64,000 bases of DNA from NCBI RefSeq assembly GCF_013487865.1, contig NZ_CP047409.1, forward strand, positions 372,001 to 436,000, in the 5' to 3' direction. The notes under the pieces were generated by a model, which was not told where the DNA came from, made no database searches, and worked only from the letters and a program-made list of their open reading frames with translations. Positions 1 through 64,000 of the stretch are shown one piece after another. A program made the position numbers and the translations under genes. This DNA comes from Lactobacillus johnsonii. GTDB lineage: Bacteria > Bacillota > Bacilli > Lactobacillales > Lactobacillaceae. The stretch's first letter is position 1. Every line of letters starts with the position of its first letter.

Positions 1-2705
1 AAGAAGATGTGTTTAATGAACATGGATCAGAACAATTGGAACTTCCGTTAGATTGGAAAGAAATGCGTAATGCATTCTATGGGAAGGTTGTTCAACATGT
101 TGGTGATAGAAGATATCTTGAAGATTGGTCTAAAGATGTAGCAGATATTGCCAAGATATATGTCCGTAGAATTAATGATTTGATTGATAGTAATCAAGGT
201 GCAAAATTAGCCTTTGATAAGTTTCTAAAGTCATTGCGTTACAACATTAATGATTCAATTGATCAAGAACAAGCAGTAGAAATGCTAGCACAACACTTAA
301 TCACTGAGCCTGTATTTAATGCTTTATTTAGTGATTATGATTTTGTGAGAAATAATGCTGTTTCAAAGGCTATGAGTGATATTATTTCTGCCTTTAAAGT
401 CTTTGGTTTTGCTAAAGAGCAAGAACAATTGAAGCCATTCTATGAATCAGTTCAATTACGTGCATCTGGAATTGATAATGTACAAGGTAAGCAAAAATTT
501 ATCATTCAATTGTATGACAACTTCTTTAAGACTGCTTTTCCACGTGTAACTGAATTAATGGGCATTGTGTTTACGCCTGTTGAGGTAGTAGATTTTATCA
601 TTCATTCTGTTGATTGGGCCTTGAATAAGTACTTTGGAAAATCATTAGCAAGCAAAAATGTGCATATTCTTGATCCATTTACAGGTACGGGTACGTTTAT
701 TACACGAACATTGTATTATCTAAAGCAGCAAATGGATGAAGGAAAGATTACTTATGATGATATTTTACGTAAGTATATGCATGAACTTCATGCGAATGAA
801 ATTGTTCTTTTAAGTTATTATATTGCAGCTATTAATATTGAAGCAGTATTTGATGAAGTTAATGGACCGGATCGTGGTTATAAACCATTTGAAGGTATTG
901 TTTTAACTGATACTTTTGAAAGTACAGAACGTCAAAATACCCTAGATGATGATATGTTTGGAGAAAATGATAAGCGTTTAAAGAAACAACAAGAAGTGCC
1001 AATTACTGCTATTATTTCTAATCCGCCTTATTCAGTGGGACAAAAAAATGCAAATGATGATAATCAAAATGTTCATTATTTAAAATTAGAAGAACAAATT
1101 GAAAAGAGTTATGTTAAGCAAAGTCATTCTAAGTTGAGTATGAGTGTATATGATAGTTATATAAAGGCTTTTCGGTGGGCTAGTGATCGAATAAAAAACA
1201 AGGGGATTATAGGGTTCATAACAAATAATGGCTTTTTAGATAGTAATAGTACCGATGGTTTTAGAGCATCTTTGTATCAAGAATTTAACTATCTTTATGT
1301 TTTTAATTTACGAGGCGCAATTCGTGGCAAAGTTGGTATTGGTGCTAAAAAAGAGGGTCAGAATATCTTTGATATTTTGACAGGAGTATCAATCAGTATT
1401 TTGGTTAAAGATGGATCTGATGAGCATGAAATTTTTTATCATGATATTGGTGATTATATTTCAAAAAAGAACAAGTTAGATATAATTAAAAATCTTTTCT
1501 CTATAAAAAATATTTCTTGGAACAGTTTAAAACCCGATCAAAATAATGATTGGCTTAATAAAAGAGATCCTAATTATCAAAAGTATGCACCTATAGCAAA
1601 TGACTTGAATTCGCCTTTTTTTATAAATGCTATGGGAGTAAAAACTAATAGAGATATTTGGGTATCTGGTTTCTCAAGAGAGAAGGTAAAATGTAATTCC
1701 AAAGAATTAATTGATAATTACAATTTTGAGGTAACTAAATCAGGGGGATTAGGGGAAAAAACTACTATGAGGGACCCTAAAAAAATCAAATGGTCTACCA
1801 ATTTAGAAAGAGATTTTAAAAGAGGTATTCATCTGAAATTTGATCCTTTGAATTTAAGAATACAGATGTACAGACCATTTACAAAAAAATGGTTAATGTA
1901 TGATAAAAATATTGTAGAAAGACCAGGAAAATATTTAAATAAATGGGGGAAGAATAATAAAGTTATTTTATCTTCAGGTAGAGGAGCCAATAAAGATTTT
2001 TCTGTATTTGTTTCTAATTGTGTACCATGTATGGATTTATTAGAAAAAACACAAGGTTTTATGCGTTTTAATAATGAGGATAATTCAGACGAGTTGATTA
2101 AAATAAATAAAGATAATATTACTGATTCATTTGCCAAAAAGATTGGATTGAATAAAGATGATACTTTTACATATATATATGGCTTGCTTAATTCTAAGGA
2201 TTTTCAAGGCAAGTATGCTAATGATCTAAAAAAAGATTTAGCACGCATTCCGATTGTTAGAAATAAAGAAAAATATGTTGAAATTGGCAAAAATTTAATG
2301 GACATTCATCTTAATTATGAAGAAGTACCAGTTTATGAGAATGTTGAAATCTCATACATAGGTGAGCCAAATTACCAAGTTAAAAAAATGAAGTTTGCAA
2401 AAAAACGTAGTAAAAATGGTAAGTTAGAAAAGGATAGATCTTCCATAATTTTCAATGATTCTATTACAATCTCTAATATTCCAGAAAAAGCATATGAATA
2501 TATAGTGAATGGAAAATCAGCTATTGAATGGATTATGGATCAATATCAAGTTAAGACGGATAAAAAATCAGGTATTACAGATGATCCAAATGATTACAGT
2601 GATGATCCAAAATACATCTTCAACTTATTATTGAGAATAATAAATGTCTCTATCCAAACTGTTGATTTAATTAATCAATTGCCTAAATTAGAAATTGAAG
2701 AATAA
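1..2705 (+). CDS. Type ISP restriction-modification enzyme, C-terminal part (5' end outside window)
   Basis: The reading frame is open through the left edge, so the start is missing. What remains (about 900 codons) is the coupler, methyltransferase and target-recognition part of a single-chain Type ISP enzyme of the LlaGI/LlaBIII kind; the N-terminal nuclease and helicase of that family (about 1,570 aa) would lie upstream. Counting from the GTG at position 9, the N6-adenine methyltransferase signatures are visible: motif I DPFTGTGTF at residues 222-230 (S-adenosylmethionine binding) and motif IV NPPY at residues 338-341 (catalysis). The region from about residue 480 to the end is the likely DNA-recognition domain and is more AT-rich and lysine/asparagine-rich. 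Such enzymes methylate an asymmetric site and cut unmodified DNA after ATP-driven translocation. No separate methyltransferase or specificity gene follows, as expected for a single-polypeptide system. Assignment from motifs and architecture. Confidence 0.88.
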   Translation, partial: EDVFNEHGSEQLELPLDWKEMRNAFYGKVVQHVGDRRYLEDWSKDVADIAKIYVRRINDLIDSNQGAKLAFDKFLKSLRYNINDSIDQEQAVEMLAQHLITEPVFNALFSDYDFVRNNAVSKAMSDIISAFKVFGFAKEQEQLKPFYESVQLRASGIDNVQGKQKFIIQLYDNFFKTAFPRVTELMGIVFTPVEVVDFIIHSVDWALNKYFGKSLASKNVHILDPFTGTGTFITRTLYYLKQQMDEGKITYDDILRKYMHELHANEIVLLSYYIAAINIEAVFDEVNGPDRGYKPFEGIVLTDTFESTERQNTLDDDMFGENDKRLKKQQEVPITAIISNPPYSVGQKNANDDNQNVHYLKLEEQIEKSYVKQSHSKLSMSVYDSYIKAFRWASDRIKNKGIIGFITNNGFLDSNSTDGFRASLYQEFNYLYVFNLRGAIRGKVGIGAKKEGQNIFDILTGVSISILVKDGSDEHEIFYHDIGDYISKKNKLDIIKNLFSIKNISWNSLKPDQNNDWLNKRDPNYQKYAPIANDLNSPFFINAMGVKTNRDIWVSGFSREKVKCNSKELIDNYNFEVTKSGGLGEKTTMRDPKKIKWSTNLERDFKRGIHLKFDPLNLRIQMYRPFTKKWLMYDKNIVERPGKYLNKWGKNNKVILSSGRGANKDFSVFVSNCVPCMDLLEKTQGFMRFNNEDNSDELIKINKDNITDSFAKKIGLNKDDTFTYIYGLLNSKDFQGKYANDLKKDLARIPIVRNKEKYVEIGKNLMDIHLNYEEVPVYENVEISYIGEPNYQVKKMKFAKKRSKNGKLEKDRSSIIFNDSITISNIPEKAYEYIVNGKSAIEWIMDQYQVKTDKKSGITDDPNDYSDDPKYIFNLLLRIINVSIQTVDLINQLPKLEIEE

Positions 2706-2789
2706 AAAAAGCTTAACCCCAACAGGGATGAAGCTCAAGTAAGATAATCGATAAAATGGACACAATTGGTCACAATATTTTCCAATTTT

Positions 2790-2821
2790 AAATATTCACG
2801 CTTCTCAAAGCGTTAATATTT
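2790..2821. repeat. Unexplained near-perfect hairpin
   Basis: Arms AAATATT-c-ACGCTT (2790-2803) and AAGCGT-t-AATATTT (2808-2821) pair completely except for one opposed C/T, around a 4-nt loop. No T-run follows directly, so it is not a simple terminator. It could be an RNA stem or a recombinase/protein binding palindrome. Confidence 0.5.
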
Positions 2822-2838
2822 TATATTACGTTTTATGC

Positions 2839-2867
2839 AAAAGACATCTCGAAAGGATGTCTTTTTT
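2839..2867 (+). terminator. Rho-independent terminator of the restriction-modification gene
   Basis: Stem AAAAGACATC (2839-2848) with GATGTCTTTT (2856-2865), loop TCGAAAG, followed by T-rich sequence. It lies 134 bases after the stop codon. Confidence 0.8.
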
Positions 2868-3097
2868 GTTGGTAAAAATTAAGTAAGTATCAGTGTTTTT
2901 ATCTTAAAAAGACTACTTCTATTGAAAATACGTTGGGATAACAGACAGTGACATGACCTATACATAGTTTAAGTAATAGAATCTTTAATATTATTTTGAA
3001 ATTTGATACCATCCTTAAATGAGAATATAAATAATCACTTGTATTATTTGAAGTGAATTTAAAAGGTTTAAGATGTTTATTATCTCTTTTTGCATTA

Positions 3098-3139
3098 AAA
3101 AATCCTGTTGACAGAATATCAGAGATATTCAACAACAGG
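3098..3139 (-). terminator. Minus-strand terminator of the 5651-3181 operon
   Basis: Arms CCTGTTG (3104-3110) with CAACAGG (3133-3139) and, inside them, GAATATC (3114-3120) with GATATTC (3124-3130). Read on the minus strand, the hairpin is followed by ATTTTTT (3103-3097). Confidence 0.8.
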
Positions 3140-3180
3140 AAAATGTATATAAGTGGTTTTTAGCTTGCGTATAATATTAT

Positions 3181-3865
3181 TTATAATTTTTTGAAGACGT
3201 TATCGGCTTCATCTTTTATATTTAGTGTAGCAATGTTATCAAATTGAGTTACTTGAGGATTTATTTGAATAATAGAGGTTGAGGGAGATAAATTATTCAA
3301 GTAGTAACTATAGTTTCCTTTAGAGCCAACAATTAGTACTAATTCAGCTTTTGTCATCCATTGTTTAGCTTGGGTCATTGCCTTTTCATAGACACCAACA
3401 TGAGAATAAACAGGAAAGGATAACATTAAGCCATTACATTTTGAGCATTGGGGTGCATGCCCATTGTTCCAAATTTCAATATTATCATTATGATGTCCGC
3501 ATTGAGAGCATTTGTTGATTGCATATGAGCCTTGAATTTCTGCTACTTGTGTTGAACCAGCTAAAGAATGTAGATGATCAATATTGGTAGTAATTGTACC
3601 TTGTATTAACCCATCTTTTTCTAAAGTGGAAATTTTACGATGAGTTAGAGAAGGTCCTTTTTCGAAAATTCCTTTTAAAAATGATTTACGTAACAAATTG
3701 TAAGAACGTTCGGGATGCATCTGAACAAGGGGAGCTAAAGAAGTTTCGATAGCATTTAAGACATTCATCTTTTCCATATCTGCGATTCCGCAACTATTGG
3801 AAATTCCAGCTCCTGTGATAGATACTTGCTAATAACATCTCCTTTAATTTTGGTGTGTTGTTCAT
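3181..3865 (-). pseudogene. Sirtuin (Sir2)-like protein, frameshifted near its N-terminus
   Basis: The downstream 198-codon frame starting at 3777 shows the sirtuin core: TTNIDHLHSLAGS, then a zinc ribbon (CSQC and CSKC), then a C-terminal Rossmann part with VGSKG. Upstream, a good ribosome site (AGGAGG) precedes an ATG at 3865 that begins MNNTPKLKEMLLASI, the expected sirtuin N-terminus. The NAD-binding ITGAGIS motif follows in a different frame, so a small deletion or insertion near 3808-3820 breaks the gene. The ATG at 3777 would give a protein lacking GAGIS. The catalytic histidine of the family (usually HG before the zinc ribbon) is replaced by glutamine (IQG), as I recall for class M (SirTM) ADP-ribosylating sirtuins; the usual DFR after GAGIS is also absent. 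It is last in an operon, 2 nt after the NAD(P)-binding gene. Whether a product is made is uncertain. Confidence 0.7.
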
Positions 3866-3867
3866 TT

Positions 3868-4512
3868 TCAGTCCTCCTGTTTTGAACACATAATTAATTT
3901 TTGTTTATAACTTGATTTATTATTTAATTGATCTAACATGACGGCAGCAACATCGGCTCGGTTGGTTCTAGGAGCACCAGGCATCTTATATCCAGACGCT
4001 GCATTTTTTACTAAAGGATGGGAAGTTTTATCTCCATTAAATAAGGGACCTGGATAAACTAGAGTCCAATTCAAATTAGAATGGATAAGATGTTGTTCTC
4101 CTTTTTTATGATCAGCTTGGTTTCCTTTTAGAAAAGTTTTGACACCCAGTTTATAGGGATAGGAGACATTCTTAATTGTATCTCCAGTTCCTAAACTAGA
4201 TAGACTAATAATTCGAGATACGTTTGTGTGTTGCATGCTTTTAATAAGATTAGGCATTAGACCTTCAAACAAATTAGCTGAACTGTCATTTACAGGATTG
4301 CCGAGAGTTACTAAAACAGCATCACAAGAAGCTAAGGCGTGTTCCATTTTTGATGTTTCATTGAGATTGCCTTGAATAACTTTGAGATTGTCCTGTGGTA
4401 CTAATTTTTGTGGTGAACGTACATATGCTACTATTTCATATCCACGTTCCGTTGCTTGTTTAATTAATTCTTTTCCAGTTCGGCCAGTGGCCCCTAAGAT
4501 AAACAGTTTCAT
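3868..4512 (-). CDS. NAD(P)-binding atypical SDR (NmrA-like) protein
   Basis: A 214-aa protein with the Rossmann dinucleotide motif GATGRTG at residues 8-14, and the order of motifs of the NAD(P)-binding/NmrA-like atypical short-chain dehydrogenases: an ASCDAVLVTLG strand at about residues 86-96, an ISLSSLG segment near residue 122, and a VYPGP substrate-loop near 173. These proteins reduce quinones or flavins or act as redox sensors; the substrate cannot be read from sequence. The start codon overlaps the stop of the upstream permease gene by one base (TAATG), so the two are translationally coupled. The following sirtuin-like gene also used NAD, which gives the operon a redox/NAD flavour, although this is inference. 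Confidence 0.8.
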   Translation of the reverse strand: MKLFILGATGRTGKELIKQATERGYEIVAYVRSPQKLVPQDNLKVIQGNLNETSKMEHALASCDAVLVTLGNPVNDSSANLFEGLMPNLIKSMQHTNVSRIISLSSLGTGDTIKNVSYPYKLGVKTFLKGNQADHKKGEQHLIHSNLNWTLVYPGPLFNGDKTSHPLVKNAASGYKMPGAPRTNRADVAAVMLDQLNNKSSYKQKLIMCSKQED

Positions 4513-5651
4513 TAAGCATCGACTTCCTTTTTCTTATCTTTTTTAAATTGAGCACTTATTACTAAAATTAGTCCAACGATTATAGTATAAATTAAACCCA
4601 TAATTATTGACTGAGAAGGTGAGTTGTTAAAGTACATAATACTTTTGACACCTCTATACATGTAGGACATAGGTAACCAATTAGACAGTGTACTGTAAAA
4701 GCCATTTAATGATTCAGGTATAGCGGTTAGCAATGGAGCAGCGAAGAATAAAAGTAACATAAAAATAGGAATTGAAATTAATCCTACCCAAGACTCTACG
4801 CCGTTAATAAAAATAATGAACGAGAATGCGCATAGTGATAGGAATAAACCAAGTAAAGTAAAATTAGGAATAGTTACATTAAGAATTGTGGATTGTAGAT
4901 ATATCACTCCATATCCGATTACAAAGGATGAAATAATTGCAGAAAGTAGCTGAACTCCTAAAGCACTAAATTTTTCTCGAAGAGATTTAAATTTAATCTT
5001 TGAAAAGGCAAATCCAAGAAGCATTGAGGTTCCTAAACATCCTAGCCAAACTGATTGGAAGAAATGGGCGCCCCCATTTGCTAAATCACCGGTTTTATTA
5101 ATTTTTTCTGTTTCTATAGTTAGTGGATTAGTTAAATTGGAAGCCATTTCTGCTGGTATGGTAGGCATTTTTTTAGATAAAGTTTGTAGTAGTTGCTTGC
5201 CTAAGGCAGTGTTAATTTGATGGGTCATTTCAGTTAAGGCCGTATTTACCTGTGTCGTAATGGTAGTTCCCATACCCTGATTAATGATGATTTTTAATTT
5301 AGCTTTTTTGGGATTAGGGGTCATTAGACTTTGAAGATTAGAGGAAAAATTTTTGGGAATAACAATTGCTCCATAATATTTTTCTTTATTCATTTCTTTT
5401 AATAAATCTTCTTGAGAATTAAAAACTGTCCATTTAATGCTCATTTTAGAAGAGTTAGATGAATTTTTTGTTGTTATTTGCTTAGTTAAATTTTTTCCAG
5501 TAGTACCTTGATCTTCGTTAACAATAGCAATAGGTAAATCATTAACCTTCATATGAGTTGAAGGAATTGCTGTAATTGAAAAGTATGCTCCAATAAATAA
5601 AGCAACTAGGATGGATAACCAGACAAATTTATTCTTTAATAGTTTAAACAT
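4512..5651 (-). CDS. YhgE/Pip-like ABC-2 type membrane protein
   Basis: A 379-aa membrane protein with one N-terminal transmembrane segment (about residues 10-28), a large external domain (to about residue 195) and about five C-terminal segments. The extracellular domain begins with PIAIVNEDQGTTG, characteristic of the YhgE/Pip and ABC-2 permease group. No ATPase gene is adjacent. Members are linked to export of drugs or lipids and to phage-receptor or type VII secretion functions, so the role here is open. First gene of a leftward operon, divergent from a TetR regulator 90 bases away that probably controls it. The ribosome site is AAAGGG just upstream of the ATG. Confidence 0.8.
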   Translation of the reverse strand: MFKLLKNKFVWLSILVALFIGAYFSITAIPSTHMKVNDLPIAIVNEDQGTTGKNLTKQITTKNSSNSSKMSIKWTVFNSQEDLLKEMNKEKYYGAIVIPKNFSSNLQSLMTPNPKKAKLKIIINQGMGTTITTQVNTALTEMTHQINTALGKQLLQTLSKKMPTIPAEMASNLTNPLTIETEKINKTGDLANGGAHFFQSVWLGCLGTSMLLGFAFSKIKFKSLREKFSALGVQLLSAIISSFVIGYGVIYLQSTILNVTIPNFTLLGLFLSLCAFSFIIFINGVESWVGLISIPIFMLLLFFAAPLLTAIPESLNGFYSTLSNWLPMSYMYRGVKSIMYFNNSPSQSIIMGLIYTIIVGLILVISAQFKKDKKKEVDA

Positions 5652-5741
5652 ATATACATCCCTTTCAATATTAAGATTACAAATATTCTAAGAAAAATAG
5701 GGATATAATAAAACTACAAAAAGTAACAAGGTGTTGCATTG
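5652..5741. promoter_or_regulatory. Divergent promoter region with TAAGATTA motif
   Basis: The short gap between the leftward permease operon and the rightward tetR gene must hold both promoters. A plus-strand -10 TATAAT is at 5704-5709. The sequence TTAAGATTA at 5671-5679 sits between AATATT repeats and matches the inverted-repeat arms around the promoter of the oxidoreductase gene at 6476, making it a candidate TetR operator. Confidence 0.55.
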
Positions 5742-6332
5742 ATGAAAAACAATAAAACTAATGACAAAATTGAGAATGCTTTATTATCGCTTTTACAAGT
5801 AAAGGATATTAATCAGGTAACTATAAAGGAGATTGCTCAGAAAGCAAATGTAAATCGTGTCACGATATATCGTCATTATAATGATAAATGGGACATATTA
5901 GAAAAGATCGAAGAAAAATTTCTTCATAAGCTTGACGTTCCACATTCTAAAATGATCCTTAATCTCCAGCTAAAAACTCAAAGTACAACTGAATCTCCGG
6001 ACTTAACAGCACTAACAGATTTTTTAAAAGTTTTACAAGAAAACTTTTCCTTGCTTCATATTTTGATGGGTACAAATGCCAATTTGGGTTTTACTAACAA
6101 GCTTATGACCTATTTGATTAACTTAGAGATAAAGTCTCATCCTTATACCCTTCTTCATATGCCTAAAGATAAACAGGAAATGTTTTCTTATTACAGTATT
6201 TCTGCATTGATAGGAGTAATTCAGTACTGGAGAAAACATCCGAAATACTCGGCTTTCCAAATAGCAAATTTTTTCTTTGAAGCTCGAGTAGGGGCTATAA
6301 AAGAACTAGAAGATAATAATTTATCTTTATAA
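5742..6332 (+). CDS. TetR/AcrR family transcriptional regulator
   Basis: 196 aa. The N-terminal TetR helix-turn-helix is clear: ITKEIAQKA-like helix 2 (VTIKEIAQKANVN, about residues 27-39) followed by the recognition helix RVTIYRHYNDK. The C-terminal ligand domain resembles the DhaS/TetR_C_33 group, often paired with YhgE-type membrane proteins. I start it at the ATG at 5742, which has AAGGTG 8 bases upstream, rather than the TTG one codon earlier. Divergent from the permease-NAD(P)-binding-sirtuin operon and followed by an oxidoreductase gene; the shared TAAGATTA motif suggests it represses both. The inducing ligand is unknown. Confidence 0.88.
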   Translation: MKNNKTNDKIENALLSLLQVKDINQVTIKEIAQKANVNRVTIYRHYNDKWDILEKIEEKFLHKLDVPHSKMILNLQLKTQSTTESPDLTALTDFLKVLQENFSLLHILMGTNANLGFTNKLMTYLINLEIKSHPYTLLHMPKDKQEMFSYYSISALIGVIQYWRKHPKYSAFQIANFFFEARVGAIKELEDNNLSL

Positions 6333-6397
6333 TTGAGATGTAGTAATTGGAAGAATAACTCTCTAATACCCCAATAAGCAAAACCATGTATTTAAAC

Positions 6398-6453
6398 TAA
6401 GATTAAGAATTCATAAAGGTTTTGAACTATAATAATATAGAAAGTTAATCTTA
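6398..6453. promoter_or_regulatory. Promoter of the 6476 oxidoreductase flanked by a 9-bp inverted repeat
   Basis: Arms TAAGATTAA (6398-6406) and TTAATCTTA (6445-6453) are exact inverted repeats that bracket a -10 TATAAT at 6428-6433, with a weak -35 TTAAGA at 6404-6409. The same TAAGATTA core lies in the tetR-permease divergent region, so this is a candidate operator for that TetR protein. Confidence 0.5.
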
Positions 6454-6475
6454 AGAAAGGTTCTATACTATTTAT

Positions 6476-7342
6476 ATGAAATATTTAATTACAGGAGCAA
6501 CAGGTAATTTAGGAGAAAAAGTTACTCGCTGGCTGAGAACAATGACTCCGGAAACTAATATCCGAGTTGGAATCCATAATTTAAAAAAGGCTGATAAGTT
6601 TAGCGACTTAGCTGTGGAAAAAGTAAAATTAGACTATTTTGATCTCAACACCCTCAAAGAAGCAGTTGCTGGCGTTGATCTGGTAATTTATATTCCCAGC
6701 ATTACTTATAACTTGCAGAAAAGAATTACAGAATTTGAAAATGTCTTACAAGTTGTAAAAGAAGCTAAATCTAAATTGATTTTTGTAAGTTTTTTTGCAG
6801 ATCAAGAAAATAATCCATTTGTAATGTCTCCATTTTATGCATATGTACCAAGGAGGCTTGCTAGCTCAGGAATTGAATACAGTATTATAAAAAATAGTTT
6901 GTATGCAGATCCACTGGTCCCATATATAGAAGAACTAATTAAACGAAAAAATATTATTTATCCAGTTGGGGCAGAACCACTATCCTTTATTACAAGAAAT
7001 GATAGTGCTCATGCAATTGCGTGTTTAGCAATGCAGCCAGTAATGCGCGATCAAGGCCAAACATATCTATTAAGTATGGACAAAAATTATAACATGGTTG
7101 AGCTATCATACATTATGTCTCGGATCACTGATCATAAAATTGGCTATGCACCTGTAACAACTGATGAATTTGCAAAGATTTATGCCGCTGAAGGCGATGG
7201 AAAAGAACTTGCATCGATGTATGCCGGAGGAGCGAAGGGACTTCTTAGTGCAACATCTGATGACTTTCATCGCTTAACTGGTAGAGAACCAGAAGAAATG
7301 GAACATTTTTTAAGAAATGGCTATCAAATTGCACGTTTATAA
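6476..7342 (+). CDS. NmrA/QorB-like NAD(P)H-binding oxidoreductase
   Basis: 288 aa with an N-terminal Rossmann motif GATGNLG (residues 7-13) and the general layout of NmrA-like quinone oxidoreductases (QorB/YtfG group): a VDLVIYIPS strand at about residues 69-77, a KLIFVSFFADQ segment near 98, and a SIIKNSLYADP loop near 135. It lacks the Tyr-x-x-x-Lys catalytic pair of classical short-chain dehydrogenases, as usual in this group. The likely role is NAD(P)H-dependent reduction of a quinone or a similar small molecule. It stands alone behind its own promoter and the probable TetR operator; the next structure downstream is the RNA at 7387. Confidence 0.8.
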   Translation: MKYLITGATGNLGEKVTRWLRTMTPETNIRVGIHNLKKADKFSDLAVEKVKLDYFDLNTLKEAVAGVDLVIYIPSITYNLQKRITEFENVLQVVKEAKSKLIFVSFFADQENNPFVMSPFYAYVPRRLASSGIEYSIIKNSLYADPLVPYIEELIKRKNIIYPVGAEPLSFITRNDSAHAIACLAMQPVMRDQGQTYLLSMDKNYNMVELSYIMSRITDHKIGYAPVTTDEFAKIYAAEGDGKELASMYAGGAKGLLSATSDDFHRLTGREPEEMEHFLRNGYQIARL

Positions 7343-7386
7343 AATAAATTAGTTTAATTTAAAATAAAAGATGTTATAATAAATAT

Positions 7387-7565
7387 AGTAAGTGCTTAGA
7401 GAAAAATTAATTGTAATTAGGTGTAGTGCAGTGCTGAGACAAGACCGTAAGCTTGCTATTAACTACACAAGCTTTTAATTTAAGGGATAGATTAAAAGTT
7501 ATTTGTTTATTTTAGCTGTTATATACGAAAAAAGAGATCAGATATAAAATCTGGTCTCTTTTTCG
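7387..7565 (+). ncRNA. Candidate small structured RNA, possibly 6S RNA
   Basis: A -10 TATAAT (7375-7380) with a -35-like TTTAAT (7353-7358, 16-nt spacer) lies in a gene-free gap, and a strong terminator ends at about 7564, defining a transcript of about 180 nt with no open reading frame. The inferred fold is one long hairpin: an imperfect closing stem (around GCTTAGAGAAAA at 7394-7405 with TTTATTTTAGC at 7506-7516), an AT-rich open centre whose 3' side forms its own hairpin (CTTTTAAT 7472-7479 with ATTAAAAG 7491-7498), and an upper stem GTGTAGT (7421-7427) with ACTACAC (7462-7468). Closing stem, bubble with 3'-side hairpin and apical stem is the 6S RNA plan, and the length fits. I see no protein downstream that it could control as a leader: the next gene is convergent. 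The identity is inferred from structure only. Confidence 0.5.
7531..7564. terminator. Strong bidirectional terminator
   Basis: A 13-bp stem (7531-7543 with 7549-7561, one G-U pair) flanked by A-run and T-run, so it can stop the small RNA from the left and the DJ-1 family gene from the right. Confidence 0.85.
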
Positions 7566-7575
7566 ATATGTTTAA

Positions 7576-8160
7576 CTATAGGCTTTGATTAATATTTTTA
7601 GCTAGATAATCATAAAGCATTGCTTTTTCTAATTCTTTGGTGTCATAACCTAAAGTTTGAGCAATTGTATAAGCGTATGCCCAAGCTGTAGCTGGTCCAC
7701 GACTGGTGATGACTTTATGTTCTTTATCCACAACTGTAATATCAGTGCTAAAGTGGCCGTTTGGACATTCCTTTTCAATTTCTTTTTCAAAGCCAGGATA
7801 GCAGGTGTAGTTGGCTCCTTCTAGCAAGCCGTAGTGACCTAAAGCAATCGGAGCGGCACACATTGCTGCATCCCATTTACCTTCTTTATTTCTTTGAATC
7901 ATAAGCTTAGCTAATTTTTCATTATTTCTGAGGTTTAAAGCTCCAGTTCTTCCACCTGGAAAAGCTACCAAGTCATACTCTAAAAGTGAATCATCCACAA
8001 CTTTATCACAGGTTAGTAAGATATGATGGTCTCCGTTAATTTCTTTTTTATCAAGACCGACCATGTCACAATCAATATCTAAACGACGTAGTACATCAAC
8101 GACACTAAGTCCTTCAACTTCTTCACAGCCATCTGCGAAGACAACAGCAACTTTTGTCAT
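7576..8160 (-). CDS. DJ-1/PfpI family protein
   Basis: 194 aa from the ATG at 8160, which has an AAGGAGGA ribosome site; a longer frame from 8187 would translate through that site and is rejected. The DJ-1/ThiJ fold is recognisable: N-terminal MTKVAVVFADGCEEVEG with the conserved glutamate, FPGG in the middle (residues about 76-79), and the nucleophile-elbow cysteine in AAMCAAPIALG (C about residue 107), followed by TSRGPATA. Family members act as glyoxalases, deglycases or redox-sensing chaperones; length and the E/C pair match the DJ-1 group rather than the PfpI proteases. Single gene ending at the strong terminator. The exact activity is not settled by sequence. Confidence 0.88.
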   Translation of the reverse strand: MTKVAVVFADGCEEVEGLSVVDVLRRLDIDCDMVGLDKKEINGDHHILLTCDKVVDDSLLEYDLVAFPGGRTGALNLRNNEKLAKLMIQRNKEGKWDAAMCAAPIALGHYGLLEGANYTCYPGFEKEIEKECPNGHFSTDITVVDKEHKVITSRGPATAWAYAYTIAQTLGYDTKELEKAMLYDYLAKNINQSL

Positions 8161-8422
8161 AAAAAAGTCCTCCTTTTTATTAAGCACTATGCAACCTTTA
8201 TTTTAACCCATTAAAATAGTAATTTTTAATTTAAAGATTAAAAAAATAAACTTACAATTGCGTATATAACTATAGGTAAAACTAAGATATGTTGTACTAA
8301 GAATTTTGTGAAACACTAAATATAGGGTTGCTTTTAAAAATACTTGAATTAACGCAATATTCTGTTAACATTGAGATAATTGAAAGAAAATTTGTGAAAC
8401 AATTTAAGAAAAGAGGGTAAAA

Positions 8423-9112
8423 ATGGCTACTGAAGTTTATTTAGTAAGACATGGGGAAACAATGTTTAATCAGTTGAATAAAGTTCAAGGATGGGCTGAT
8501 TCTCCACTAACTGTAAAAGGAATTAATGATCTAAAAGTAACAGCATCTAATTTATCTCAGGTTCATTTTGATAAAATGTATAGTTCTGACTTAAAGCGAG
8601 CCATTGATACAGTTCACTTAATTGCTGATACAAATGAAGTTTCTGAGATTGGTAAAATAAAAAAACTTCCAGCTTTTCGTGAAGTATTCTTTGGTACTTT
8701 TGAAGGTGACGATATTGACGAAACTTGGGAAAAAGTTGCTGTAGCTGGAGGGATGAAACCAACAAATGATGTAGTAAAAATCATTCAAACTTTAGGAATC
8801 CATGATTTTCGTGAAGCAACTAAGAAAGCTGATCCACGTCATTTAGCAGAAGATGCAGAAGCCCTCAATAATCGAATGGACCAAGCTGTTAGCCAACTAG
8901 CTGAAGAAACAAAAAGGCTAGGACGAGTTTTAATTGTGTCTCATGGAGACTTTATTAAGACTTTGGGAATTAAATACTGGGATCAAACTACACATGATCA
9001 CGATATTCCCTTTCCAGACAATGGCAGTGTGACGCGTGGAATAATTGATGATAATGGAAAATTTAAAATAATTAATTATGGTGTAAAAAACACTGACATT
9101 CCAAATCTATAA
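8423..9112 (+). CDS. Histidine phosphatase family protein
   Basis: 229 aa with the phosphoglycerate-mutase-like active site: LVRHGETMFN at residues 6-15 (phospho-accepting histidine), the arginine in SSDLKRAIDT (about 53-62), the acid in FREVFFGTFEG (about 93-103) and the second histidine in VSHGDFIKTLG (about 173). These define a small-molecule or phosphoprotein phosphatase acting in the cytoplasm; true glycolytic dPGM motifs (RHYGxLxG) are missing, so it is a phosphatase and not the mutase. The ribosome site AGAGGG precedes the ATG. Monocistronic, with its own terminator. Confidence 0.88.
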   Translation: MATEVYLVRHGETMFNQLNKVQGWADSPLTVKGINDLKVTASNLSQVHFDKMYSSDLKRAIDTVHLIADTNEVSEIGKIKKLPAFREVFFGTFEGDDIDETWEKVAVAGGMKPTNDVVKIIQTLGIHDFREATKKADPRHLAEDAEALNNRMDQAVSQLAEETKRLGRVLIVSHGDFIKTLGIKYWDQTTHDHDIPFPDNGSVTRGIIDDNGKFKIINYGVKNTDIPNL

Positions 9113-9140
9113 GATGCAGCTATCAAGTTGCATCTTTTTT
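9111..9140. terminator. Bidirectional terminator between convergent genes
   Basis: Arms AAGATGCA (9111-9118) and TGCATCTT (9129-9136), then TTTT. It serves the phosphatase gene and, on the other strand, overlaps the stop of the ArsR gene. Confidence 0.8.
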
Positions 9141-9465
9141 AGTATAAGTTTGTGGGATGTTCTTTGGCAGTATGTTCTACATGTTCAATCATGGCGTCAA
9201 TCATTGATAAAACGTCCGAGTCATTTAAAAAATAAAAGACATGAGTTCCATGTTTATGATGTTTAACCAAATTGTATTTTTCTAAAATGCCTAATTGTTT
9301 TGATACTACCGGCTGCGCAAGGGTGAGAGTAGTGGCAATTGTTGAGACATCGACTTCTTTTGAAGCATTCCGTAAAAAAAATAAAATTGAAATTCGTCTA
9401 CTATTGCTTAAAACTTTATAGATTTTAGCTGCTTCACTGACTAAATTTGTATCTGTTTGTGTCAT
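9139..9465 (-). CDS. ArsR/SmtB family metal-responsive repressor
   Basis: 108 aa winged-helix protein. The recognition helix region reads TLAQPVVSKQLGILEKYNLV (about residues 48-67), typical of ArsR/SmtB repressors. The last helix carries DAMIEHVEHTAKEH (about 90-103), an Asp/His-rich pattern like the alpha-5 zinc site of CzrA/SmtB, and there is no CxC arsenic site near the DNA-binding helix. It is divergent from a cation diffusion facilitator, which together form a standard metal-efflux module: zinc or cobalt binding would release the repressor from DNA. A candidate operator overlaps the efflux promoter. Metal preference is inferred. Confidence 0.87.
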   Translation of the reverse strand: MTQTDTNLVSEAAKIYKVLSNSRRISILFFLRNASKEVDVSTIATTLTLAQPVVSKQLGILEKYNLVKHHKHGTHVFYFLNDSDVLSMIDAMIEHVEHTAKEHPTNLY

Positions 9466-9481
9466 AATTTAGCACCTCTTA

Positions 9482-9529
9482 TTGACAATATATCAAAAAT
9501 GGAATATTATACTTTCTGCAATAAGTATA
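9482..9529 (+). promoter_or_regulatory. Promoter and ArsR-type operator of the cation efflux gene
   Basis: Consensus -35 TTGACA (9482-9487), 17-nt spacer, -10 TATTAT (9505-9510). An exact 7-bp inverted repeat, TATACTT (9508-9514) and AAGTATA (9523-9529) with an 8-nt centre, covers the start of transcription, a usual position for an ArsR/SmtB operator. Confidence 0.7.
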
Positions 9530-9559
9530 CCAAATTCGATATATTTATGGAGAAAAAAT

Positions 9560-10444
9560 ATGAAGGATAAATCATCACTACGTTACTTTTGGGTAACTTT
9601 ATTAAATATTATTATTACAATTGCGGAATTTATCGGTGGAGCCGTTTCAGGCTCACTTGCTCTGCTTTCGGATGCCGTACATAATTTAAGCGATGTTGGA
9701 TCAATTATTTTGGCCTTTGTGGCCAATTTAATTGCTAAGAGGAAGCGAAATAATAGCAAGACCTTTGGATATGATCGAGCGGAAATACTAGCAGCTTTTA
9801 CTAATGGGATAATTTTAATAGTAATCAGTATTTATTTATTTATCGAAGGAATCCAGCGATTTAGTCATCCAGAACCAATTAAAGGAAAAATTATGCTAAT
9901 TGTTTCTTTAATTGGGTTAGCTGCTAATTTAATTTCAATGCTAGTAGTCATGCAGGAAGCTAAGACGAGTCTTAATGCAAAAGCTACATTTTTAAATATG
10001 CTTTCAGATGCAATAACTAGTGTAGCAGTTGTTATTGGAGCGATTGTGATTTCAATTTGGAAAATTTACTGGGTCGATCCAGTCTTAACGATAGCAGCTT
10101 CCGTCTTTTTACTTAAAGAAGCTTATGAAGTTACTATCAAAGCGGCTAATATTTTAATGGAAACTAATCCTAGTATCAATTTAAATAAGATAAATGAATT
10201 AGTTTTGTCTTGTCCACATGTGAATAACATTCACCATGTGCATGTTTGGCAATATTCAGACAATGTAACGATGTTAGACGCACATATTAATGTGGATAAA
10301 AATCTAGATGCTGTGCAATTAGAAAAGATATACACAGAAATTGCTAAAAAATTAAAGCCACTTGGAATTAACCATGTGACACTTCAAGCAGAATGCACAC
10401 GTGGAATTAGCGATAAGATGATTTTTGATGATAAAGAAGATTAG
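9560..10444 (+). CDS. Cation diffusion facilitator (CDF) family metal efflux transporter
   Basis: 294 aa from the ATG at 9560, which has GGAG 8 bases upstream. An earlier in-frame start at 9482 is rejected because the promoter lies inside it. About six transmembrane helices fill residues 8-210. The CDF metal-site motifs are visible in helix 2 (ALLSDAVHNLSD) and helix 5 (MLSDAITSV), and the C-terminal cytoplasmic domain contains the histidine-rich CPHVNNIHHVHVWQ segment near residues 222-235. Such proteins exchange Zn2+ or Co2+/Cd2+ for protons and confer metal tolerance. The divergent ArsR/SmtB repressor points to zinc-type control. The CzcD subgroup is the nearest description. Confidence 0.9.
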   Translation: MKDKSSLRYFWVTLLNIIITIAEFIGGAVSGSLALLSDAVHNLSDVGSIILAFVANLIAKRKRNNSKTFGYDRAEILAAFTNGIILIVISIYLFIEGIQRFSHPEPIKGKIMLIVSLIGLAANLISMLVVMQEAKTSLNAKATFLNMLSDAITSVAVVIGAIVISIWKIYWVDPVLTIAASVFLLKEAYEVTIKAANILMETNPSINLNKINELVLSCPHVNNIHHVHVWQYSDNVTMLDAHINVDKNLDAVQLEKIYTEIAKKLKPLGINHVTLQAECTRGISDKMIFDDKED

Positions 10445-10451
10445 TTAATCT

Positions 10452-10496
10452 GGTTTTGCTGCTATTTGGTAAAATAGTGGCAAAGCCTTTTATTTT
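10452..10496 (+). terminator. Terminator after the cation efflux gene
   Basis: A 16-bp stem (10452-10467 with 10472-10487, with G-U pairs) is followed by TTTTATTTT. The ribosome site of the next gene starts immediately after. Confidence 0.8.
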
Positions 10497-10507
10497 AAGG
10501 AGAAAAA

Positions 10508-10765
10508 ATGAAATTCGATACTAATGATCTAAAAGAAAATCTAAAAAATTATCAAAAGAAAGCTACAGACCAATTTAAGGACTTTGCTGAAAATGATTGG
10601 CCTGATATCAAAGACCACCTAACTAAAAAAGGACAACAAGGTGGGGATTTTTTGAGGCAAAATGGTGGAAAAGCTTATCAGAATTCGGTTAAAGCTTTTA
10701 AGAAAGCAGTTCGAAACTTAGACCAAAAAGTAAATGGTACAAGCATACACAAGGATGATAAATAA
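10508..10765 (+). CDS. Small charged conserved-type hypothetical protein
   Basis: 85 aa, highly charged (many Lys/Asp/Glu), no signal peptide, no membrane segment. Residues 6-80 look like one or two amphipathic helices (NLKENLKNYQKKATDQFKD, then QNSVKAFKKAVRNLDQ), with a glycine-rich hinge at about 45-55. The pattern recalls small stress-type or YtxH-like soluble proteins but I do not recognise a family. A good ribosome site (AAGGAG) supports it. It ends one base before the start of the next small membrane protein, so the two are probably co-expressed. Confidence 0.65.
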   Translation: MKFDTNDLKENLKNYQKKATDQFKDFAENDWPDIKDHLTKKGQQGGDFLRQNGGKAYQNSVKAFKKAVRNLDQKVNGTSIHKDDK

Positions 10766-10766
10766 A

Positions 10767-11009
10767 ATGAAGGTAAATATTTGGGTTGCAGTAATAGTTT
10801 TATTGGTTGGATTATGGGATTTATATACAGCCTATAACCGGTATCAAAAACATAAAGTAACAACAAAAGAAGTTCAAAGTGATACTACTAATGGAACAAG
10901 AAAGTTGAGTACTAGTATTCCATCTGATAGGAAAGCTGATATCATTTCTTTTACAATCTTAGGTATCGTTTTTACTATTACGGGAATTGTTTTGTTTTTT
11001 ATGGTTTAA
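10767..11009 (+). CDS. Small two-TM membrane protein
   Basis: 80 aa from the ATG at 10767, one base after the previous stop; a longer frame from 10734 would start inside that gene without a ribosome site. Transmembrane segments are at residues 5-22 and about 60-79, joined by a polar 35-residue loop rich in Thr/Ser. No family recognised. Tight spacing to 10508-10765 and to the following phosphatase gene suggests a three-gene transcript. Confidence 0.6.
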   Translation: MKVNIWVAVIVLLVGLWDLYTAYNRYQKHKVTTKEVQSDTTNGTRKLSTSIPSDRKADIISFTILGIVFTITGIVLFFMV

Positions 11010-11030
11010 GTGAGGAAGGTGAGAAGAAAG

Positions 11031-11708
11031 TTGGCCAAATTAGTTTTAGTCAGGCATGGTGAAAGTATAGCTAATCGTGACAATGTTTATACAGGCTGGA
11101 ATGATGTGCCTTTAAGTAAAAAGGGGATTGAACAGGCGAAAAATGCAGGTCTTAAGGTGGAAAAAATAGCTGGATTTGTGCCAACGCATATTCATACTTC
11201 TGTCTTATCACGCGCAATTATGACGGCTAATATTATTGCGGATGTTTGCAGCTTTTTATATTTACCTATTACTAAGACTTGGCGTTTAAATGAGCGTCAC
11301 TATGGAGCGCTTCGCGGTATTAATAAGGATGTTTCAAAGAAAATTTTTGGTACTAAGCAAGTCTTAGAATGGAGACGTGGTTTTGACAGTGTACCTCCTT
11401 TATTAACGCAGCCTGTCCAAGATCGTAGATATCAAAAGTATGATATGCGTCTAATGCCCCAAGGAGAAAGTTTACATCAAACGCAGGAGAGATTAATGCC
11501 TTATTTTTGGGATCATATTGCACCTGAATTAATGGCAGGTCATGATCAATTGGTTGTAGCCCATGGCTCAAGTTTACGTGCTTTGATTAAAAAAATTGAA
11601 GATATCAGTAATGAAGATATTGTAAAAGTAGAAGTGCCCAATGCAGAGCCGATTGTTTATACTTTTGATACTGATTTGCATATTGTAAAGAAAGAAATTT
11701 TACATTAA
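11031..11708 (+). CDS. gpmA: 2,3-bisphosphoglycerate-dependent phosphoglycerate mutase family protein
   Basis: About 225 aa from TTG at 11031 (AAGGTGAG lies just upstream); a GTG at 11010 would extend it by seven basic residues. Full GpmA-type active site: LVRHGESIANRDNVYTGWND at residues 4-23 with the catalytic histidine, SVLSRAIMTA, then the mutase signature ERHYGALRG (about 86-94) which separates true dPGMs from generic phosphatases, and VVAHGSSLRALIK (about 178). It interconverts 3- and 2-phosphoglycerate in glycolysis. Some features are unusual for the main glycolytic enzyme: a hydrophobic CSFLYLP segment, and a WRRGFDSVPPLL in place of the usual WRRSYDxPPP. It may therefore be a second paralogue, not the principal one. 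Confidence 0.75.
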   Translation: MAKLVLVRHGESIANRDNVYTGWNDVPLSKKGIEQAKNAGLKVEKIAGFVPTHIHTSVLSRAIMTANIIADVCSFLYLPITKTWRLNERHYGALRGINKDVSKKIFGTKQVLEWRRGFDSVPPLLTQPVQDRRYQKYDMRLMPQGESLHQTQERLMPYFWDHIAPELMAGHDQLVVAHGSSLRALIKKIEDISNEDIVKVEVPNAEPIVYTFDTDLHIVKKEILH

Positions 11709-11710
11709 TT

Positions 11711-11737
11711 GAGTAGCCAACTGGTCTACTCTTTTTT
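11711..11737 (+). terminator. Terminator after the phosphoglycerate mutase gene
   Basis: GAGTAG (11711-11716) pairs with CTACTC (11726-11731), then TTTTTT. Confidence 0.75.
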
Positions 11738-11816
11738 AATAGTTTGTATAGGTATTTTTATGGTAAAATTTTTTACGAGTATATTTGAACAAATTCTTGT
11801 AGAGTAGGAGAAAATA

Positions 11817-12752
11817 ATGCGTAAAATATTTTTACTAAGAGGAGCACCTGGATCTGGAAAATCTTCCTTTATTGCTCGTCACCACTTGCAGCCTTACGCT
11901 ATTTCTCGTGATGAAATTAGGCTGCTATTAGCTGATTTGACGGTTTATTATGAGGAAAGTACAGATCACCTGCATCAAGTTATTCCACGCCATGTTACTG
12001 TACGTACAGAGCAAATGGTTGATAATTTGGTACAGCATAAGATGGCCTATGGAGAAACTATCATTGTCGATGGGACTCATATCACGCCAGATAAAATTGA
12101 ACATTTTCGTCCATGGGTTGAAAAGTATCGCTATGAGTTATTTGTAGTCGATTTAATGCAAAATAACACTCTAGAAAGCTTACTACAGCGTAATCAGGTT
12201 AGAATGCACTATGACTGGGTAAAACCTGACGTAATTAAAATGATGTATGAGCAATATAAAGCTCATCCGGAAGTTCCATCTTGGGCTTATTCAATTTTAC
12301 CGAATGGAATGGAACGGGCCTTAAGTCAAAAAGAAAAGAATTTAGATCATTATTCACATGTGATTTGTGTACCAGATAAGGTAAGACCAGAAGACTTTCC
12401 ACATGTGCATATTTCTAACTTTTACTTTTCTTTTAATGATGAATTTACTAAAAAATACGGAACATATAGGAACGTTATAACTTTAGGTAAAACTAGAGAA
12501 GAAGTAATCGAACAATTTAGGCTTCCATATTTTGTATTTAAATTCCACCATAAGCACTTTTTAATTTCTGCATATCCAATTCGAAATGAAATGTTAGATC
12601 CTATTCGAAAAGTAAAGGGAGTTTGGTCCTATTCAACTGGACTATATAATATTGCTGATTTTGTAAAAGAATTTCCAGAGAACGAACACCAGCATGTTCA
12701 TCAATTTAATTTAAGTAAGATTGATCCCACACGTTTATTACATATTTGGTAG
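11817..12752 (+). CDS. Polynucleotide-kinase-like P-loop protein
   Basis: 311 aa. The N-terminal half is a P-loop kinase of the polynucleotide/zeta-toxin-like group: Walker A GAPGSGKSS at residues 9-17, SRDEIRLLL (about 30-38), VDGTHITPDKIEHF (about 84-97), and an RNQVR lid segment near 125, the layout of T4 Pnkp-type 5'-kinase domains. The C-terminal 120 residues (from about DKVRPEDFPHVHISNFYF) have no family I recognise. The expected activity is ATP-dependent phosphorylation of a nucleic acid end or small molecule, with RNA repair as one possibility, but no ligase is adjacent. Monocistronic, start with AGGAG ribosome site, followed by a strong terminator. Confidence 0.75.
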   Translation: MRKIFLLRGAPGSGKSSFIARHHLQPYAISRDEIRLLLADLTVYYEESTDHLHQVIPRHVTVRTEQMVDNLVQHKMAYGETIIVDGTHITPDKIEHFRPWVEKYRYELFVVDLMQNNTLESLLQRNQVRMHYDWVKPDVIKMMYEQYKAHPEVPSWAYSILPNGMERALSQKEKNLDHYSHVICVPDKVRPEDFPHVHISNFYFSFNDEFTKKYGTYRNVITLGKTREEVIEQFRLPYFVFKFHHKHFLISAYPIRNEMLDPIRKVKGVWSYSTGLYNIADFVKEFPENEHQHVHQFNLSKIDPTRLLHIW

Positions 12753-12753
12753 T

Positions 12754-12787
12754 AAAAAATGAGAAGGTAAAACCTTCTCATTTTTTT
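12754..12787. terminator. Strong terminator
   Basis: Stem AAAAATGAGAAGG (12755-12767) with CCTTCTCATTTTT, 5-nt loop, T7 tail. Confidence 0.85.
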
Positions 12788-12901
12788 GTTAATTTAAATA
12801 GACTTTAATGGAAAAATAGCGATAATGTTCTTTTTAAGATACGGATAAGATTGAAAAAATAAAAGTCTCTTTTGCAAATCCTGTTGATGGATAATTTTAA
12901 G

Positions 12902-12917
12902 AAGGAATTAAGCAGCT
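12902..12917 (+). other. Left arm of a terminator hairpin split by the IS insertion
   Basis: AAGGAATTAAGCAGCT here is complementary (two G-U pairs) to the sequence read on the minus strand at 16601-16586, which is followed on that strand by TTTTTTC. Together with the AAAAAG loop they make a complete 16-bp terminator that was cut by insertion of the IS in its loop and separated by a later inversion. Confidence 0.8.
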
Positions 12918-12923
12918 AAAAAG

Positions 12924-14387
12924 TGATATGAACCCAAAAATTAGGACATATTATTAAACTGTTTGATTTAAAACCATATTTCGATATTGAATCGGAGTAT
13001 GGTTTTTTATTGAGCTCTTAATTCTAAAATTATTATAGTAATAAATATACTCTTTGATTGCATCTTCTAGTTCATCTAAATTCTTAAAATTTTTTTCAAA
13101 GCCATACCACATTTCTCGCTTTAAGATACCAAAAAATCCTTCCATTAATCCATCATCTAATGAATTACCTTTTCTAGACATTGATTGCTCAATACCATGA
13201 TCTGTAAGCTATTTTTGAAAGGTAGAATGTTGATATTGCCATCCTTGATCAGTGTGAAAAATAAGACCATTTAGAGAAGGATGAGCTTTATAAGCTAGGT
13301 CAAGCATGGTCATTACTTGTTCTAAAACTGGACGGCGACTTAATGTATAAGAAATTATCTCATGGGTACACCCATCCATAATTGGTGATAAATATAATTT
13401 TTCGCCGTTTAAATGAAACTCAGTTATATCTGAATACCACTTTCTATCTGGTAAAATGGCTAAAAAATTGCGACAGATCAAATTAGGTTTGATTTCACCT
13501 ACAGTTCCTCGATAACTTGAATATCTTTTTCTACGTCTAATGGCAATACCAAATAAATGCATCTTTTTCATCAGACGCTTTACTTTCTTATGATTGATTT
13601 TAATTCCTTCAATGTGCAATTGAGCTGTAATTCTTCTATAGCCGTAGCGATGTTTATGTTCCTCAAATATTTCTTTGATACGTTTCATGATCTGATGATT
13701 TTTTGAATCTTTATCATTTTGTTTTAGAACATAGTAATAATTACTTTTAGATAAGTGAGGTAAATCAGGATTAGAATTGATTACATTTAATATGAAACTG
13801 ACGGTTACATGAAGTTCTTGCCTTAGTTCAGTAACCACCTGAGCTATTTCTGGTGCTTTTGGTTTTTTCTTTTGGAAACTAAGGCGCTCAATTTTTTTAC
13901 AAATTCGTTTTCGACAGTAAGCTTGAGATTCTCTTGTTTTAAGTCTTTTACTTGTTTTTGTAGTTCTTTGATTTGTTGGTCTTTGCTTTTCATGATGTGG
14001 TCTGCCTTTCTTATGATTAATGACATTATACCCATCCTCTTTATATTTGCGAAGCCAATTATAGATCATACCTGAGCTTGGCAATCCTAAGTCTAATGAA
14101 ACTTAATTCGCTGGTTCATCGTTAATCAATATTCTTTTAATGGCAGTTTTCTTAAATTCTACCGAATAAGAAGAATATGATTTATTCAAAATTTCTAAGC
14201 CGTGAAGGTCTATTAGACGGATTAAATAATATAAATTGTCAGGTCTTACTCCATATTCTCTACCTAGTTGAGATAGTGACTTATGATAATGCTTCCAATT
14301 ATTGTAGATGTCAATTTTGTCTTGCTTAGATAATTTAGACATAATAAAAACCTCGAAATTCTTGTCCGAATTTCGGGGTTCATATCA
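12924..14387 (-). mobile_element. IS3-family insertion sequence, copy 1 (1,464 bp, defective)
   Basis: Ends are TGATATGAACCC...GGTTCATATCA with imperfect 25-bp terminal inverted repeats. It is the reverse complement of 16605-18068; the only base difference I noticed is in the right terminal repeat. Flanking bases are AAG on the left and ATA on the right, which do not match each other. AAG pairs instead with the inner flank of copy 2 (CTT) and ATA with the outer flank of copy 2 (TAT), the signature of an inversion between the copies. The transposase is broken in three places. Confidence 0.92.
12954..14342 (-). pseudogene. IS3-family (IS150-like) OrfAB transposase, three disabling lesions
   Basis: OrfA begins MSKLSKQDKIDIYNNW at 14342 and has two helix-turn-helix units. 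It is stopped by an in-frame TAA at 14103-14105, after which VSLDLGLPSSGMIYNWLRKY continues in the same frame. A one-base shift near 13990-14002 then moves the leucine-zipper part (KELQKQVKDLKQENLKL) to another frame. The normal programmed -1 heptamer A-AAA-AAC before OrfB is still present. OrfB has the DDE aspartates in WYSDITEF and FHTDQGWQYQ, but an in-frame TAG (13209-13211) separates them from the glutamate in DGLMEGFFG. No active enzyme can be expected. Confidence 0.9.
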
Positions 14388-14816
14388 ATATATTTCTTAT
14401 ACGCATATCCTTTTATATTTAATGTTATATTTTTCAAGTCTATACCCTATATACTACATTATAATCAAAAGCACTTAAGTAGAAATATATAAAAAATGAA
14501 ATAATATAATTCGTTATTTTTAAGAATTGATCCAATTTTGCTAATTTATAATTTTATTCTTCTTGCCTAAGTAGATAACCATTCTTTTCACGATTATATT
14601 ACTATAGTTACATCACTATAATTAGTAACTTAATTCACAATATAATAAATAAAGGCTGGCTATAGATAAACAATAGCTTATTATAAAGGTTTTTAGCTCT
14701 TATATTTGATCCTTTTTATTTGTAGTTTGTGAAACATGAGACTAGTATACACATGAGCAGATTAATAAATAACATATTGATTTTGTTTATTGTATATATT
14801 TAAAGGAGAGAGAAAA
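14388..14816. other. Upstream region of the GadC-like gene; probably the displaced native upstream region of secY2
   Basis: About 430 AT-rich bases without a gene. It carries the plus-strand promoter and AAAGGAGAG ribosome site (14802-14810) of the antiporter gene. Read on the minus strand toward IS copy 1 there is a plausible promoter, -35 TTGATT (14468-14463), 18-nt spacer, -10 TATAGA (14444-14439). If the 14388-16604 segment is flipped back, this end would abut the sequence before secY2 at 18069, so it probably once supplied the accessory Sec promoter. Confidence 0.55.
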
Positions 14817-16472
14817 ATGGAGAATTCTCATAAATCAGGATCTGCCAAAAAGCAAGCCTTTATCTCCATATGGACTCTAACTCTAATGAACGTGGCAATT
14901 ATCGCTGGTTTAGGTAATGACGTTCAAGAAGCCTTTTATGGTTTATCGTCAGTTACCTATTTTGCCATCGGTGCTATTTGCTTCTTCATTCCTACAGCTT
15001 TAGTAGCTGCAGAGCTAGCCTCTGGCTGGAGCAACCGTGGCGGTATTTTCCGCTGGGTTGGCGAAGGTTTAGGAAAAGGATGGGCATTAACTTGTCTGTT
15101 AATTTTATGGTTTCAGGTAATGATTAACTTCGGGATGGGGATGCCGAGTTCCGCTGCAACTATTTTGTTCTACACGCCAATGTATAACAAAGCAGTTGCC
15201 TTTGCTCAAAATCCTACCCACGTTGTTTTAATCATGACCGGATGGATTATTTTATATTGGATCATGGCTATCATTGCTAATAGAGGTGTTAAAACTTTTA
15301 CCACTATTACAAAATATGGTGTCTTAATTGGAACACTTATACCATTAGCAGTAATGATTATCCTAACTATCGTTTTGTTATGTCAGGGACATACACCTGC
15401 TATTTCCATGGTACCAAAACAATTAATTCCAAAATGGAACGGGATGAGTACTTTAGCCCTCGCAGCTGGTGTATTCTTCTCTTATACTGGAATCGATGAA
15501 AATGCTGCTTTCATTAAACGATTACGGCACCCTGAAAAAGACTTTGTATCTTCAATTTTCATTACTTTGATCTTAGTGTTCTTAATCTTCGTAGTAGGTA
15601 CTGTAATCATCGCAATGATCGTTCCAGAAAAACAAATTAATGTTTTATATTCATTAGTTACCGTATTTAAAGTTCTTGGTGAAACCTTTGCCTTTCCTTG
15701 GTTGTATCTAGTTCTAATGTGGGTCGGACTTTTCAATTTAGTTGCTTCTACTGTGACTGAACTAGCAGCTCCATCAGTTATGCTTGCCCAAGCTGGTAGT
15801 AGTGTTTTTTTACCAAAATGGTTACAAAAGAAAAACAAGCATGGAATGCCTGCTCGACTAGTTTATGTCCAAATGGCTGGAATGACTATTATTGCATATT
15901 TATTCAAATTAATTCCAAACGTAGAAGGATTCGTAATTTTATTAACACAGTGTGTCACTGTTCTATATCTTTTCTACTACATTCTAATGTTTGTCGCATT
16001 CTTACGTTACCAACAACCTAACCGTCCTCGTTCATTTAAAGTACCTGGTGGTAAAGTAGGAGCTTGGATTATTGCCAGTGTTGGTCTTATTTCATCAGTT
16101 TTCGGTATAGTTCTTGCCTTTTATCCACCAGCACAAGTTAAAGCTGAAGTTGGCTCCCCTGTCACTTATGTCGTTGTTATCGCAGTTTTAGTTGCTGTTG
16201 TATTACTTACTTGTTTAGGACTTTATCTTCTTTCTAAGAAGCACCCAAATTGGGTAAATCCAAAAAACGAATTTGCTCCATTTACTTGGGAAATTGAAGG
16301 ATTGAAGAAGCCTGAAAAAGTTACATCAAACATTCCTACTGTATTGATGTCTAAAGGACAGAATCCAATGAGGATGCCTATTAAGCGCCCATATAAACCT
16401 GATCAACAAGTAGCTAAATCAGTAGTTGATGCAGACGAACGGAATGAGTCAGTTGAAGAGAATCAAAGCTAA
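14817..16472 (+). CDS. GadC-like amino acid antiporter (APC superfamily)
   Basis: 551 aa from the ATG at 14817 (AAAGGAGAG 7 bases upstream); a start at 14790 would translate the ribosome site. About twelve transmembrane helices occupy residues 12-470. The helix-1 motif, VAAELASGWSNRGGIFRWV near residues 62-80 and SYTGIDENAAFIKRLRHPEKDF near 222 follow the glutamate:GABA antiporter group. The C-terminal tail of about 80 residues (FTWEIEGLKKPEKV...) corresponds to the acid-regulated plug of E. coli GadC. The substrate pair could be glutamate/GABA or another amino acid and amine; no decarboxylase gene is adjacent. It lies between inverted IS copies and its present orientation is derived: it was formerly divergent from secY2. 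Confidence 0.82.
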   Translation: MENSHKSGSAKKQAFISIWTLTLMNVAIIAGLGNDVQEAFYGLSSVTYFAIGAICFFIPTALVAAELASGWSNRGGIFRWVGEGLGKGWALTCLLILWFQVMINFGMGMPSSAATILFYTPMYNKAVAFAQNPTHVVLIMTGWIILYWIMAIIANRGVKTFTTITKYGVLIGTLIPLAVMIILTIVLLCQGHTPAISMVPKQLIPKWNGMSTLALAAGVFFSYTGIDENAAFIKRLRHPEKDFVSSIFITLILVFLIFVVGTVIIAMIVPEKQINVLYSLVTVFKVLGETFAFPWLYLVLMWVGLFNLVASTVTELAAPSVMLAQAGSSVFLPKWLQKKNKHGMPARLVYVQMAGMTIIAYLFKLIPNVEGFVILLTQCVTVLYLFYYILMFVAFLRYQQPNRPRSFKVPGGKVGAWIIASVGLISSVFGIVLAFYPPAQVKAEVGSPVTYVVVIAVLVAVVLLTCLGLYLLSKKHPNWVNPKNEFAPFTWEIEGLKKPEKVTSNIPTVLMSKGQNPMRMPIKRPYKPDQQVAKSVVDADERNESVEENQS

Positions 16473-16500
16473 TTTATAGTAGACACAAAATATATTTCTA

Positions 16501-16545
16501 TCCTTTTGATGAATATTTCTTATATTTCATCAAAAGGATTTTTTT
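16501..16545 (+). terminator. Terminator of the GadC-like gene
   Basis: A 13-bp stem TCCTTTTGATGAA (16501-16513) with TTCATCAAAAGGA (16526-16538), followed by T7. Confidence 0.88.
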
Positions 16546-16585
16546 GTTTAAAAACCTTATTTAACTTTAAATAATGAAATGAAAA

Positions 16586-16601
16586 AAGGAATCAAACAGC
16601 T
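16586..16601 (-). other. Right arm of the split terminator, displaced by inversion
   Basis: Read on the minus strand this is AGCTGTTTGATTCCTT followed by TTTT, complementary to 12902-12917. Bases 16602-16604 (CTT) are the inverted copy of the AAG target duplication that precedes IS copy 1. Confidence 0.8.
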
Positions 16602-16604
16602 CTT

Positions 16605-18068
16605 TGATATGAACCCCGAAATTCGGACAAGAATTTCGAGGTTTTTATTATGTCTAAATTATCTAAGCAAGACAAAATTGACATCTACAATAATTGGAAG
16701 CATTATCATAAGTCACTATCTCAACTAGGTAGAGAATATGGAGTAAGACCTGACAATTTATATTATTTAATCCGTCTAATAGACCTTCACGGCTTAGAAA
16801 TTTTGAATAAATCATATTCTTCTTATTCGGTAGAATTTAAGAAAACTGCCATTAAAAGAATATTGATTAACGATGAACCAGCGAATTAAGTTTCATTAGA
16901 CTTAGGATTGCCAAGCTCAGGTATGATCTATAATTGGCTTCGCAAATATAAAGAGGATGGGTATAATGTCATTAATCATAAGAAAGGCAGACCACATCAT
17001 GAAAAGCAAAGACCAACAAATCAAAGAACTACAAAAACAAGTAAAAGACTTAAAACAAGAGAATCTCAAGCTTACTGTCGAAAACGAATTTGTAAAAAAA
17101 TTGAGCGCCTTAGTTTCCAAAAGAAAAAACCAAAAGCACCAGAAATAGCTCAGGTGGTTACTGAACTAAGGCAAGAACTTCATGTAACCGTCAGTTTCAT
17201 ATTAAATGTAATCAATTCTAATCCTGATTTACCTCACTTATCTAAAAGTAATTATTACTATGTTCTAAAACAAAATGATAAAGATTCAAAAAATCATCAG
17301 ATCATGAAACGTATCAAAGAAATATTTGAGGAACATAAACATCGCTACGGCTATAGAAGAATTACAGCTCAATTGCACATTGAAGGAATTAAAATCAATC
17401 ATAAGAAAGTAAAGCGTCTGATGAAAAAGATGCATTTATTTGGTATTGCCATTAGACGTAGAAAAAGATATTCAAGTTATCGAGGAACTGTAGGTGAAAT
17501 CAAACCTAATTTGATCTGTCGCAATTTTTTAGCCATTTTACCAGATAGAAAGTGGTATTCAGATATAACTGAGTTTCATTTAAACGGCGAAAAATTATAT
17601 TTATCACCAATTATGGATGGGTGTACCCATGAGATAATTTCTTATACATTAAGTCGCCGTCCAGTTTTAGAACAAGTAATGACCATGCTTGACCTAGCTT
17701 ATAAAGCTCATCCTTCTCTAAATGGTCTTATTTTTCACACTGATCAAGGATGGCAATATCAACATTCTACCTTTCAAAAATAGCTTACAGATCATGGTAT
17801 TGAGCAATCAATGTCTAGAAAAGGTAATTCATTAGATGATGGATTAATGGAAGGATTTTTTGGTATCTTAAAGCGAGAAATGTGGTATGGCTTTGAAAAA
17901 AATTTTAAGAATTTAGATGAACTAGAAGATGCAATCAAAGAGTATATTTATTACTATAATAATTTTAGAATTAAGAGCTCAATAAAAAACCATACTCCGA
18001 TTCAATATCGAAATATGGTTTTAAATCAAACAGTTTAATAATATGTCCTAATTTTTTGGTTCATATCA
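16605..18068 (+). mobile_element. IS3-family insertion sequence, copy 2 (1,464 bp, defective)
   Basis: Inverted copy of 12924-14387 with the same length and the same transposase lesions. Its right end lies 51 bases before the secY2 start codon, and the 3 bases after it (TAT) match the complement of those after copy 1. It therefore separates the accessory Sec operon from whatever promoter lay upstream; any transcription now must come from within the IS, from the 51-base remnant or from an IS/flank hybrid. Confidence 0.92.
16650..18038 (+). pseudogene. IS3-family transposase of copy 2, same three lesions as copy 1
   Basis: Identical in predicted peptides to copy 1: TAA at 16887-16889 in OrfA, frame change near 16990-17002, and TAG at 17781-17783 between the second catalytic aspartate and the glutamate. 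Sharing all lesions means the copies descend from an already broken element moved in trans, or were homogenised by recombination. Confidence 0.9.
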
Positions 18069-18119
18069 TATCTTTGAAAGAGTAGTATTGCTCAATTCAC
18101 TTATCGAGGAGAAGTTCAT

Positions 18120-19307
18120 TTGGAAAAGAAAAATCTTTTAAATGTAATAAAGAAAGTAAGCTTTAGTCTATTCATAGTAATAATTTATGTAATGGGATTA
18201 TACATTCCTCTTCCTTTTGCAGAAGTGACTAAACAGTATATGGAAGCTGTAAAAAATACTCCTATTTCAATTTTAGGAGCATTTAGTGGGGCCAATTTTA
18301 CACGGATATCTATTTTTTCAATCGGTCTGAATCCATTAATGTTTTCGATGTTAATTATTCAGCTTCTAAGTTTTACTCATTCCTTTGGTTTTGATGCCTT
18401 ATCACCAAAACAAGTACAGTACTTGATGCAATTTTTAACTATGATTATCACTATCATTCAAGCAGCACTATTAGTCTTTGCTTTTACTAATCGGCGAGAT
18501 GGACTAGAAGATTTTGAAATGATTCTGATATTAAGTGCTGGGTCTTGTTTAGTAGTTTGGCTTTGTTACCGCAATATGAAATATGGGGTTGGAGCAAGTG
18601 CACCAGTTATTTTAACAAGTATTCTTAATGGCGCTATTCCTAATATAATTAGTAATGTAAAGCTTCTTTTAACCATGAAATATGCATGGGTTTGGTTAGC
18701 AGCTTTAGCTATTTTTATTTTGTTACTAATAAAATTTTGGCTCGCATTTACTAAAGCCTACTATCCTTTAAAAGTAGTTAATCTTAGTCTCCCTGCTTCT
18801 AGCAATTTGATGACAGTGCCGTTAGGATTAAACATGGCTGCCATGATGATGTATATGGTAGGAATGGCTATTTTGACCCTTCCTTTAATGGTAGGAAGAT
18901 ACTTTAGTTCTACATCTTTGATCAATAATTGGGTATTTCAAGCTTCCTTTTCTGCAGTAATGGGAATATTAATTTTTTATTTCTTCACTTTTGTAAATTT
19001 CGATCCTAAAGAACAAGCCAAGAGTTTTCGAAATAATCATTACTACATTCCCAATATTGCTCCAGGACGTCCTACACAACAATATTTAAACCGTCTAATA
19101 TGGATTATTGCCTTTCCAGGAGCCATTTTAAACGCATTCCAGCTTGTTTTTGGTTTATATGGGGGTAATTTTTTAGGTAATTATGCTAGCTTTGCTATTA
19201 TTCCAATGAATGTTGTTATGATTACAATGTTTATGGGAGGAATTAAAGATCAAATTGATACTATTTTGTTCCCATATCGTTATGATCGTTTATTAAAGGA
19301 TAACTAA
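18120..19307 (+). CDS. secY2: Accessory Sec translocase channel SecY2
   Basis: 395 aa with about ten transmembrane helices, shorter than housekeeping SecY (about 430) as usual for SecY2. The early LYIPLPF segment (residues 26-32) replaces the plug-adjacent motif of SecY, and MFSMLIIQLLSF (about 76) and the NIAPGRPTQQYLNRL cytoplasmic loop (about 318-332) follow the family. It forms the membrane pore for the glycosylated serine-rich adhesin. The start is TTG at 18120 with GAGGAG (18106-18111) 8 bases upstream. First gene of an eight-gene co-directional block with gaps of 12 bases or less, including overlaps. IS copy 2 ends 51 bases upstream, so its native promoter has been displaced. Confidence 0.93.
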   Translation: MEKKNLLNVIKKVSFSLFIVIIYVMGLYIPLPFAEVTKQYMEAVKNTPISILGAFSGANFTRISIFSIGLNPLMFSMLIIQLLSFTHSFGFDALSPKQVQYLMQFLTMIITIIQAALLVFAFTNRRDGLEDFEMILILSAGSCLVVWLCYRNMKYGVGASAPVILTSILNGAIPNIISNVKLLLTMKYAWVWLAALAIFILLLIKFWLAFTKAYYPLKVVNLSLPASSNLMTVPLGLNMAAMMMYMVGMAILTLPLMVGRYFSSTSLINNWVFQASFSAVMGILIFYFFTFVNFDPKEQAKSFRNNHYYIPNIAPGRPTQQYLNRLIWIIAFPGAILNAFQLVFGLYGGNFLGNYASFAIIPMNVVMITMFMGGIKDQIDTILFPYRYDRLLKDN

Positions 19308-19309
19308 TA

Positions 19310-20818
19310 ATGAAATATTTTATTCCTGCATGGCACAAACAATACGATGACTGGTCAATTAATGTTCCAAGTATTGAAAACTATGATGCAGCAGAATACA
19401 TGACTGTTTTAAAAAAGTTTGACGAAGAAATTGGCCTGATAATTACAGACTATCAGCCTCAGTTATTGAGTAAATTAAATCAAATCGCCTTTTTTCCTAA
19501 TAACCTATTTTCTGTATATGATTTTTTACAAGGAGTTCATGGATTTGAAAATAAGATGTTAGAATTAGAAGATTTTAACTGGCCTAAAAATGCAATTTTT
19601 GATTATGGTCCTTTTAGAACCCTAATTGTTTTAGAAAATAAACTATATGCGACAGTTTTCTATGATATTGATGGTCATATTTTAAGGATCTCTTATCCTG
19701 AAAATGACGAACATAAAGCATTTACTTTGGGTATAGATAGTCGTGGTTTTATCTCTAATCAAGATGATGAGAAAAAAACTATCTACTTTGATCCATACGG
19801 TAATTGGCGTTTTAAAAGGGACAAAAACACTGGTAAAATCACGGTTAATCTAGAAACGCATTTTTGTAAAAGAAGAGAATATGAAAATATTACAGATTTG
19901 GTTGATGAGACTTTAAGTCGATACTTAAAGGTCAATGCTAAGAATAATGATGAAATAATTGTAACAGTAGATGATGAGAGTAGCTTTAATAATGAAATCG
20001 TTGAGCCATATAAACCTTTATATATGATCAATAGACACCATCCTTATAGTAAAAAGATAGGTAGCCTAGCTAAGGCAAAAGTAATTGTAAGTAGCAATGA
20101 AATTAAACAAAATCTAGAAAAAGACTATAGAGAACAGTTCGATATTTCAGTTATTCCTGTCTTTAATTCGGAATTTCGTCTTGGTCATAGTCAAAGACAA
20201 AATATACAGGAGATTGGCTTCTTTGCGGAAAACGCAAATGACGAAGATATTCATCAAATTATTCAAAAGCTATGTAACTACATCTTAAAAAACCCAGATA
20301 ATTACAGCTTGAAAATATTTACATATAATTTTTGGAAAGATGATCATGTGAATAAAATTCTTGAGCAAATAAAAGAAGAAAACAAAAACAGTTTTATTCT
20401 GGGAAAGTCAGAACAAGCAGAAAATGCTGCAATTGATGGACTTGATGATGAAGTGAGTTTACCAGAACTTGATGTTGTTCATACCCGTTTAACTAATATT
20501 TCAGAGGTATTAAGTAATTTGGATAAAATAAGACTTTTAATAAATTGGGGAAAAGCGGATGAATTAATGCAAATATCGGGTGTAAGTATTGGAATTCCAC
20601 AAGTGCAAAACTTTTCTTCGGCTACTGTTGTGGATAATAAAAATGGACGAATTATAAAGAAAATAAGTGAGCTTTTACCTGTAGTCGATGAGTATTTAAC
20701 TAATTTAAATAGTTGGAATCAGACAGTAGTATATAACGTACAATTAATGAACCAGTATTCCGAAGAAAATATCATTGAGAAATGGAAAGAAGTATTTAAA
20801 GAGAGGAAAGCGGAGTAG
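19310..20818 (+). CDS. asp1: Accessory Sec system protein Asp1
   Basis: 502 aa beginning MKYFIPAWHKQYDDW, the typical Asp1 N-terminus. Asp1 is a GT-B-fold protein without transferase activity that joins Asp2 and Asp3 in the complex needed for SecA2-dependent export of the glycoprotein, and helps bind the substrate glycans. It starts 2 bases after the secY2 stop. The C-terminal part (from about residue 300) has the Rossmann-like second domain with IRLLINWGKADELMQISG. No signal peptide or membrane segment, in keeping with a cytoplasmic or membrane-peripheral role. Confidence 0.92.
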   Translation: MKYFIPAWHKQYDDWSINVPSIENYDAAEYMTVLKKFDEEIGLIITDYQPQLLSKLNQIAFFPNNLFSVYDFLQGVHGFENKMLELEDFNWPKNAIFDYGPFRTLIVLENKLYATVFYDIDGHILRISYPENDEHKAFTLGIDSRGFISNQDDEKKTIYFDPYGNWRFKRDKNTGKITVNLETHFCKRREYENITDLVDETLSRYLKVNAKNNDEIIVTVDDESSFNNEIVEPYKPLYMINRHHPYSKKIGSLAKAKVIVSSNEIKQNLEKDYREQFDISVIPVFNSEFRLGHSQRQNIQEIGFFAENANDEDIHQIIQKLCNYILKNPDNYSLKIFTYNFWKDDHVNKILEQIKEENKNSFILGKSEQAENAAIDGLDDEVSLPELDVVHTRLTNISEVLSNLDKIRLLINWGKADELMQISGVSIGIPQVQNFSSATVVDNKNGRIIKKISELLPVVDEYLTNLNSWNQTVVYNVQLMNQYSEENIIEKWKEVFKERKAE

Positions 20819-20819
20819 A

Positions 20820-22364
20820 ATGCGAGTTTTGCAACTAGGTAATGATAACTGGGAGAAAAAATATACAATCCCAGAAGATATAGAATGGCATTTTAACGAC
20901 TTTTCTTTTGAAGAAAAAAAGGCTACGAAGAAAAAGGGGATAAAAAGTTATGATGTAATTTTAGTTACTGGTAAAACTAACTTAACTAATGACCAGTTAA
21001 AGAAATTAAAGCAATTGATATCCCCATATCATGTTTTATACAGTTCTAATTTAAATACAGAATTGGATGATCATGAAAAATATTTTTTGAAAAGTATTGC
21101 TGCTCAAAAAATAAAAGAAGAACCGCAGTATTTGATTGATCGACTTCCAATTCGTTACTTCTCCGGACAATCCGGATTAAGGATTTTTCCAAGTCAACTG
21201 AAATTAAATGAACAGATGGTTAAGAGTTATGAGTTTGAAGAACAGGGGCATCTTAAAGTAAATCTAGATACCCATAATGAATGGGTCAATTTAGGTACTT
21301 ATAAAAGTGGGGTCTTTATTGATCCTGATAAGCAGATCAATTTTTGGCTTTCATTAAAGAATTTCAATTTTCAAGTTAGACTGAGAATTTTTATTCAACA
21401 ACCTGGTACAGATGGAGATGTCAAAGAACAAAGAGTAATAGACTTAAGCTCTTTTAATAAAGATGAATATTTTTCTCAAATTGAAGCATCTGAACACTAC
21501 CGGACCGCAACCCTAAATCTAGAAGTTAAGGGGAGCGGCGACTTAATCATTGGCGTGCTACATTCACGTTGGGGCCGAGATGGGTCCGGAAATTTCATTG
21601 CCGGTGGGCAAAGAATAGTTAATCCTCAGACTAGGGATGATATTGCCTATTACTTTAATCCGGGAGACCTGAAGCCCCCATTAAATGTATATTTTTCCGG
21701 TGCGCGTGAAGCAGAAGGCTTTGAGGCATATTTCTTGTTTAAAGGACTAAAAGCACCGATGCTTTTATTTACTGATATGCGATTAAATATTGGTCAATTT
21801 TATGATGATAAGGATAACTTTTTTGAGCAAGAAATTATTAAAACCATTAAGTTAAAATTGAATGAATTGGGTTTTGATGAATCGCAACTACTAGTAAATG
21901 GAATTTCAATGGGAACGTATCCTGCAATAAAATATGGAGCTAAAATGAGTGCCCATGCAATTAATGTCGCAAAACCCTTAGTAAATTTGGGTTATATTGC
22001 TTCAAGGACTGCCTTAGATCGTCCTGACGAATTTGAAACTATGTTCGATATTGATAAAGGTATCGGTCCAGCTACGGATAGAGATGACTTGAAAAAAATT
22101 GATGAGAATTTTTGGAAAGAATTTGATAAGCAAGATCTTTCAAAAACACGCTTTTTTGCTGGTTATATGATTAATGATGACTATGACGATAGAGCAGTAA
22201 AAGAGTTAAAAGAGTCTCCTGCTGTAAAGCAAGCAGCTCAGTTTTCTACTAAAGGGTTTCCTGGACGGCATAATGATGATCCACAAGTTAACTCCTGGTT
22301 TATTGATCGTTTAAATGAACTATTAAGAGAAGATTTTGGTCGAGATAATGAAAAACGTAATTAA
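20820..22364 (+). CDS. asp2: Accessory Sec system protein Asp2 (acyl-transferase/hydrolase-like)
   Basis: 514 aa from ATG 20820, directly after the asp1 stop, with GGAG just upstream; a start at 20775 inside asp1 is rejected. The alpha/beta-hydrolase core carries the nucleophile elbow GISMG (Ser at residue 363), NDDYDD (452-457) for the acid and GRHND with His at 484, spacing very close to the triad reported for S. gordonii Asp2, which O-acetylates GlcNAc on the adhesin. This Asp2 should therefore be catalytically competent as well as structural. Co-translated with asp3 (17-base overlap). Confidence 0.92.
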   Translation: MRVLQLGNDNWEKKYTIPEDIEWHFNDFSFEEKKATKKKGIKSYDVILVTGKTNLTNDQLKKLKQLISPYHVLYSSNLNTELDDHEKYFLKSIAAQKIKEEPQYLIDRLPIRYFSGQSGLRIFPSQLKLNEQMVKSYEFEEQGHLKVNLDTHNEWVNLGTYKSGVFIDPDKQINFWLSLKNFNFQVRLRIFIQQPGTDGDVKEQRVIDLSSFNKDEYFSQIEASEHYRTATLNLEVKGSGDLIIGVLHSRWGRDGSGNFIAGGQRIVNPQTRDDIAYYFNPGDLKPPLNVYFSGAREAEGFEAYFLFKGLKAPMLLFTDMRLNIGQFYDDKDNFFEQEIIKTIKLKLNELGFDESQLLVNGISMGTYPAIKYGAKMSAHAINVAKPLVNLGYIASRTALDRPDEFETMFDIDKGIGPATDRDDLKKIDENFWKEFDKQDLSKTRFFAGYMINDDYDDRAVKELKESPAVKQAAQFSTKGFPGRHNDDPQVNSWFIDRLNELLREDFGRDNEKRN

Positions 22365-23208
22365 TCAATTGTATTGGGATAGAATGTCAGAGACATATTT
22401 GTATGGAACGGCATTTAAGAAAAACGCTAAAAATGAAGTCACTTTTAAGAATAAATTGATGCCTTCAGGAAAAACTCTTATTAGCTGGTCATCAATAACA
22501 AATTATCAGGCAGCAAAAGAAGTTCCTAGTTTACCACTCCTGCTGAATGGACAAGAGTATTTGTTAAAAATTAGTGCAAAGATTAAACCGGAAAATAGTG
22601 CAATTTTTGGAATACATTTTTTTGATATTCAGGGGAATAAAATTGATAAGGTTATTTTCACTAATTTAGAACAAAAATTTAAATATCCAACTCGAGCAGT
22701 GAAATATACTATTGAAATAATTAGTGGCGGAGTAGAAGAGATTAATTTTAAAAAAATTCAAATTTCTCCTTTGGATTTAGAAGAAGAAGTTTTTAATGAC
22801 TTTTATCCGCATTCTATTTATTTAAATAAAAATTCCCAAAAAGAAGGGCTTATTCTACTTGATGACTCTAAACGAGCTAGAATTATTGCTCCATTTAAGA
22901 TTAAGAGTTATGTGGGAGCTAATTTAACTATTGGATATTTGAGTTGGCAAAATAAACAACATGGCCTTGATCTGGTGAAAGATTATATTAATGAACATAA
23001 AGATAAAGAATTAGTCATCTTTAGCAGTAGTGCTGAGATAGATGAATCTTTAGAAAATTCTAAATCCTTAAACTGTACGGTAGTGTATTCGAAGGCTTTT
23101 GTAAATGAAAGATATCATAATTTACAGGAGACATATCTTTCAAAAAATTCTAGAGAACCTGATCAAGTTCGAATAGTAAAAGAAGCTATTAATTATTTTA
23201 AGGAATGA
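22348..23208 (+). CDS. asp3: Accessory Sec system protein Asp3, long form
   Basis: 286 aa from ATG at 22348, overlapping the asp2 end by 17 bases. Residues 1-150 are recognisable Asp3 (NQLYWDRMSETYLYGT at the start, SLPLLLNGQEYLLKI near 55), a carbohydrate-binding-module-like domain that binds Asp1/Asp2 and SecA2. The C-terminal 130 residues continue past the usual end of streptococcal Asp3 and include LTIGYLSWQNKQHGLDLV and a Rossmann-like LVIFSSSAEIDESL stretch; long Asp3 forms of this kind occur but the extra domain's job is not known to me. Ends 4 bases before secA2. Confidence 0.85.
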   Translation: MKNVINQLYWDRMSETYLYGTAFKKNAKNEVTFKNKLMPSGKTLISWSSITNYQAAKEVPSLPLLLNGQEYLLKISAKIKPENSAIFGIHFFDIQGNKIDKVIFTNLEQKFKYPTRAVKYTIEIISGGVEEINFKKIQISPLDLEEEVFNDFYPHSIYLNKNSQKEGLILLDDSKRARIIAPFKIKSYVGANLTIGYLSWQNKQHGLDLVKDYINEHKDKELVIFSSSAEIDESLENSKSLNCTVVYSKAFVNERYHNLQETYLSKNSREPDQVRIVKEAINYFKE

Positions 23209-23212
23209 TGCA

Positions 23213-25579
23213 ATGCTAACAGATAGGTTAAGACTAAAAAAAGCTAGGAAATTATTAAATAAAATTAATAAATTAGGTCCTAAAATGCAGGCAATGAGTG
23301 ATGAAGAACTGCAAGGACAAACTGCTATTTTTAAAAAGCGACTTAAAGAAGGCAAAAGTTTAGACGATATTTTACCAGAAGCTTATGCGACTGTAAGGGA
23401 AGCAGATAAAAGAATTTTGGGGATGTTTCCTTACGATGTACAGGTTTTAGGGGCAATTATATTACATAATGGTTCTATTGCTGAAATGAAAACTGGGGAA
23501 GGGAAAACTTTGGTAGCAACAATGGCACTATATCTAAATGCTTTAGAAGGTAAAGGCGCAATGCTAGTAACCCCAAATGGTTATCTTGCATCTCGTGATA
23601 AAAAAGAGTTAGCTCCAGTCTATGAATGGCTAGGCTTAAGTGTGAGTTTAGCTTTCGCAGAAGAGAAAGATAGTAAAAAGAAGATAACTGCTAAAACTAA
23701 AAGAAAATGGTATAACTCAGATATTGTATATACTACTGCTTCTTCTTTAGCCTTTGATTATTTGTTTAATAATCTTGCCAGCTCCAAAGAGAATCAATAT
23801 TTACGTCCATTTAATTATGTTATTGTCGATGAAGTGGATGAGGTTTTATTAGATGAAGCACAGACTCCATTCGTGGTCTCCTCTAGTCCTAATGTTCAAT
23901 CCAATCTATATCATTTGGCGGATCAGTTTGTAAGATTGCTAGATCCAGAGGTGGACTATGTATTTAAAAAGGATGATCAATTATTTTGGTTAACAGCCCA
24001 TGGTATTGAAAAAGCAGAGCAATTTTTCAAACTAGATGACCTATTTTCTAATGAGAGCAGGAGTGTTTATCGCCATATTATTTTAGCGATGGGTGCACAC
24101 TTAACTATGAGACGCGGACATGATTATTTAGTTGTAAAAGGCGAAGTGGTCTTGTTAGATGAAGATAGCGGCAGATTAAAACGTGGAGTGCAGGTAAGTA
24201 CAGGAATTCACCAGGCTGTTGAAGCTAAAGAAAAGGTTGAGTTGACTAAAATTCAGAAAACAGCAGCTTCAATAACATTTCCAGCTTTATTTGCTTTGTT
24301 TAATGAAGTAAGTGGAATGAGTGGAACCGCTAAAGTTAATGAGGAAGAGTTTTTACAGACCTATAACTTAAAAGTGGTAACTATCCCTACAAGAGTGCCA
24401 GTAATTAGAAAAGATTATCGTCCACTTATTTTCTTAACTACAAGAGATAAATTAATGACAGCTGTAGATGACGTAGTAGAAATGCATAAAACTGGTCGAC
24501 CTGTATTACTTGTTGCTGGTTCTGTAGAAAATTCAGAAATTATTTCAGAACTGCTCCTCAATATTGGTATTCCGCATAATGTGTTAAATGCCTATAATGC
24601 AGCCTATGAAGCACAAATTATTAAAAATGCAGGTCAAAAAAATGCTGTAACTATTGCAACAAATATGGCTGGTAGAGGAACTGATATTAAGCTAGGTCCA
24701 GGAGTTAAGGAACTGGGTGGCTTAGCAGTAATTGGAACTGAAATGTTACCTAAAAGAGTGGAATTGCAGCTAGCGGGACGTGCCGGCAGACAAGGAGATC
24801 CAGGTAGTAGTCAATTTTTGATTTCCTTAGAAGATTCATTTATTTCTTCTAATAACACTGCTCGTCAGAAGAAGTATTACCGCAAATTAATGAAGAAGAA
24901 GTCAAAGGGGAAAGATATTACCCTTCTTTCAGGTCCGCGAATTCGATTTAGTTTGTTTATGTTAAGAACTCGTAAAGAAGATCTTAATGAGTTGATGAGA
25001 AGTCAAACTAACAAGATGGAAATAATTTTATCGCTTCAACGGAAGAATTTTTATACTAGAAGAGACAAAATTATGAAAACTGATGATTTACAGAAAGATG
25101 TAGATCGGATCATCGATAATGCATTGGATCTTTATTTAGAAAAGCAGGATTTATCAGATAAGAGTGATTTAAAGTACTTTATTAACCAGCATGTTACTTA
25201 TCAACAGGTTAACGTACCGGATAATTTAAAAACGAAAAAAGCGATAAAAGACTTTTTGAAAGAATTAGCTTACAAGATTCTTGATGAGAAAAAGCATGTA
25301 TTAATTAACAAAAAACAAGCAAATGATTTTTATCAACAAGTAATCATTTCATCAATGGATGGAAATTGGATTGATCAAGTAGATAGAATTGAAAAAATAA
25401 AGGTTAATGCACAGCAATGGGGAAGAAGTGGCAGACCTCAAGATCTTCTCCACCAAGAAAAGGCTTTTGAAGCGTACAAAGATTTTTTAGATAAAATTAC
25501 CTTGTCTGCCTTTGATAATCTTTTATTAAGCAAGATTTTTACGAATGAAAAAGGCCAATTAGTTGTAGTATTTAATTAG
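23213..25579 (+). CDS. secA2: Accessory Sec ATPase SecA2
   Basis: 788 aa. Walker A MKTGEGKT at residues 92-99, DEAD-like VDEVDEVLLDEAQTP (about 206-220), ATNMAGRGTDIKLG (about 482-495) and LAGRAGRQGDPG (about 521-532) are the SecA motor motifs. It is shorter than SecA1 and lacks the C-terminal CxCxSGxxxxxCH zinc tail that binds SecB and lipids, both usual for SecA2. It drives transport of the glycosylated adhesin through SecY2, aided by Asp1-3. Within a tightly packed operon, 4 bases after asp3. Confidence 0.95.
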   Translation: MLTDRLRLKKARKLLNKINKLGPKMQAMSDEELQGQTAIFKKRLKEGKSLDDILPEAYATVREADKRILGMFPYDVQVLGAIILHNGSIAEMKTGEGKTLVATMALYLNALEGKGAMLVTPNGYLASRDKKELAPVYEWLGLSVSLAFAEEKDSKKKITAKTKRKWYNSDIVYTTASSLAFDYLFNNLASSKENQYLRPFNYVIVDEVDEVLLDEAQTPFVVSSSPNVQSNLYHLADQFVRLLDPEVDYVFKKDDQLFWLTAHGIEKAEQFFKLDDLFSNESRSVYRHIILAMGAHLTMRRGHDYLVVKGEVVLLDEDSGRLKRGVQVSTGIHQAVEAKEKVELTKIQKTAASITFPALFALFNEVSGMSGTAKVNEEEFLQTYNLKVVTIPTRVPVIRKDYRPLIFLTTRDKLMTAVDDVVEMHKTGRPVLLVAGSVENSEIISELLLNIGIPHNVLNAYNAAYEAQIIKNAGQKNAVTIATNMAGRGTDIKLGPGVKELGGLAVIGTEMLPKRVELQLAGRAGRQGDPGSSQFLISLEDSFISSNNTARQKKYYRKLMKKKSKGKDITLLSGPRIRFSLFMLRTRKEDLNELMRSQTNKMEIILSLQRKNFYTRRDKIMKTDDLQKDVDRIIDNALDLYLEKQDLSDKSDLKYFINQHVTYQQVNVPDNLKTKKAIKDFLKELAYKILDEKKHVLINKKQANDFYQQVIISSMDGNWIDQVDRIEKIKVNAQQWGRSGRPQDLLHQEKAFEAYKDFLDKITLSAFDNLLLSKIFTNEKGQLVVVFN

Positions 25580-25591
25580 TAGAAGAAAATT

Positions 25592-27121
25592 ATGACAGTA
25601 TATAACATAAATTTAGGAATAGGTTGGGCAAGCTCTGGAGTAGAATACGCTCAAAAATATCGTGATCAAAGTTTTAATGAAGTTGGAATTAAACGAAAAT
25701 TTATTTTTTCAGATTTAATTTTAGGGAATAATATCGGAGATTTAACTGCCAATTTGGGTTTTGATAATGACAATATTATCTGGTTATATAACTTCTTTAC
25801 TGATGTAAAGATTTCAACCTCTAATTATTCTTTAGATACTCTAGAAAATGAACTTAATTTAAAAAAACTAAGTAGTAATGTAAAGACTGTTGGAAAAGAA
25901 GTATTTTATCAATTAAATGATGGCTTACAACTAGTAGCTCGACTAAGCGATGCCGAAAAACGTACTATTGATCAGGTTAGCTATGTTAAAAATAATACTT
26001 TACTTAAGAGAGACTTTTATTCTTACACTAAGTATGCCTGTGAGTATTATTTAGGGGCAGATAAAGATAATCGCGTTACCTTTAGGGAATTTTATAATGA
26101 AGATGGCACAATTGCTTATACACAACATTTAAATGGTGATCAAGAAACGTTTGAATTTGCAAATGGTGAAGTTATTTATAATAAAGATGACCTTTATCTG
26201 AAAATGCTTAAGGAATTGAACTTTACTAAAAAAGACGTAATTATTCTAGATAGAGAAGACGAAGATAAGAACTTAATTAATGGTCAATTAGTTTTTGAAA
26301 ACCATGGTCCAGCTAAATTAGTGGTGGTAGTCCATGCTGATCATTTTGATAAGCACTATACTACTGATCAAAATATCTTATGGAATAATTTTTATGAGTA
26401 TCAATTCCAACATGCGAAATATGTCGACAGCTTTGTTGTAGCTACAAATGAACAAAATAAGATTTTAAAAAATCAATTTAAAAAATATTATAATATTGAA
26501 CCACGCATCGATTGTATTCCGGTAGGAAGTCTAAATGAGTTAGAGCATCCTACACAGGGCAGGATGAAGCATGCCTTAATTACAGCTTCTCGATTAGCAA
26601 AAGAAAAACACATTGATTGGATTGTGAATGCGGTAATAGCTGCTAAAAATAGTGTTCCTGATCTTTCTTTAGATATCTATGGAACTGGCGGTGAAGTAGG
26701 AATGCTTACTAATTTAATTAGTCAAAATCAAGCACAAGATTATATTCATATTATGGGACAAAGAGATTTAACAAAAGTCTATCGAAACTATCCTGCTTAT
26801 ATTGCCGCTTCAACAAGCGAAGGTTTTGGTCTTTCACTGCTTGAAGCTGTGGGATCTGGATTAGCAATGATTGGTTTTGATGTTCCATATGGAAATCCTA
26901 CTTTTATTGAAAATGGAAAAAATGGAATGCTTTTACCATATAATGAAGAATGGACTGACTTTAGAAAAGAAGAAGTTTTAACAAAGGCAATTATTGAGTT
27001 GTTTACTAAGAGTGATGTAGACAGCTTTAATAAAAAATCATATCAAATAGCAGAACCTTATTTAACTGAAAATGTTGCTAAACAATGGAAAAAATTAGTG
27101 GGGGAATTGGTCAATGATTAA
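25592..27121 (+). CDS. gtfA: Adhesin-initiating O-GlcNAc transferase GtfA
   Basis: 509 aa, beginning MTVYNINLGIGWASSGVEYAQ as in GtfA/Gtf1. The GT-B retaining glycosyltransferase signature EX7E lies in SEGFGLSLLEAVGSG (E410 and E418), after IYGTGGEVGMLTNLI and GQRDL. The N-terminal half includes the family-specific beta-meander (extended beta sheet) that grips the acceptor. With GtfB it transfers GlcNAc to serines of the serine-rich repeats in the cytoplasm. The gene overlaps gtfB by 8 bases. Confidence 0.93.
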   Translation: MTVYNINLGIGWASSGVEYAQKYRDQSFNEVGIKRKFIFSDLILGNNIGDLTANLGFDNDNIIWLYNFFTDVKISTSNYSLDTLENELNLKKLSSNVKTVGKEVFYQLNDGLQLVARLSDAEKRTIDQVSYVKNNTLLKRDFYSYTKYACEYYLGADKDNRVTFREFYNEDGTIAYTQHLNGDQETFEFANGEVIYNKDDLYLKMLKELNFTKKDVIILDREDEDKNLINGQLVFENHGPAKLVVVVHADHFDKHYTTDQNILWNNFYEYQFQHAKYVDSFVVATNEQNKILKNQFKKYYNIEPRIDCIPVGSLNELEHPTQGRMKHALITASRLAKEKHIDWIVNAVIAAKNSVPDLSLDIYGTGGEVGMLTNLISQNQAQDYIHIMGQRDLTKVYRNYPAYIAASTSEGFGLSLLEAVGSGLAMIGFDVPYGNPTFIENGKNGMLLPYNEEWTDFRKEEVLTKAIIELFTKSDVDSFNKKSYQIAEPYLTENVAKQWKKLVGELVND

Positions 27122-28442
27122 TTTATTTGAAAATTTAGACGTAGAATCAACCGACTTTCTAAGATCACAGCTTTTTGCTAATCTTAAAATTCCTTCTGTG
27201 GTAATTAATGATGATGGTTTTTTACCAGTTGAGGTAGACTCTCCATTTAAATTCTATTGCGGATTTGGTGATGAAAATACTCCCCTGTATTTTAACCGCT
27301 TAAAGGTGCCAGAATTTCATCGAATTGTAGCAACTGCAAGTAAGGGAGAAGTCTATGATCTTTATGAAAAGAGAGCAGATATTTTTTTCCTTGCCACTGA
27401 TAATACAAGATTAATTAAAGAGGTTCATTGGCTTGATAAGAATGGAAACTTGAACTGGATTGATCACTATAATCGTCAAGGAAAACTATTTGCTAAAACT
27501 TATGTTAACAATGGACAGCAAGTTTTAAAGCGATACTTTAATAAAGATGGAAAAGAAGTTATTACACAATATTTGGTTTCTGGTGATATCTTTTTACATG
27601 AAGAAAATAATGAACGATATTTTGCTAATTTAGCTCAATTTGTGACTTACTATTTAAGAAAAAAGAAATACCAGCTTGATCATGTTTTCTACAATACTTT
27701 GAATCAGTCAATGATGGTAAGTTTAGGGCTTCAAAGTGATGGTAGTGATACGCTGTTTTGGCATGAAAAGATTGCTAACGATTTACCAGGTAATATGAAG
27801 TATTTAATGGACAATAGTACCAGAACTAAGCATATTGTTTTCCAAAATTATGTAGATTGGCAAACGTGGAAGGATAAATTACCGAATGATAAAAATATTG
27901 ATTTTAGATTTTTAGGTATGATTTATCCTCATCCAAGAGGAAACAAGATGCGTCCTGAAGCAGTTATTTTGACTAATTCAGACCAGATTGAACATTTAGA
28001 TGAAGTAGTTCAAGCAATGCCAAATATTCATTTTAATATTGCTGCTATTACTGAAATGTCATCTAAATTGCTTGCCTTTAAAAAGTATAATAATGTTCGT
28101 TTGTATCCAAATGCTACAACTAAACAAATTCAGGAATTGTATCAAACTAGTGATATCTATTTAGATATAAATCATGGTAATGAAATTTTGGATGCGGTTC
28201 GTGGTGCTTTTGAACAAAATATGTTAATTCTGGGGTTTGAAGATACGCTACATAATCCTAAATTTATTAGTCCTGATAATATCTTTAAACATACTGAGAT
28301 TGATAAAATGGCTGATAAAATTTCTGATGCTTTGTCTGATACAAATACTATGAGAAATCTTATTGATCAACAAAGATTACTAGCTGGGGATGTGAGCGTT
28401 GACCAGTATAAAGAAGTGATTGAGGGCTTGAAAGGTGAATAA
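27114..28442 (+). CDS. gtfB: GtfA co-chaperone/acceptor-binding protein GtfB
   Basis: 442 aa with a GT-B outline and an N-terminal meander like GtfA, but no EX7E catalytic pair: the matching region reads DAVRGAFEQNMLILGFED. This fits GtfB/Gtf2, which is inactive alone, stabilises GtfA and presents the serine-rich acceptor. Overlaps gtfA (8 bases) and the following small gene (8 bases), so the stoichiometry is likely set by translational coupling. Confidence 0.9.
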   Translation: MINLFENLDVESTDFLRSQLFANLKIPSVVINDDGFLPVEVDSPFKFYCGFGDENTPLYFNRLKVPEFHRIVATASKGEVYDLYEKRADIFFLATDNTRLIKEVHWLDKNGNLNWIDHYNRQGKLFAKTYVNNGQQVLKRYFNKDGKEVITQYLVSGDIFLHEENNERYFANLAQFVTYYLRKKKYQLDHVFYNTLNQSMMVSLGLQSDGSDTLFWHEKIANDLPGNMKYLMDNSTRTKHIVFQNYVDWQTWKDKLPNDKNIDFRFLGMIYPHPRGNKMRPEAVILTNSDQIEHLDEVVQAMPNIHFNIAAITEMSSKLLAFKKYNNVRLYPNATTKQIQELYQTSDIYLDINHGNEILDAVRGAFEQNMLILGFEDTLHNPKFISPDNIFKHTEIDKMADKISDALSDTNTMRNLIDQQRLLAGDVSVDQYKEVIEGLKGE

Positions 28443-28623
28443 GGAAAAAACAAAAAATACGCTTGCTGAACGACATGCGTTAAAAAGATTAGATAAGGTA
28501 GAAGAAAATCAAAGAAAAGCTTATGAAAAAAAGCAGAATGATTTTCCATGGAAACAGTTAGTCATGGGGATGCTTTTTGGAATAATTTTACTTTTGATGT
28601 TAATTCAAATGATAGTTAAGTAA
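28435..28623 (+). CDS. Small single-TM protein, candidate Asp4/SecE-like subunit
   Basis: 62 aa starting at GTG 28435, overlapping the gtfB stop. Residues 1-38 are strongly charged and helical (AERHALKRLDKVEENQRKAY), then FPWKQLVMGM leads into one transmembrane helix (about 42-61) at the very C-terminus. This amphipathic-helix-then-single-TM layout is that of SecE and of streptococcal Asp4 (about 60 aa), which works with SecY2. No Asp5/SecG-like gene is seen. Identification rests on size, topology and position at the end of the operon, not on residue identity. Confidence 0.6.
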   Translation: MNKEKTKNTLAERHALKRLDKVEENQRKAYEKKQNDFPWKQLVMGMLFGIILLLMLIQMIVK

Positions 28624-28951
28624 AAAAGCCTAGTTTTAGTTTGATTTACACTATTTCAAGTAGATATTTAAATTATAAATTGAAAAATTAGTGCGTAAAT
28701 ACTGATCCATTTCCTGTTAATAGGCTATAAAATATATGAAGCTTTTGTCATCAGTTGATGAAATTAATCGACTGAGGATTTTTTTATCTATTGAATAATA
28801 AAATTTTATAAATAACAATTTGTTATCGCTTCTTTCTTTGAATTATTCAATTTAGTGACAAGAATGTTATTATAATATGTGCTAATACCAGATAAAAGAG
28901 ATCTAATAAATAAATTTAAATGTAATATTATAGTGACGGATAAGAGATGTT
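28624..28951 (+). promoter_or_regulatory. Terminator and promoter region of the adhesin gene
   Basis: About 330 AT-rich bases. A terminator hairpin (28748-28759 with 28767-28778, then T7) closes the accessory Sec operon. A -10 TATAAT is at 28871-28876 with only a weak -35 (TTCAAT, 28846-28851). This predicts a leader of about 70 nt before the adhesin ATG and expression separate from the secretion operon. Confidence 0.6.
28748..28786 (+). terminator. Terminator of the accessory Sec operon
   Basis: TCATCAGTTGAT (28748-28759) pairs with ATCGACTGAGGA (28767-28778) with one mismatch and one G-U, followed by TTTTTTT. Confidence 0.7.
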
Positions 28952-31900
28952 ATGAAAGACAGAAAATTTAAAAAGAATCAAAAAAGTAAGAGTAAGTATG
29001 TCGATCCTAATAGTTTAAAGGAAACGGAAGATAGTTCTAAGCCCTATCTTAAAGAACTAGCAGCGTTAGCAGCAATTTTAGGAACTGGAGCTACAGGGGC
29101 AGCAATTTTACCCAATGATCGTGTATATGCTGCACAGACTTCTGTAGATGCTAAATCACAAATAGTTGGATCAGTGTCTGAAAGTACACAGACTGACTTA
29201 TCAAAACAAGGATATAGTAAATCTGATGAAAATGGAGTCAGGGCTAGTAACTCAGCAGCTAAAAGCATGTCTAGTTCTAGTTCAAAGAGTTTGCTAATCT
29301 CTAAAAGTACTTCCACATCTTTAAGTCAATCAATAAGTCACTCACAATCGACTTCACAGTCTACATCTTTAAGTAAGTCACAAAGTTTATCAGAATCTTT
29401 AAGTTATTCTAAAAGTAAACTTACTTCTTTAAGTGTAGCTGAAAAAAGAACTTCTACATCTCATAGAGATAAGAGCAGCAATTCTTCAAAAACTAAAGAC
29501 AAATCTAGTGTTTCAAATTCAAATAATAATGCCAATGCAAGTAATAGCACTTATGTAGGAAATTTCTATTCTAGCGAAAATTCATCTATTATTGAAAAAC
29601 AAAGCACCGATCAAAGTAATCTTAATGATACAACTAGTTTAAGCTTGAGCAATACACAACTTATAGATAGAAGTCTTAAAATTCCTGTTGCTCTTCAAAC
29701 TTCCATAAATAAGATTAGTACTGATAACAAAGAGCAACTTAATAAAAAGCAACAATTAAATGAATTAAGCTTGAATGGTGTTTTTACTAACTTGGTTCAA
29801 ACAAACACTGGTGTTGATGTAAGCAATGCGCAAGAATTTTATAATCAAGTTGTTAAGGGTACTGCTAGTGTCGTTAATATAACGAATGACATTGATTTGG
29901 GAGCAAAATATGGTAGTAGTACTGGTGTTATGAACACTCCCCACAGCGTAACTATTAATGGTAATGGCCATATCATTAACTTTGGTAACTTCTATATTAA
30001 ACCAAATTGGACTTCTCCTAGTGATGAGCTAAATATTACATTTAATGACACTACACTTTATACAGCTAATCAATATGGGGCAGTATATATGAATAATACT
30101 CCCAGATTCTTTGATAATTCTAAAATCAGATTAGTTTATAATAATGTACAAGCAGTTGGTGGAACGGCAGTCTTTGCAGATAGAGAAGCTAATAATGGTC
30201 TTTTTAATTCTTATTCATATCAACCACTAAAAACGTTTGAAATAAAAGGTAACACGAGAATTAATGGAGCTAGTTCCTATACTTATAATGGAACAATATA
30301 TATTCCAGCATATAGCGATATTCATGGTACAGCTTTAATTTCACCAGCATTTAACGTAGTTATTGATAACGGGGCAAACGTTGTTTTAGATGCTGGTGGA
30401 AGTGCCGAATATAATATTCAATTGCAAGGTAAGAGGGGTACGCATACTATTTCGATTGGTGACAATGCACATGTTGAAATGAAGGGTGCGGCTAAGTCCA
30501 ACATTATTATGCCAAGTTATGACGGGGGTGATAATGTCATCAACATTGGTAACAATGCGGAAGTAAATTTGACTGTGCCAGAAGGTGCTACTGATAATAT
30601 TGATTTAAATTATGAAAATGCATCAGTTAACAATACAATCAATATCAATCCTGGTGCTAGAGTTCAATTAAATAGTGATTTATTCAATATTGGTGCACTA
30701 GGCTCTGCAACGGTAAATATCAACAATCCAGATTATGTGATTCTGAGCAATGGTGGTGGTAGAGCCTATGGTTCTCAATATAAGGGTTACAGTGTTACCT
30801 TCACAGTTAATGCAAGTGAAACAAATATTCAAACTGGTGATGGAGATATAACAGAAAAATCACCATTTATAGCAACCAATACAGCAACCATTAATGTAAA
30901 TAATACACGAAACGATAATTATCCAAGTGGTACGGTTCAAAGCACCAACACTACTTTGATGCCTAATCAACTTGATCCAACTGGAACTACCGATACAGCT
31001 CAAGTTGATAGTAATATTATTTTGCCGCGTTTTAAAAAAACTGCATATATAGGATATACAGCATTTAGCGGATCAACTTCCACAAGTGCAAGTCTAAGCA
31101 ACTCAGTATCGATGAGCGAAAGCTTAAGCAACTCAGTAAGCATGAGTGAGAGCTTGTCTAACTCAGTAAGTATGAGTGAAAGCTTGAGTAACTCAGTAAG
31201 TATGAGTGAAAGCTTAAGCAACTCAGTATCAATGAGTGAAAGCTTAAGCAACTCAGTAAGCATGAGTGAGAGCTTGAGTAACTCAGTAAGCATGAGTGAG
31301 AGCTTGAGTAACTCAGTAAGTATGAGCGAGAGCTTGAGTAACTCAGTGTCAATGAGTGACAGCTTAAGCAACTCAGTAAGTATGAGTGAAAGCTTAAGTA
31401 ACTCAGTAAGTATGAGTGAGAGTTTGAGTAACTCAGTGTCAATGAGTGAAAGCTTAAGCAACTCAGTAAGCATGAGTGAAAGTTTAAGTAACTCAGTGTC
31501 AATGAGCGAGAGCTTGAGTAACTCAGTAAGCATGAGTGAGAGCTTGAGTAACTCAGTAAGCATGAGCGAGAGCTTGAGCAACTCAGTATCGATGAGTGAG
31601 AGTTTGAGTAACTCAGTAAGCATGAGCGAGAGCTTATCTAACTCAGTATCGATGAGTGAAAGCTTAAGTAACTCAGTAAGTATGAGTGAAAGCTTGAGTA
31701 ACTCGGTATCAATGAGTGAAAGCTTAAGCAACTCAGTAAGCATGAGCGAGAGCTTAAGCAACTCAGTAAGCATGAGCGAAAGCTTAAGCAACTCAGTATC
31801 AATGAGTGAAAGTCTAAGTAACTCAGTAAGCATGAGTGACAGCCTAAGCAACTCAGTATCAATGAGTGAAAGTCTAAGTAACTCAGTAAGCATGAGCGAA

Positions 31901-34900
31901 AGTTTGAGTAACTCAGTAAGCATGAGCGAGAGCTTATCTAACTCGGTATCAATGAGTGAAAGCTTAAGTAACTCAGTAAGTATGAGTGAGAGCTTAAGTA
32001 ACTCAGTAAGCATGAGCGAGAGCTTGAGCAACTCAGTAAGCATGAGTGAAAGCTTAAGTAACTCAGTAAGCATGAGTGACAGCTTATCAAACTCGGTATC
32101 AATGAGTGAGAGCTTGAGCAACTCAGTATCGATGAGTGAGAGTTTGAGTAACTCAGTGTCAATGAGTGACAGCCTAAGCAACTCAGTAAGTATGAGTGAG
32201 AGCTTGAGCAACTCAGTATCGATGAGTGAGAGCTTGAGTAACTCGGTATCAATGAGTGAGAGCTTGAGTAACTCAGTAAGTATGAGTGAGAGCTTGAGTA
32301 ACTCAGTAAGCATGAGCGAGAGCTTAAGCAACTCGGTATCAATGAGTGACAGCTTAAGCAACTCAGTAAGCATGAGCGAGAGCTTGAGTAACTCAGTAAG
32401 TATGAGTGAGAGCCTAAGCAACTCAGTAAGTATGAGCGAGAGCTTGAGTAACTCAGTAAGCATGAGTGAGAGTTTGAGTAACTCAGTGTCAATGAGTGAA
32501 AGCTTAAGCAACTCAGTAAGCATGAGTGAAAGTTTAAGTAACTCAGTGTCAATGAGTGAAAGTCTAAGTAACTCAGTAAGCATGAGTGAAAGTTTAAGTA
32601 ACTCAGTAAGCATGAGTGAGAGCTTGAGTAACTCGGTATCAATGAGCGAGAGCTTGAGTAACTCAGTAAGTATGAGTGAGAGCTTGAGTAACTCAGTAAG
32701 CATGAGTGAGAGTTTGAGTAACTCAGTATCAATGAGTGAAAGCTTAAGTAACTCAGTAAGCATGAGTGAAAGTCTAAGTAACTCAGTAAGCATGAGCGAG
32801 AGCTTGAGTAACTCAGTAAGCATGAGTGAAAGCCTAAGTAACTCAGTAAGTATGAGCGAGAGCTTGAGTAACTCAGTAAGCATGAGTGAAAGTTTAAGTA
32901 ACTCAGTAAGCATGAGTGAGAGCTTGAGTAACTCGGTATCAATGAGCGAGAGCTTGAGTAACTCAGTAAGTATGAGTGAGAGCTTGAGTAACTCAGTAAG
33001 CATGAGTGAGAGTTTGAGTAACTCAGTATCAATGAGTGAAAGCTTAAGTAACTCAGTAAGCATGAGTGACAGCTTGTCTAACTCGGTATCAATGAGTGAG
33101 AGCTTGAGTAACTCAGTAAGTATGAGCGAAAGCCTAAGTAACTCAGTAAGTATGAGCGACAGCTTATCTAACTCGGTATCAATGAGTGAAAGCTTGAGTA
33201 ACTCAGTAAGCATGAGTGAGAGCTTAAGCAACTCGGTAAGTATGAGTGAAAGTTTAAGTAACTCAGTAAGTATGAGCGAGAGCCTAAGCAACTCGGTATC
33301 AATGAGTGACAGCTTAAGTAACTCAGTAAGTATGAGTGAGAGCTTGAGTAACTCAGTAAGCATGAGCGAGAGCTTAAGCAACTCAGTAAGCATGAGCGAG
33401 AGCTTAAGCAACTCAGTGTCAATGAGTGAAAGTTTAAGTAACTCAGTAAGCATGAGCGAGAGCTTAAGTAACTCGGTATCAATGAGTGAAAGCTTAAGTA
33501 ACTCAGTAAGTATGAGTGAGAGCTTGAGTAACTCAGTAAGTATGAGTGAAAGTTTAAGTAACTCAGTAAGTATGAGCGAAAGCTTAAGCAACTCAGTATC
33601 AATGAGTGAAAGTCTAAGTAACTCAGTAAGTATGAGCGAGAGCTTGAGTAACTCAGTGTCAATGAGTGACAGCTTAAGCAACTCAGTAAGCATGAGTGAG
33701 AGCTTGAGTAACTCAGTAAGCATGAGCGAGAGCTTGAGCAACTCAGTAAGCATGAGCGAGAGCTTAAGCAACTCAGTAAGCATGAGTGAAAGTTTAAGTA
33801 ACTCAGTAAGTATGAGCGAGAGCTTGAGTAACTCAGTAAGCATGAGTGAGAGCTTAAGTAACTCAGTAAGCATGAGCGAAAGCTTAAGCAACTCAGTATC
33901 AATGAGTGAAAGTCTAAGTAACTCAGTAAGCATGAGCGAGAGCTTGAGTAACTCGGTATCAATGAGTGACAGCCTAAGCAACTCAGTAAGTATGAGTGAG
34001 AGCTTGAGTAACTCAGTAAGCATGAGTGAGAGCTTGAGTAACTCGGTATCAATGAGTGAAAGCTTAAGTAACTCAGTAAGTATGAGCGAAAGCTTGAGTA
34101 ACTCAGTAAGCATGAGTGAGAGCTTGAGTAACTCAGTAAGTATGAGCGAAAGCTTAAGCAACTCAGTATCAATGAGTGAAAGTCTAAGTAACTCAGTAAG
34201 CATGAGCGAGAGCTTGAGTAACTCAGTATCAATGAGTGAAAGCTTAAGTAACTCAGTAAGCATGAGTGACAGCTTGTCTAACTCGGTATCAATGAGTGAG
34301 AGCTTGAGTAACTCAGTAAGTATGAGCGAAAGCCTAAGTAACTCAGTAAGTATGAGCGACAGCTTATCTAACTCGGTATCAATGAGTGAAAGCTTGAGTA
34401 ACTCAGTAAGCATGAGTGAGAGCTTAAGTAACTCAGTAAGTATGAGTGAAAGTTTAAGTAACTCAGTATCAATGAGTGAGAGCTTGAGTAACTCAGTAAG
34501 TATGAGCGAAAGCCTAAGTAACTCAGTAAGTATGAGCGACAGCTTATCTAACTCGGTATCAATGAGTGAAAGCTTGAGTAACTCAGTAAGCATGAGTGAG
34601 AGCTTAAGTAACTCAGTAAGTATGAGTGAAAGTTTAAGTAACTCAGTAAGTATGAGCGAGAGCCTAAGCAACTCGGTATCAATGAGTGAAAGCTTAAGTA
34701 ACTCAGTAAGTATGAGTGAGAGCTTGAGTAACTCAGTAAGCATGAGCGAGAGCTTAAGCAACTCAGTAAGCATGAGCGAGAGCTTAAGCAACTCAGTAAG
34801 CATGAGTGAAAGTTTAAGTAACTCAGTAAGCATGAGCGAGAGCTTAAGTAACTCGGTATCAATGAGTGAAAGCTTAAGCAACTCAGTAAGCATGAGCGAG

Positions 34901-37900
34901 AGCTTGAGCAACTCAGTATCGATGAGTGAGAGTTTGAGTAACTCAGTGTCAATGAGTGACAGCCTAAGCAACTCAGTAAGTATGAGTGAGAGCTTGAGCA
35001 ACTCAGTATCGATGAGTGAGAGCTTGAGTAACTCGGTATCAATGAGTGAGAGCTTGAGTAACTCAGTAAGCATGAGCGAGAGCTTAAGCAACTCGGTATC
35101 AATGAGTGACAGCTTAAGCAACTCAGTAAGCATGAGCGAGAGCTTGAGTAACTCAGTAAGTATGAGTGAGAGCCTAAGCAACTCAGTAAGTATGAGCGAG
35201 AGCTTGAGTAACTCAGTAAGCATGAGTGAGAGTTTGAGTAACTCAGTGTCAATGAGTGACAGCTTAAGCAACTCAGTAAGCATGAGTGAAAGTTTAAGTA
35301 ACTCAGTGTCAATGAGTGAGAGCCTAAGCAACTCAGTGTCAACGAGCGAAGGTTTAAGTAACTCAGTAAGCATGAGCGAGAGCTTAAGCAACTCAGTAAG
35401 CATGAGCGAGAGCTTGAGTAACTCAGTAAGCATGAGCGAGAGCTTGAGCAACTCAGTAAGTATGAGCGAGAGCTTGAGTAACTCAGTGTCAATGAGTGAC
35501 AGCTTAAGTAACTCAGTAAGCATGAGCGAAAGCTTAAGCAACTCAGTATCAATGAGTGAAAGTCTAAGTAACTCAGTAAGCATGAGCGAGAGCTTGAGTA
35601 ACTCAGTAAGCATGAGTGAAAGCCTAAGTAACTCAGTAAGTATGAGCGAGAGCTTGAGTAACTCAGTAAGCATGAGTGAAAGTTTAAGTAACTCAGTAAG
35701 CATGAGTGAGAGCTTGAGTAACTCGGTATCAATGAGCGAGAGCCTAAGCAACTCGGTATCAATGAGTGACAGCTTAAGTAACTCAGTAAGTATGAGTGAG
35801 AGCTTGAGTAACTCAGTAAGCATGAGCGAGAGCTTAAGCAACTCAGTAAGCATGAGTGAAAGTCTAAGTAACTCAGTAAGCATGAGCGAGAGCTTGAGTA
35901 ACTCAGTAAGCATGAGTGAAAGCCTAAGTAACTCAGTAAGTATGAGCGAGAGCTTGAGTAACTCAGTAAGCATGAGTGAAAGTTTAAGTAACTCAGTAAG
36001 CATGAGTGAGAGCTTGAGTAACTCGGTATCAATGAGCGAGAGCTTGAGTAACTCAGTAAGTATGAGTGACAGCTTAAGCAACTCAGTAAGCATGAGTGAG
36101 AGCTTGAGTAACTCAGTAAGCATGAGCGAGAGCTTGAGCAACTCAGTAAGCATGAGCGAGAGCTTAAGCAACTCAGTAAGCATGAGTGAAAGTTTAAGTA
36201 ACTCAGTAAGTATGAGCGAGAGCTTGAGTAACTCAGTAAGCATGAGTGAGAGCTTGAGTAACTCAGTAAGCATGAGTGAGAGCTTGAGTAACTCGGTATC
36301 AATGAGTGAAAGCTTAAGTAACTCAGTAAGTATGAGCGAAAGCTTGAGTAACTCAGTAAGCATGAGTGAGAGCTTGAGTAACTCAGTAAGTATGAGCGAA
36401 AGCTTAAGCAACTCAGTATCAATGAGTGAAAGTCTAAGTAACTCAGTAAGCATGAGCGAGAGCTTGAGTAACTCGGTATCAATGAGTGACAGCCTAAGCA
36501 ACTCAGTAAGCATGAGTGACAGCCTAAGCAACTCAGTAAGCATGAGCGAGAGCTTGAGTAACTCAGTAAGCATGAGCGAGAGCTTGAGCAACTCAGTAAG
36601 CATGAGTGAAAGCTTAAGTAACTCAGTAAGTATGAGCGAGAGCTTAAGCAACTCAGTAAGCATGAGTGAGAGCTTAAGTAACTCAGTAAGCATGAGTGAG
36701 AGCTTAAGTAACTCAGTAAGCATGAGTGACAGCTTGAGTAACTCAGTAAGCATGAGCGAGAGCTTGAGCAACTCAGTAAGTATGAGTGAGAGTTTGAGTA
36801 ACTCAGTAAGCATGAGTGACAGCCTAAGCAACTCAGTAAGTATGAGTGAGAGCTTGAGTAACTCAGTAAGTATGAGTGAGAGTTTGAGTAACTCAGTAAG
36901 CATGAGTGACAGCCTAAGCAACTCAGTATCAATGAGTGAAAGTCTAAGTAACTCAGTAAGTATGAGTGAAAGCTTAAGCAACTCAGTAAGCATGAGTGAG
37001 AGCTTAAGTAACTCAGTAAGTATGAGCGAGAGCTTAAGCAACTCAGTAAGCATGAGTGAGAGCTTAAGTAACTCAGTAAGCATGAGTGAGAGCTTAAGTA
37101 ACTCAGTAAGCATGAGTGAGAGCTTGAGTAACTCAGTATCAATGAGCGAAAGCTTGAGTAACTCAGTAAGCATGAGCGAGAGCTTAAGCAACTCAGTAAG
37201 CATGAGTGAGAGCTTGAGTAACTCAGTAAGCATGAGCGAGAGCTTGAGCAACTCAGTATCGATGAGTGAGAGTTTGAGTAACTCAGTAAGCATGAGTGAC
37301 AGCCTAAGCAACTCAGTAAGTATGAGTGAGAGCTTGAGTAACTCAGTAAGTATGAGTGAGAGCTTGAGTAACTCAGTAAGCATGAGTGAGAGCTTGAGTA
37401 ACTCGGTATCAATGAGTGAAAGCTTAAGTAACTCAGTAAGTATGAGCGAAAGCTTGAGTAACTCAGTAAGCATGAGTGAGAGCTTGAGTAACTCAGTAAG
37501 TATGAGTGAGAGCTTGAGTAACTCAGTAAGCATGAGCGAGAGCTTGAGCAACTCAGTAAGTATGAGTGAGAGTTTGAGTAACTCAGTAAGCATGAGTGAC
37601 AGCCTAAGCAACTCAGTAAGTATGAGTGAGAGCTTGAGTAACTCAGTAAGCATGAGTGAGAGTTTGAGTAACTCAGTAAGCATGAGTGACAGCCTAAGCA
37701 ACTCAGTATCAATGAGTGAAAGTCTAAGTAACTCAGTAAGTATGAGTGAAAGCTTAAGCAACTCAGTAAGCATGAGTGAGAGCTTGAGTAACTCAGTAAG
37801 TATGAGTGAGAGCTTAAGCAACTCAGTAAGCATGAGTGAGAGCTTAAGTAACTCAGTAAGCATGAGTGAGAGCTTAAGTAACTCAGTAAGCATGAGTGAG

Positions 37901-40900
37901 AGCTTGAGTAACTCAGTATCAATGAGCGAAAGCTTGAGTAACTCAGTAAGCATGAGCGAGAGCTTAAGCAACTCAGTAAGCATGAGTGAGAGCTTGAGTA
38001 ACTCAGTAAGCATGAGCGAGAGCTTGAGTAACTCAGTAAGCATGAGCGAGAGCTTGAGCAACTCAGTATCGATGAGTGAGAGTTTGAGTAACTCAGTAAG
38101 CATGAGTGACAGCCTAAGCAACTCAGTAAGTATGAGTGAGAGCTTGAGTAACTCAGTAAGTATGAGTGAGAGTTTGAGTAACTCAGTAAGCATGAGTGAC
38201 AGCCTAAGCAACTCAGTATCAATGAGTGAAAGTCTAAGTAACTCAGTAAGTATGAGTGAAAGCTTAAGCAACTCAGTAAGCATGAGTGAGAGCTTGAGTA
38301 ACTCAGTAAGTATGAGCGAGAGCTTAAGCAACTCAGTAAGCATGAGTGAGAGCTTAAGTAACTCAGTAAGCATGAGCGAGAGCTTGAGCAACTCAGTAAG
38401 CATGAGTGAGAGCTTGAGTAACTCAGTAAGTATGAGCGAGAGCTTAAGCAACTCAGTAAGCATGAGTGAGAGTTTGAGTAACTCAGTAAGCATGAGTGAG
38501 AGCTTGAGTAACTCAGTAAGCATGAGTGAGAGCTTAAGTAACTCAGTAAGCATGAGCGAGAGCTTGAGCAACTCAGTAAGCATGAGTGAGAGCTTGAGTA
38601 ACTCAGTAAGTATGAGCGAGAGCTTAAGCAACTCAGTAAGCATGAGTGAGAGTTTGAGTAACTCAGTAAGCATGAGTGAGAGCTTGAGTAACTCAGTAAG
38701 CATGAGTGAGAGCTTGAGTAACTCAGTAAGCATGAGTGACAGCTTGAGTAACTCAGTAAGCATGAGCGAGAGCTTGAGCAACTCAGTAAGCATGAGCGAG
38801 AGCTTAAGCAACTCAGTAAGCATGAGTGAAAGTTTAAGTAACTCAGTAAGTATGAGCGAGAGCTTAAGCAACTCAGTAAGCATGAGTGAGAGTTTAAGTA
38901 ACTCAGTAAGCATGAGCGAAAGCTTAAGCAACTCAGTATCAATGAGTGAAAGTCTAAGTAACTCAGTAAGCATGAGTGAGAGCTTGAGTAACTCAGTAAG
39001 CATGAGTGAGAGCTTGAGTAACTCGGTATCAATGAGTGAGAGCTTGAGTAACTCAGTAAGTATGAGTGAGAGCTTGAGTAACTCAGTAAGCATGAGTGAG
39101 AGCTTGAGTAACTCGGTATCAATGAGTGAAAGCTTAAGTAACTCAGTAAGTATGAGCGAAAGCTTGAGTAACTCAGTAAGCATGAGTGAGAGCTTGAGTA
39201 ACTCAGTAAGTATGAGTGAGAGCTTGAGTAACTCAGTAAGCATGAGCGAGAGCTTGAGCAACTCAGTATCGATGAGTGAGAGTTTGAGTAACTCAGTAAG
39301 CATGAGTGACAGCCTAAGCAACTCAGTAAGTATGAGTGAGAGCTTGAGTAACTCAGTAAGCATGAGTGAGAGTTTGAGTAACTCAGTAAGCATGAGTGAC
39401 AGCCTAAGCAACTCAGTATCAATGAGTGAAAGTCTAAGTAACTCAGTAAGTATGAGTGAAAGCTTAAGCAACTCAGTAAGCATGAGTGAGAGCTTGAGTA
39501 ACTCAGTAAGTATGAGTGAGAGCTTAAGCAACTCAGTAAGCATGAGTGAGAGCTTAAGTAACTCAGTAAGCATGAGTGAGAGCTTAAGTAACTCAGTAAG
39601 CATGAGTGAGAGCTTGAGTAACTCAGTATCAATGAGCGAAAGCTTGAGTAACTCAGTAAGCATGAGCGAAAGCTTGAGTAACTCAGTAAGCATGAGCGAG
39701 AGCTTAAGCAACTCAGTAAGCATGAGCGAGAGCTTGAGTAACTCAGTAAGCATGAGCGAGAGCTTGAGCAACTCAGTATCGATGAGTGAGAGTTTGAGTA
39801 ACTCAGTAAGCATGAGTGACAGCCTAAGCAACTCAGTAAGTATGAGTGAGAGCTTGAGTAACTCAGTAAGTATGAGTGAGAGCTTGAGTAACTCAGTAAG
39901 CATGAGTGACAGCCTAAGCAACTCAGTATCAATGAGTGAAAGTCTAAGTAACTCAGTAAGTATGAGTGAAAGCTTAAGCAACTCAGTAAGTATGAGCGAG
40001 AGCTTGAGTAACTCAGTAAGCATGAGTGAGAGCTTAAGTAACTCAGTAAGCATGAGCGAAAGCTTAAGCAACTCAGTATCAATGAGTGAAAGTCTAAGTA
40101 ACTCAGTAAGCATGAGCGAGAGCTTGAGTAACTCGGTATCAATGAGTGACAGCCTAAGCAACTCAGTAAGTATGAGTGAGAGCTTGAGTAACTCAGTAAG
40201 CATGAGTGAGAGCTTGAGTAACTCAGTAAGCATGAGTGAGAGCTTGAGTAACTCGGTATCAATGAGTGAAAGCTTAAGTAACTCAGTAAGTATGAGCGAA
40301 AGCTTGAGCAACTCAGTAAGCATGAGTGAGAGCTTAAGTAACTCAGTAAGCATGAGCGAAAGCTTAAGCAACTCAGTATCAATGAGTGAAAGTCTAAGTA
40401 ACTCAGTAAGCATGAGCGAGAGCTTGAGTAACTCGGTATCAATGAGTGACAGCCTAAGCAACTCAGTAAGTATGAGTGAGAGCTTGAGTAACTCGGTATC
40501 AATGAGTGAAAGCTTAAGTAACTCAGTAAGTATGAGCGAAAGCTTGAGCAACTCAGTAAGTATGAGCGAGAGCTTAAGCAACTCAGTAAGCATGAGTGAA
40601 AGTTTAAGTAACTCAGTAAGTATGAGCGAGAGCTTGAGTAACTCAGTAAGCATGAGTGAGAGCTTAAGTAACTCAGTAAGCATGAGTGAGAGCTTGAGTA
40701 ACTCGGTATCAATGAGTGAGAGCTTGAGTAACTCAGTAAGTATGAGTGACAGCCTAAGCAACTCAGTAAGTATGAGTGAGAGCTTGAGTAACTCAGTAAG
40801 CATGAGTGAGAGTTCGAGTAACTCAGTAAGCATGAGTGACAGCCTAAGCAACTCAGTATCAATGAGTGAAAGTCTAAGTAACTCAGTAAGTATGAGTGAA

Positions 40901-43900
40901 AGCTTAAGCAACTCAGTATCGATGAGTGAGAGCTTGAGTAACTCAGTAAGTATGAGCGAAAGCTTAAGCAACTCAGTAAGTATGAGTGAGAGCTTGAGTA
41001 ACTCAGTAAGCATGAGTGAGAGCTTAAGTAACTCAGTAAGCATGAGTGAGAGCTTGAGTAACTCAGTATCAATGAGCGAAAGCTTGAGTAACTCAGTAAG
41101 CATGAGCGAGAGCTTAAGCAACTCAGTAAGCATGAGTGAGAGCTTGAGTAACTCAGTAAGCATGAGCGAGAGCTTGAGTAACTCAGTAAGCATGAGCGAG
41201 AGCTTGAGCAACTCAGTATCGATGAGTGAGAGTTTGAGTAACTCAGTAAGCATGAGTGACAGCCTAAGCAACTCAGTAAGTATGAGTGAGAGCTTGAGTA
41301 ACTCAGTAAGCATGAGCGAGAGCTTGAGTAACTCAGTAAGCATGAGTGACAGCCTAAGCAACTCAGTAAGTATGAGTGAGAGCTTGAGTAACTCAGTAAG
41401 TATGAGTGAGAGTTTGAGTAACTCAGTAAGCATGAGTGACAGCCTAAGCAACTCAGTAAGCATGAGTGAAAGTCTAAGTAACTCAGTAAGTATGAGTGAA
41501 AGCTTAAGCAACTCAGTAAGCATGAGTGAGAGCTTAAGTAACTCAGTAAGTATGAGCGAGAGCTTAAGCAACTCAGTAAGCATGAGTGAGAGCTTAAGTA
41601 ACTCAGTAAGCATGAGTGAGAGCTTAAGTAACTCAGTAAGCATGAGTGACAGCTTGAGTAACTCAGTAAGCATGAGCGAAAGTTTAAGTAACTCAGTAAG
41701 CATGAGTGACAGCCTAAGCAACTCAGTATCGATGAGTGAAAGCTTAAGTAACTCAGTAAGTATGAGTGACAGCTTGAGTAACTCAGTAAGTATGAGCGAA
41801 AGCTTGAGTAACTCAGTAAGTATGAGCGAAAGCTTGAGTAACTCAGTAAGTATGAGCGAGAGCTTAAGCAACTCAGTAAGCATGAGTGAGAGCTTAAGTA
41901 ACTCAGTAAGCATGAGTGAGAGCTTGAGTAACTCAGTAAGCATGAGTGACAGCTTGAGTAACTCAGTAAGCATGAGCGAAAGTTTAAGTAACTCAGTAAG
42001 CATGAGTGACAGCCTAAGCAACTCAGTGTCAATGAGTGAAAGCTTAAGTAACTCAGTAAGTATGAGTGACAGCTTAAGTAACTCAGTAAGTATGAGCGAA
42101 AGCTTGAGTAACTCAGTATCGATGAGTGAGAGTTTGAGTAACTCAGTGTCAATGAGTGACAGCCTAAGCAACTCAGTGTCAATGAGTGAGAGCTTGAGTA
42201 ACGCAGTATCAATGAGCGAAAGCTTGAGTAACTCAGTAAGCATGAGTGAAAGTTTAAGTAACTCAGTAAGCATGAGTGAGAGCTTGAGTAACTCGGTATC
42301 AATGAGCGAGAGCTTGAGTAACTCAGTAAGTATGAGTGAGAGCTTGAGTAACTCAGTAAGTATGAGTGAGAGCTTAAGTAACTCAGTAAGTATGAGTGAG
42401 AGTTTGAGCAACTCAGTAAGCATGAGCGAAAGTTTAAGTAACTCAGTAAGCATGAGTGAGAGCTTGAGTAACTCAGTAAGCATGAGTGAGAGCTTGAGTA
42501 ACTCAGTAAGCATGAGCGAGAGCTTGAGTAACTCAGTAAGCATGAGCGAGAGCTTATCTAACTCGGTATCAATGAGTGAAAGCTTAAGTAACTCAGTAAG
42601 TATGAGTGAGAGCTTGAGTAACTCGGTATCAATGAGTGAGAGCTTAAGTAACTCAGTAATCATGAGCGAGAGCTTAAGCAACTCAGTAAGCATGAGTGAG
42701 AGCTTGAGTAACTCAGTAATCATGAGCGAGAGCTTAAGCAACTCAGTAAGCATGAGTGAGAGCTTGAGTAACTCAGTATCGATGAGTGAGAGTTTGAGTA
42801 ACTCAGTAAGCATGAGTGACAGCCTAAGCAACTCAGTAAGTATGAGTGAGAGCTTGAGTAACTCAGTAAGTATGAGTGAGAGCTTGAGTAACTCAGTAAG
42901 CATGAGCGAGAGCTTGAGTAACTCAGTAAGCATGAGTGACAGCCTAAGCAACTCAGTAAGTATGAGTGAGAGCTTGAGTAACTCAGTAAGCATGAGTGAC
43001 AGCTTGAGTAACTCAGTAAGCATGAGTGAGAGCTTGAGTAACTCGGTATCAATGAGTGAAAGCTTAAGTAACTCAGTAAGTATGAGCGAAAGCTTGAGCA
43101 ACTCAGTAAGCATGAGTGACAGCTTAAGTAACTCAGTAAGCATGAGCGAAAGCTTAAGCAACTCAGTATCAATGAGTGAAAGTCTAAGTAACTCAGTAAT
43201 CATGAGCGAGAGCTTGAGTAACTCGGTATCAATGAGTGACAGCCTAAGCAACTCAGTAAGTATGAGTGAGAGCTTGAGTAACTCGGTATCAATGAGTGAA
43301 AGCTTAAGTAACTCAGTAAGTATGAGCGAAAGCTTGAGCAACTCAGTAAGTATGAGCGAGAGCTTAAGCAACTCAGTAAGCATGAGTGAAAGTTTAAGTA
43401 ACTCAGTAAGTATGAGCGAGAGCTTGAGTAACTCAGTAAGCATGAGTGAGAGCTTAAGTAACTCAGTAAGCATGAGTGAGAGCTTGAGTAACTCAGTATC
43501 GATGAGTGAGAGTTTGAGTAACTCAGTAAGCATGAGTGACAGCCTAAGCAACTCAGTAAGTATGAGTGAGAGCTTGAGTAACTCAGTAAGTATGAGTGAG
43601 AGCTTGAGTAACTCAGTAAGCATGAGCGAGAGCTTGAGTAACTCAGTAAGCATGAGTGACAGCCTAAGCAACTCAGTATCAATGAGTGAAAGTCTAAGTA
43701 ACTCAGTAAGTATGAGTGAAAGCTTAAGCAACTCAGTAAGCATGAGTGAGAGCTTGAGTAACTCAGTAAGTATGAGTGAGAGCTTAAGTAACTCAGTGTC
43801 AATGAGTGAGAGTTTGAGTAACTCAGTAAGCATGAGTGAGAGTTTGAGTAACTCAGTAAGCATGAGTGAAAGCTTAAGTAACTCAGTAAGCATGAGTGAG

Positions 43901-44584
43901 AGCTTGAGTAACTCGGTATCAATGAGCGAGAGCTTGAGTAACTCAGTAAGTATGAGTGATAGCTTAAGTAACTCAGTGTCAATGAGTGAGAGTTTGAGTA
44001 ACTCAGTAAGCATGAGTGACAGCCTAAGCAACTCAGTAAGCATGAGTGAAAGCCTAAGCAACTCAGTAAGTATGAGCGAGAGCTTGAGTAACTCAGTAAG
44101 CATGAGCGAGAGCTTAAGTAACTCAGTAAGTATGAGTGAGAGTTTGAGCAACTCAGTAAGCATGAGTGACAGCCTAAGCAACTCAGTAAGCATGAGTGAA
44201 AGTCTAAGTAACTCAGTAAGTATGAGCGAGAGCTTAAGTAACTCGGTATCAATGAGTGACAGCTTAAGTAACTCATCATCGATGAGTGAGAGTCAATCCA
44301 GCTCAACAAGGACGATAACTTCAACAAATAGTACTAACAATAATGGTTCTAAAGTAACGCCAAACAATAGTGGTGCTAAATCTACAATTTCTACTAATAC
44401 ACTTAAGTCTCAACATGAAAATGCTGAATCTGTAGATAAGACAGTTAAGAGACATCACCGTAGAGGTGAATTGCCTCAAACAGGAGCAGAATCAAGTTCT
44501 AACTTATTAGGATTAATGATTACTGCTTTAGGTGGATTGCTTGGCTTCAGACGTAAGAAACGTAAAGATGAAGATAAAGATTAA
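28952..44584 (+). CDS. Giant serine-rich repeat adhesin (SRRP), LPQTG-anchored
   Basis: 5,210 aa. Residues 1-61: long accessory-Sec signal peptide, with basic N-region, glycines in the hydrophobic core (LGTGATGAAIL) and likely cleavage after VYAA (61/62). Residues about 90-235: short serine-rich region 1. Residues about 270-708: non-repetitive binding region with regularly spaced beta-strands and Asn/Gly turns (VTINGNGHIINFG, NVINIGNNAEVNL), resembling the pectate-lyase-like beta-solenoid of L. reuteri SRR proteins. Residues about 714-5113: serine-rich region 2, about 440 decamers of the type SLSNSVSMSE with Glu/Asp exchange. C-terminus: LPQTG at 5174-5178, hydrophobic segment, and RRKKRKDEDKD tail for sortase. 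Half of each repeat is serine, the expected acceptor for GtfA/GtfB. It would project from the wall as a glycosylated stalk and mediate host or biofilm adhesion. Its exporter and glycosyltransferases flank it. Confidence 0.95.
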   Translation: MKDRKFKKNQKSKSKYVDPNSLKETEDSSKPYLKELAALAAILGTGATGAAILPNDRVYAAQTSVDAKSQIVGSVSESTQTDLSKQGYSKSDENGVRASNSAAKSMSSSSSKSLLISKSTSTSLSQSISHSQSTSQSTSLSKSQSLSESLSYSKSKLTSLSVAEKRTSTSHRDKSSNSSKTKDKSSVSNSNNNANASNSTYVGNFYSSENSSIIEKQSTDQSNLNDTTSLSLSNTQLIDRSLKIPVALQTSINKISTDNKEQLNKKQQLNELSLNGVFTNLVQTNTGVDVSNAQEFYNQVVKGTASVVNITNDIDLGAKYGSSTGVMNTPHSVTINGNGHIINFGNFYIKPNWTSPSDELNITFNDTTLYTANQYGAVYMNNTPRFFDNSKIRLVYNNVQAVGGTAVFADREANNGLFNSYSYQPLKTFEIKGNTRINGASSYTYNGTIYIPAYSDIHGTALISPAFNVVIDNGANVVLDAGGSAEYNIQLQGKRGTHTISIGDNAHVEMKGAAKSNIIMPSYDGGDNVINIGNNAEVNLTVPEGATDNIDLNYENASVNNTININPGARVQLNSDLFNIGALGSATVNINNPDYVILSNGGGRAYGSQYKGYSVTFTVNASETNIQTGDGDITEKSPFIATNTATINVNNTRNDNYPSGTVQSTNTTLMPNQLDPTGTTDTAQVDSNIILPRFKKTAYIGYTAFSGSTSTSASLSNSVSMSESLSNSVSMSESLSNSVSMSESLSNSVSMSESLSNSVSMSESLSNSVSMSESLSNSVSMSESLSNSVSMSESLSNSVSMSDSLSNSVSMSESLSNSVSMSESLSNSVSMSESLSNSVSMSESLSNSVSMSESLSNSVSMSESLSNSVSMSESLSNSVSMSESLSNSVSMSESLSNSVSMSESLSNSVSMSESLSNSVSMSESLSNSVSMSESLSNSVSMSESLSNSVSMSESLSNSVSMSDSLSNSVSMSESLSNSVSMSESLSNSVSMSESLSNSVSMSESLSNSVSMSESLSNSVSMSESLSNSVSMSESLSNSVSMSDSLSNSVSMSESLSNSVSMSESLSNSVSMSDSLSNSVSMSESLSNSVSMSESLSNSVSMSESLSNSVSMSESLSNSVSMSESLSNSVSMSDSLSNSVSMSESLSNSVSMSESLSNSVSMSESLSNSVSMSESLSNSVSMSESLSNSVSMSESLSNSVSMSESLSNSVSMSESLSNSVSMSESLSNSVSMSESLSNSVSMSESLSNSVSMSESLSNSVSMSESLSNSVSMSESLSNSVSMSESLSNSVSMSESLSNSVSMSESLSNSVSMSESLSNSVSMSESLSNSVSMSESLSNSVSMSESLSNSVSMSESLSNSVSMSESLSNSVSMSDSLSNSVSMSESLSNSVSMSESLSNSVSMSDSLSNSVSMSESLSNSVSMSESLSNSVSMSESLSNSVSMSESLSNSVSMSDSLSNSVSMSESLSNSVSMSESLSNSVSMSESLSNSVSMSESLSNSVSMSESLSNSVSMSESLSNSVSMSESLSNSVSMSESLSNSVSMSESLSNSVSMSESLSNSVSMSESLSNSVSMSDSLSNSVSMSESLSNSVSMSESLSNSVSMSESLSNSVSMSESLSNSVSMSESLSNSVSMSESLSNSVSMSESLSNSVSMSESLSNSVSMSESLSNSVSMSDSLSNSVSMSESLSNSVSMSESLSNSVSMSESLSNSVSMSESLSNSVSMSESLSNSVSMSESLSNSVSMSESLSNSVSMSESLSNSVSMSESLSNSVSMSDSLSNSVSMSESLSNSVSMSESLSNSVSMSDSLSNSVSMSESLSNSVSMSESLSNSVSMSESLSNSVSMSESLSNSVSMSESLSNSVSMSDSLSNSVSMSESLSNSVSMSESLSNSVSMSESLSNSVSMSESLSNSVSMSESLSNSVSMSESLSNSVSMSESLSNSVSMSESLSNSVSMSESLSNSVSMSESLSNSVSMSESLSNSVSMSESLSNSVSMSESLSNSVSMSDSLSNSVSMSESLSNSVSMSESLSNSVSMSESLSNSVSMSESLSNSVSMSDSLSNSVSMSESLSNSVSMSESLSNSVSMSESLSNSVSMSESLSNSVSMSDSLSNSVSMSESLSNSVSMSESLSNSVSTSEGLSNSVSMSESLSNSVSMSESLSNSVSMSESLSNSVSMSESLSNSVSMSDSLSNSVSMSESLSNSVSMSESLSNSVSMSESLSNSVSMSESLSNSVSMSESLSNSVSMSESLSNSVSMSESLSNSVSMSESLSNSVSMSDSLSNSVSMSESLSNSVSMSESLSNSVSMSESLSNSVSMSESLSNSVSMSESLSNSVSMSESLSNSVSMSESLSNSVSMSESLSNSVSMSESLSNSVSMSDSLSNSVSMSESLSNSVSMSESLSNSVSMSESLSNSVSMSESLSNSVSMSESLSNSVSMSESLSNSVSMSESLSNSVSMSESLSNSVSMSESLSNSVSMSESLSNSVSMSESLSNSVSMSESLSNSVSMSESLSNSVSMSDSLSNSVSMSDSLSNSVSMSESLSNSVSMSESLSNSVSMSESLSNSVSMSESLSNSVSMSESLSNSVSMSESLSNSVSMSDSLSNSVSMSESLSNSVSMSESLSNSVSMSDSLSNSVSMSESLSNSVSMSESLSNSVSMSDSLSNSVSMSESLSNSVSMSESLSNSVSMSESLSNSVSMSESLSNSVSMSESLSNSVSMSESLSNSVSMSESLSNSVSMSESLSNSVSMSESLSNSVSMSESLSNSVSMSESLSNSVSMSESLSNSVSMSDSLSNSVSMSESLSNSVSMSESLSNSVSMSESLSNSVSMSESLSNSVSMSESLSNSVSMSESLSNSVSMSESLSNSVSMSESLSNSVSMSESLSNSVSMSDSLSNSVSMSESLSNSVSMSESLSNSVSMSDSLSNSVSMSESLSNSVSMSESLSNSVSMSESLSNSVSMSESLSNSVSMSESLSNSVSMSESLSNSVSMSESLSNSVSMSESLSNSVSMSESLSNSVSMSESLSNSVSMSESLSNSVSMSESLSNSVSMSESLSNSVSMSDSLSNSVSMSESLSNSVSMSESLSNSVSMSDSLSNSVSMSESLSNSVSMSESLSNSVSMSESLSNSVSMSESLSNSVSMSESLSNSVSMSESLSNSVSMSESLSNSVSMSESLSNSVSMSESLSNSVSMSESLSNSVSMSESLSNSVSMSESLSNSVSMSESLSNSVSMSESLSNSVSMSESLSNSVSMSESLSNSVSMSESLSNSVSMSDSLSNSVSMSESLSNSVSMSESLSNSVSMSESLSNSVSMSESLSNSVSMSESLSNSVSMSESLSNSVSMSESLSNSVSMSESLSNSVSMSESLSNSVSMSESLSNSVSMSESLSNSVSMSESLSNSVSMSESLSNSVSMSESLSNSVSMSESLSNSVSMSESLSNSVSMSESLSNSVSMSESLSNSVSMSDSLSNSVSMSESLSNSVSMSESLSNSVSMSDSLSNSVSMSESLSNSVSMSESLSNSVSMSESLSNSVSMSESLSNSVSMSESLSNSVSMSESLSNSVSMSESLSNSVSMSESLSNSVSMSESLSNSVSMSESLSNSVSMSESLSNSVSMSESLSNSVSMSESLSNSVSMSDSLSNSVSMSESLSNSVSMSESLSNSVSMSDSLSNSVSMSESLSNSVSMSESLSNSVSMSESLSNSVSMSESLSNSVSMSESLSNSVSMSESLSNSVSMSESLSNSVSMSDSLSNSVSMSESLSNSVSMSESLSNSVSMSESLSNSVSMSESLSNSVSMSESLSNSVSMSESLSNSVSMSESLSNSVSMSESLSNSVSMSESLSNSVSMSDSLSNSVSMSESLSNSVSMSESLSNSVSMSESLSNSVSMSESLSNSVSMSESLSNSVSMSESLSNSVSMSESLSNSVSMSESLSNSVSMSESLSNSVSMSDSLSNSVSMSESLSNSVSMSESSSNSVSMSDSLSNSVSMSESLSNSVSMSESLSNSVSMSESLSNSVSMSESLSNSVSMSESLSNSVSMSESLSNSVSMSESLSNSVSMSESLSNSVSMSESLSNSVSMSESLSNSVSMSESLSNSVSMSESLSNSVSMSESLSNSVSMSDSLSNSVSMSESLSNSVSMSESLSNSVSMSDSLSNSVSMSESLSNSVSMSESLSNSVSMSDSLSNSVSMSESLSNSVSMSESLSNSVSMSESLSNSVSMSESLSNSVSMSESLSNSVSMSESLSNSVSMSDSLSNSVSMSESLSNSVSMSDSLSNSVSMSESLSNSVSMSDSLSNSVSMSESLSNSVSMSESLSNSVSMSESLSNSVSMSESLSNSVSMSESLSNSVSMSDSLSNSVSMSESLSNSVSMSDSLSNSVSMSESLSNSVSMSDSLSNSVSMSESLSNSVSMSESLSNSVSMSDSLSNSVSMSESLSNAVSMSESLSNSVSMSESLSNSVSMSESLSNSVSMSESLSNSVSMSESLSNSVSMSESLSNSVSMSESLSNSVSMSESLSNSVSMSESLSNSVSMSESLSNSVSMSESLSNSVSMSESLSNSVSMSESLSNSVSMSESLSNSVSMSESLSNSVIMSESLSNSVSMSESLSNSVIMSESLSNSVSMSESLSNSVSMSESLSNSVSMSDSLSNSVSMSESLSNSVSMSESLSNSVSMSESLSNSVSMSDSLSNSVSMSESLSNSVSMSDSLSNSVSMSESLSNSVSMSESLSNSVSMSESLSNSVSMSDSLSNSVSMSESLSNSVSMSESLSNSVIMSESLSNSVSMSDSLSNSVSMSESLSNSVSMSESLSNSVSMSESLSNSVSMSESLSNSVSMSESLSNSVSMSESLSNSVSMSESLSNSVSMSESLSNSVSMSESLSNSVSMSDSLSNSVSMSESLSNSVSMSESLSNSVSMSESLSNSVSMSDSLSNSVSMSESLSNSVSMSESLSNSVSMSESLSNSVSMSESLSNSVSMSESLSNSVSMSESLSNSVSMSESLSNSVSMSESLSNSVSMSESLSNSVSMSDSLSNSVSMSESLSNSVSMSDSLSNSVSMSESLSNSVSMSESLSNSVSMSESLSNSVSMSESLSNSVSMSDSLSNSVSMSESLSNSVSMSESLSNSVSMSDSLSNSSSMSESQSSSTRTITSTNSTNNNGSKVTPNNSGAKSTISTNTLKSQHENAESVDKTVKRHHRRGELPQTGAESSSNLLGLMITALGGLLGFRRKKRKDEDKD
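31091..44290 (+). repeat. About 440 tandem copies of a 30-bp unit
   Basis: The period is exactly 30 nt over 13.2 kb without a frame break. The unit reads AGC-TTA-AGC-AAC-TCA-GTA-AGC-ATG-AGT-GAA with mostly synonymous variation; coding changes are few (Glu to Asp in many units, and single Ile, Ala, Thr, Gly or Ser variants). Longer identical blocks recur at multiples of 30, so the array grew by segmental duplications of many units. Confidence 0.97.
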
Positions 44585-44605
44585 TAAATCTTAAAGATAA
44601 TAAAT

Positions 44606-44645
44606 AAAGCCTCGACTTCCTTTTTTGGAAACTCGAGGCTTTGTT
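44606..44645 (+). terminator. Terminator of the adhesin gene
   Basis: AAAGCCTCGA-TTCC (from 44606) pairs with GGAA-TCGAGGCTTT (to 44642), loop of T's, short T-rich tail. Confidence 0.85.
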
Positions 44646-44738
44646 GTTATTAATATGAAAAGAAACGTAAATACTAAGCTATAATAGATTTAAATATGTT
44701 GTAACCAATGTAGCAAGAAAGCAATGAGAGAATAGCGC

Positions 44739-45617
44739 ATGGAAAAAATCTCAGTAATTATTCCTGTATATAATGATGAAGAATATTTAGCTCAATGTTT
44801 GGACAGTGTCTTAAGACAGACTTATTCTAATCTTGAAATTATTTTAGTAGACGATGGATCTACAGATAGTACCCCCGAATTATGTGAAAAATATCGGGAA
44901 AAATATGCCAATATAAGAATTTTGCACAAGAAAAATGGTGGAGTAGGCTCAAGCCGTAATGCTGGTCTTGAAATGGCAACTGGTGAATATGTTTTATTTG
45001 TAGATCATGATGATCTGCTGAGTGAAACTCATATTGAAGAACTTTATAAGCTGTTGAAAAAGAACGATGCAGATATTGCTGTAGGAAATTTTAATCATTT
45101 CATTGAAGAAAAAAGAGCATATGGGATTTGGCTTAAAGAAGATGATTACTTTGAAAAGACCTACACTCCAGAAGAATGGTTTACTGTAGAATACGAGACG
45201 GTACCTTATAATATGTCCATCATTTTTGCTGTGCCATGGGCAAAATTATATAAAAAATCTCTTTTTGAAAATATAGTTTATCCTATTAATGCTCGTGTAG
45301 AAGATGATCTAACTACATGGAAAATATACCTATTAGCAGATAAAATTGCATACATGAATAAGGCAATTTATACGCACCGTATTTTTGAAAATAGTGTCTC
45401 TGCACAGGCTAATAAGACTGCCGTTTTCCCTTTAGAAGCTGTGGAAGAAAGAATAAGTTTGTTAAGTCAGCTCGGTTTTGATATTACAACAGAAATTGAA
45501 GCATATTGCTATCGTCTAAATATTTGTATCGATACAGCATTAAAGGATGGAGATTATCTAAAATATCGTAATGCTAAGCAAAAGATGGCGATCTTGAAGA
45601 AGTACAAGAAAATATAA
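44739..45617 (+). CDS. Glycosyltransferase family 2 protein
   Basis: 292 aa GT-A fold enzyme: N-terminal ISVIIPVYNDEEYLAQCLDSV, nucleotide-binding LVDDGSTDST (about residues 36-45), NGGVGSSRNAGLEMATGEYVLFVDHDD with the metal-binding DxD-like DHDD (about 88-91), and the ARVEDDLTTW acceptor-side motif near 186-195. It lies directly downstream of the adhesin and would extend the O-glycan begun by GtfA/GtfB in the cytoplasm; donor sugar unknown. The ribosome site is weak. Its own terminator is interrupted by an IS. Confidence 0.85.
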   Translation: MEKISVIIPVYNDEEYLAQCLDSVLRQTYSNLEIILVDDGSTDSTPELCEKYREKYANIRILHKKNGGVGSSRNAGLEMATGEYVLFVDHDDLLSETHIEELYKLLKKNDADIAVGNFNHFIEEKRAYGIWLKEDDYFEKTYTPEEWFTVEYETVPYNMSIIFAVPWAKLYKKSLFENIVYPINARVEDDLTTWKIYLLADKIAYMNKAIYTHRIFENSVSAQANKTAVFPLEAVEERISLLSQLGFDITTEIEAYCYRLNICIDTALKDGDYLKYRNAKQKMAILKKYKKI

Positions 45618-45632
45618 TTGAATAAAAATAAA

Positions 45633-45645
45633 ACTCTCTGAGATT
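45633..45645 (+). other. Left half of a terminator split by the IS150-group element
   Basis: ACTCTCTGAG (45633-45642) pairs with CTCAGGGAGT (47141-47150, then TTTT). The 3-nt loop ATT is exactly the target duplication of the IS (45643-45645 and 47138-47140). Confidence 0.85.
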
Positions 45646-45699
45646 GAAGTGCCTCATAATTGTTAGACATAAAATCTAATAATTATGAGGTATTTTTTT

Positions 45700-46233
45700 A
45701 TGACCAAATATTCGACTGAATTAAAAATTGAAATTGTTTCCAAATATTTAAATCATGAAGATTCAATAAAAGGTTTAGCTAAACAATATAATATTCATTG
45801 GACTCTTATTCGTAGGTGGGTTGATAAGGCTAAGTGTCAAGGTTTAGCTGCCTTATCTGTTAAACATACTAAAACTACTTATTCTTCTGACTTTAGGCTA
45901 AATGTGGTACGCTACTACTTAACACATTCTATTGGAGTTTCAAAGGTAGCGGCTAAGTTTAATATTAGTGATTCTCAAGTATACAATTGGGCTAAAAAGT
46001 TCAATGAAGAAGGATACGCTGGGCTGCTGCCTAAACAGAAAGGTCGGCCTAGGAAAGTGCCTAAAAAGAGTAAGAAGACAACTAAAAAGTTAGAACTTAG
46101 TGAAAAGCAAAAGTATGAAGAAAAAATTCTTAAGCAGGAAGCTGAATTAGAAAGACTTAGAGTGGAAAATCTTGTCTTAAAAAAAGTGGCTGCCCGATAT
46201 CCACGTTATCCAACAAACAAAAAACACAATTAA
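45700..46233 (+). CDS. IS150-group transposase OrfA
   Basis: 177 aa from the ATG at 45700 (GAGG upstream); an ATG at 45685 overlaps that site. Two helix-turn-helix units (IKGLAKQYNIHWTLIRRWV and VSKVAAKFNISDSQVYNWA), a basic GRPRKVPKKSKK linker, and a leucine zipper KILKQEAELERLRVENLVL near the end, as in InsJ. The run AAAAAAC at 46219-46225 near its stop allows a -1 frameshift to make the OrfAB transposase. Confidence 0.92.
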   Translation: MTKYSTELKIEIVSKYLNHEDSIKGLAKQYNIHWTLIRRWVDKAKCQGLAALSVKHTKTTYSSDFRLNVVRYYLTHSIGVSKVAAKFNISDSQVYNWAKKFNEEGYAGLLPKQKGRPRKVPKKSKKTTKKLELSEKQKYEEKILKQEAELERLRVENLVLKKVAARYPRYPTNKKHN

Positions 46234-46286
46234 TACAGGATATTCGGGCAAAACACCATCAAATTAAACTTAAGGTCTTATTTAAG

Positions 46287-47102
46287 GTGCTTAAATTAAA
46301 TAGAAAGACTTACTATGACAATGTAAAAAATAGAATTAATCAAGCTGATAAGTATGCTTTAGTAAAAGAGAAGATTCAAGAAATCTATTATGGCTATGAA
46401 GGACAAGAAACATATGGTTATCGTCCTATGTGGGGAGCGTTAAGAGATGAAGGATTTAAATTTTCTCTAGAAACAGTATGTAAGTTAATGAGAAGTTTAG
46501 GAATAAAAACAACAATTTATCATAAAAATACTGGTAAATATAGTTCGTATAAGGGTAATGTAGGAAAGAAAGCACCAAATATCCTAAATCAAACTTTTGA
46601 TGAAACTATCCCCTATAAAGTTCTTCATACCGATGTAACCGAATATAAACTAACTAACGGCAAGAAAGTTTATATTTCTCCTGTAGTAGATAAAGCTTCT
46701 TTGGAGATTCTAGCTTGTGCAGTAAGTTACTCTCCTGAAATGAAAACTATTTATAATATGCTAGATGAACTAGCAGATAATCTTCCACCAGGAGCTGCTC
46801 CTATCCTTCATTCAGATCAAGGCTTTCAATATCAGAATCCAGGCTATCAGGCTCGACTAAAGAAAATGAATATAATCCAAAGCATGTCCCTAAAAGGAAA
46901 TTGTCATGATAATGCACCAGGAGAAACGATATTTAATCTAATGAAGAGAGAAAAACTGAATCGACTTAAGATTGGAAGTTTAGAAGAGATGAAGGAAATT
47001 CTGAAAGATTATATTTATTGGTTTAACAATGTTAGAAGATCAAACAAATTAAAATACACGACTCCTGTAAAATACAGAAATCGTGTATTATCAAATCTTT
47101 AA
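46287..47102 (+). CDS. IS150-group transposase OrfB (DDE catalytic part)
   Basis: About 271 aa as a separate frame; the real product is probably the OrfAB fusion reached by -1 frameshift at 46219-46225, since the frame stays open upstream to that point. The rve-type DDE core is complete: LHTDVTEYK, LHSDQGFQYQ and the glutamate in NAPGETIFNLMKRE (35 residues after the second Asp). The C-terminal YIYWFNNVRRSNKL is typical of IS3 transposases. Confidence 0.92.
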   Translation: MLKLNRKTYYDNVKNRINQADKYALVKEKIQEIYYGYEGQETYGYRPMWGALRDEGFKFSLETVCKLMRSLGIKTTIYHKNTGKYSSYKGNVGKKAPNILNQTFDETIPYKVLHTDVTEYKLTNGKKVYISPVVDKASLEILACAVSYSPEMKTIYNMLDELADNLPPGAAPILHSDQGFQYQNPGYQARLKKMNIIQSMSLKGNCHDNAPGETIFNLMKREKLNRLKIGSLEEMKEILKDYIYWFNNVRRSNKLKYTTPVKYRNRVLSNL

Positions 47103-47156
47103 AATTTTATAAATGTCTAACTTTTCTATGGCACTTCATTCTCAGGGAGTTTTTAG

Positions 47157-48170
47157 TTAATTATTGTATTGAGCTTTTACCACAGCGTCAACTAATGCTT
47201 TTTTAGTAAAGTAACCATTACGAATTAAACTACCAAAATTATTAACACTATCAATCATTTGTCTATAATCTTCATTATTAGTTTGAAGAACTTTGGCTTG
47301 AGCTTCATCTAGACTGTCAGCAATAATGCCTAGATGCTTATTTTTTATAGCTTCAGCTTCTGGAGTAGCGCTATTTACAATAATTGGTAAACCTGCTGCT
47401 AAGTAGGTGCTAAGTTTATAAGAAGCATTTACTTTCATATATTCAGACCAATATGGCTCTTCAGACCAAACTAAGCCGAATCCACCAGTTTGTCGTAGTT
47501 CTTCTAATAAAACAGGATCATGTTTCCAACCAGTAAGTTCAACATTGTGTTCAGAATCATTATTTTCAGGGTCTGAATAAACTTTTAATTTAATATTTTG
47601 ACAGTTCCAAGTTTTAACAAAATCAAATTTGTCCGCATTGCCAGCGAAATTAATTACTTTATTATTTTCAGGGGTAATGAAGTAGTTAACAGTTGCTGGA
47701 TGATCCCAAAAATGTTGAACCACATATGGCTTTTCTTTTAAGCCGTTTTCTCTTAAAAGATCATACATTTTTTTCGATGGGACAATTAAAACGTCAGCCT
47801 TGTTATAGTAATCAATATATTGAGGCATGAGATAGCGATTAACTTCAAACATTAGGGGAATTACATCATGAATAAAGATGATTTTTTTAATATTAGGATA
47901 AAGATTGATATGGTCAATCAGTGCTTGATCCCATTCAATCGCGATCCAACTAGGAGATTGAAAAATGACAGTATCACCACCGTTAAGGGAAGCAATAATC
48001 CCATCAAAACGGGTGCTTCTTGCTTGTAGTGGTTCCTCTTTCCAATGATAAACATAAATACCGAACTCATTCATCCCTAATTGTTTTGCAAAATCTACAA
48101 CCATATTTTGAGCATTTTGAGCTACGCTGTTTATGGCCATACCATTTATATTTGTAATATGAACTGTCAT
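47157..48170 (-). CDS. gtf3: Gtf3/Nss-type glycosyltransferase for adhesin glycan extension
   Basis: 337 aa from ATG 48170, with AAAGGAG 7 bases upstream (a GTG one codon earlier is less well placed). The GT-B fold and sequence order match Gtf3/Nss, which adds the second sugar (glucose in S. parasanguinis) to GlcNAc-modified serine-rich repeats: MTVHITNINGMAINSVAQNAQ N-terminus, HDVIPLMFEVNRYLMPQYI near 103-121, FAGNADKFDFVKTW near 178 and YKLSTYLAAGLPIIV near 275. It is convergent to the GT2 gene and separated from it by the IS. It has its own promoter and is a functional part of the adhesin locus. Confidence 0.85.
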   Translation of the reverse strand: MTVHITNINGMAINSVAQNAQNMVVDFAKQLGMNEFGIYVYHWKEEPLQARSTRFDGIIASLNGGDTVIFQSPSWIAIEWDQALIDHINLYPNIKKIIFIHDVIPLMFEVNRYLMPQYIDYYNKADVLIVPSKKMYDLLRENGLKEKPYVVQHFWDHPATVNYFITPENNKVINFAGNADKFDFVKTWNCQNIKLKVYSDPENNDSEHNVELTGWKHDPVLLEELRQTGGFGLVWSEEPYWSEYMKVNASYKLSTYLAAGLPIIVNSATPEAEAIKNKHLGIIADSLDEAQAKVLQTNNEDYRQMIDSVNNFGSLIRNGYFTKKALVDAVVKAQYNN

Positions 48171-48202
48171 CACATTTCTCCTTTGAAATTCCTCTTTTCT
48201 TA

Positions 48203-48231
48203 AGTATAAGAAAGAAAAAATTTTTTTACAA
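48203..48231 (-). promoter_or_regulatory. Promoter of the gtf3 gene
   Basis: On the minus strand: -35 TTGTAA (48231-48226), 17-nt spacer of A and T runs, -10 TATACT (48208-48203). The start codon is 33 bases downstream of the -10. Confidence 0.65.
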
Positions 48232-48405
48232 CACAGGCCTTATTTAATCATTGAGAGTATATTTAAAAGTTAGTTTTAAACATTTCTTTTTTAATTAAGT
48301 ATTAGATGTAATTTAGAGACGTATGTCTAATATTTTGTCTACACTCAATATTCTATAATAATTTGTTAATTTTATAGTAAGAAATTATTTAAAAAGAGAC
48401 AAAAT

Positions 48406-48450
48406 AAAAATCATTCAGTTTGCTTTATGTTGCATTCCGAATGATTTTTA
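48406..48450. terminator. Terminator of pepC
   Basis: AAAAATCATTC (48406-48416) pairs with GAATGATTTTT (48439-48449) around a 22-nt loop; on the minus strand it ends in TTTTTATTTT. Located 4 bases after the pepC stop. Confidence 0.8.
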
Positions 48451-48453
48451 TTT

Positions 48454-49803
48454 CTAATAATTATTAGCTAAAGCACCCATTGGATCCCAAGGAAGTAATT
48501 GAATTGGATCTTTACTGCCTTCTTCAAAAGTCTTCTTTAAGTCATCGCTAAGGTGTTTCTTGTTGATAACTGCTTGGTAAACAAATTTATCGAACCAGCT
48601 GTCACTCATTACAAAGTAACCTTTAAATCCAGGCTTTTCACCCCAAGAATTTTCAATCTTCCACTTAGTTGGCTTGCCATCTACTAGGTCAACACCTGTA
48701 ATAACCATTGCGTGGTCCATCAAGCTTTCGCCTGAATCAAGCATGTCAGCTTTAGACATGTCAAAATCAACATCAAATAAGTCGTCACGTTTATATAATT
48801 CAGTATCAAGTAAACCGGCTTGACGTTCAGAGTCTTTAACAACATTTGATCCAAACCAAACAACTTCACCGTTTTTAAGTTGAGTGATAATCAAATCTTT
48901 CATTTCATCAATTGGTAAGTTCAAGTGACGTACTTGACGTCCGCCTTCCACATTTCCTAAGTATTCAACAGAAAATACTTTATGGAAAGGCTTGTCTTTA
49001 GTCGGTGCATTAATTGTGGAAATGTATTCACTTAAGTCCCAACCAACATACTTTTTAAAGAAGTCTTGTGGACTTAAGGCAGCATCTCTATGGTAGTTAC
49101 CATCATCATCTTTGTATTCAAAATCAAAAGTTTTAGGTGGAACACCAAGAGAAATAGCTAAAATACGGTAAACTTCTTTAAGCATTTCGTTTTTGCGTTC
49201 TTGAACTTCTTCTTCACTCTTTCCATCTTGAACCATCTTACGTAATTCAAGACCATCTTTTCTAAGAAGGGTATTTAGAGTGTCATTTAAAGCACTTGAA
49301 TTAGTTGCATTAGCAGTTTCTGGGTAAACTTTCTTTGGAACAATACCATATTTTTCAATTATTCCGCAAAGCATATCCCATTGACCACCGTCTTGTTGTG
49401 GGGTTGCAAATAGGAAGGCAACTTTACGATCACCCAAATCTTTATCGGCAGTAGTAATTACATTTTCAAAGAACCAGTTTGACTTTTCAAATTTGTCCCA
49501 GAAGTTAGTGTAATTTTGAGATAATTCAAAGTCCTTAATTTTGAAGTTCTTTTGAATTGAATGACGCATAGTGTTTAAAGCACTGAACATCCAGCAGCGA
49601 CCAGATTGTTTTTGGTTAGCAACTTTCCCAGTATCAATTTCAATTGAAAAAGTTGGGTCTAAGTCAATCTTAGTTTGTAGATTTTGACTAGCTTTAAAAA
49701 TGCCATTTTCTTGAGCAGCACGAGCCGCAATTTTGTTAGCTTTACTTGAGTTAAAGTCATTTTCGAAATTATTAATAAGATCGTTTGTGATTTCTTTGCT
49801 CAT
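48454..49803 (-). CDS. pepC: Aminopeptidase C (bleomycin hydrolase family)
   Basis: 449 aa cytosolic cysteine peptidase of family C1B. Catalytic Cys70 lies in NQKQSGRCWMFSALN, the histidine in LMDHAMVITGVD (about 369) and the asparagine in WKIENSWGE (about 390). Length matches lactobacillus PepC. It removes N-terminal residues from peptides during nitrogen nutrition. Ribosome site AAGGAGG; a -10 TATAAT is on the minus strand at 49837-49832. Standard housekeeping gene flanked by adhesin-glycosylation and cell-wall genes within the IS150-bounded segment. Confidence 0.95.
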   Translation of the reverse strand: MSKEITNDLINNFENDFNSSKANKIAARAAQENGIFKASQNLQTKIDLDPTFSIEIDTGKVANQKQSGRCWMFSALNTMRHSIQKNFKIKDFELSQNYTNFWDKFEKSNWFFENVITTADKDLGDRKVAFLFATPQQDGGQWDMLCGIIEKYGIVPKKVYPETANATNSSALNDTLNTLLRKDGLELRKMVQDGKSEEEVQERKNEMLKEVYRILAISLGVPPKTFDFEYKDDDGNYHRDAALSPQDFFKKYVGWDLSEYISTINAPTKDKPFHKVFSVEYLGNVEGGRQVRHLNLPIDEMKDLIITQLKNGEVVWFGSNVVKDSERQAGLLDTELYKRDDLFDVDFDMSKADMLDSGESLMDHAMVITGVDLVDGKPTKWKIENSWGEKPGFKGYFVMSDSWFDKFVYQAVINKKHLSDDLKKTFEEGSKDPIQLLPWDPMGALANNY

Positions 49804-50000
49804 AAAATCCTCCTTAATTAAAAAAAGCTTAATTATATTTTAGCTTAAAATAAAGAGTTACGTCTAGTCATGGTATTTAAAATTTGAATATGATATAAAT
49901 AATTTTTTTATTAGTCTAAAGCTTTATTAAAAAAATAGATAAAAGAGACAATTAGATGCTTCTTTTTGTTATTCTGATCACGGAATTTGGAGGAAAAAAT

Positions 50001-51035
50001 ATGAAACTCAAGAAAAAATATTTATTTTTCTCAATAGTTGGGATCTTAATGGTAGCGGTTTTAGGAATTTTTGGTTATGAATACCAAAAAATTCAATCGA
50101 CGGCTAATACTATTTCTACTAATCATTCTTTAGCCAGTCGTCAGCAATTAAAACAAGGAAACCCATTTTCAATCTTGGTATTAGGTACTGATGTGGGAGC
50201 CTTAGGACGAGGAACTAGTTATGCTGGAAATACAGATACTTTGGAATTAATTACTGTTAATCCTAAAAAGCATACTTTAACTACAACTGCTATTCCTCGA
50301 GATACCTTAGTAAGGGTTGAAACCAAAAATAAGGTAGAATATACCAAAATTAATGCAGCCTATGCTTTAGGCGGACCTAGAGAAATAAAAAAGCAGGTTC
50401 ATGAATTACTGGATGTTCCTGTTGATTATTATGCCTTGGTTAATATGGGTGGATTAGAAAAGACCGTAAACGCTGTTGGCGGCGTTACTGTTAATAATCC
50501 TTTTTCTTTTAAGTATGAAGGACATACATATCCTAAGGGAAAACAGTATTTAAATGGTAGCGAGGCTTTAGGCTACAGTAGAATGAGATATGATGATCCT
50601 GATAATGACTATGGCCGTCAAAAACGGGGCCAGCAGGTTCTACTTAGTGCTCTGACAAAAGTTAATAAATCAAAAAATATTATGCAAATGAATTCTTTAC
50701 TCGACACAGCCAAAGATAATGTTCGGACTGATTTACCTTTAGATGATTTAATGACTCTATATAAGAACTATCATGGAGCATTAGCCGATACTCAGAGTGA
50801 TCATTTACAAGGAAAAAATGCGACAATTGATAATTTTAGTTTTCAGATAGCTCCAAATCGGGAAATGCAGCGTTTGTCAGATAATACCCGTCAAGCACTA
50901 GGATTAACAAAGGTTAAAGTTAATAATATTCAAACTAAAATGAATGATATGCAAACTAACTGGAATGGCTATAATAATGTAAATTATGTTTTACCAAATA
51001 ACGCTCAAGTTTATATTCCAGTTAATAAAGTATGA
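50001..51035 (+). CDS. LytR-CpsA-Psr (LCP) family cell-wall polymer transferase
   Basis: 344 aa from ATG 50001 (GGAGG 7 bases upstream). One N-terminal transmembrane helix (about residues 8-28), then the LCP domain: FSILVLGTDVG (about 56-66), NTDTLELITVNPKKHTLTTTAIPRDTLV (about 77-104) with the conserved Asp/Arg residues, YTKINAAYALGG, and GYSRMRYDDPDNDYGRQKRGQQVL (about 190-213). LCP enzymes attach teichoic acids or polysaccharides to peptidoglycan outside the cell. Monocistronic; its terminator hairpin has been split by the truncated IS copy. Confidence 0.92.
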   Translation: MKLKKKYLFFSIVGILMVAVLGIFGYEYQKIQSTANTISTNHSLASRQQLKQGNPFSILVLGTDVGALGRGTSYAGNTDTLELITVNPKKHTLTTTAIPRDTLVRVETKNKVEYTKINAAYALGGPREIKKQVHELLDVPVDYYALVNMGGLEKTVNAVGGVTVNNPFSFKYEGHTYPKGKQYLNGSEALGYSRMRYDDPDNDYGRQKRGQQVLLSALTKVNKSKNIMQMNSLLDTAKDNVRTDLPLDDLMTLYKNYHGALADTQSDHLQGKNATIDNFSFQIAPNREMQRLSDNTRQALGLTKVKVNNIQTKMNDMQTNWNGYNNVNYVLPNNAQVYIPVNKV

Positions 51036-51043
51036 TAAAAAAT

Positions 51044-51061
51044 AAAGCACTTATTGGTCCA
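51044..51061 (+). other. Left half of the LCP gene terminator, split by an IS
   Basis: CACTTATT (51048-51055) pairs with AATAAGTG (52505-52512), which is followed by T7 (52513-52519); AAAG before the first arm extends the stem. Bases 51056-51062 (GGTCCAT) are what remains of the loop before the IS. Confidence 0.8.
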
Positions 51062-51097
51062 TGAAGTGCCATAGAAAAGTTAGACATTTATAAAATT

Positions 51098-51913
51098 TTA
51101 AAGATTTGATAATACACGATTTCTGTATTTTACAGGAGTCGTGTATTTTAATTTGTTTGATCTTCTAACATTGTTAAACCAATAAATATAATCTTTCAGA
51201 ATTTCCTTCATCTCTTCTAAACTTCCAATCTTAAGTCGATTCAGTTTTTCTCTCTTCATTAGATTAAATATCGTTTCTCCTGGTGCATTATCATGACAAT
51301 TTCCTTTTAGGGACATGCTTTGGATTATATTCATTTTCTTTAGTCGAGCCTGATAGCCTGGATTCTGATATTGAAAGCCTTGATCTGAATGAAGGATAGG
51401 AGCAGCTCCTGGTGGAAGATTATCTGCTAGTTCATCTAGCATATTATAAATAGTTTTCATTTCAGGAGAGTAACTTACTGCACAAGCTAGAATCTCCAAA
51501 GAAGCTTTATCTACTACAGGAGAAATATAAACTTTCTTGCCGTTAGTTAGTTTATATTCGGTTACATCGGTATGAAGAACTTTATAGGGGATAGTTTCAT
51601 CAAAAGTTTGATTTAGGATATTTGGTGCTTTCTTTCCTACATTACCCTTATACGAACTATATTTACCAGTATTTTTATGATAAATTGTTGTTTTTATTCC
51701 TAAACTTCTCATTAACTTACATACTGTTTCTAGAGAAAATTTAAATCCTTCATCTCTTAACGCTCCCCACATAGGACGATAACCATATGTTTCTTGTCCT
51801 TCATAGCCATAATAGATTTCTTGAATCTTCTCTTTTACTAAAGCATACTTATCAGCTTGATTAATTCTATTTTTTACATTGTCATAGTAAGTCTTTCTAT
51901 TTAATTTAAGCAC
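51098..51913 (-). CDS. IS150-group transposase OrfB, second copy
   Basis: Predicted 271-aa sequence identical to the copy at 46287-47102 with complete DDE residues. Expression is doubtful because the upstream end of the element is missing. Confidence 0.88.
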   Translation of the reverse strand: MLKLNRKTYYDNVKNRINQADKYALVKEKIQEIYYGYEGQETYGYRPMWGALRDEGFKFSLETVCKLMRSLGIKTTIYHKNTGKYSSYKGNVGKKAPNILNQTFDETIPYKVLHTDVTEYKLTNGKKVYISPVVDKASLEILACAVSYSPEMKTIYNMLDELADNLPPGAAPILHSDQGFQYQNPGYQARLKKMNIIQSMSLKGNCHDNAPGETIFNLMKREKLNRLKIGSLEEMKEILKDYIYWFNNVRRSNKLKYTTPVKYRNRVLSNL

Positions 51914-51966
51914 CTTAAATAAGACCTTAAGTTTAATTTGATGGTGTTTTGCCCGAATATCCTGTA

Positions 51967-52500
51967 TTAATTGTGTTTTTTGTTTGTTGGATAACGTGGA
52001 TATCGGGCAGCCACTTTTTTTAAGACAAGATTTTCCACTCTAAGTCTTTCTAATTCAGCTTCCTGCTTAAGAATTTTTTCTTCATACTTTTGCTTTTCAC
52101 TAAGTTCTAACTTTTTAGTTGTCTTCTTACTCTTTTTAGGCACTTTCCTAGGCCGACCTTTCTGTTTAGGCAGCAGCCCAGCGTATCCTTCTTCATTGAA
52201 CTTTTTAGCCCAATTGTATACTTGAGAATCACTAATATTAAACTTAGCCGCTACCTTTGAAACTCCAATAGAATGTGTTAAGTAGTAGCGTACCACATTT
52301 AGCCTAAAGTCAGAAGAATAAGTAGTTTTAGTATGTTTAACAGATAAGGCAGCTAAACCTTGACACTTAGCCTTATCAACCCACCTACGAATAAGAGTCC
52401 AATGAATATTATATTGTTTAGCTAAACCTTTTATTGAATCTTCATGATTTAAATATTTGGAAACAATTTCAATTTTTAATTCAGTCGAATATTTGGTCAT
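51967..52500 (-). CDS. IS150-group transposase OrfA, second copy
   Basis: Same 177 aa as the OrfA at 45700. The start is the ATG at 52500. The frame stays open further upstream to 52701, but that extension is the antisense of the dut gene and has no meaning. The native ribosome site was removed by the truncation. Confidence 0.85.
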   Translation of the reverse strand: MTKYSTELKIEIVSKYLNHEDSIKGLAKQYNIHWTLIRRWVDKAKCQGLAALSVKHTKTTYSSDFRLNVVRYYLTHSIGVSKVAAKFNISDSQVYNWAKKFNEEGYAGLLPKQKGRPRKVPKKSKKTTKKLELSEKQKYEEKILKQEAELERLRVENLVLKKVAARYPRYPTNKKHN

Positions 52501-52593
52501 AAAAAATAAGTGTTTTTTTCGTATATATAAGTAGGACAAGTATAATAAATTAACGTAAAATATAGGTCTAAGTGAATGTAAGAGAGGATAAAA

Positions 52594-53145
52594 ATGAAAA
52601 AACGTGGTTTTGAAATAGTATCTAAATACCGTAATGCAGGCCTCCACCTGCCTCAACGCCAAACAATTGCGAGTGCGGGCTATGACTTTGAATGTGCACA
52701 AGATATAGTTTTACCATCAATTTGGTGTATGAACTTTGTTCGAATTTTTAGACTAATTAGAAATGGTCATGAATTAAATGAACACGATCTACAATTAGCT
52801 GAAAAAGTATTAAAGCCTTTTTTAGTACCCACTGGAATTAAGGCATATATGCCAGAGAATGAAGTTCTAATTTTAGCTAACCGCTCTTCTAATACTTATA
52901 AGCGAAATGTTACTTTGCCAAACGGGATTGGTGTAATTGACAGTGACTACTATAATAATGAAAAAAACGAAGGTGAAATTTACTTTCAATTAATTAATTA
53001 CGGCGTTCGTCCGCTAAAGATCAAAAAGGGTGAACGAATTGGACAAGGAATTTTTATGCCTTACTTAAAAGCAGATAATGATGATCCAGTTCAAAGACAG
53101 CGTCTTGGAGGATTTGGTTCGTCTGGAACAAGGAATGATGACTAA
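52594..53145 (+). CDS. dut: dUTPase (trimeric dUTP diphosphatase)
   Basis: 183 aa. All five dUTPase motifs are present: 1, SAGYDFECAQD (about residues 27-37); 2, LANRSSN; 3, GVIDSDYYNN with the catalytic Asp; 4, GERIGQGIF; 5, RQRLGGFGSSG at the C-terminus. It hydrolyses dUTP to dUMP, preventing uracil in DNA and feeding dTMP synthesis. It has an insertion of about 40 residues between motifs 1 and 2 (IWCMNFVRIFRLIRNGHELN...) found in other lactobacillus Dut proteins. A -10 TATAAT at 52541-52546 and GAGAGG precede the start. The stop overlaps radA by one base. Confidence 0.93.
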   Translation: MKKRGFEIVSKYRNAGLHLPQRQTIASAGYDFECAQDIVLPSIWCMNFVRIFRLIRNGHELNEHDLQLAEKVLKPFLVPTGIKAYMPENEVLILANRSSNTYKRNVTLPNGIGVIDSDYYNNEKNEGEIYFQLINYGVRPLKIKKGERIGQGIFMPYLKADNDDPVQRQRLGGFGSSGTRNDD

Positions 53146-54524
53146 TGGCAAAAGTTAAAACTCGTTATAAGTGTCGTAATTGTGGATATATTTCTGCTTC
53201 CTATCTTGGAAGATGTCCCAATTGTGGTGCTTGGAATCAATTTGAAGAAGAGACACAGGAAATTAAAAAAGTATCAACTAAGGCAACTGCAAGCCGGTTG
53301 ATGACTAAAATTGGAAATAATGATCCAGTGAAGTTAACTGAAGTAAAAGCTGAGAAAGAAAAAAGAATTGTGACTCCTTTTGAAGAATTAAATCGAGTTT
53401 TAGGAGGAGGGATTGTTCCAGGATCTTTAGTTTTAATTGGAGGAGATCCAGGAATTGGAAAATCAACCTTAATGCTTCAAATTACTGGCGCTTTAGCTAA
53501 AGAACATAGCGTCTTATATGTTTCAGGAGAAGAGTCCGCAAGTCAAATAAAGATGCGGGCAGATCGATTAGGAGTAAGCAATAGCGGAATTTTGCTTTAT
53601 CCAGAAACAAATATGCAGAATATTCGTGACCAGATTGATGAAATTAAGCCAGATTTTTTGGTAATTGATTCTATTCAAACAATGAATGAACCTTCACTTG
53701 ATTCAATGGTTGGATCTGCTTCTCAAGTACGTGAAGTAACAAGTGAACTAATGAAAATTGCTAAAAATGAACAAATAACTACTTTTGTTATTGGCCATGT
53801 AACTAAAGAAGGAGCAATTGCTGGGCCTAAGATTATGGAACATATGGTTGATACCGTTCTTTACTTTGAAGGAGATGGGCACCACTCATATCGAATTTTA
53901 AGATCAGTAAAGAATCGTTTTGGTGCAGCTAATGAAATTGGAATGTTTGAGATGAAAAATGAAGGGTTAGCAGAAGTAAGTAATCCTTCAGCTATTTTCT
54001 TAGACGAACGCTTACCTAATTCGACTGGTTCCTCAGTTGTTGTTTCACTTGAAGGAACGCGGCCTCTTCTTGCAGATATCCAAGCTTTAGTAACCCCAAC
54101 AGCATTCGGATATGCAAAAAGAACAACTTCAGGATTAGATTTTAATCGAGTAGCACTTTTATTGGCAGTTTTAGAAAAAAGAGGCAACTTAATGCTTCAA
54201 AACCAAGATGCTTTTCTAACTGCAACTGGTGGGATTAAATTAAATGAACCAGCAATTGATCTTGCAATTTGCATGGCAGTTGCTTCAAGTTATAAAAATA
54301 AAGAAATTTCTTCGACTGATTGCTTTGTAGGCGAAGTTGGCTTAACTGGTGAAATTAGAAGAGTTAGTCAAATCGAAGCTAGAGTTAAAGAGGCCGCAAA
54401 AGTAGGCTTTAAGAGGATTTTTATTCCTAAAAACAACTTAAGCCAGGAACTTAAGAATAACTCTGAGATCGAAGTAATTGGAGTAGCAAGTTTACCACAA
54501 GCTTTAAAACTTGTTTTTAACTAG
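53145..54524 (+). CDS. radA: DNA repair protein RadA
   Basis: 459 aa. N-terminal C4 zinc finger (CRNC...CPNC at residues 10-27), RecA-like ATPase with Walker A GDPGIGKST (100-108), the RadA-specific KNRFG motif (about 249-253) and a C-terminal Lon-protease-like domain with FVGEVGLTGEIRRV. It promotes branch migration in recombinational repair. Coupled to dut by a TAATG overlap. Confidence 0.96.
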   Translation: MAKVKTRYKCRNCGYISASYLGRCPNCGAWNQFEEETQEIKKVSTKATASRLMTKIGNNDPVKLTEVKAEKEKRIVTPFEELNRVLGGGIVPGSLVLIGGDPGIGKSTLMLQITGALAKEHSVLYVSGEESASQIKMRADRLGVSNSGILLYPETNMQNIRDQIDEIKPDFLVIDSIQTMNEPSLDSMVGSASQVREVTSELMKIAKNEQITTFVIGHVTKEGAIAGPKIMEHMVDTVLYFEGDGHHSYRILRSVKNRFGAANEIGMFEMKNEGLAEVSNPSAIFLDERLPNSTGSSVVVSLEGTRPLLADIQALVTPTAFGYAKRTTSGLDFNRVALLLAVLEKRGNLMLQNQDAFLTATGGIKLNEPAIDLAICMAVASSYKNKEISSTDCFVGEVGLTGEIRRVSQIEARVKEAAKVGFKRIFIPKNNLSQELKNNSEIEVIGVASLPQALKLVFN

Positions 54525-54605
54525 CAGAGAGATTGAACTTTTGCTCGTTAAAAGTTACACTTAAATGGATGAATTTTAATAAATTTTGAAAGAGGCGCTT
54601 TAATT

Positions 54606-56105
54606 TTGGCAAAACAAAAAATCCGCGTTCGTTACGCACCAAGTCCAACAGGTCACTTGCACATTGGTAACGCACGTACTGCATTATTTAACTATCTATT
54701 TGCACGTCACAATAAAGGGACAATGGTCTTAAGAATTGAAGATACGGACCAAAAACGTAACGTTGAAGGTGGTTCTAAGTCCCAAATGGAAAACTTGCAC
54801 TGGTTAGGTATTGACTGGGATGAAGGTCCTGATAAGGGTGGCGACTTTGGCCCTTACCGCCAATCAGAGCGTAAAGATATTTACAATAAATATATTCAAC
54901 AATTAATTGATGAAGGTAAAGCTTACTATTCATACAAGACTGAGGAAGAACTTGAAGCACAACGTGAAGAACAACGTGCAATGGGAATTGCTCCTCACTA
55001 CACTTATGAATATGAAGGCATGACCGCTGATGAAATTAAAGAAGCTCAAGCAGCTGCAGAAGCAAAAGGCTTAAAGCCAGTTGTTCGTATCCACATTCCT
55101 GAAAATAGAACTTATGCTTGGGAAGATATGGTTAAGGGTAAGGTATCATTTGAATCAGATACTATCGGTGGTGACTTCGTTATTCAAAAACGTGATGGTA
55201 TGCCAACCTACAACTTTGCCGTTGTAATTGATGACCACCTAATGGAAATTACTCACGTTCTTAGAGGGGACGACCACGTAGCTAACACTCCTAAGCAATT
55301 AGTTGTTTATGAAGCACTTGGCTGGGAACCACCTAAGTTTGGTCACATGACTTTGATCATTAACTCTGAAACTGGTAAAAAACTTTCTAAGCGTGATGAA
55401 TCAGTTCTTCAATTTATTGAACAATACCGTGACCTTGGTTACTTACCAGACGCAATGTTCAACTTTATTACCTTACTTGGTTGGTCTCCTGTTGGTGAAA
55501 GTGAAATTTTCTCACAAAGAGAATTAATTAAGTCATTTGATCCTAAGCGTTTATCTAAGTCACCAGCTGCCTTTGACCAGAAGAAACTTGAATGGATTAA
55601 CAACCAATACGTTAAGAAGGCAGACCGTGATCTTTTATTAGATCTTGCTTTGAATAACTTACAAGAAGCAGGTTTAGTTGATAAAGCAATTTCACCAGAA
55701 AAGATGGAATGGGTTCGTCAATTAGTAAATATTTACGCCGTACAAATGTCTTATACTAAGCAAATTGTAGATATTGCTAAGATCTTCTTTGAAGAAGCTC
55801 CAGAATTATCTGATGCGGAAATTGAAGAAATCAAGAAAGACGATGCTCGTCCTGTAATTGAAGAATTCAAGAAGCAATTAAATGCTGTTCCTCGCTTTAC
55901 TGCTGTACAAGCTATGAACGCAATTCAAGCTACTCGTCGTGAAACTGGGGTAAAGGGTAGAAAATTATTTATGCCAATTAGAATTGCTGCTACTCGTTCA
56001 ATGGTTGGACCTGGTATTGGTGAAGCTATTGAGTTAATGGGTAAGGAAAAAGTTAACAAGTACATTGACTTAACTTTAAAGCAATTAAGTGATTTAGGTC
56101 TTTAA
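54606..56105 (+). CDS. gltX: Glutamyl-tRNA synthetase
   Basis: 499 aa starting with TTG at 54606 (GAGG about 10 bases upstream). Class I signatures are clear: [13 protein letters not shown] (HIGH motif, residues about 17-29) and KKLSKRDES (KMSKS motif, about 258-266). It charges tRNA-Glu, and probably tRNA-Gln for later amidation, since lactobacilli rely on GatCAB or GlnRS; this cannot be decided here. Followed by its own terminator. Confidence 0.96.
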
Positions 56106-56120
56106 TTATTTAATACAGTT

Positions 56121-56149
56121 AAAGCTACGTGAAAGCGTAGCTTTTTTTG
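56121..56149 (+). terminator. Terminator of gltX
   Basis: AAAGCTACG (56121-56129) pairs with CGTAGCTTT (56136-56144), followed by more T's. Confidence 0.88.
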
Positions 56150-56194
56150 TTAGAATAGTTATGAAAGAATGTCTTAAATGAAAGAGGGATGATC

Positions 56195-57607
56195 ATGAAG
56201 GTCTTTAATACTTTAACTCGAAAAAAAGAAGAGTTTAAGCCATTAGTAGCTGGAAAAGTAAGCATGTACGTTTGTGGACCAACTGTTTATAATTATATTC
56301 ATATTGGAAATGCCCGCAGTGTGATTGCATTTGATACAATTCGTCGATATTTTGAGTATCGAGGCTATGATGTGAATTATGTTTCTAACTTCACCGATGT
56401 TGACGATAAGATGATTAATGAGGCACGTAAAGAACATACAACTGTCGAAAAGCTTGCTGAGCGCTACATTAAGGCTTTTATGGAAGATACCGAAGCATTA
56501 AATATTGAGCCAGCTACTCTTCATCCACGCGCAACTCATGAAATTAAAGAAATTATTGACTTTGTTCAAGATTTAATTGATAAAGGCTTTGCTTATGAAG
56601 TTGATGGGGACGTATATTACCGTGCTAGAAAATTCCCTAACTATGGTCAACTAAGCGATCAAAATATTGCTGAACTTGAAGAAGGTGCTTCTGAGCATAT
56701 TAATGAAGAAGAACAAAGTAAGAAAGAAGATCCAATTGACTTTGCCTTATGGAAGGCTCAAAAAGAAGAGGATGAAATTGCTTGGGATTCTCCATGGGGA
56801 AAGGGGCGTCCAGGCTGGCATATTGAATGTTCAGTAATGTCAACTAAGTACTTAGGCGATACTATTGATATTCATGGTGGTGGCCAAGATTTGGAATTTC
56901 CACACCATGAAAATGAGATTGCTCAAAGTGAAGCTAAGACCGGTAAAAAATTTGTTAATTACTGGATGCACAATGGTTTTGTGACAGTAGGTAATAAACA
57001 AGAAAAAATGTCAAAATCACTCCATAACTTTGTGACTGTGCATGATATTCTAAAGCAAATTGATCCACAAGTTTTACGTTTTTACATGTCTAGTGTTCAA
57101 TATCGTCGCCCAATTAACTATTCTGAAGATGGCTTAAAACAAGCTGAAACTGTTCTTAAACGCTACCAAAATACTTTGCGTAATCTTGATGCTAGACTAA
57201 ATGATGAAAATGAGACGCTTGAAGATAATGGCTTAAGGGATGATTTAACACAAGCAAAAGCTGAATTTATTGAGGCCATGGATGATGATTTTAATGTTCA
57301 AAATGCTTTGAGTATTATGTACGATTTGGCTACAACTTTAAATAATCACTTGCAAAAAGATCAAGTGGATAAGCCAGCTTTAAAGCGTGCTAAAAAATTA
57401 TTGATTGCTTGGCTCGAAATTTTTGGAGTTAGCTTTAAGGAAGAGCAAGCTGAAAATGATGATGAAATTGAAAAATTAATTGCTCAACGCGATGAAGCAC
57501 GTAAAAATAAGGATTGGGCTGAAAGTGACCGCTTAAGAGATGAGTTACAGGCTAAAGGCATTGTAATTGAAGATACTCCACAAGGAACGAGGTGGCACCG
57601 TGCTTAA
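56195..57607 (+). CDS. cysS: Cysteinyl-tRNA synthetase
   Basis: 470 aa from ATG 56195, with AGAGGG 6 bases upstream; the ATG at 56189 is too close to that site. Motifs: zinc ligand and HIGH region [18 protein letters not shown] (about 26-43), zinc-binding WHIECSVMS (about 207), HHENEIAQS, and KMSKSLHN (about 268-275). First gene of the conserved cysS-mrnC-rlmB cluster, with overlaps to the next two genes. Confidence 0.96.
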
Positions 57608-58043
57608 GCCGAAGATTTTAACAGAAAAAAATACTAATCCAGATGGGTTAGGTCCTCTTACTTTAGCTTATTTAGGGGATGGGGTATATGAGGTTTATAT
57701 CAGACGCCACTTGGTTAAGGGTGGAATTGTAAAACCACAAATGCTTCAACGATATGCAACACATTATGTTTCCGCAAAAGCTCAAGCAGCATTAATTACT
57801 AAAATGCAAGACTTAGAAATGCTAGATGAAGATGAATTAGCAGCCTTCAAGAGAGGAAGAAATGCTAAAAGTCATACGCATGCAAAAAACACTTCAATTA
57901 ACACTTACAAGCTCTCAACTGGATTTGAAGCGATGTTTGGATACTTAGATTTATTAGGTAAAAAAGAACGTGTTGATGAACTTGCAAAATGGTGCATTGA
58001 CCAAGTAGAACAAGGAGGACTAGATAATTATGAGTTCAAATAA
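57600..58043 (+). CDS. mrnC: Mini-ribonuclease III
   Basis: 147 aa from GTG 57600, overlapping the cysS stop by 8 bases, with AAGGAACGAGG upstream. It is a bare RNase III catalytic domain ([19 protein letters not shown], residues about 18-36, with conserved acidic residues, and [10 protein letters not shown] near 89) without the double-stranded-RNA-binding domain, as in B. subtilis MrnC, which matures 23S rRNA. Overlaps rlmB by 14 bases. Confidence 0.93.
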
Positions 58044-58785
58044 TGATGAATTTGTATATGGACGTCATGCTGGCATTGATTTTTTAAAAACACAGGATGC
58101 TAACTTAATTAATAAAGTATTTTTACAAAATGGTGTTCAGGAAGAATTTGCTAACCAAGTTTATCAATTAGCACGTAAAAAAAATCTAGTTGTTCAAAAT
58201 GCTCCTAAAAATAAGTTGGATCAAATGGTTAACCATGAAAATCACCAAGGTTTGGTTTTAACTGTAGCTCCATTTGAATATGCTGATTTAGATGAACTAT
58301 TAGATAAGTTTGACCAAGAAGGAAAAGAACCATTTATCTTAATGCTTGATTCAATTGAAGATCCCCATAACCTAGGTTCGATCTTAAGAACTTGTGATGC
58401 GACTGGCGTGAATGCAGTCATTATTCCAAAAAGAAGAGCAAGTGGTTTAACTTCTGTTGTTGCCAAAACTTCAACGGGTGCAATTGATTATGTGCCAGTA
58501 GCTCGAGTTAATAACTTAGTTCAAACTACTAAGATGCTGAAAAAGCGTGGTTACTGGATTTTTGGTACTGCCATGGAAGGTGAAGATTATCGTAAGTGGA
58601 ATGCCAAAGGAAAGACAGTGCTTGTGATTGGTAATGAAGGTAAGGGAATTTCTCCATTATTGTTAAAGCAAATGGATCAAACTTTAACCATCCCAATGGT
58701 TGGACATGTTCAATCATTAAATGCTAGTGTTGCAACTGGTGTTTTGCTTTATGGGATGTTCAATAGTCGTCATCCTGAAAAATAA
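58030..58785 (+). CDS. rlmB: 23S rRNA (guanosine-2'-O)-methyltransferase RlmB, SpoU family
   Basis: 251 aa. N-terminal substrate-binding domain (FVYGRHAGIDFL), then the SPOUT/TrmH knot domain with LDSIEDPHNLGSILRTCDA (about 107-125), VIGNEGKGISPLL (about 199-211) and IPMVGHVQSLNASVATGV (about 222-239), the three TrmH motifs. Position after cysS and mrnC is the conserved Firmicutes order. Confidence 0.94.
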   Translation: MSSNNDEFVYGRHAGIDFLKTQDANLINKVFLQNGVQEEFANQVYQLARKKNLVVQNAPKNKLDQMVNHENHQGLVLTVAPFEYADLDELLDKFDQEGKEPFILMLDSIEDPHNLGSILRTCDATGVNAVIIPKRRASGLTSVVAKTSTGAIDYVPVARVNNLVQTTKMLKKRGYWIFGTAMEGEDYRKWNAKGKTVLVIGNEGKGISPLLLKQMDQTLTIPMVGHVQSLNASVATGVLLYGMFNSRHPEK

Positions 58786-58796
58786 TTAAAGATTAG

Positions 58797-58842
58797 AAAA
58801 AATTGTCATTTAGTTTTATAAAGAGCTAAGTGACAATTTTTT
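58797..58842 (+). terminator. Terminator after rlmB
   Basis: AAATTGTCATTTAG (from about 58799) pairs with CTAAGTGACAATTT (to 58840), then T's. Confidence 0.8.
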
Positions 58843-58998
58843 ATTGCTTATAGTTATAAAAACAGACACACAATAAAGTCTTGATCATTAACAAAGTACA
58901 ATTGCTATATACCTGTGATTAATAAACATTTGTTCCCTTAGAATGAGATTTTTTCTTTTTTATTCTTATTACCAAATAGAAAAGGAGGAATTTCCGGA

Positions 58999-59556
58999 AT
59001 GGAAAGATTGAATGAAATTTATTTGATTCGACGTGTAAAAGAAGAGCAAGATATGGATGCTTTGCATGAACTAGTAGAGCGGTATCGGCCTTTAATCAAT
59101 GGAGCGAAGCTAAATTTTTTCATTCGTAATTTTGATCATGATGACTGGGAACAAGAAGCATTAATCATGTGTTATCAAAGTTGCTGTACCTACGATGAGA
59201 AACGAGCAAATAGTTTTGGGGCGTATTATCGGACAAAATTTTATAATCATCTCCGATCGCTCTTAAGGTATGAATTAGCCCAGAAGAGAACATCGTTTAC
59301 TAAAGCTATTTCCTATGACAATGTGGTGCATAAAAATTTGATTAAAGAAGAAGTTGAAGAGATGCACATCACACCTAGAAAGGAAATGTATCAAAAATTT
59401 ATTAACAAGTTGTCAGAAAAAGAGGTAATTGCTCTCAAAGTTTTTCTGGGAGAATTAACGATTGAAGAAGCGAGCAAGAAGACAAATTATAGTCGTTATC
59501 AATTACTACAAGCAAAAGCTCGGTGTAAGGCAAAAATGCGGAAAGAATTGTTTTAA
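58999..59556 (+). CDS. Sigma-70 family factor, SigH/ComX-like
   Basis: 185 aa. Region 2 is recognisable: MDALHELVERYRPLING (about residues 19-34), DDWEQEALIMCYQSCCTYDEKRANSFGAYYRTKFYNHLRSLLR (about 51-95, with the core -10-binding helix), and a weak region 4 near the end (LTIEEASKKTNYSRYQLLQAKARCKAKMR). Size and location after cysS-mrnC-rlmB match SigH of bacilli and the ComX-type competence sigma of lactobacilli. It may direct transcription of DNA-uptake genes. A strong AAAGGAGG ribosome site precedes it. Confidence 0.82.
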   Translation: MERLNEIYLIRRVKEEQDMDALHELVERYRPLINGAKLNFFIRNFDHDDWEQEALIMCYQSCCTYDEKRANSFGAYYRTKFYNHLRSLLRYELAQKRTSFTKAISYDNVVHKNLIKEEVEEMHITPRKEMYQKFINKLSEKEVIALKVFLGELTIEEASKKTNYSRYQLLQAKARCKAKMRKELF

Positions 59557-59623
59557 ATTCGCATAGAACGAATAAAAAGACTATAATAGGTTTTGTAGAA
59601 TTTATTTAGGAGGTAATTTTAAG

Positions 59624-59842
59624 ATGGCAGATGAAGTTATTAAGACAGAATTGTTAGACCGTCACATGAAGGAAGTTTTTGATTGGAGCGATTCTGACAT
59701 GCCTGTTAGAGACGCACTTTGGGACTACTTTATGGAAAAGAATGGTAGAGATACCATGAAGACGGAAAGTGACATGCTTCCGTTCTTGAAAGACTCTGAC
59801 GATAAGATCGAAGCCTTCGTCAACGAAAATCTTAAGAAGTAA
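59624..59842 (+). CDS. Small acidic conserved-type hypothetical protein
   Basis: 72 aa, acidic (many Asp/Glu), soluble, no known motif; starts [19 protein letters not shown], contains [17 protein letters not shown], ends [12 protein letters not shown]. Its codon use is unusually clean (GAC, AAC, CGT, TTC), like highly expressed genes. A -10 TATAAT at 59582-59587 and a perfect AGGAGG site also suggest strong expression. Function unknown. Confidence 0.8.
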
Positions 59843-59899
59843 CATCACCTAAAAACAATAATTCTACGCATAGTGGTCACGCATTGTTTGACCACCAAA

Positions 59900-59929
59900 G
59901 AACAATCTCTAGGGATTGTTCTTTTTTTG
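59900..59929 (+). terminator. Terminator after the small acidic gene
   Basis: GAACAATC (59900-59907) with GATTGTTC (59914-59921), followed by T7. Confidence 0.87.
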
Positions 59930-59963
59930 TGAGAAAATATATTTTAAAAGAAAGGGGCGGCTT

Positions 59964-61471
59964 ATGGACTATATAATTGGGATGGATATCGGAACAACAG
60001 CAAGTAAGGGTGTATTGTATCAAGAAAATGGCAAGAAAATTGAAGAAATGTCACTTCCTTATCCTTTAATTCAAGAAAAAGTAGATCAAGCGGAAGAAGA
60101 TCCACAAGTAATATTTGATGCTGTTCAAAAGATTATTTTCGACTTAAGTAAAAGAGTTGCAGGAAAAATTAAAGCAATTTCTTGGTCGAGTCAAATGCAT
60201 AGTTTAATCGGCATTGGAAAAGACAATCGAGTACTGACTAACAGTATTACTTGGGCAGATAATCGAAGTAGCCAACTTGTGGCTCAAGCAAAAGAAAATG
60301 GTCTTGCGCAAGATATTTATCAACAGACAGGGATGCCGCCTCATCCAATGGCTCCTGTGTATAAATTACTGTGGATTAAAGAAGAAAATCCTAAACTTTT
60401 TGCACAGGTGCAAAAATGGATTGGAATTAAAGAATATATTATTTGGCGTTTAACTGGCACGATAGTGACCGATACAACGATGGCAGCTGGAACTGGCTTG
60501 CTTAATCTCCACACTTTAACTTGGGATAGGAAATTACTTGATAAAATTGAACTAGATCCAGAAAAATTGCCGAGCTTAGCTAAACCAGAATATGTGGTTG
60601 GAAAAGTAGAAGCAGAATATGTACAAAAATTGGGTTTAAATTCTGAAACAAAAATTATTTTAGGAGCTAGTGATGGATATTTATCAACAATTGGTGTTGG
60701 TGTTTTAGATAAAAAATACTTTGCACTAAATGTTGGTACATCAGGGGCTGTAAGAGCAATTGCACCTAAAGCAATAGTTGACTCAAAAAATCGCTTCTTT
60801 TGTTATCCAGTCGATAAAAGTCATTATCTTCTTGGTGGCCCAGTAAATAATGGGGAATCGTCTTTGAGTGGGCTAGAAAAACGATTTTTGGGCCCGATCA
60901 AACTGCAGAAGATTTTATTAATGTTGCTGAAACTGTTCCTGCAGGCAGTAATGGCTTAATTTTTCATCCCTACTTAGGGGGAGAACGAGCACCAATTTGG
61001 AATGCTCAAGCTCGCGGATCTTTTATTGGATTAAGTCGAAACCACACTAAACCGCAAATGGCGCGGAGTGTTTTAGAAGGTATTGTCTTTAATCTTTTAG
61101 GTGCAGCTAGAGGCTTACGCGAAAAAATAGGGAAACCAGAAGCATTAAGAGTCACTGGCGGCTTTGTAAGAAGTGATTTTGTAAGGCAGTTAATTGCTGA
61201 TATTTTTAATTTACCAGTAGTGGTAATTAAAAATGATCAAAGTGGAACTTTAGCAGCCATGTTTCTAGCACAATTAGGCTTGAATGAAGAGGATAGCTTA
61301 GACAAAATAGTGAAAGAAATAGATAACAGTAAAGTATATTTTCCAAATCCAAAAAATGTGCAGGTCTATCACGATATAATTCCGATCTATCGAGAAGTAG
61401 AACACGATTTAGACCAAAGCTATGACAAAATAGCTCAATTTCAGAAAAAATATCCTAAATTATTTGAATAA
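59964..61471 (+). pseudogene. gntK: Gluconate kinase (FGGY family), single-base frameshift
   Basis: Start ATG 59964 with AAAGGGGCGG upstream. The first frame gives IGMDIGTTASKGVLYQ, SWSSQMHSLIG (substrate loop typical of gluconokinases) and GASDGYLSTIGVG, then at GGGG (60852-60855) it slips into nonsense and stops at 60959. The +1-related frame begins at that point with GIVFEWARKTIFGPDQTAEDF and runs to 61471 with HPYLGGERAPIWN and RVTGGFVRSDFVRQL (ATP-binding/hinge). Restoring a fifth G gives one uninterrupted protein of about 502 aa, the normal FGGY length. The kinase would phosphorylate gluconate to 6-phosphogluconate. Either a true mutation (possibly reversible slippage) or a sequencing error in the G-run. 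Confidence 0.88.
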
Positions 61472-61472
61472 T

Positions 61473-61515
61473 AAAAAAGGTAAATTGTATCAAATTAGTA
61501 CAATTTACCTTTTTT
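61473..61515. terminator. Bidirectional terminator
   Basis: A 17-bp stem from AAAAAAGGTAAATTGTA (61473-61489 approx.) with TACAATTTACCTTTTTT (61499-61515). Lies between convergent gntK and the DXS-like gene. Confidence 0.88.
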
Positions 61516-61537
61516 CTAATATAAATATGAATTTGAC

Positions 61538-63298
61538 TTATTTTAGAATTTCTAAAATATCACTAACAATTTGATCAGGCATTAAATGATCACGCTTGTA
61601 GATAGATTCTTTTGGTTTATTATCAGTGTATTCCTTTTTAGCACCATAATTCTTAACCATCATCTTAGTTGGACCATAGTAGCTAGCAATCTTTTGACCA
61701 AAACCACCATCAATACTGTTGTCTTCTAGAGTAACAACTAATTCATGGTCGTTTTGAAGTTCAGCTAATGCGTCATAATCAAGGTGAGCAGCAGACTTTG
61801 GATTGATCAAAGTGGCATTAATGTTTTCTGTCTTTAATAAATCAACTACCTTTTCACCTAATTGATAAAAGTCACCTAAACCAATGATGGCAACCTTAGA
61901 ACCGGGCTTTACATCATACTTAATAGTTGAATAGTCTTCATCCACTGGTTCACCTTCTGGAATTGAATTTACTGGAGATTTAATTGCTATGGGATGCTTT
62001 CTTTGCTTAACTGCCCATTCAAGCATTGATTTTAATTCATTCAAGGTGGTAGGAGCTAAGTATTCCCAGTTTGGCCAATTTGCGACCATGGCGTTATCAA
62101 AAATACCTAAGTGCGTCTTAGAAGTGCCAGTAATTCCGCCGCCAGCTACCACCATTACAACTGGTAAGTCGTTAGCTGCTACATCGTGAGAAAGTTGATC
62201 ATAAGCACGTTGTAAGAAAGTAGAGTTTTCAAATAAGACTGGGGTAATTCCTTCTTTAACAGCCCCTGCAGCAAAGGCAACAGACTCTTGTTCAGCAATT
62301 CCTACATCCTTATAATTCTTAGGATACTTATTCTTAATCTCACCTAAACCAAAGACGCCGGGGATAGCAGCATTGATGGCTAAGATGTTTTCTCGATTTT
62401 CAATATGTTTCTTTAAGAAATCCAAAACTACAGTAGTTGGATTAGGAGTCTTTGGAGCTGGTACAGTTGTCTTGTCCGTCTTAAGATCAAAAGGCAATAC
62501 CCAGTGGTGACTAGCTTCATTTTCAATAGCTGGCTCATATCCCTTACCCTTAAGGGTATTGATATGTAAAACAATTGGGTGGTCAATATCTTTAATTGAT
62601 TTGAAGGCATCAATCATTGCTTTAAGATCATTTCCCTGACCAACATATTTATAATCTAGTCCCATTGCAGTAAATGGATTATCAGCTGTTTGACCATTTG
62701 ATTCACGTAATTTCTTCAAAGCAGTTACAACACCGCCGACATTATCGTCAATCGACATTTGATTGTCATTTACTACAATAATTAAATTATGCTTTTCATC
62801 AGCCGCATTATTAAAGCCCTCAAAGGCTAAGCCACCAGTTAAAGAACCATCCCCAATAAGAGCTGTAATGTTTTCATGTTCTCCTAGCATATCACGCGCT
62901 CTAGCCATTCCAGTTGCTAAAGCAACTGAAGTTGAAGTATGACCAACAGCAAAGTAGTCATATGGACTTTCCTCAGGATTAGAATAAGGAGTTACATCCT
63001 CGTACTTATCGGGATCAAGCCAACCATAAGCACGTCCAGTTAACATCTTGTGTGGATAAGTTTGGTGAGAAACATCCCAAACAATCTTATCTTTAGGTGC
63101 ATCGAAAACATAATGGTAGGCAATTGTAGCTTCGACAATTCCTAAGTCAGGTCCTAAGTGGCCACCTTTAGCAGCATCTTTTTCTAGGATCAAGGTTCTA
63201 ATTTCACTAGCTAGTTGTTCTAGTTCTTTTAGATCTAATTTTTTAAGATCTTTTGGACTTTTAATCTTGTTTAATAAAAATTCTGGATGTTTGTTCAT
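61538..63298 (-). CDS. 1-deoxy-D-xylulose-5-phosphate synthase-like thiamine-diphosphate enzyme
   Basis: 586 aa transketolase-family protein with DXS order: GGHLGPDLGIVEATIAYHYVF (about 45-65), HTSTSVALATGMA, thiamine-diphosphate motif GDGSLTGGLAFEGFNNA (about 149-165) to VNDNQMSID, then the pyrimidine-binding domain GIAEQESVAFAAGAV (about 328-342) and a transketolase C-terminal domain. Somewhat shorter than E. coli DXS (620). Lactobacilli make isoprenoids by the mevalonate route, so the product may feed thiamine or pyridoxal metabolism or the protein may have another ketol-transfer role; this is inference. Ribosome site GGGGTG. Confidence 0.85.
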   Translation of the reverse strand: MNKHPEFLLNKIKSPKDLKKLDLKELEQLASEIRTLILEKDAAKGGHLGPDLGIVEATIAYHYVFDAPKDKIVWDVSHQTYPHKMLTGRAYGWLDPDKYEDVTPYSNPEESPYDYFAVGHTSTSVALATGMARARDMLGEHENITALIGDGSLTGGLAFEGFNNAADEKHNLIIVVNDNQMSIDDNVGGVVTALKKLRESNGQTADNPFTAMGLDYKYVGQGNDLKAMIDAFKSIKDIDHPIVLHINTLKGKGYEPAIENEASHHWVLPFDLKTDKTTVPAPKTPNPTTVVLDFLKKHIENRENILAINAAIPGVFGLGEIKNKYPKNYKDVGIAEQESVAFAAGAVKEGITPVLFENSTFLQRAYDQLSHDVAANDLPVVMVVAGGGITGTSKTHLGIFDNAMVANWPNWEYLAPTTLNELKSMLEWAVKQRKHPIAIKSPVNSIPEGEPVDEDYSTIKYDVKPGSKVAIIGLGDFYQLGEKVVDLLKTENINATLINPKSAAHLDYDALAELQNDHELVVTLEDNSIDGGFGQKIASYYGPTKMMVKNYGAKKEYTDNKPKESIYKRDHLMPDQIVSDILEILK

Positions 63299-63319
63299 AT
63301 TTTTTCACCCCAACATTAA

Positions 63320-63364
63320 TAAAAAAAGCTTACTCATTTATTGTAAGTCAATGAGTAAGCTTTT
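63320..63364 (-). terminator. Terminator of the MFS transporter gene
   Basis: AAAAGCTTACTCATT (63324-63338) pairs with AATGAGTAAGCTTTT (63350-63364); on the minus strand it is followed by TTT-ATT. It separates the MFS gene from the DXS-like gene. Confidence 0.82.
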
Positions 63365-63397
63365 ACTAATATTAAGTTAGCATAGATAAGTATAAGT

Positions 63398-64000
63398 TTA
63401 ATCTATACTTTCTTCTAATGGTTGAGAGGCATTTTGCTTTTTGAGAGTAAGGAACAAAGCAACAAAACTGAGCGCAAAAGCAGTTGCGTTGATTGCCCAA
63501 CCGAAGTTATAAGAACCAGTAGTATCAAATAAAAGACCGTTCAAGTAAACAGATGCAGACATTGCAAATGCACCAGTCATGTTAATTACTGAAAGAATTG
63601 TACTGTAGTCCTTAGCTCCGAATTCTTCTCGAATAAGGTAAGGAAGAGCAACTAAACACACACCTTGACCCAAACCTAAAATAAAGGCAGAGGCAATAAG
63701 TGGGAGACTAGTCTTAAAGAAAATTTCGCCGCTCCAGCCTAACAAGCCAAATAGAGAATAAATAAATAAAGTAGCTCGTGTATTAAAACGATCAAGCATA
63801 AAACCGATAGAAATCTTACCAGCTGCTGCTCCAAGCATTACCCCAGAAACTACTGATGCACCAATTGTTAATGGGAGGCCTTGGCTGGTAATATGACCTG
63901 AAATATGTTGCACAGATCCAGAAACAAATTGCAATGCAAGCATTGCAAATGCTAAAGCATAAAAGACAGGAGTCTTAAGAGCTGCCTTAAGGGTAATACC
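63398..64000 (-). CDS. MFS transporter, C-terminal half (5' end outside window)
   Basis: The frame is open to the right edge (about 200 codons visible), so the first half is missing; an ATG at 63943 is internal. Six hydrophobic segments are present. GKISIGFMLDRFNTRATLFIYSL (loop between helices 8 and 9 of the major facilitator fold) and GLGQGVCLVALPYLIREEFGAKDYSTILSVIN resemble the oxalate/formate antiporter (OFA) branch. Substrate not deducible. Confidence 0.8.
   Translation of the reverse strand, partial: GITLKAALKTPVFYALAFAMLALQFVSGSVQHISGHITSQGLPLTIGASVVSGVMLGAAAGKISIGFMLDRFNTRATLFIYSLFGLLGWSGEIFFKTSLPLIASAFILGLGQGVCLVALPYLIREEFGAKDYSTILSVINMTGAFAMSASVYLNGLLFDTTGSYNFGWAINATAFALSFVALFLTLKKQNASQPLEESID

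Follow-up and report, generated by a model that had tools for sequence, protein, structure and literature searches.

Probable IS-mediated inversion of a permease segment beside the accessory Sec operon of Lactobacillus johnsonii, and insertion of related IS3-family elements in terminator-like hairpins

Inversions bounded by insertion sequences (IS) have been reported in relatives of the strain studied here. Strains NCC 533 and DPC6026 of L. johnsonii differ by an inversion of ~750 kb with 1,460-bp inverted repeats carrying ISLjo2 (ISL3 family) at its junctions, and a title cited in the same paper concerns a large inversion in L. lactis through recombination between two IS; IS1223-family elements were also recorded there for L. 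johnsonii (PMC3080392). The IS3-family elements IS1397, ISKpn1, and ISPsy8 are described as inserting in REP/PU palindromes, with ISPsy8 placed where a predicted hairpin has its symmetry axis and flanked by 3-bp repeats (PMC1525189). IS1272 was reported to target inverted repeats with stem-loop potential and to take the place of the stem-loop, with no target duplication (PMC5678879).

The window analyzed here is a 64,000-nucleotide stretch of the L. johnsonii contig NZ_CP047409.1, in which two inverted IS3-family copies enclose an amino-acid permease gene next to an accessory Sec operon (Table 1). The locus resembles the NCC 533/DPC6026 case in its related host species, in the inverted IS at the ends, and in the turned segment, but only 2.2 kb with one permease gene was turned, the element belongs to the IS3 family, and the uninterrupted arrangement is known from relatives. 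Inversion between inverted IS copies is an ordinary rearrangement; the landing of this IS and its relatives in hairpins is less ordinary. Like IS1397, ISKpn1, and ISPsy8, they are IS3-family elements choosing a palindrome; however, the targets of those three are a repeated host REP sequence, whereas here they are terminator-like hairpins of unrelated sequence. With IS1272 the present IS shares the targeting of inverted repeats able to form stem-loops, but here the arms remain and 3–4 bp are duplicated at most sites.

Table 1. Features of the inverted permease locus, with positions counted from the first nucleotide of the window.
Feature	Position	Strand	Remarks
AAA-domain gene, left neighbor	11817-12752	plus	Pfam AAA_33
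Terminator-like hairpin 3′ of AAA-domain gene	12754-12786	plus	15-bp stem, T tail
Remnant of one ISL3-like element end	12865-12923		holds left hairpin arm; same sequence dispersed elsewhere in genome
Left hairpin arm	12902-12917		inside ISL3-like remnant
AAG	12921-12923		half of the first target repeat (3 bp), whose partner is CTT (16602-16604)
IS3-family copy 1	12924-14387	minus	1464 bp; two stops break long transposase frame
Inverted segment	14388-16604		2217 bp; reversed relative to three of three relatives that are IS-free here
ATA	14388-14390		half of the second target repeat (3 bp), whose partner is TAT (18069-18071)
Conserved block	14388-14507	minus	directly upstream of secY2 in relatives; 111/120 columns invariant in 4 lineages
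GadC-like amino-acid permease	14817-16472	plus (ancestrally minus)	551 aa; Pfam AA_permease_2
Permease's own terminator-like hairpin	16500-16546	plus	T tail; read from sequence, absent from hairpin-scan list
Right hairpin arm	16586-16601		native to 3′ flank of permease
CTT	16602-16604		pairs with AAG at 12921-12923
IS3-family copy 2	16605-18068	plus	1464 bp; two stops identical to those of copy 1
TAT	18069-18071		pairs with ATA at 14388-14390
secY2	18120-19307	plus	NCBIfam acc_sec_Y2 above cut-off; heads accessory Sec cluster

The two IS copies were called near-identical inverted repeats in a preliminary description of this DNA, and they differ at one of 1464 positions, IS position 1453, where the T of copy 2 was found in none of the other eight of the nine genome copies. 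The inverted arms as computed span 12924-14388 and 16604-18068, one base being an extension outside the IS. The IS3 transposase model NF033516 scored 207 bits (cut-off 160), and the ends form imperfect terminal inverted repeats of 25 nt with TG...CA. Whereas IS3-family elements join orfA and orfB by frameshifting, the five intact related copies inspected all had one open frame of 467–479 aa, with a leucine-zipper stretch in an overlapping frame. The nearest named element is presumably IS1223 (IS150 group, IS3 family). An IS3 transposase, TG...CA inverted ends of ~25 bp, and 3-bp target repeats are common to that group and the present element; the single 467–479 aa frame of the five related copies is the difference.

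Target repeats of 3–4 bp were found at 36 of 44 insertion sites of the IS and its relatives, with the window pair counted de-crossed. Among the nine full copies in the genome, the direct 3-bp repeats matched in five and mismatched in four, including the window pair. The flanks of each window copy (AAG/ATA and CTT/TAT) do not match each other, and the crossed pairs AAG/CTT and ATA/TAT both match, as had been claimed. Two such crossed matches would arise by chance about once in 4,000 with equal base frequencies, and somewhat more often in AT-rich DNA.

Three relatives (G059, G069, and G071, the last apparently L. taiwanensis DSM 21401) are IS-free at the locus and carry an intact close permease orthologue (≥97% identity). 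In all three the permease gene points in the opposite direction and diverges from secY2; the hairpin is uninterrupted at the same place and leads into the permease 3′ end, which is the arrangement that the preliminary description had proposed to look for. Their empty site reads ...AAATATAT followed by CTTTGAAAG..., equal to the two half-sites of the window minus one TAT. The hairpin of G069 shows a pairing-preserving change from A-T to G-C; the reconstructed loop of the window lacks one A relative to that of G059 and is unlike those of G069 and G071. In L. johnsonii ATCC 33200, the same hairpin also holds an IS, oppositely oriented and with mutually mismatched flanks, and the 5′ part of the permease is missing, indicating that the locus was rearranged more than once.

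When rejoined, the two arms form one terminator of 16-bp stem with the loop AAAAAG at −21.4 kcal/mol (0 of 200 shuffles equally stable), in agreement with the earlier claim. However, the exact left-arm sequence occurs seven times in the genome, and the six occurrences outside the window all lie behind the same ISL3-like end sequence, so the identity of the arms is weaker evidence than it had been taken for. What supports the inversion is the sequence of the loop, together with the 3-bp repeats and the arrangement in relatives, rather than arm identity.

The left arm lies inside a remnant that reads GTCTCTTTTGCAAATCC..., and intact copies begin GGCTCTTTTGCAAATCC...; we take the family to be ISL3-like from the terminal sequence. 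The terminator of this element has a stem identical to that of the split hairpin. The place of the remnant is occupied in all three relatives by a giant LPxTG adhesin gene. The AAA-domain gene lies to the left of the adhesin gene in G069, and a match to window positions 11863-12765 (L067) was located ~11 kb from the permease, with a 3677-aa adhesin ORF in between. The left flank is therefore not ancestral: it is the record of a further, separate event, and one inversion does not explain the whole locus, which is thus less than the full molecular record that had been announced.

A hairpin homologous to the one directly behind the permease is present in G059, and this hairpin moved together with the inverted segment. 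The label GadC given to the permease was not supported. The best NCBIfam model, the Gln/GABA antiporter GadC with its cut-off of 650, scored 386.8 bits, and the other two GadC-type models also remained below theirs (310.6 against 640 and 170.6 against 673.5). The partner glutamate decarboxylase (PF00282) was found in 8 of 14 control genomes and not in the genome itself (0/1), and the GadC identity is unproven.

The accessory Sec cluster has the order secY2, asp1, asp2, asp3 (Pfam Asp1, Asp2, and Asp3), and a SecA-like ORF that by eye looks like secA2. The 5,210-aa open frame behind the operon may, from its position and size, encode its exported adhesin. Only 51 bp remain between IS copy 2 and secY2. 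The conserved block, which contains a TATAAT at 14463-14458 (minus strand), is presumed to be the promoter/leader region of secY2. It now lies apart from secY2, carried off in the flipped segment, and the accessory-Sec operon has thus probably lost its promoter. A promoter scan gave 26 hits against 29.2 in shuffles, that is, no excess, and consequently no IS-borne secY2 promoter is claimed.

An insertion site of the IS or its relatives was scored as a hit where its junction fell anywhere within a terminator-like hairpin, whether or not in the apical loop. The first set was drawn from at least 67 places (at most five scored per genome), five of them own copies; of the 62 others, 38 were taken and 35 used, both ends not being available for three (L120, L124, and L128), and the 24 left out were partial matches, contig edges, and four matches in G001 that began only at base 220 or 286. 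These 35 sites and the nine own copies made up the 44, of which 34 lay inside hairpins, compared with 163 of 2602 shifted positions at those same loci (6%) and 525 of 5462 noncoding window positions (10%), a count that is post hoc because the criterion was fixed after the results of earlier scorers. Two of the sites (L003 and L006) are possibly non-independent, as they fall in one and the same hairpin carried by two copies of an ISL3-like element. The flanks of one hit (L135) look coding by eye. Two earlier scorers were given up. A gapless stem scorer (19 of 44 sites at a score ≥12, against 0.7% of 3000 window positions) missed longer-loop or bulged hairpins; a first fold rule, which required the T run to lie clear of the stem, picked out 8 of 44 sites, 227 of 5462 noncoding positions, and 83 of 3000 random ones, and was replaced because the stems of these AT-rich hairpins take up the A and T runs as paired bases.

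In the second set the rule was left unchanged. Nine of 30 loci were dropped by rule (end pattern absent or ambiguous, or contig edge), and 15 of the remaining 21 lay in hairpins, which becomes 15 of 25 when four of the dropped loci, positioned manually, are counted as well; the flanks of this set had been looked at before scoring, and two pairs of loci with common flanks (L180/L204 and L193/L195) may represent one insertion each. None of the four hand-placed loci was a hit, and three of them were one element of G005. This more distant element, in three copies, does not show the hairpin preference, which, if real, would have been gained or lost within the group. A search of seven genomes for further full-length IS copies found no new one. 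In a DNA search of 301 genomes at the family level (at most two scored per genome), matches at E 1e-60 occurred in eight genomes, all of the same genus.

How the permease segment came to be turned is best accounted for, with a probability of roughly three in four, by insertion of the IS copies followed by recombination between them. Both arrangements, the empty-site joins, the crossed repeats, and the hairpin were seen directly, and from here on we infer the order of events and that the mechanism was recombination. An IS3-family element would have entered the hairpin loop of the terminator next to the permease, duplicating AAG; between permease and secY2 a second copy would have inserted the other way round, duplicating TAT. 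Reciprocal homologous recombination between the inverted 1464-bp copies would then have turned the 2,217-bp segment round. The permease now runs codirectionally with secY2, presumably served by a promoter and a terminator of its own, and the accessory-Sec operon is cut off from its conserved upstream block, which may affect its expression. Since the copies are still almost identical, the flip could be reversible, and phase variation was among the readings considered. In the preliminary description insertion and recombination were taken together. The inversion itself is supported by the three relatives, but the recombination does not follow, because a one-step inversion or a misassembly gives the same crossed repeats. 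An assembly in which both IS copies are real and the 2.2-kb segment was placed backwards, with reads not spanning the 1464-bp repeats, would yield exactly these repeats, and the copies are long, one base apart, and different only at their outer ends; the genome is a single contig listed as 99.99% complete, which is still compatible with such an error, and we regard it as unlikely. We give still less credence to a single event in which an IS copy already present in the hairpin loop transposed into the spacer between permease and secY2 on the same chromosome and turned the segment in the process. That event would also account for the near-identity of the copies, but the IS3 family is described as moving mainly by copy-and-paste through donor-primed replication (PMC11708052), and with two in-frame stops in both copies the enzyme would have to come from another copy. 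A reversed history, in which the window shows the ancestral orientation and the inversion took place in the relatives, is hardly credible: nothing was found in its support, the relatives are IS-free with clean joins and an intact hairpin, and the crossed repeats sit in the window.

For the hairpins, we lean towards the explanation that an IS3-family group in Lactobacillales reads the structure of intrinsic terminators, not their sequence, inserting at the hairpin loop, splitting the arms, and sparing genes. Terminators would then serve as genome-wide landing pads, and the inverted and direct IS copies there would drive inversions of the present kind and deletions (half-site L007). The pattern might instead reflect survival only, with IS copies persisting in harmless gaps between convergent genes, where terminators lie; IS3 is listed among the families over-represented between convergent genes (PMC9208149). 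The junction was within 4 nt of the hairpin center at 24 of 44 sites, compared with 84 of 2602 shifted and 275 of 5462 noncoding positions, and this, together with the hairpin counts of the first set, argues against survival alone. However, among hits only the gain in centring was modest (24 of the 34 hits at sites, 84 of the 163 at control positions), which accords with survival, an explanation we hold improbable on balance. Among the literature matches listed (titles and starts of abstracts, with few subscription journals), none reports terminator loops as the chosen target of IS3-family elements.

The inversion is a clean, small case of IS-driven gene flipping for which the uninterrupted state is known, and the parting of the accessory-Sec operon from its conserved upstream block is a testable consequence. 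If borne out, the terminator preference would explain where mobile DNA of this class lands in lactic acid bacteria, and would open to direct test the question of how a hairpin-forming site is read by a DDE transposase.

The two inverted IS3-family copies flanking the 2,217-bp permease segment (14388-16604) had been described as near-identical, and indeed only a single base differed over the 1464 bp compared. The flanks were AAG and ATA for copy 1 and CTT and TAT for copy 2. Neither copy had matching flanks when these were compared directly, and both crossed pairs (AAG with CTT, ATA with TAT) matched as reverse complements, as the preliminary description had stated. Nine full copies of the 1464-bp element were found in this genome (one contig, 1,995,616 bases); direct 3-bp repeats matched in five of them and did not match in four. 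The window spans positions 372,001-436,000 of that contig, and the named relatives that match it best are Lactobacillus taiwanensis and L. johnsonii, which puts it in their species group.

The permease was searched for in 75 genomes of the genus, this one included, at E 1e-150 or better. Matches were found in 16 genomes, and besides the own genome three of them (G059, G069, and G071) shared 97–98% identity. No IS was present at either place of the locus in these three relatives. In all of them, the permease was divergent from secY2, the first gene of the accessory-Sec cluster, and the terminator-like hairpin whose arms lie apart in the window (12902-12917 and 16586-16601) was unbroken, which was the arrangement predicted for IS-free genomes. 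The join on the secY2 side was identical to the window half-sites minus one TAT. The hairpin loop was AAAAAAG in G059, GAAAAT in G069 and G071, and AAAAAG in the joined window halves; the stem in G069 had one change that preserved the pairing. In L. johnsonii ATCC 33200, an internally deleted IS copy occupied this hairpin; it had the opposite orientation and non-matching flanks (loop AAGAAAAT on the left, AAG on the right). The permease of this strain was without the 5′ part and was followed by DNA matching window 48366 onward, indicating that the accessory-Sec cluster was absent at this place.

The finding holds, and so does most of its earlier reading; inversions of this kind are known, and this one adds a new example. 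The most likely explanation is that two IS copies inserted and that homologous recombination between them then flipped the segment. In the part covered of one source, identical IS copies recombining with each other, and deletions adjoining an IS, are named as frequent reasons for the lack of target repeats; IS3-family elements are described there as moving mainly by copy-and-paste with donor-primed replication (PMC11708052). Two less likely explanations were considered: the segment was turned by one-step intramolecular transposition, or it was placed wrongly by the assembler. Each would leave the same letters as recombination.

The left-arm sequence was not unique, since it occurred exactly seven times in the genome. 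It was preceded by GGCTCTTTTGCAAATCC... in all six occurrences outside the window, and in one copy with a mismatch; from its terminal sequence, we take this to be the end of an ISL3-family IS. What was left of that end lay at window positions 12865-12923. All three IS-free relatives had an LPxTG surface-protein gene ahead of the hairpin, and in G069 the AAA-domain gene of the window was found beyond this gene. Compared with stretches of relatives (L066, L067, and L015), the giant adhesin gene was missing from window 12787-12901, where the ISL3-like remnant was found. A search of the own genome with residues 1-800 of the G059 adhesin frame, run without a positive control, gave no match. In the simplest account, the arm would once have been present twice, at the ISL3-like end and at the adhesin terminator, and a deletion between these copies would have created the left flank, with the IS3 element arriving later. 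The loop letters AAAAAG beside copy 1 resembled the loop of G059 rather than AAGAAAT, the ISL3-like one. Thus, the two arms can be treated as one terminator as far as the inversion goes, as had been proposed, but the left flank is not ancestral. Another own copy, L007 (G000:C1:762271-763734), lacked a target repeat and was bordered on just one side by half an ISL3-like terminator, as though a deletion next to the IS had taken away the ISL3-like body.

Features of the inverted locus and of the corresponding adhesin gene in relatives
Feature	Location	Strand	Description
IS3-family copy 1	12924-14387	minus	1464 bp, inverted repeat of copy 2
IS3-family copy 2	16605-18068	plus	1464 bp, inverted repeat of copy 1
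Terminator-like hairpin of the permease	16500-16546		carried within the inverted segment; read from sequence
LPxTG adhesin gene	G059 stretch		3438 aa; Muc_B2, MBG, and LPXTG anchor domains in the last 1161 residues
LPxTG adhesin gene	G069		3677 aa
LPxTG adhesin gene	G071		end of gene only, contig edge

The permease, previously called GadC, was an AA_permease_2 protein. Its two best NCBIfam matches were indeed GadC models, but the scores (386.8 and 310.6 bits) were below the cut-offs (650 and 640), and a search for a glutamate decarboxylase domain, which gave hits in 8 of 14 control genomes, gave none in this one. It is therefore regarded only as GadC-like. GC skew was positive in all eight blocks of 8 kb, making the plus strand the probable leading strand; the flip would then have changed the permease from head-on to co-directional.

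In the relatives, the 120-bp block 14388-14507, which adjoins the second break, was located directly upstream of secY2. It was invariant at 111 of 120 columns across four lineages, unlike the middle of the permease-secY2 spacer. After insertion and inversion, the block faces away from secY2 and into copy 1; the secY2-asp operon would therefore have lost its promoter or rely on another. A promoter scan performed no better than on shuffles and could not decide on the secY2 promoter. Downstream of the accessory-Sec genes, an open frame of 5,210 aa (28952-44584) may encode a putative repetitive exported adhesin, and most of it was overlapped by an open frame of 4,397 aa on the opposite strand.

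The transposase of the element matched the IS3-family model NF033516 (207 bits, cut-off 160). Its long frame had stops at codons 80 and 378 in both window copies; three of the nine own copies (L006, L007, and L008) were free of both. A single open frame of 467–479 aa was observed in five copies (L006:1501-2964, L109, L113, L117, and L129), and their leucine-zipper stretch, which is usual for OrfA, was in an overlapping open frame of 73–74 aa. This arrangement was also kept in G032 at 67% DNA identity.

Rejoining the flanks of the nine own copies gave empty sites that were mostly hairpins. A first set of 44 sites comprised the own copies, with the window pair de-crossed, and related elements in the genus. 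To count as a hairpin, a site needed nine or more pairs around the junction, −9 kcal/mol or below within 60 nt, and five or more T in seven on the right side. Under this rule, which was settled post hoc once previous rules had performed worse, 34 of the 44 sites were hairpins (own copies 6/9, group A 18/24, group B 10/11), compared with 163/2602 shifted controls (positions >45 nt away in the same loci), 200/4000 random window positions and 525/5462 noncoding window positions. The own-copy exceptions were L005, the half-site L007 and the site of window copy 2. At −14 kcal/mol, the counts were 29/44 sites, 43/2602 shifted and 250/5462 noncoding positions; when the junction also had to lie no more than 4 nt from the hairpin centre, the counts became 24/44, 84/2602, and 275/5462. 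The median distance from junction to centre was 2.75 nt in matching sites vs. 4.0 nt in matching controls, so the evidence is stronger for insertion inside the hairpin than exactly at the loop.

Because the rule was post hoc, it was applied unchanged to a second set of sites from an order-wide protein search. It held for 15 of 21 sites vs. 90/1283 shifted controls, or 15/25 when four hand-placed sites were included. The probabilities computed for the two sets assume independent sites, which holds only in part. A more distant element with three copies in G005 did not follow the rule. Hairpin insertion was seen in the window pair apart from the copy 2 site, at L003, L004, L006, L008, and L009, and among the related elements (L109-L146 and L180-L206).

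The choice of palindromes as targets has precedents in the IS3 family. In the part covered of one paper, IS1397 and ISKpn1 target REP sequences, as does ISPsy8, which inserts at the symmetry axis of the REP hairpin with 3-bp repeats (PMC1525189). IS1272, in the portion covered, is said to take the place of stem-loops and to leave no target repeats (PMC5678879), whereas repeats of 3–4 bp were found here at 36 of 44 sites. Partly covered sources also list IS3 among the families over-represented between convergent genes (PMC9208149), and describe another IS3-family element with 3–4 bp repeats, with no hairpin target mentioned in that part (PMC6211511). Among the matches listed from the open literature on target choice, as far as their text was covered, there was no report of IS3-family elements choosing intrinsic-terminator loops. 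The target choice of this element is the part worth following.
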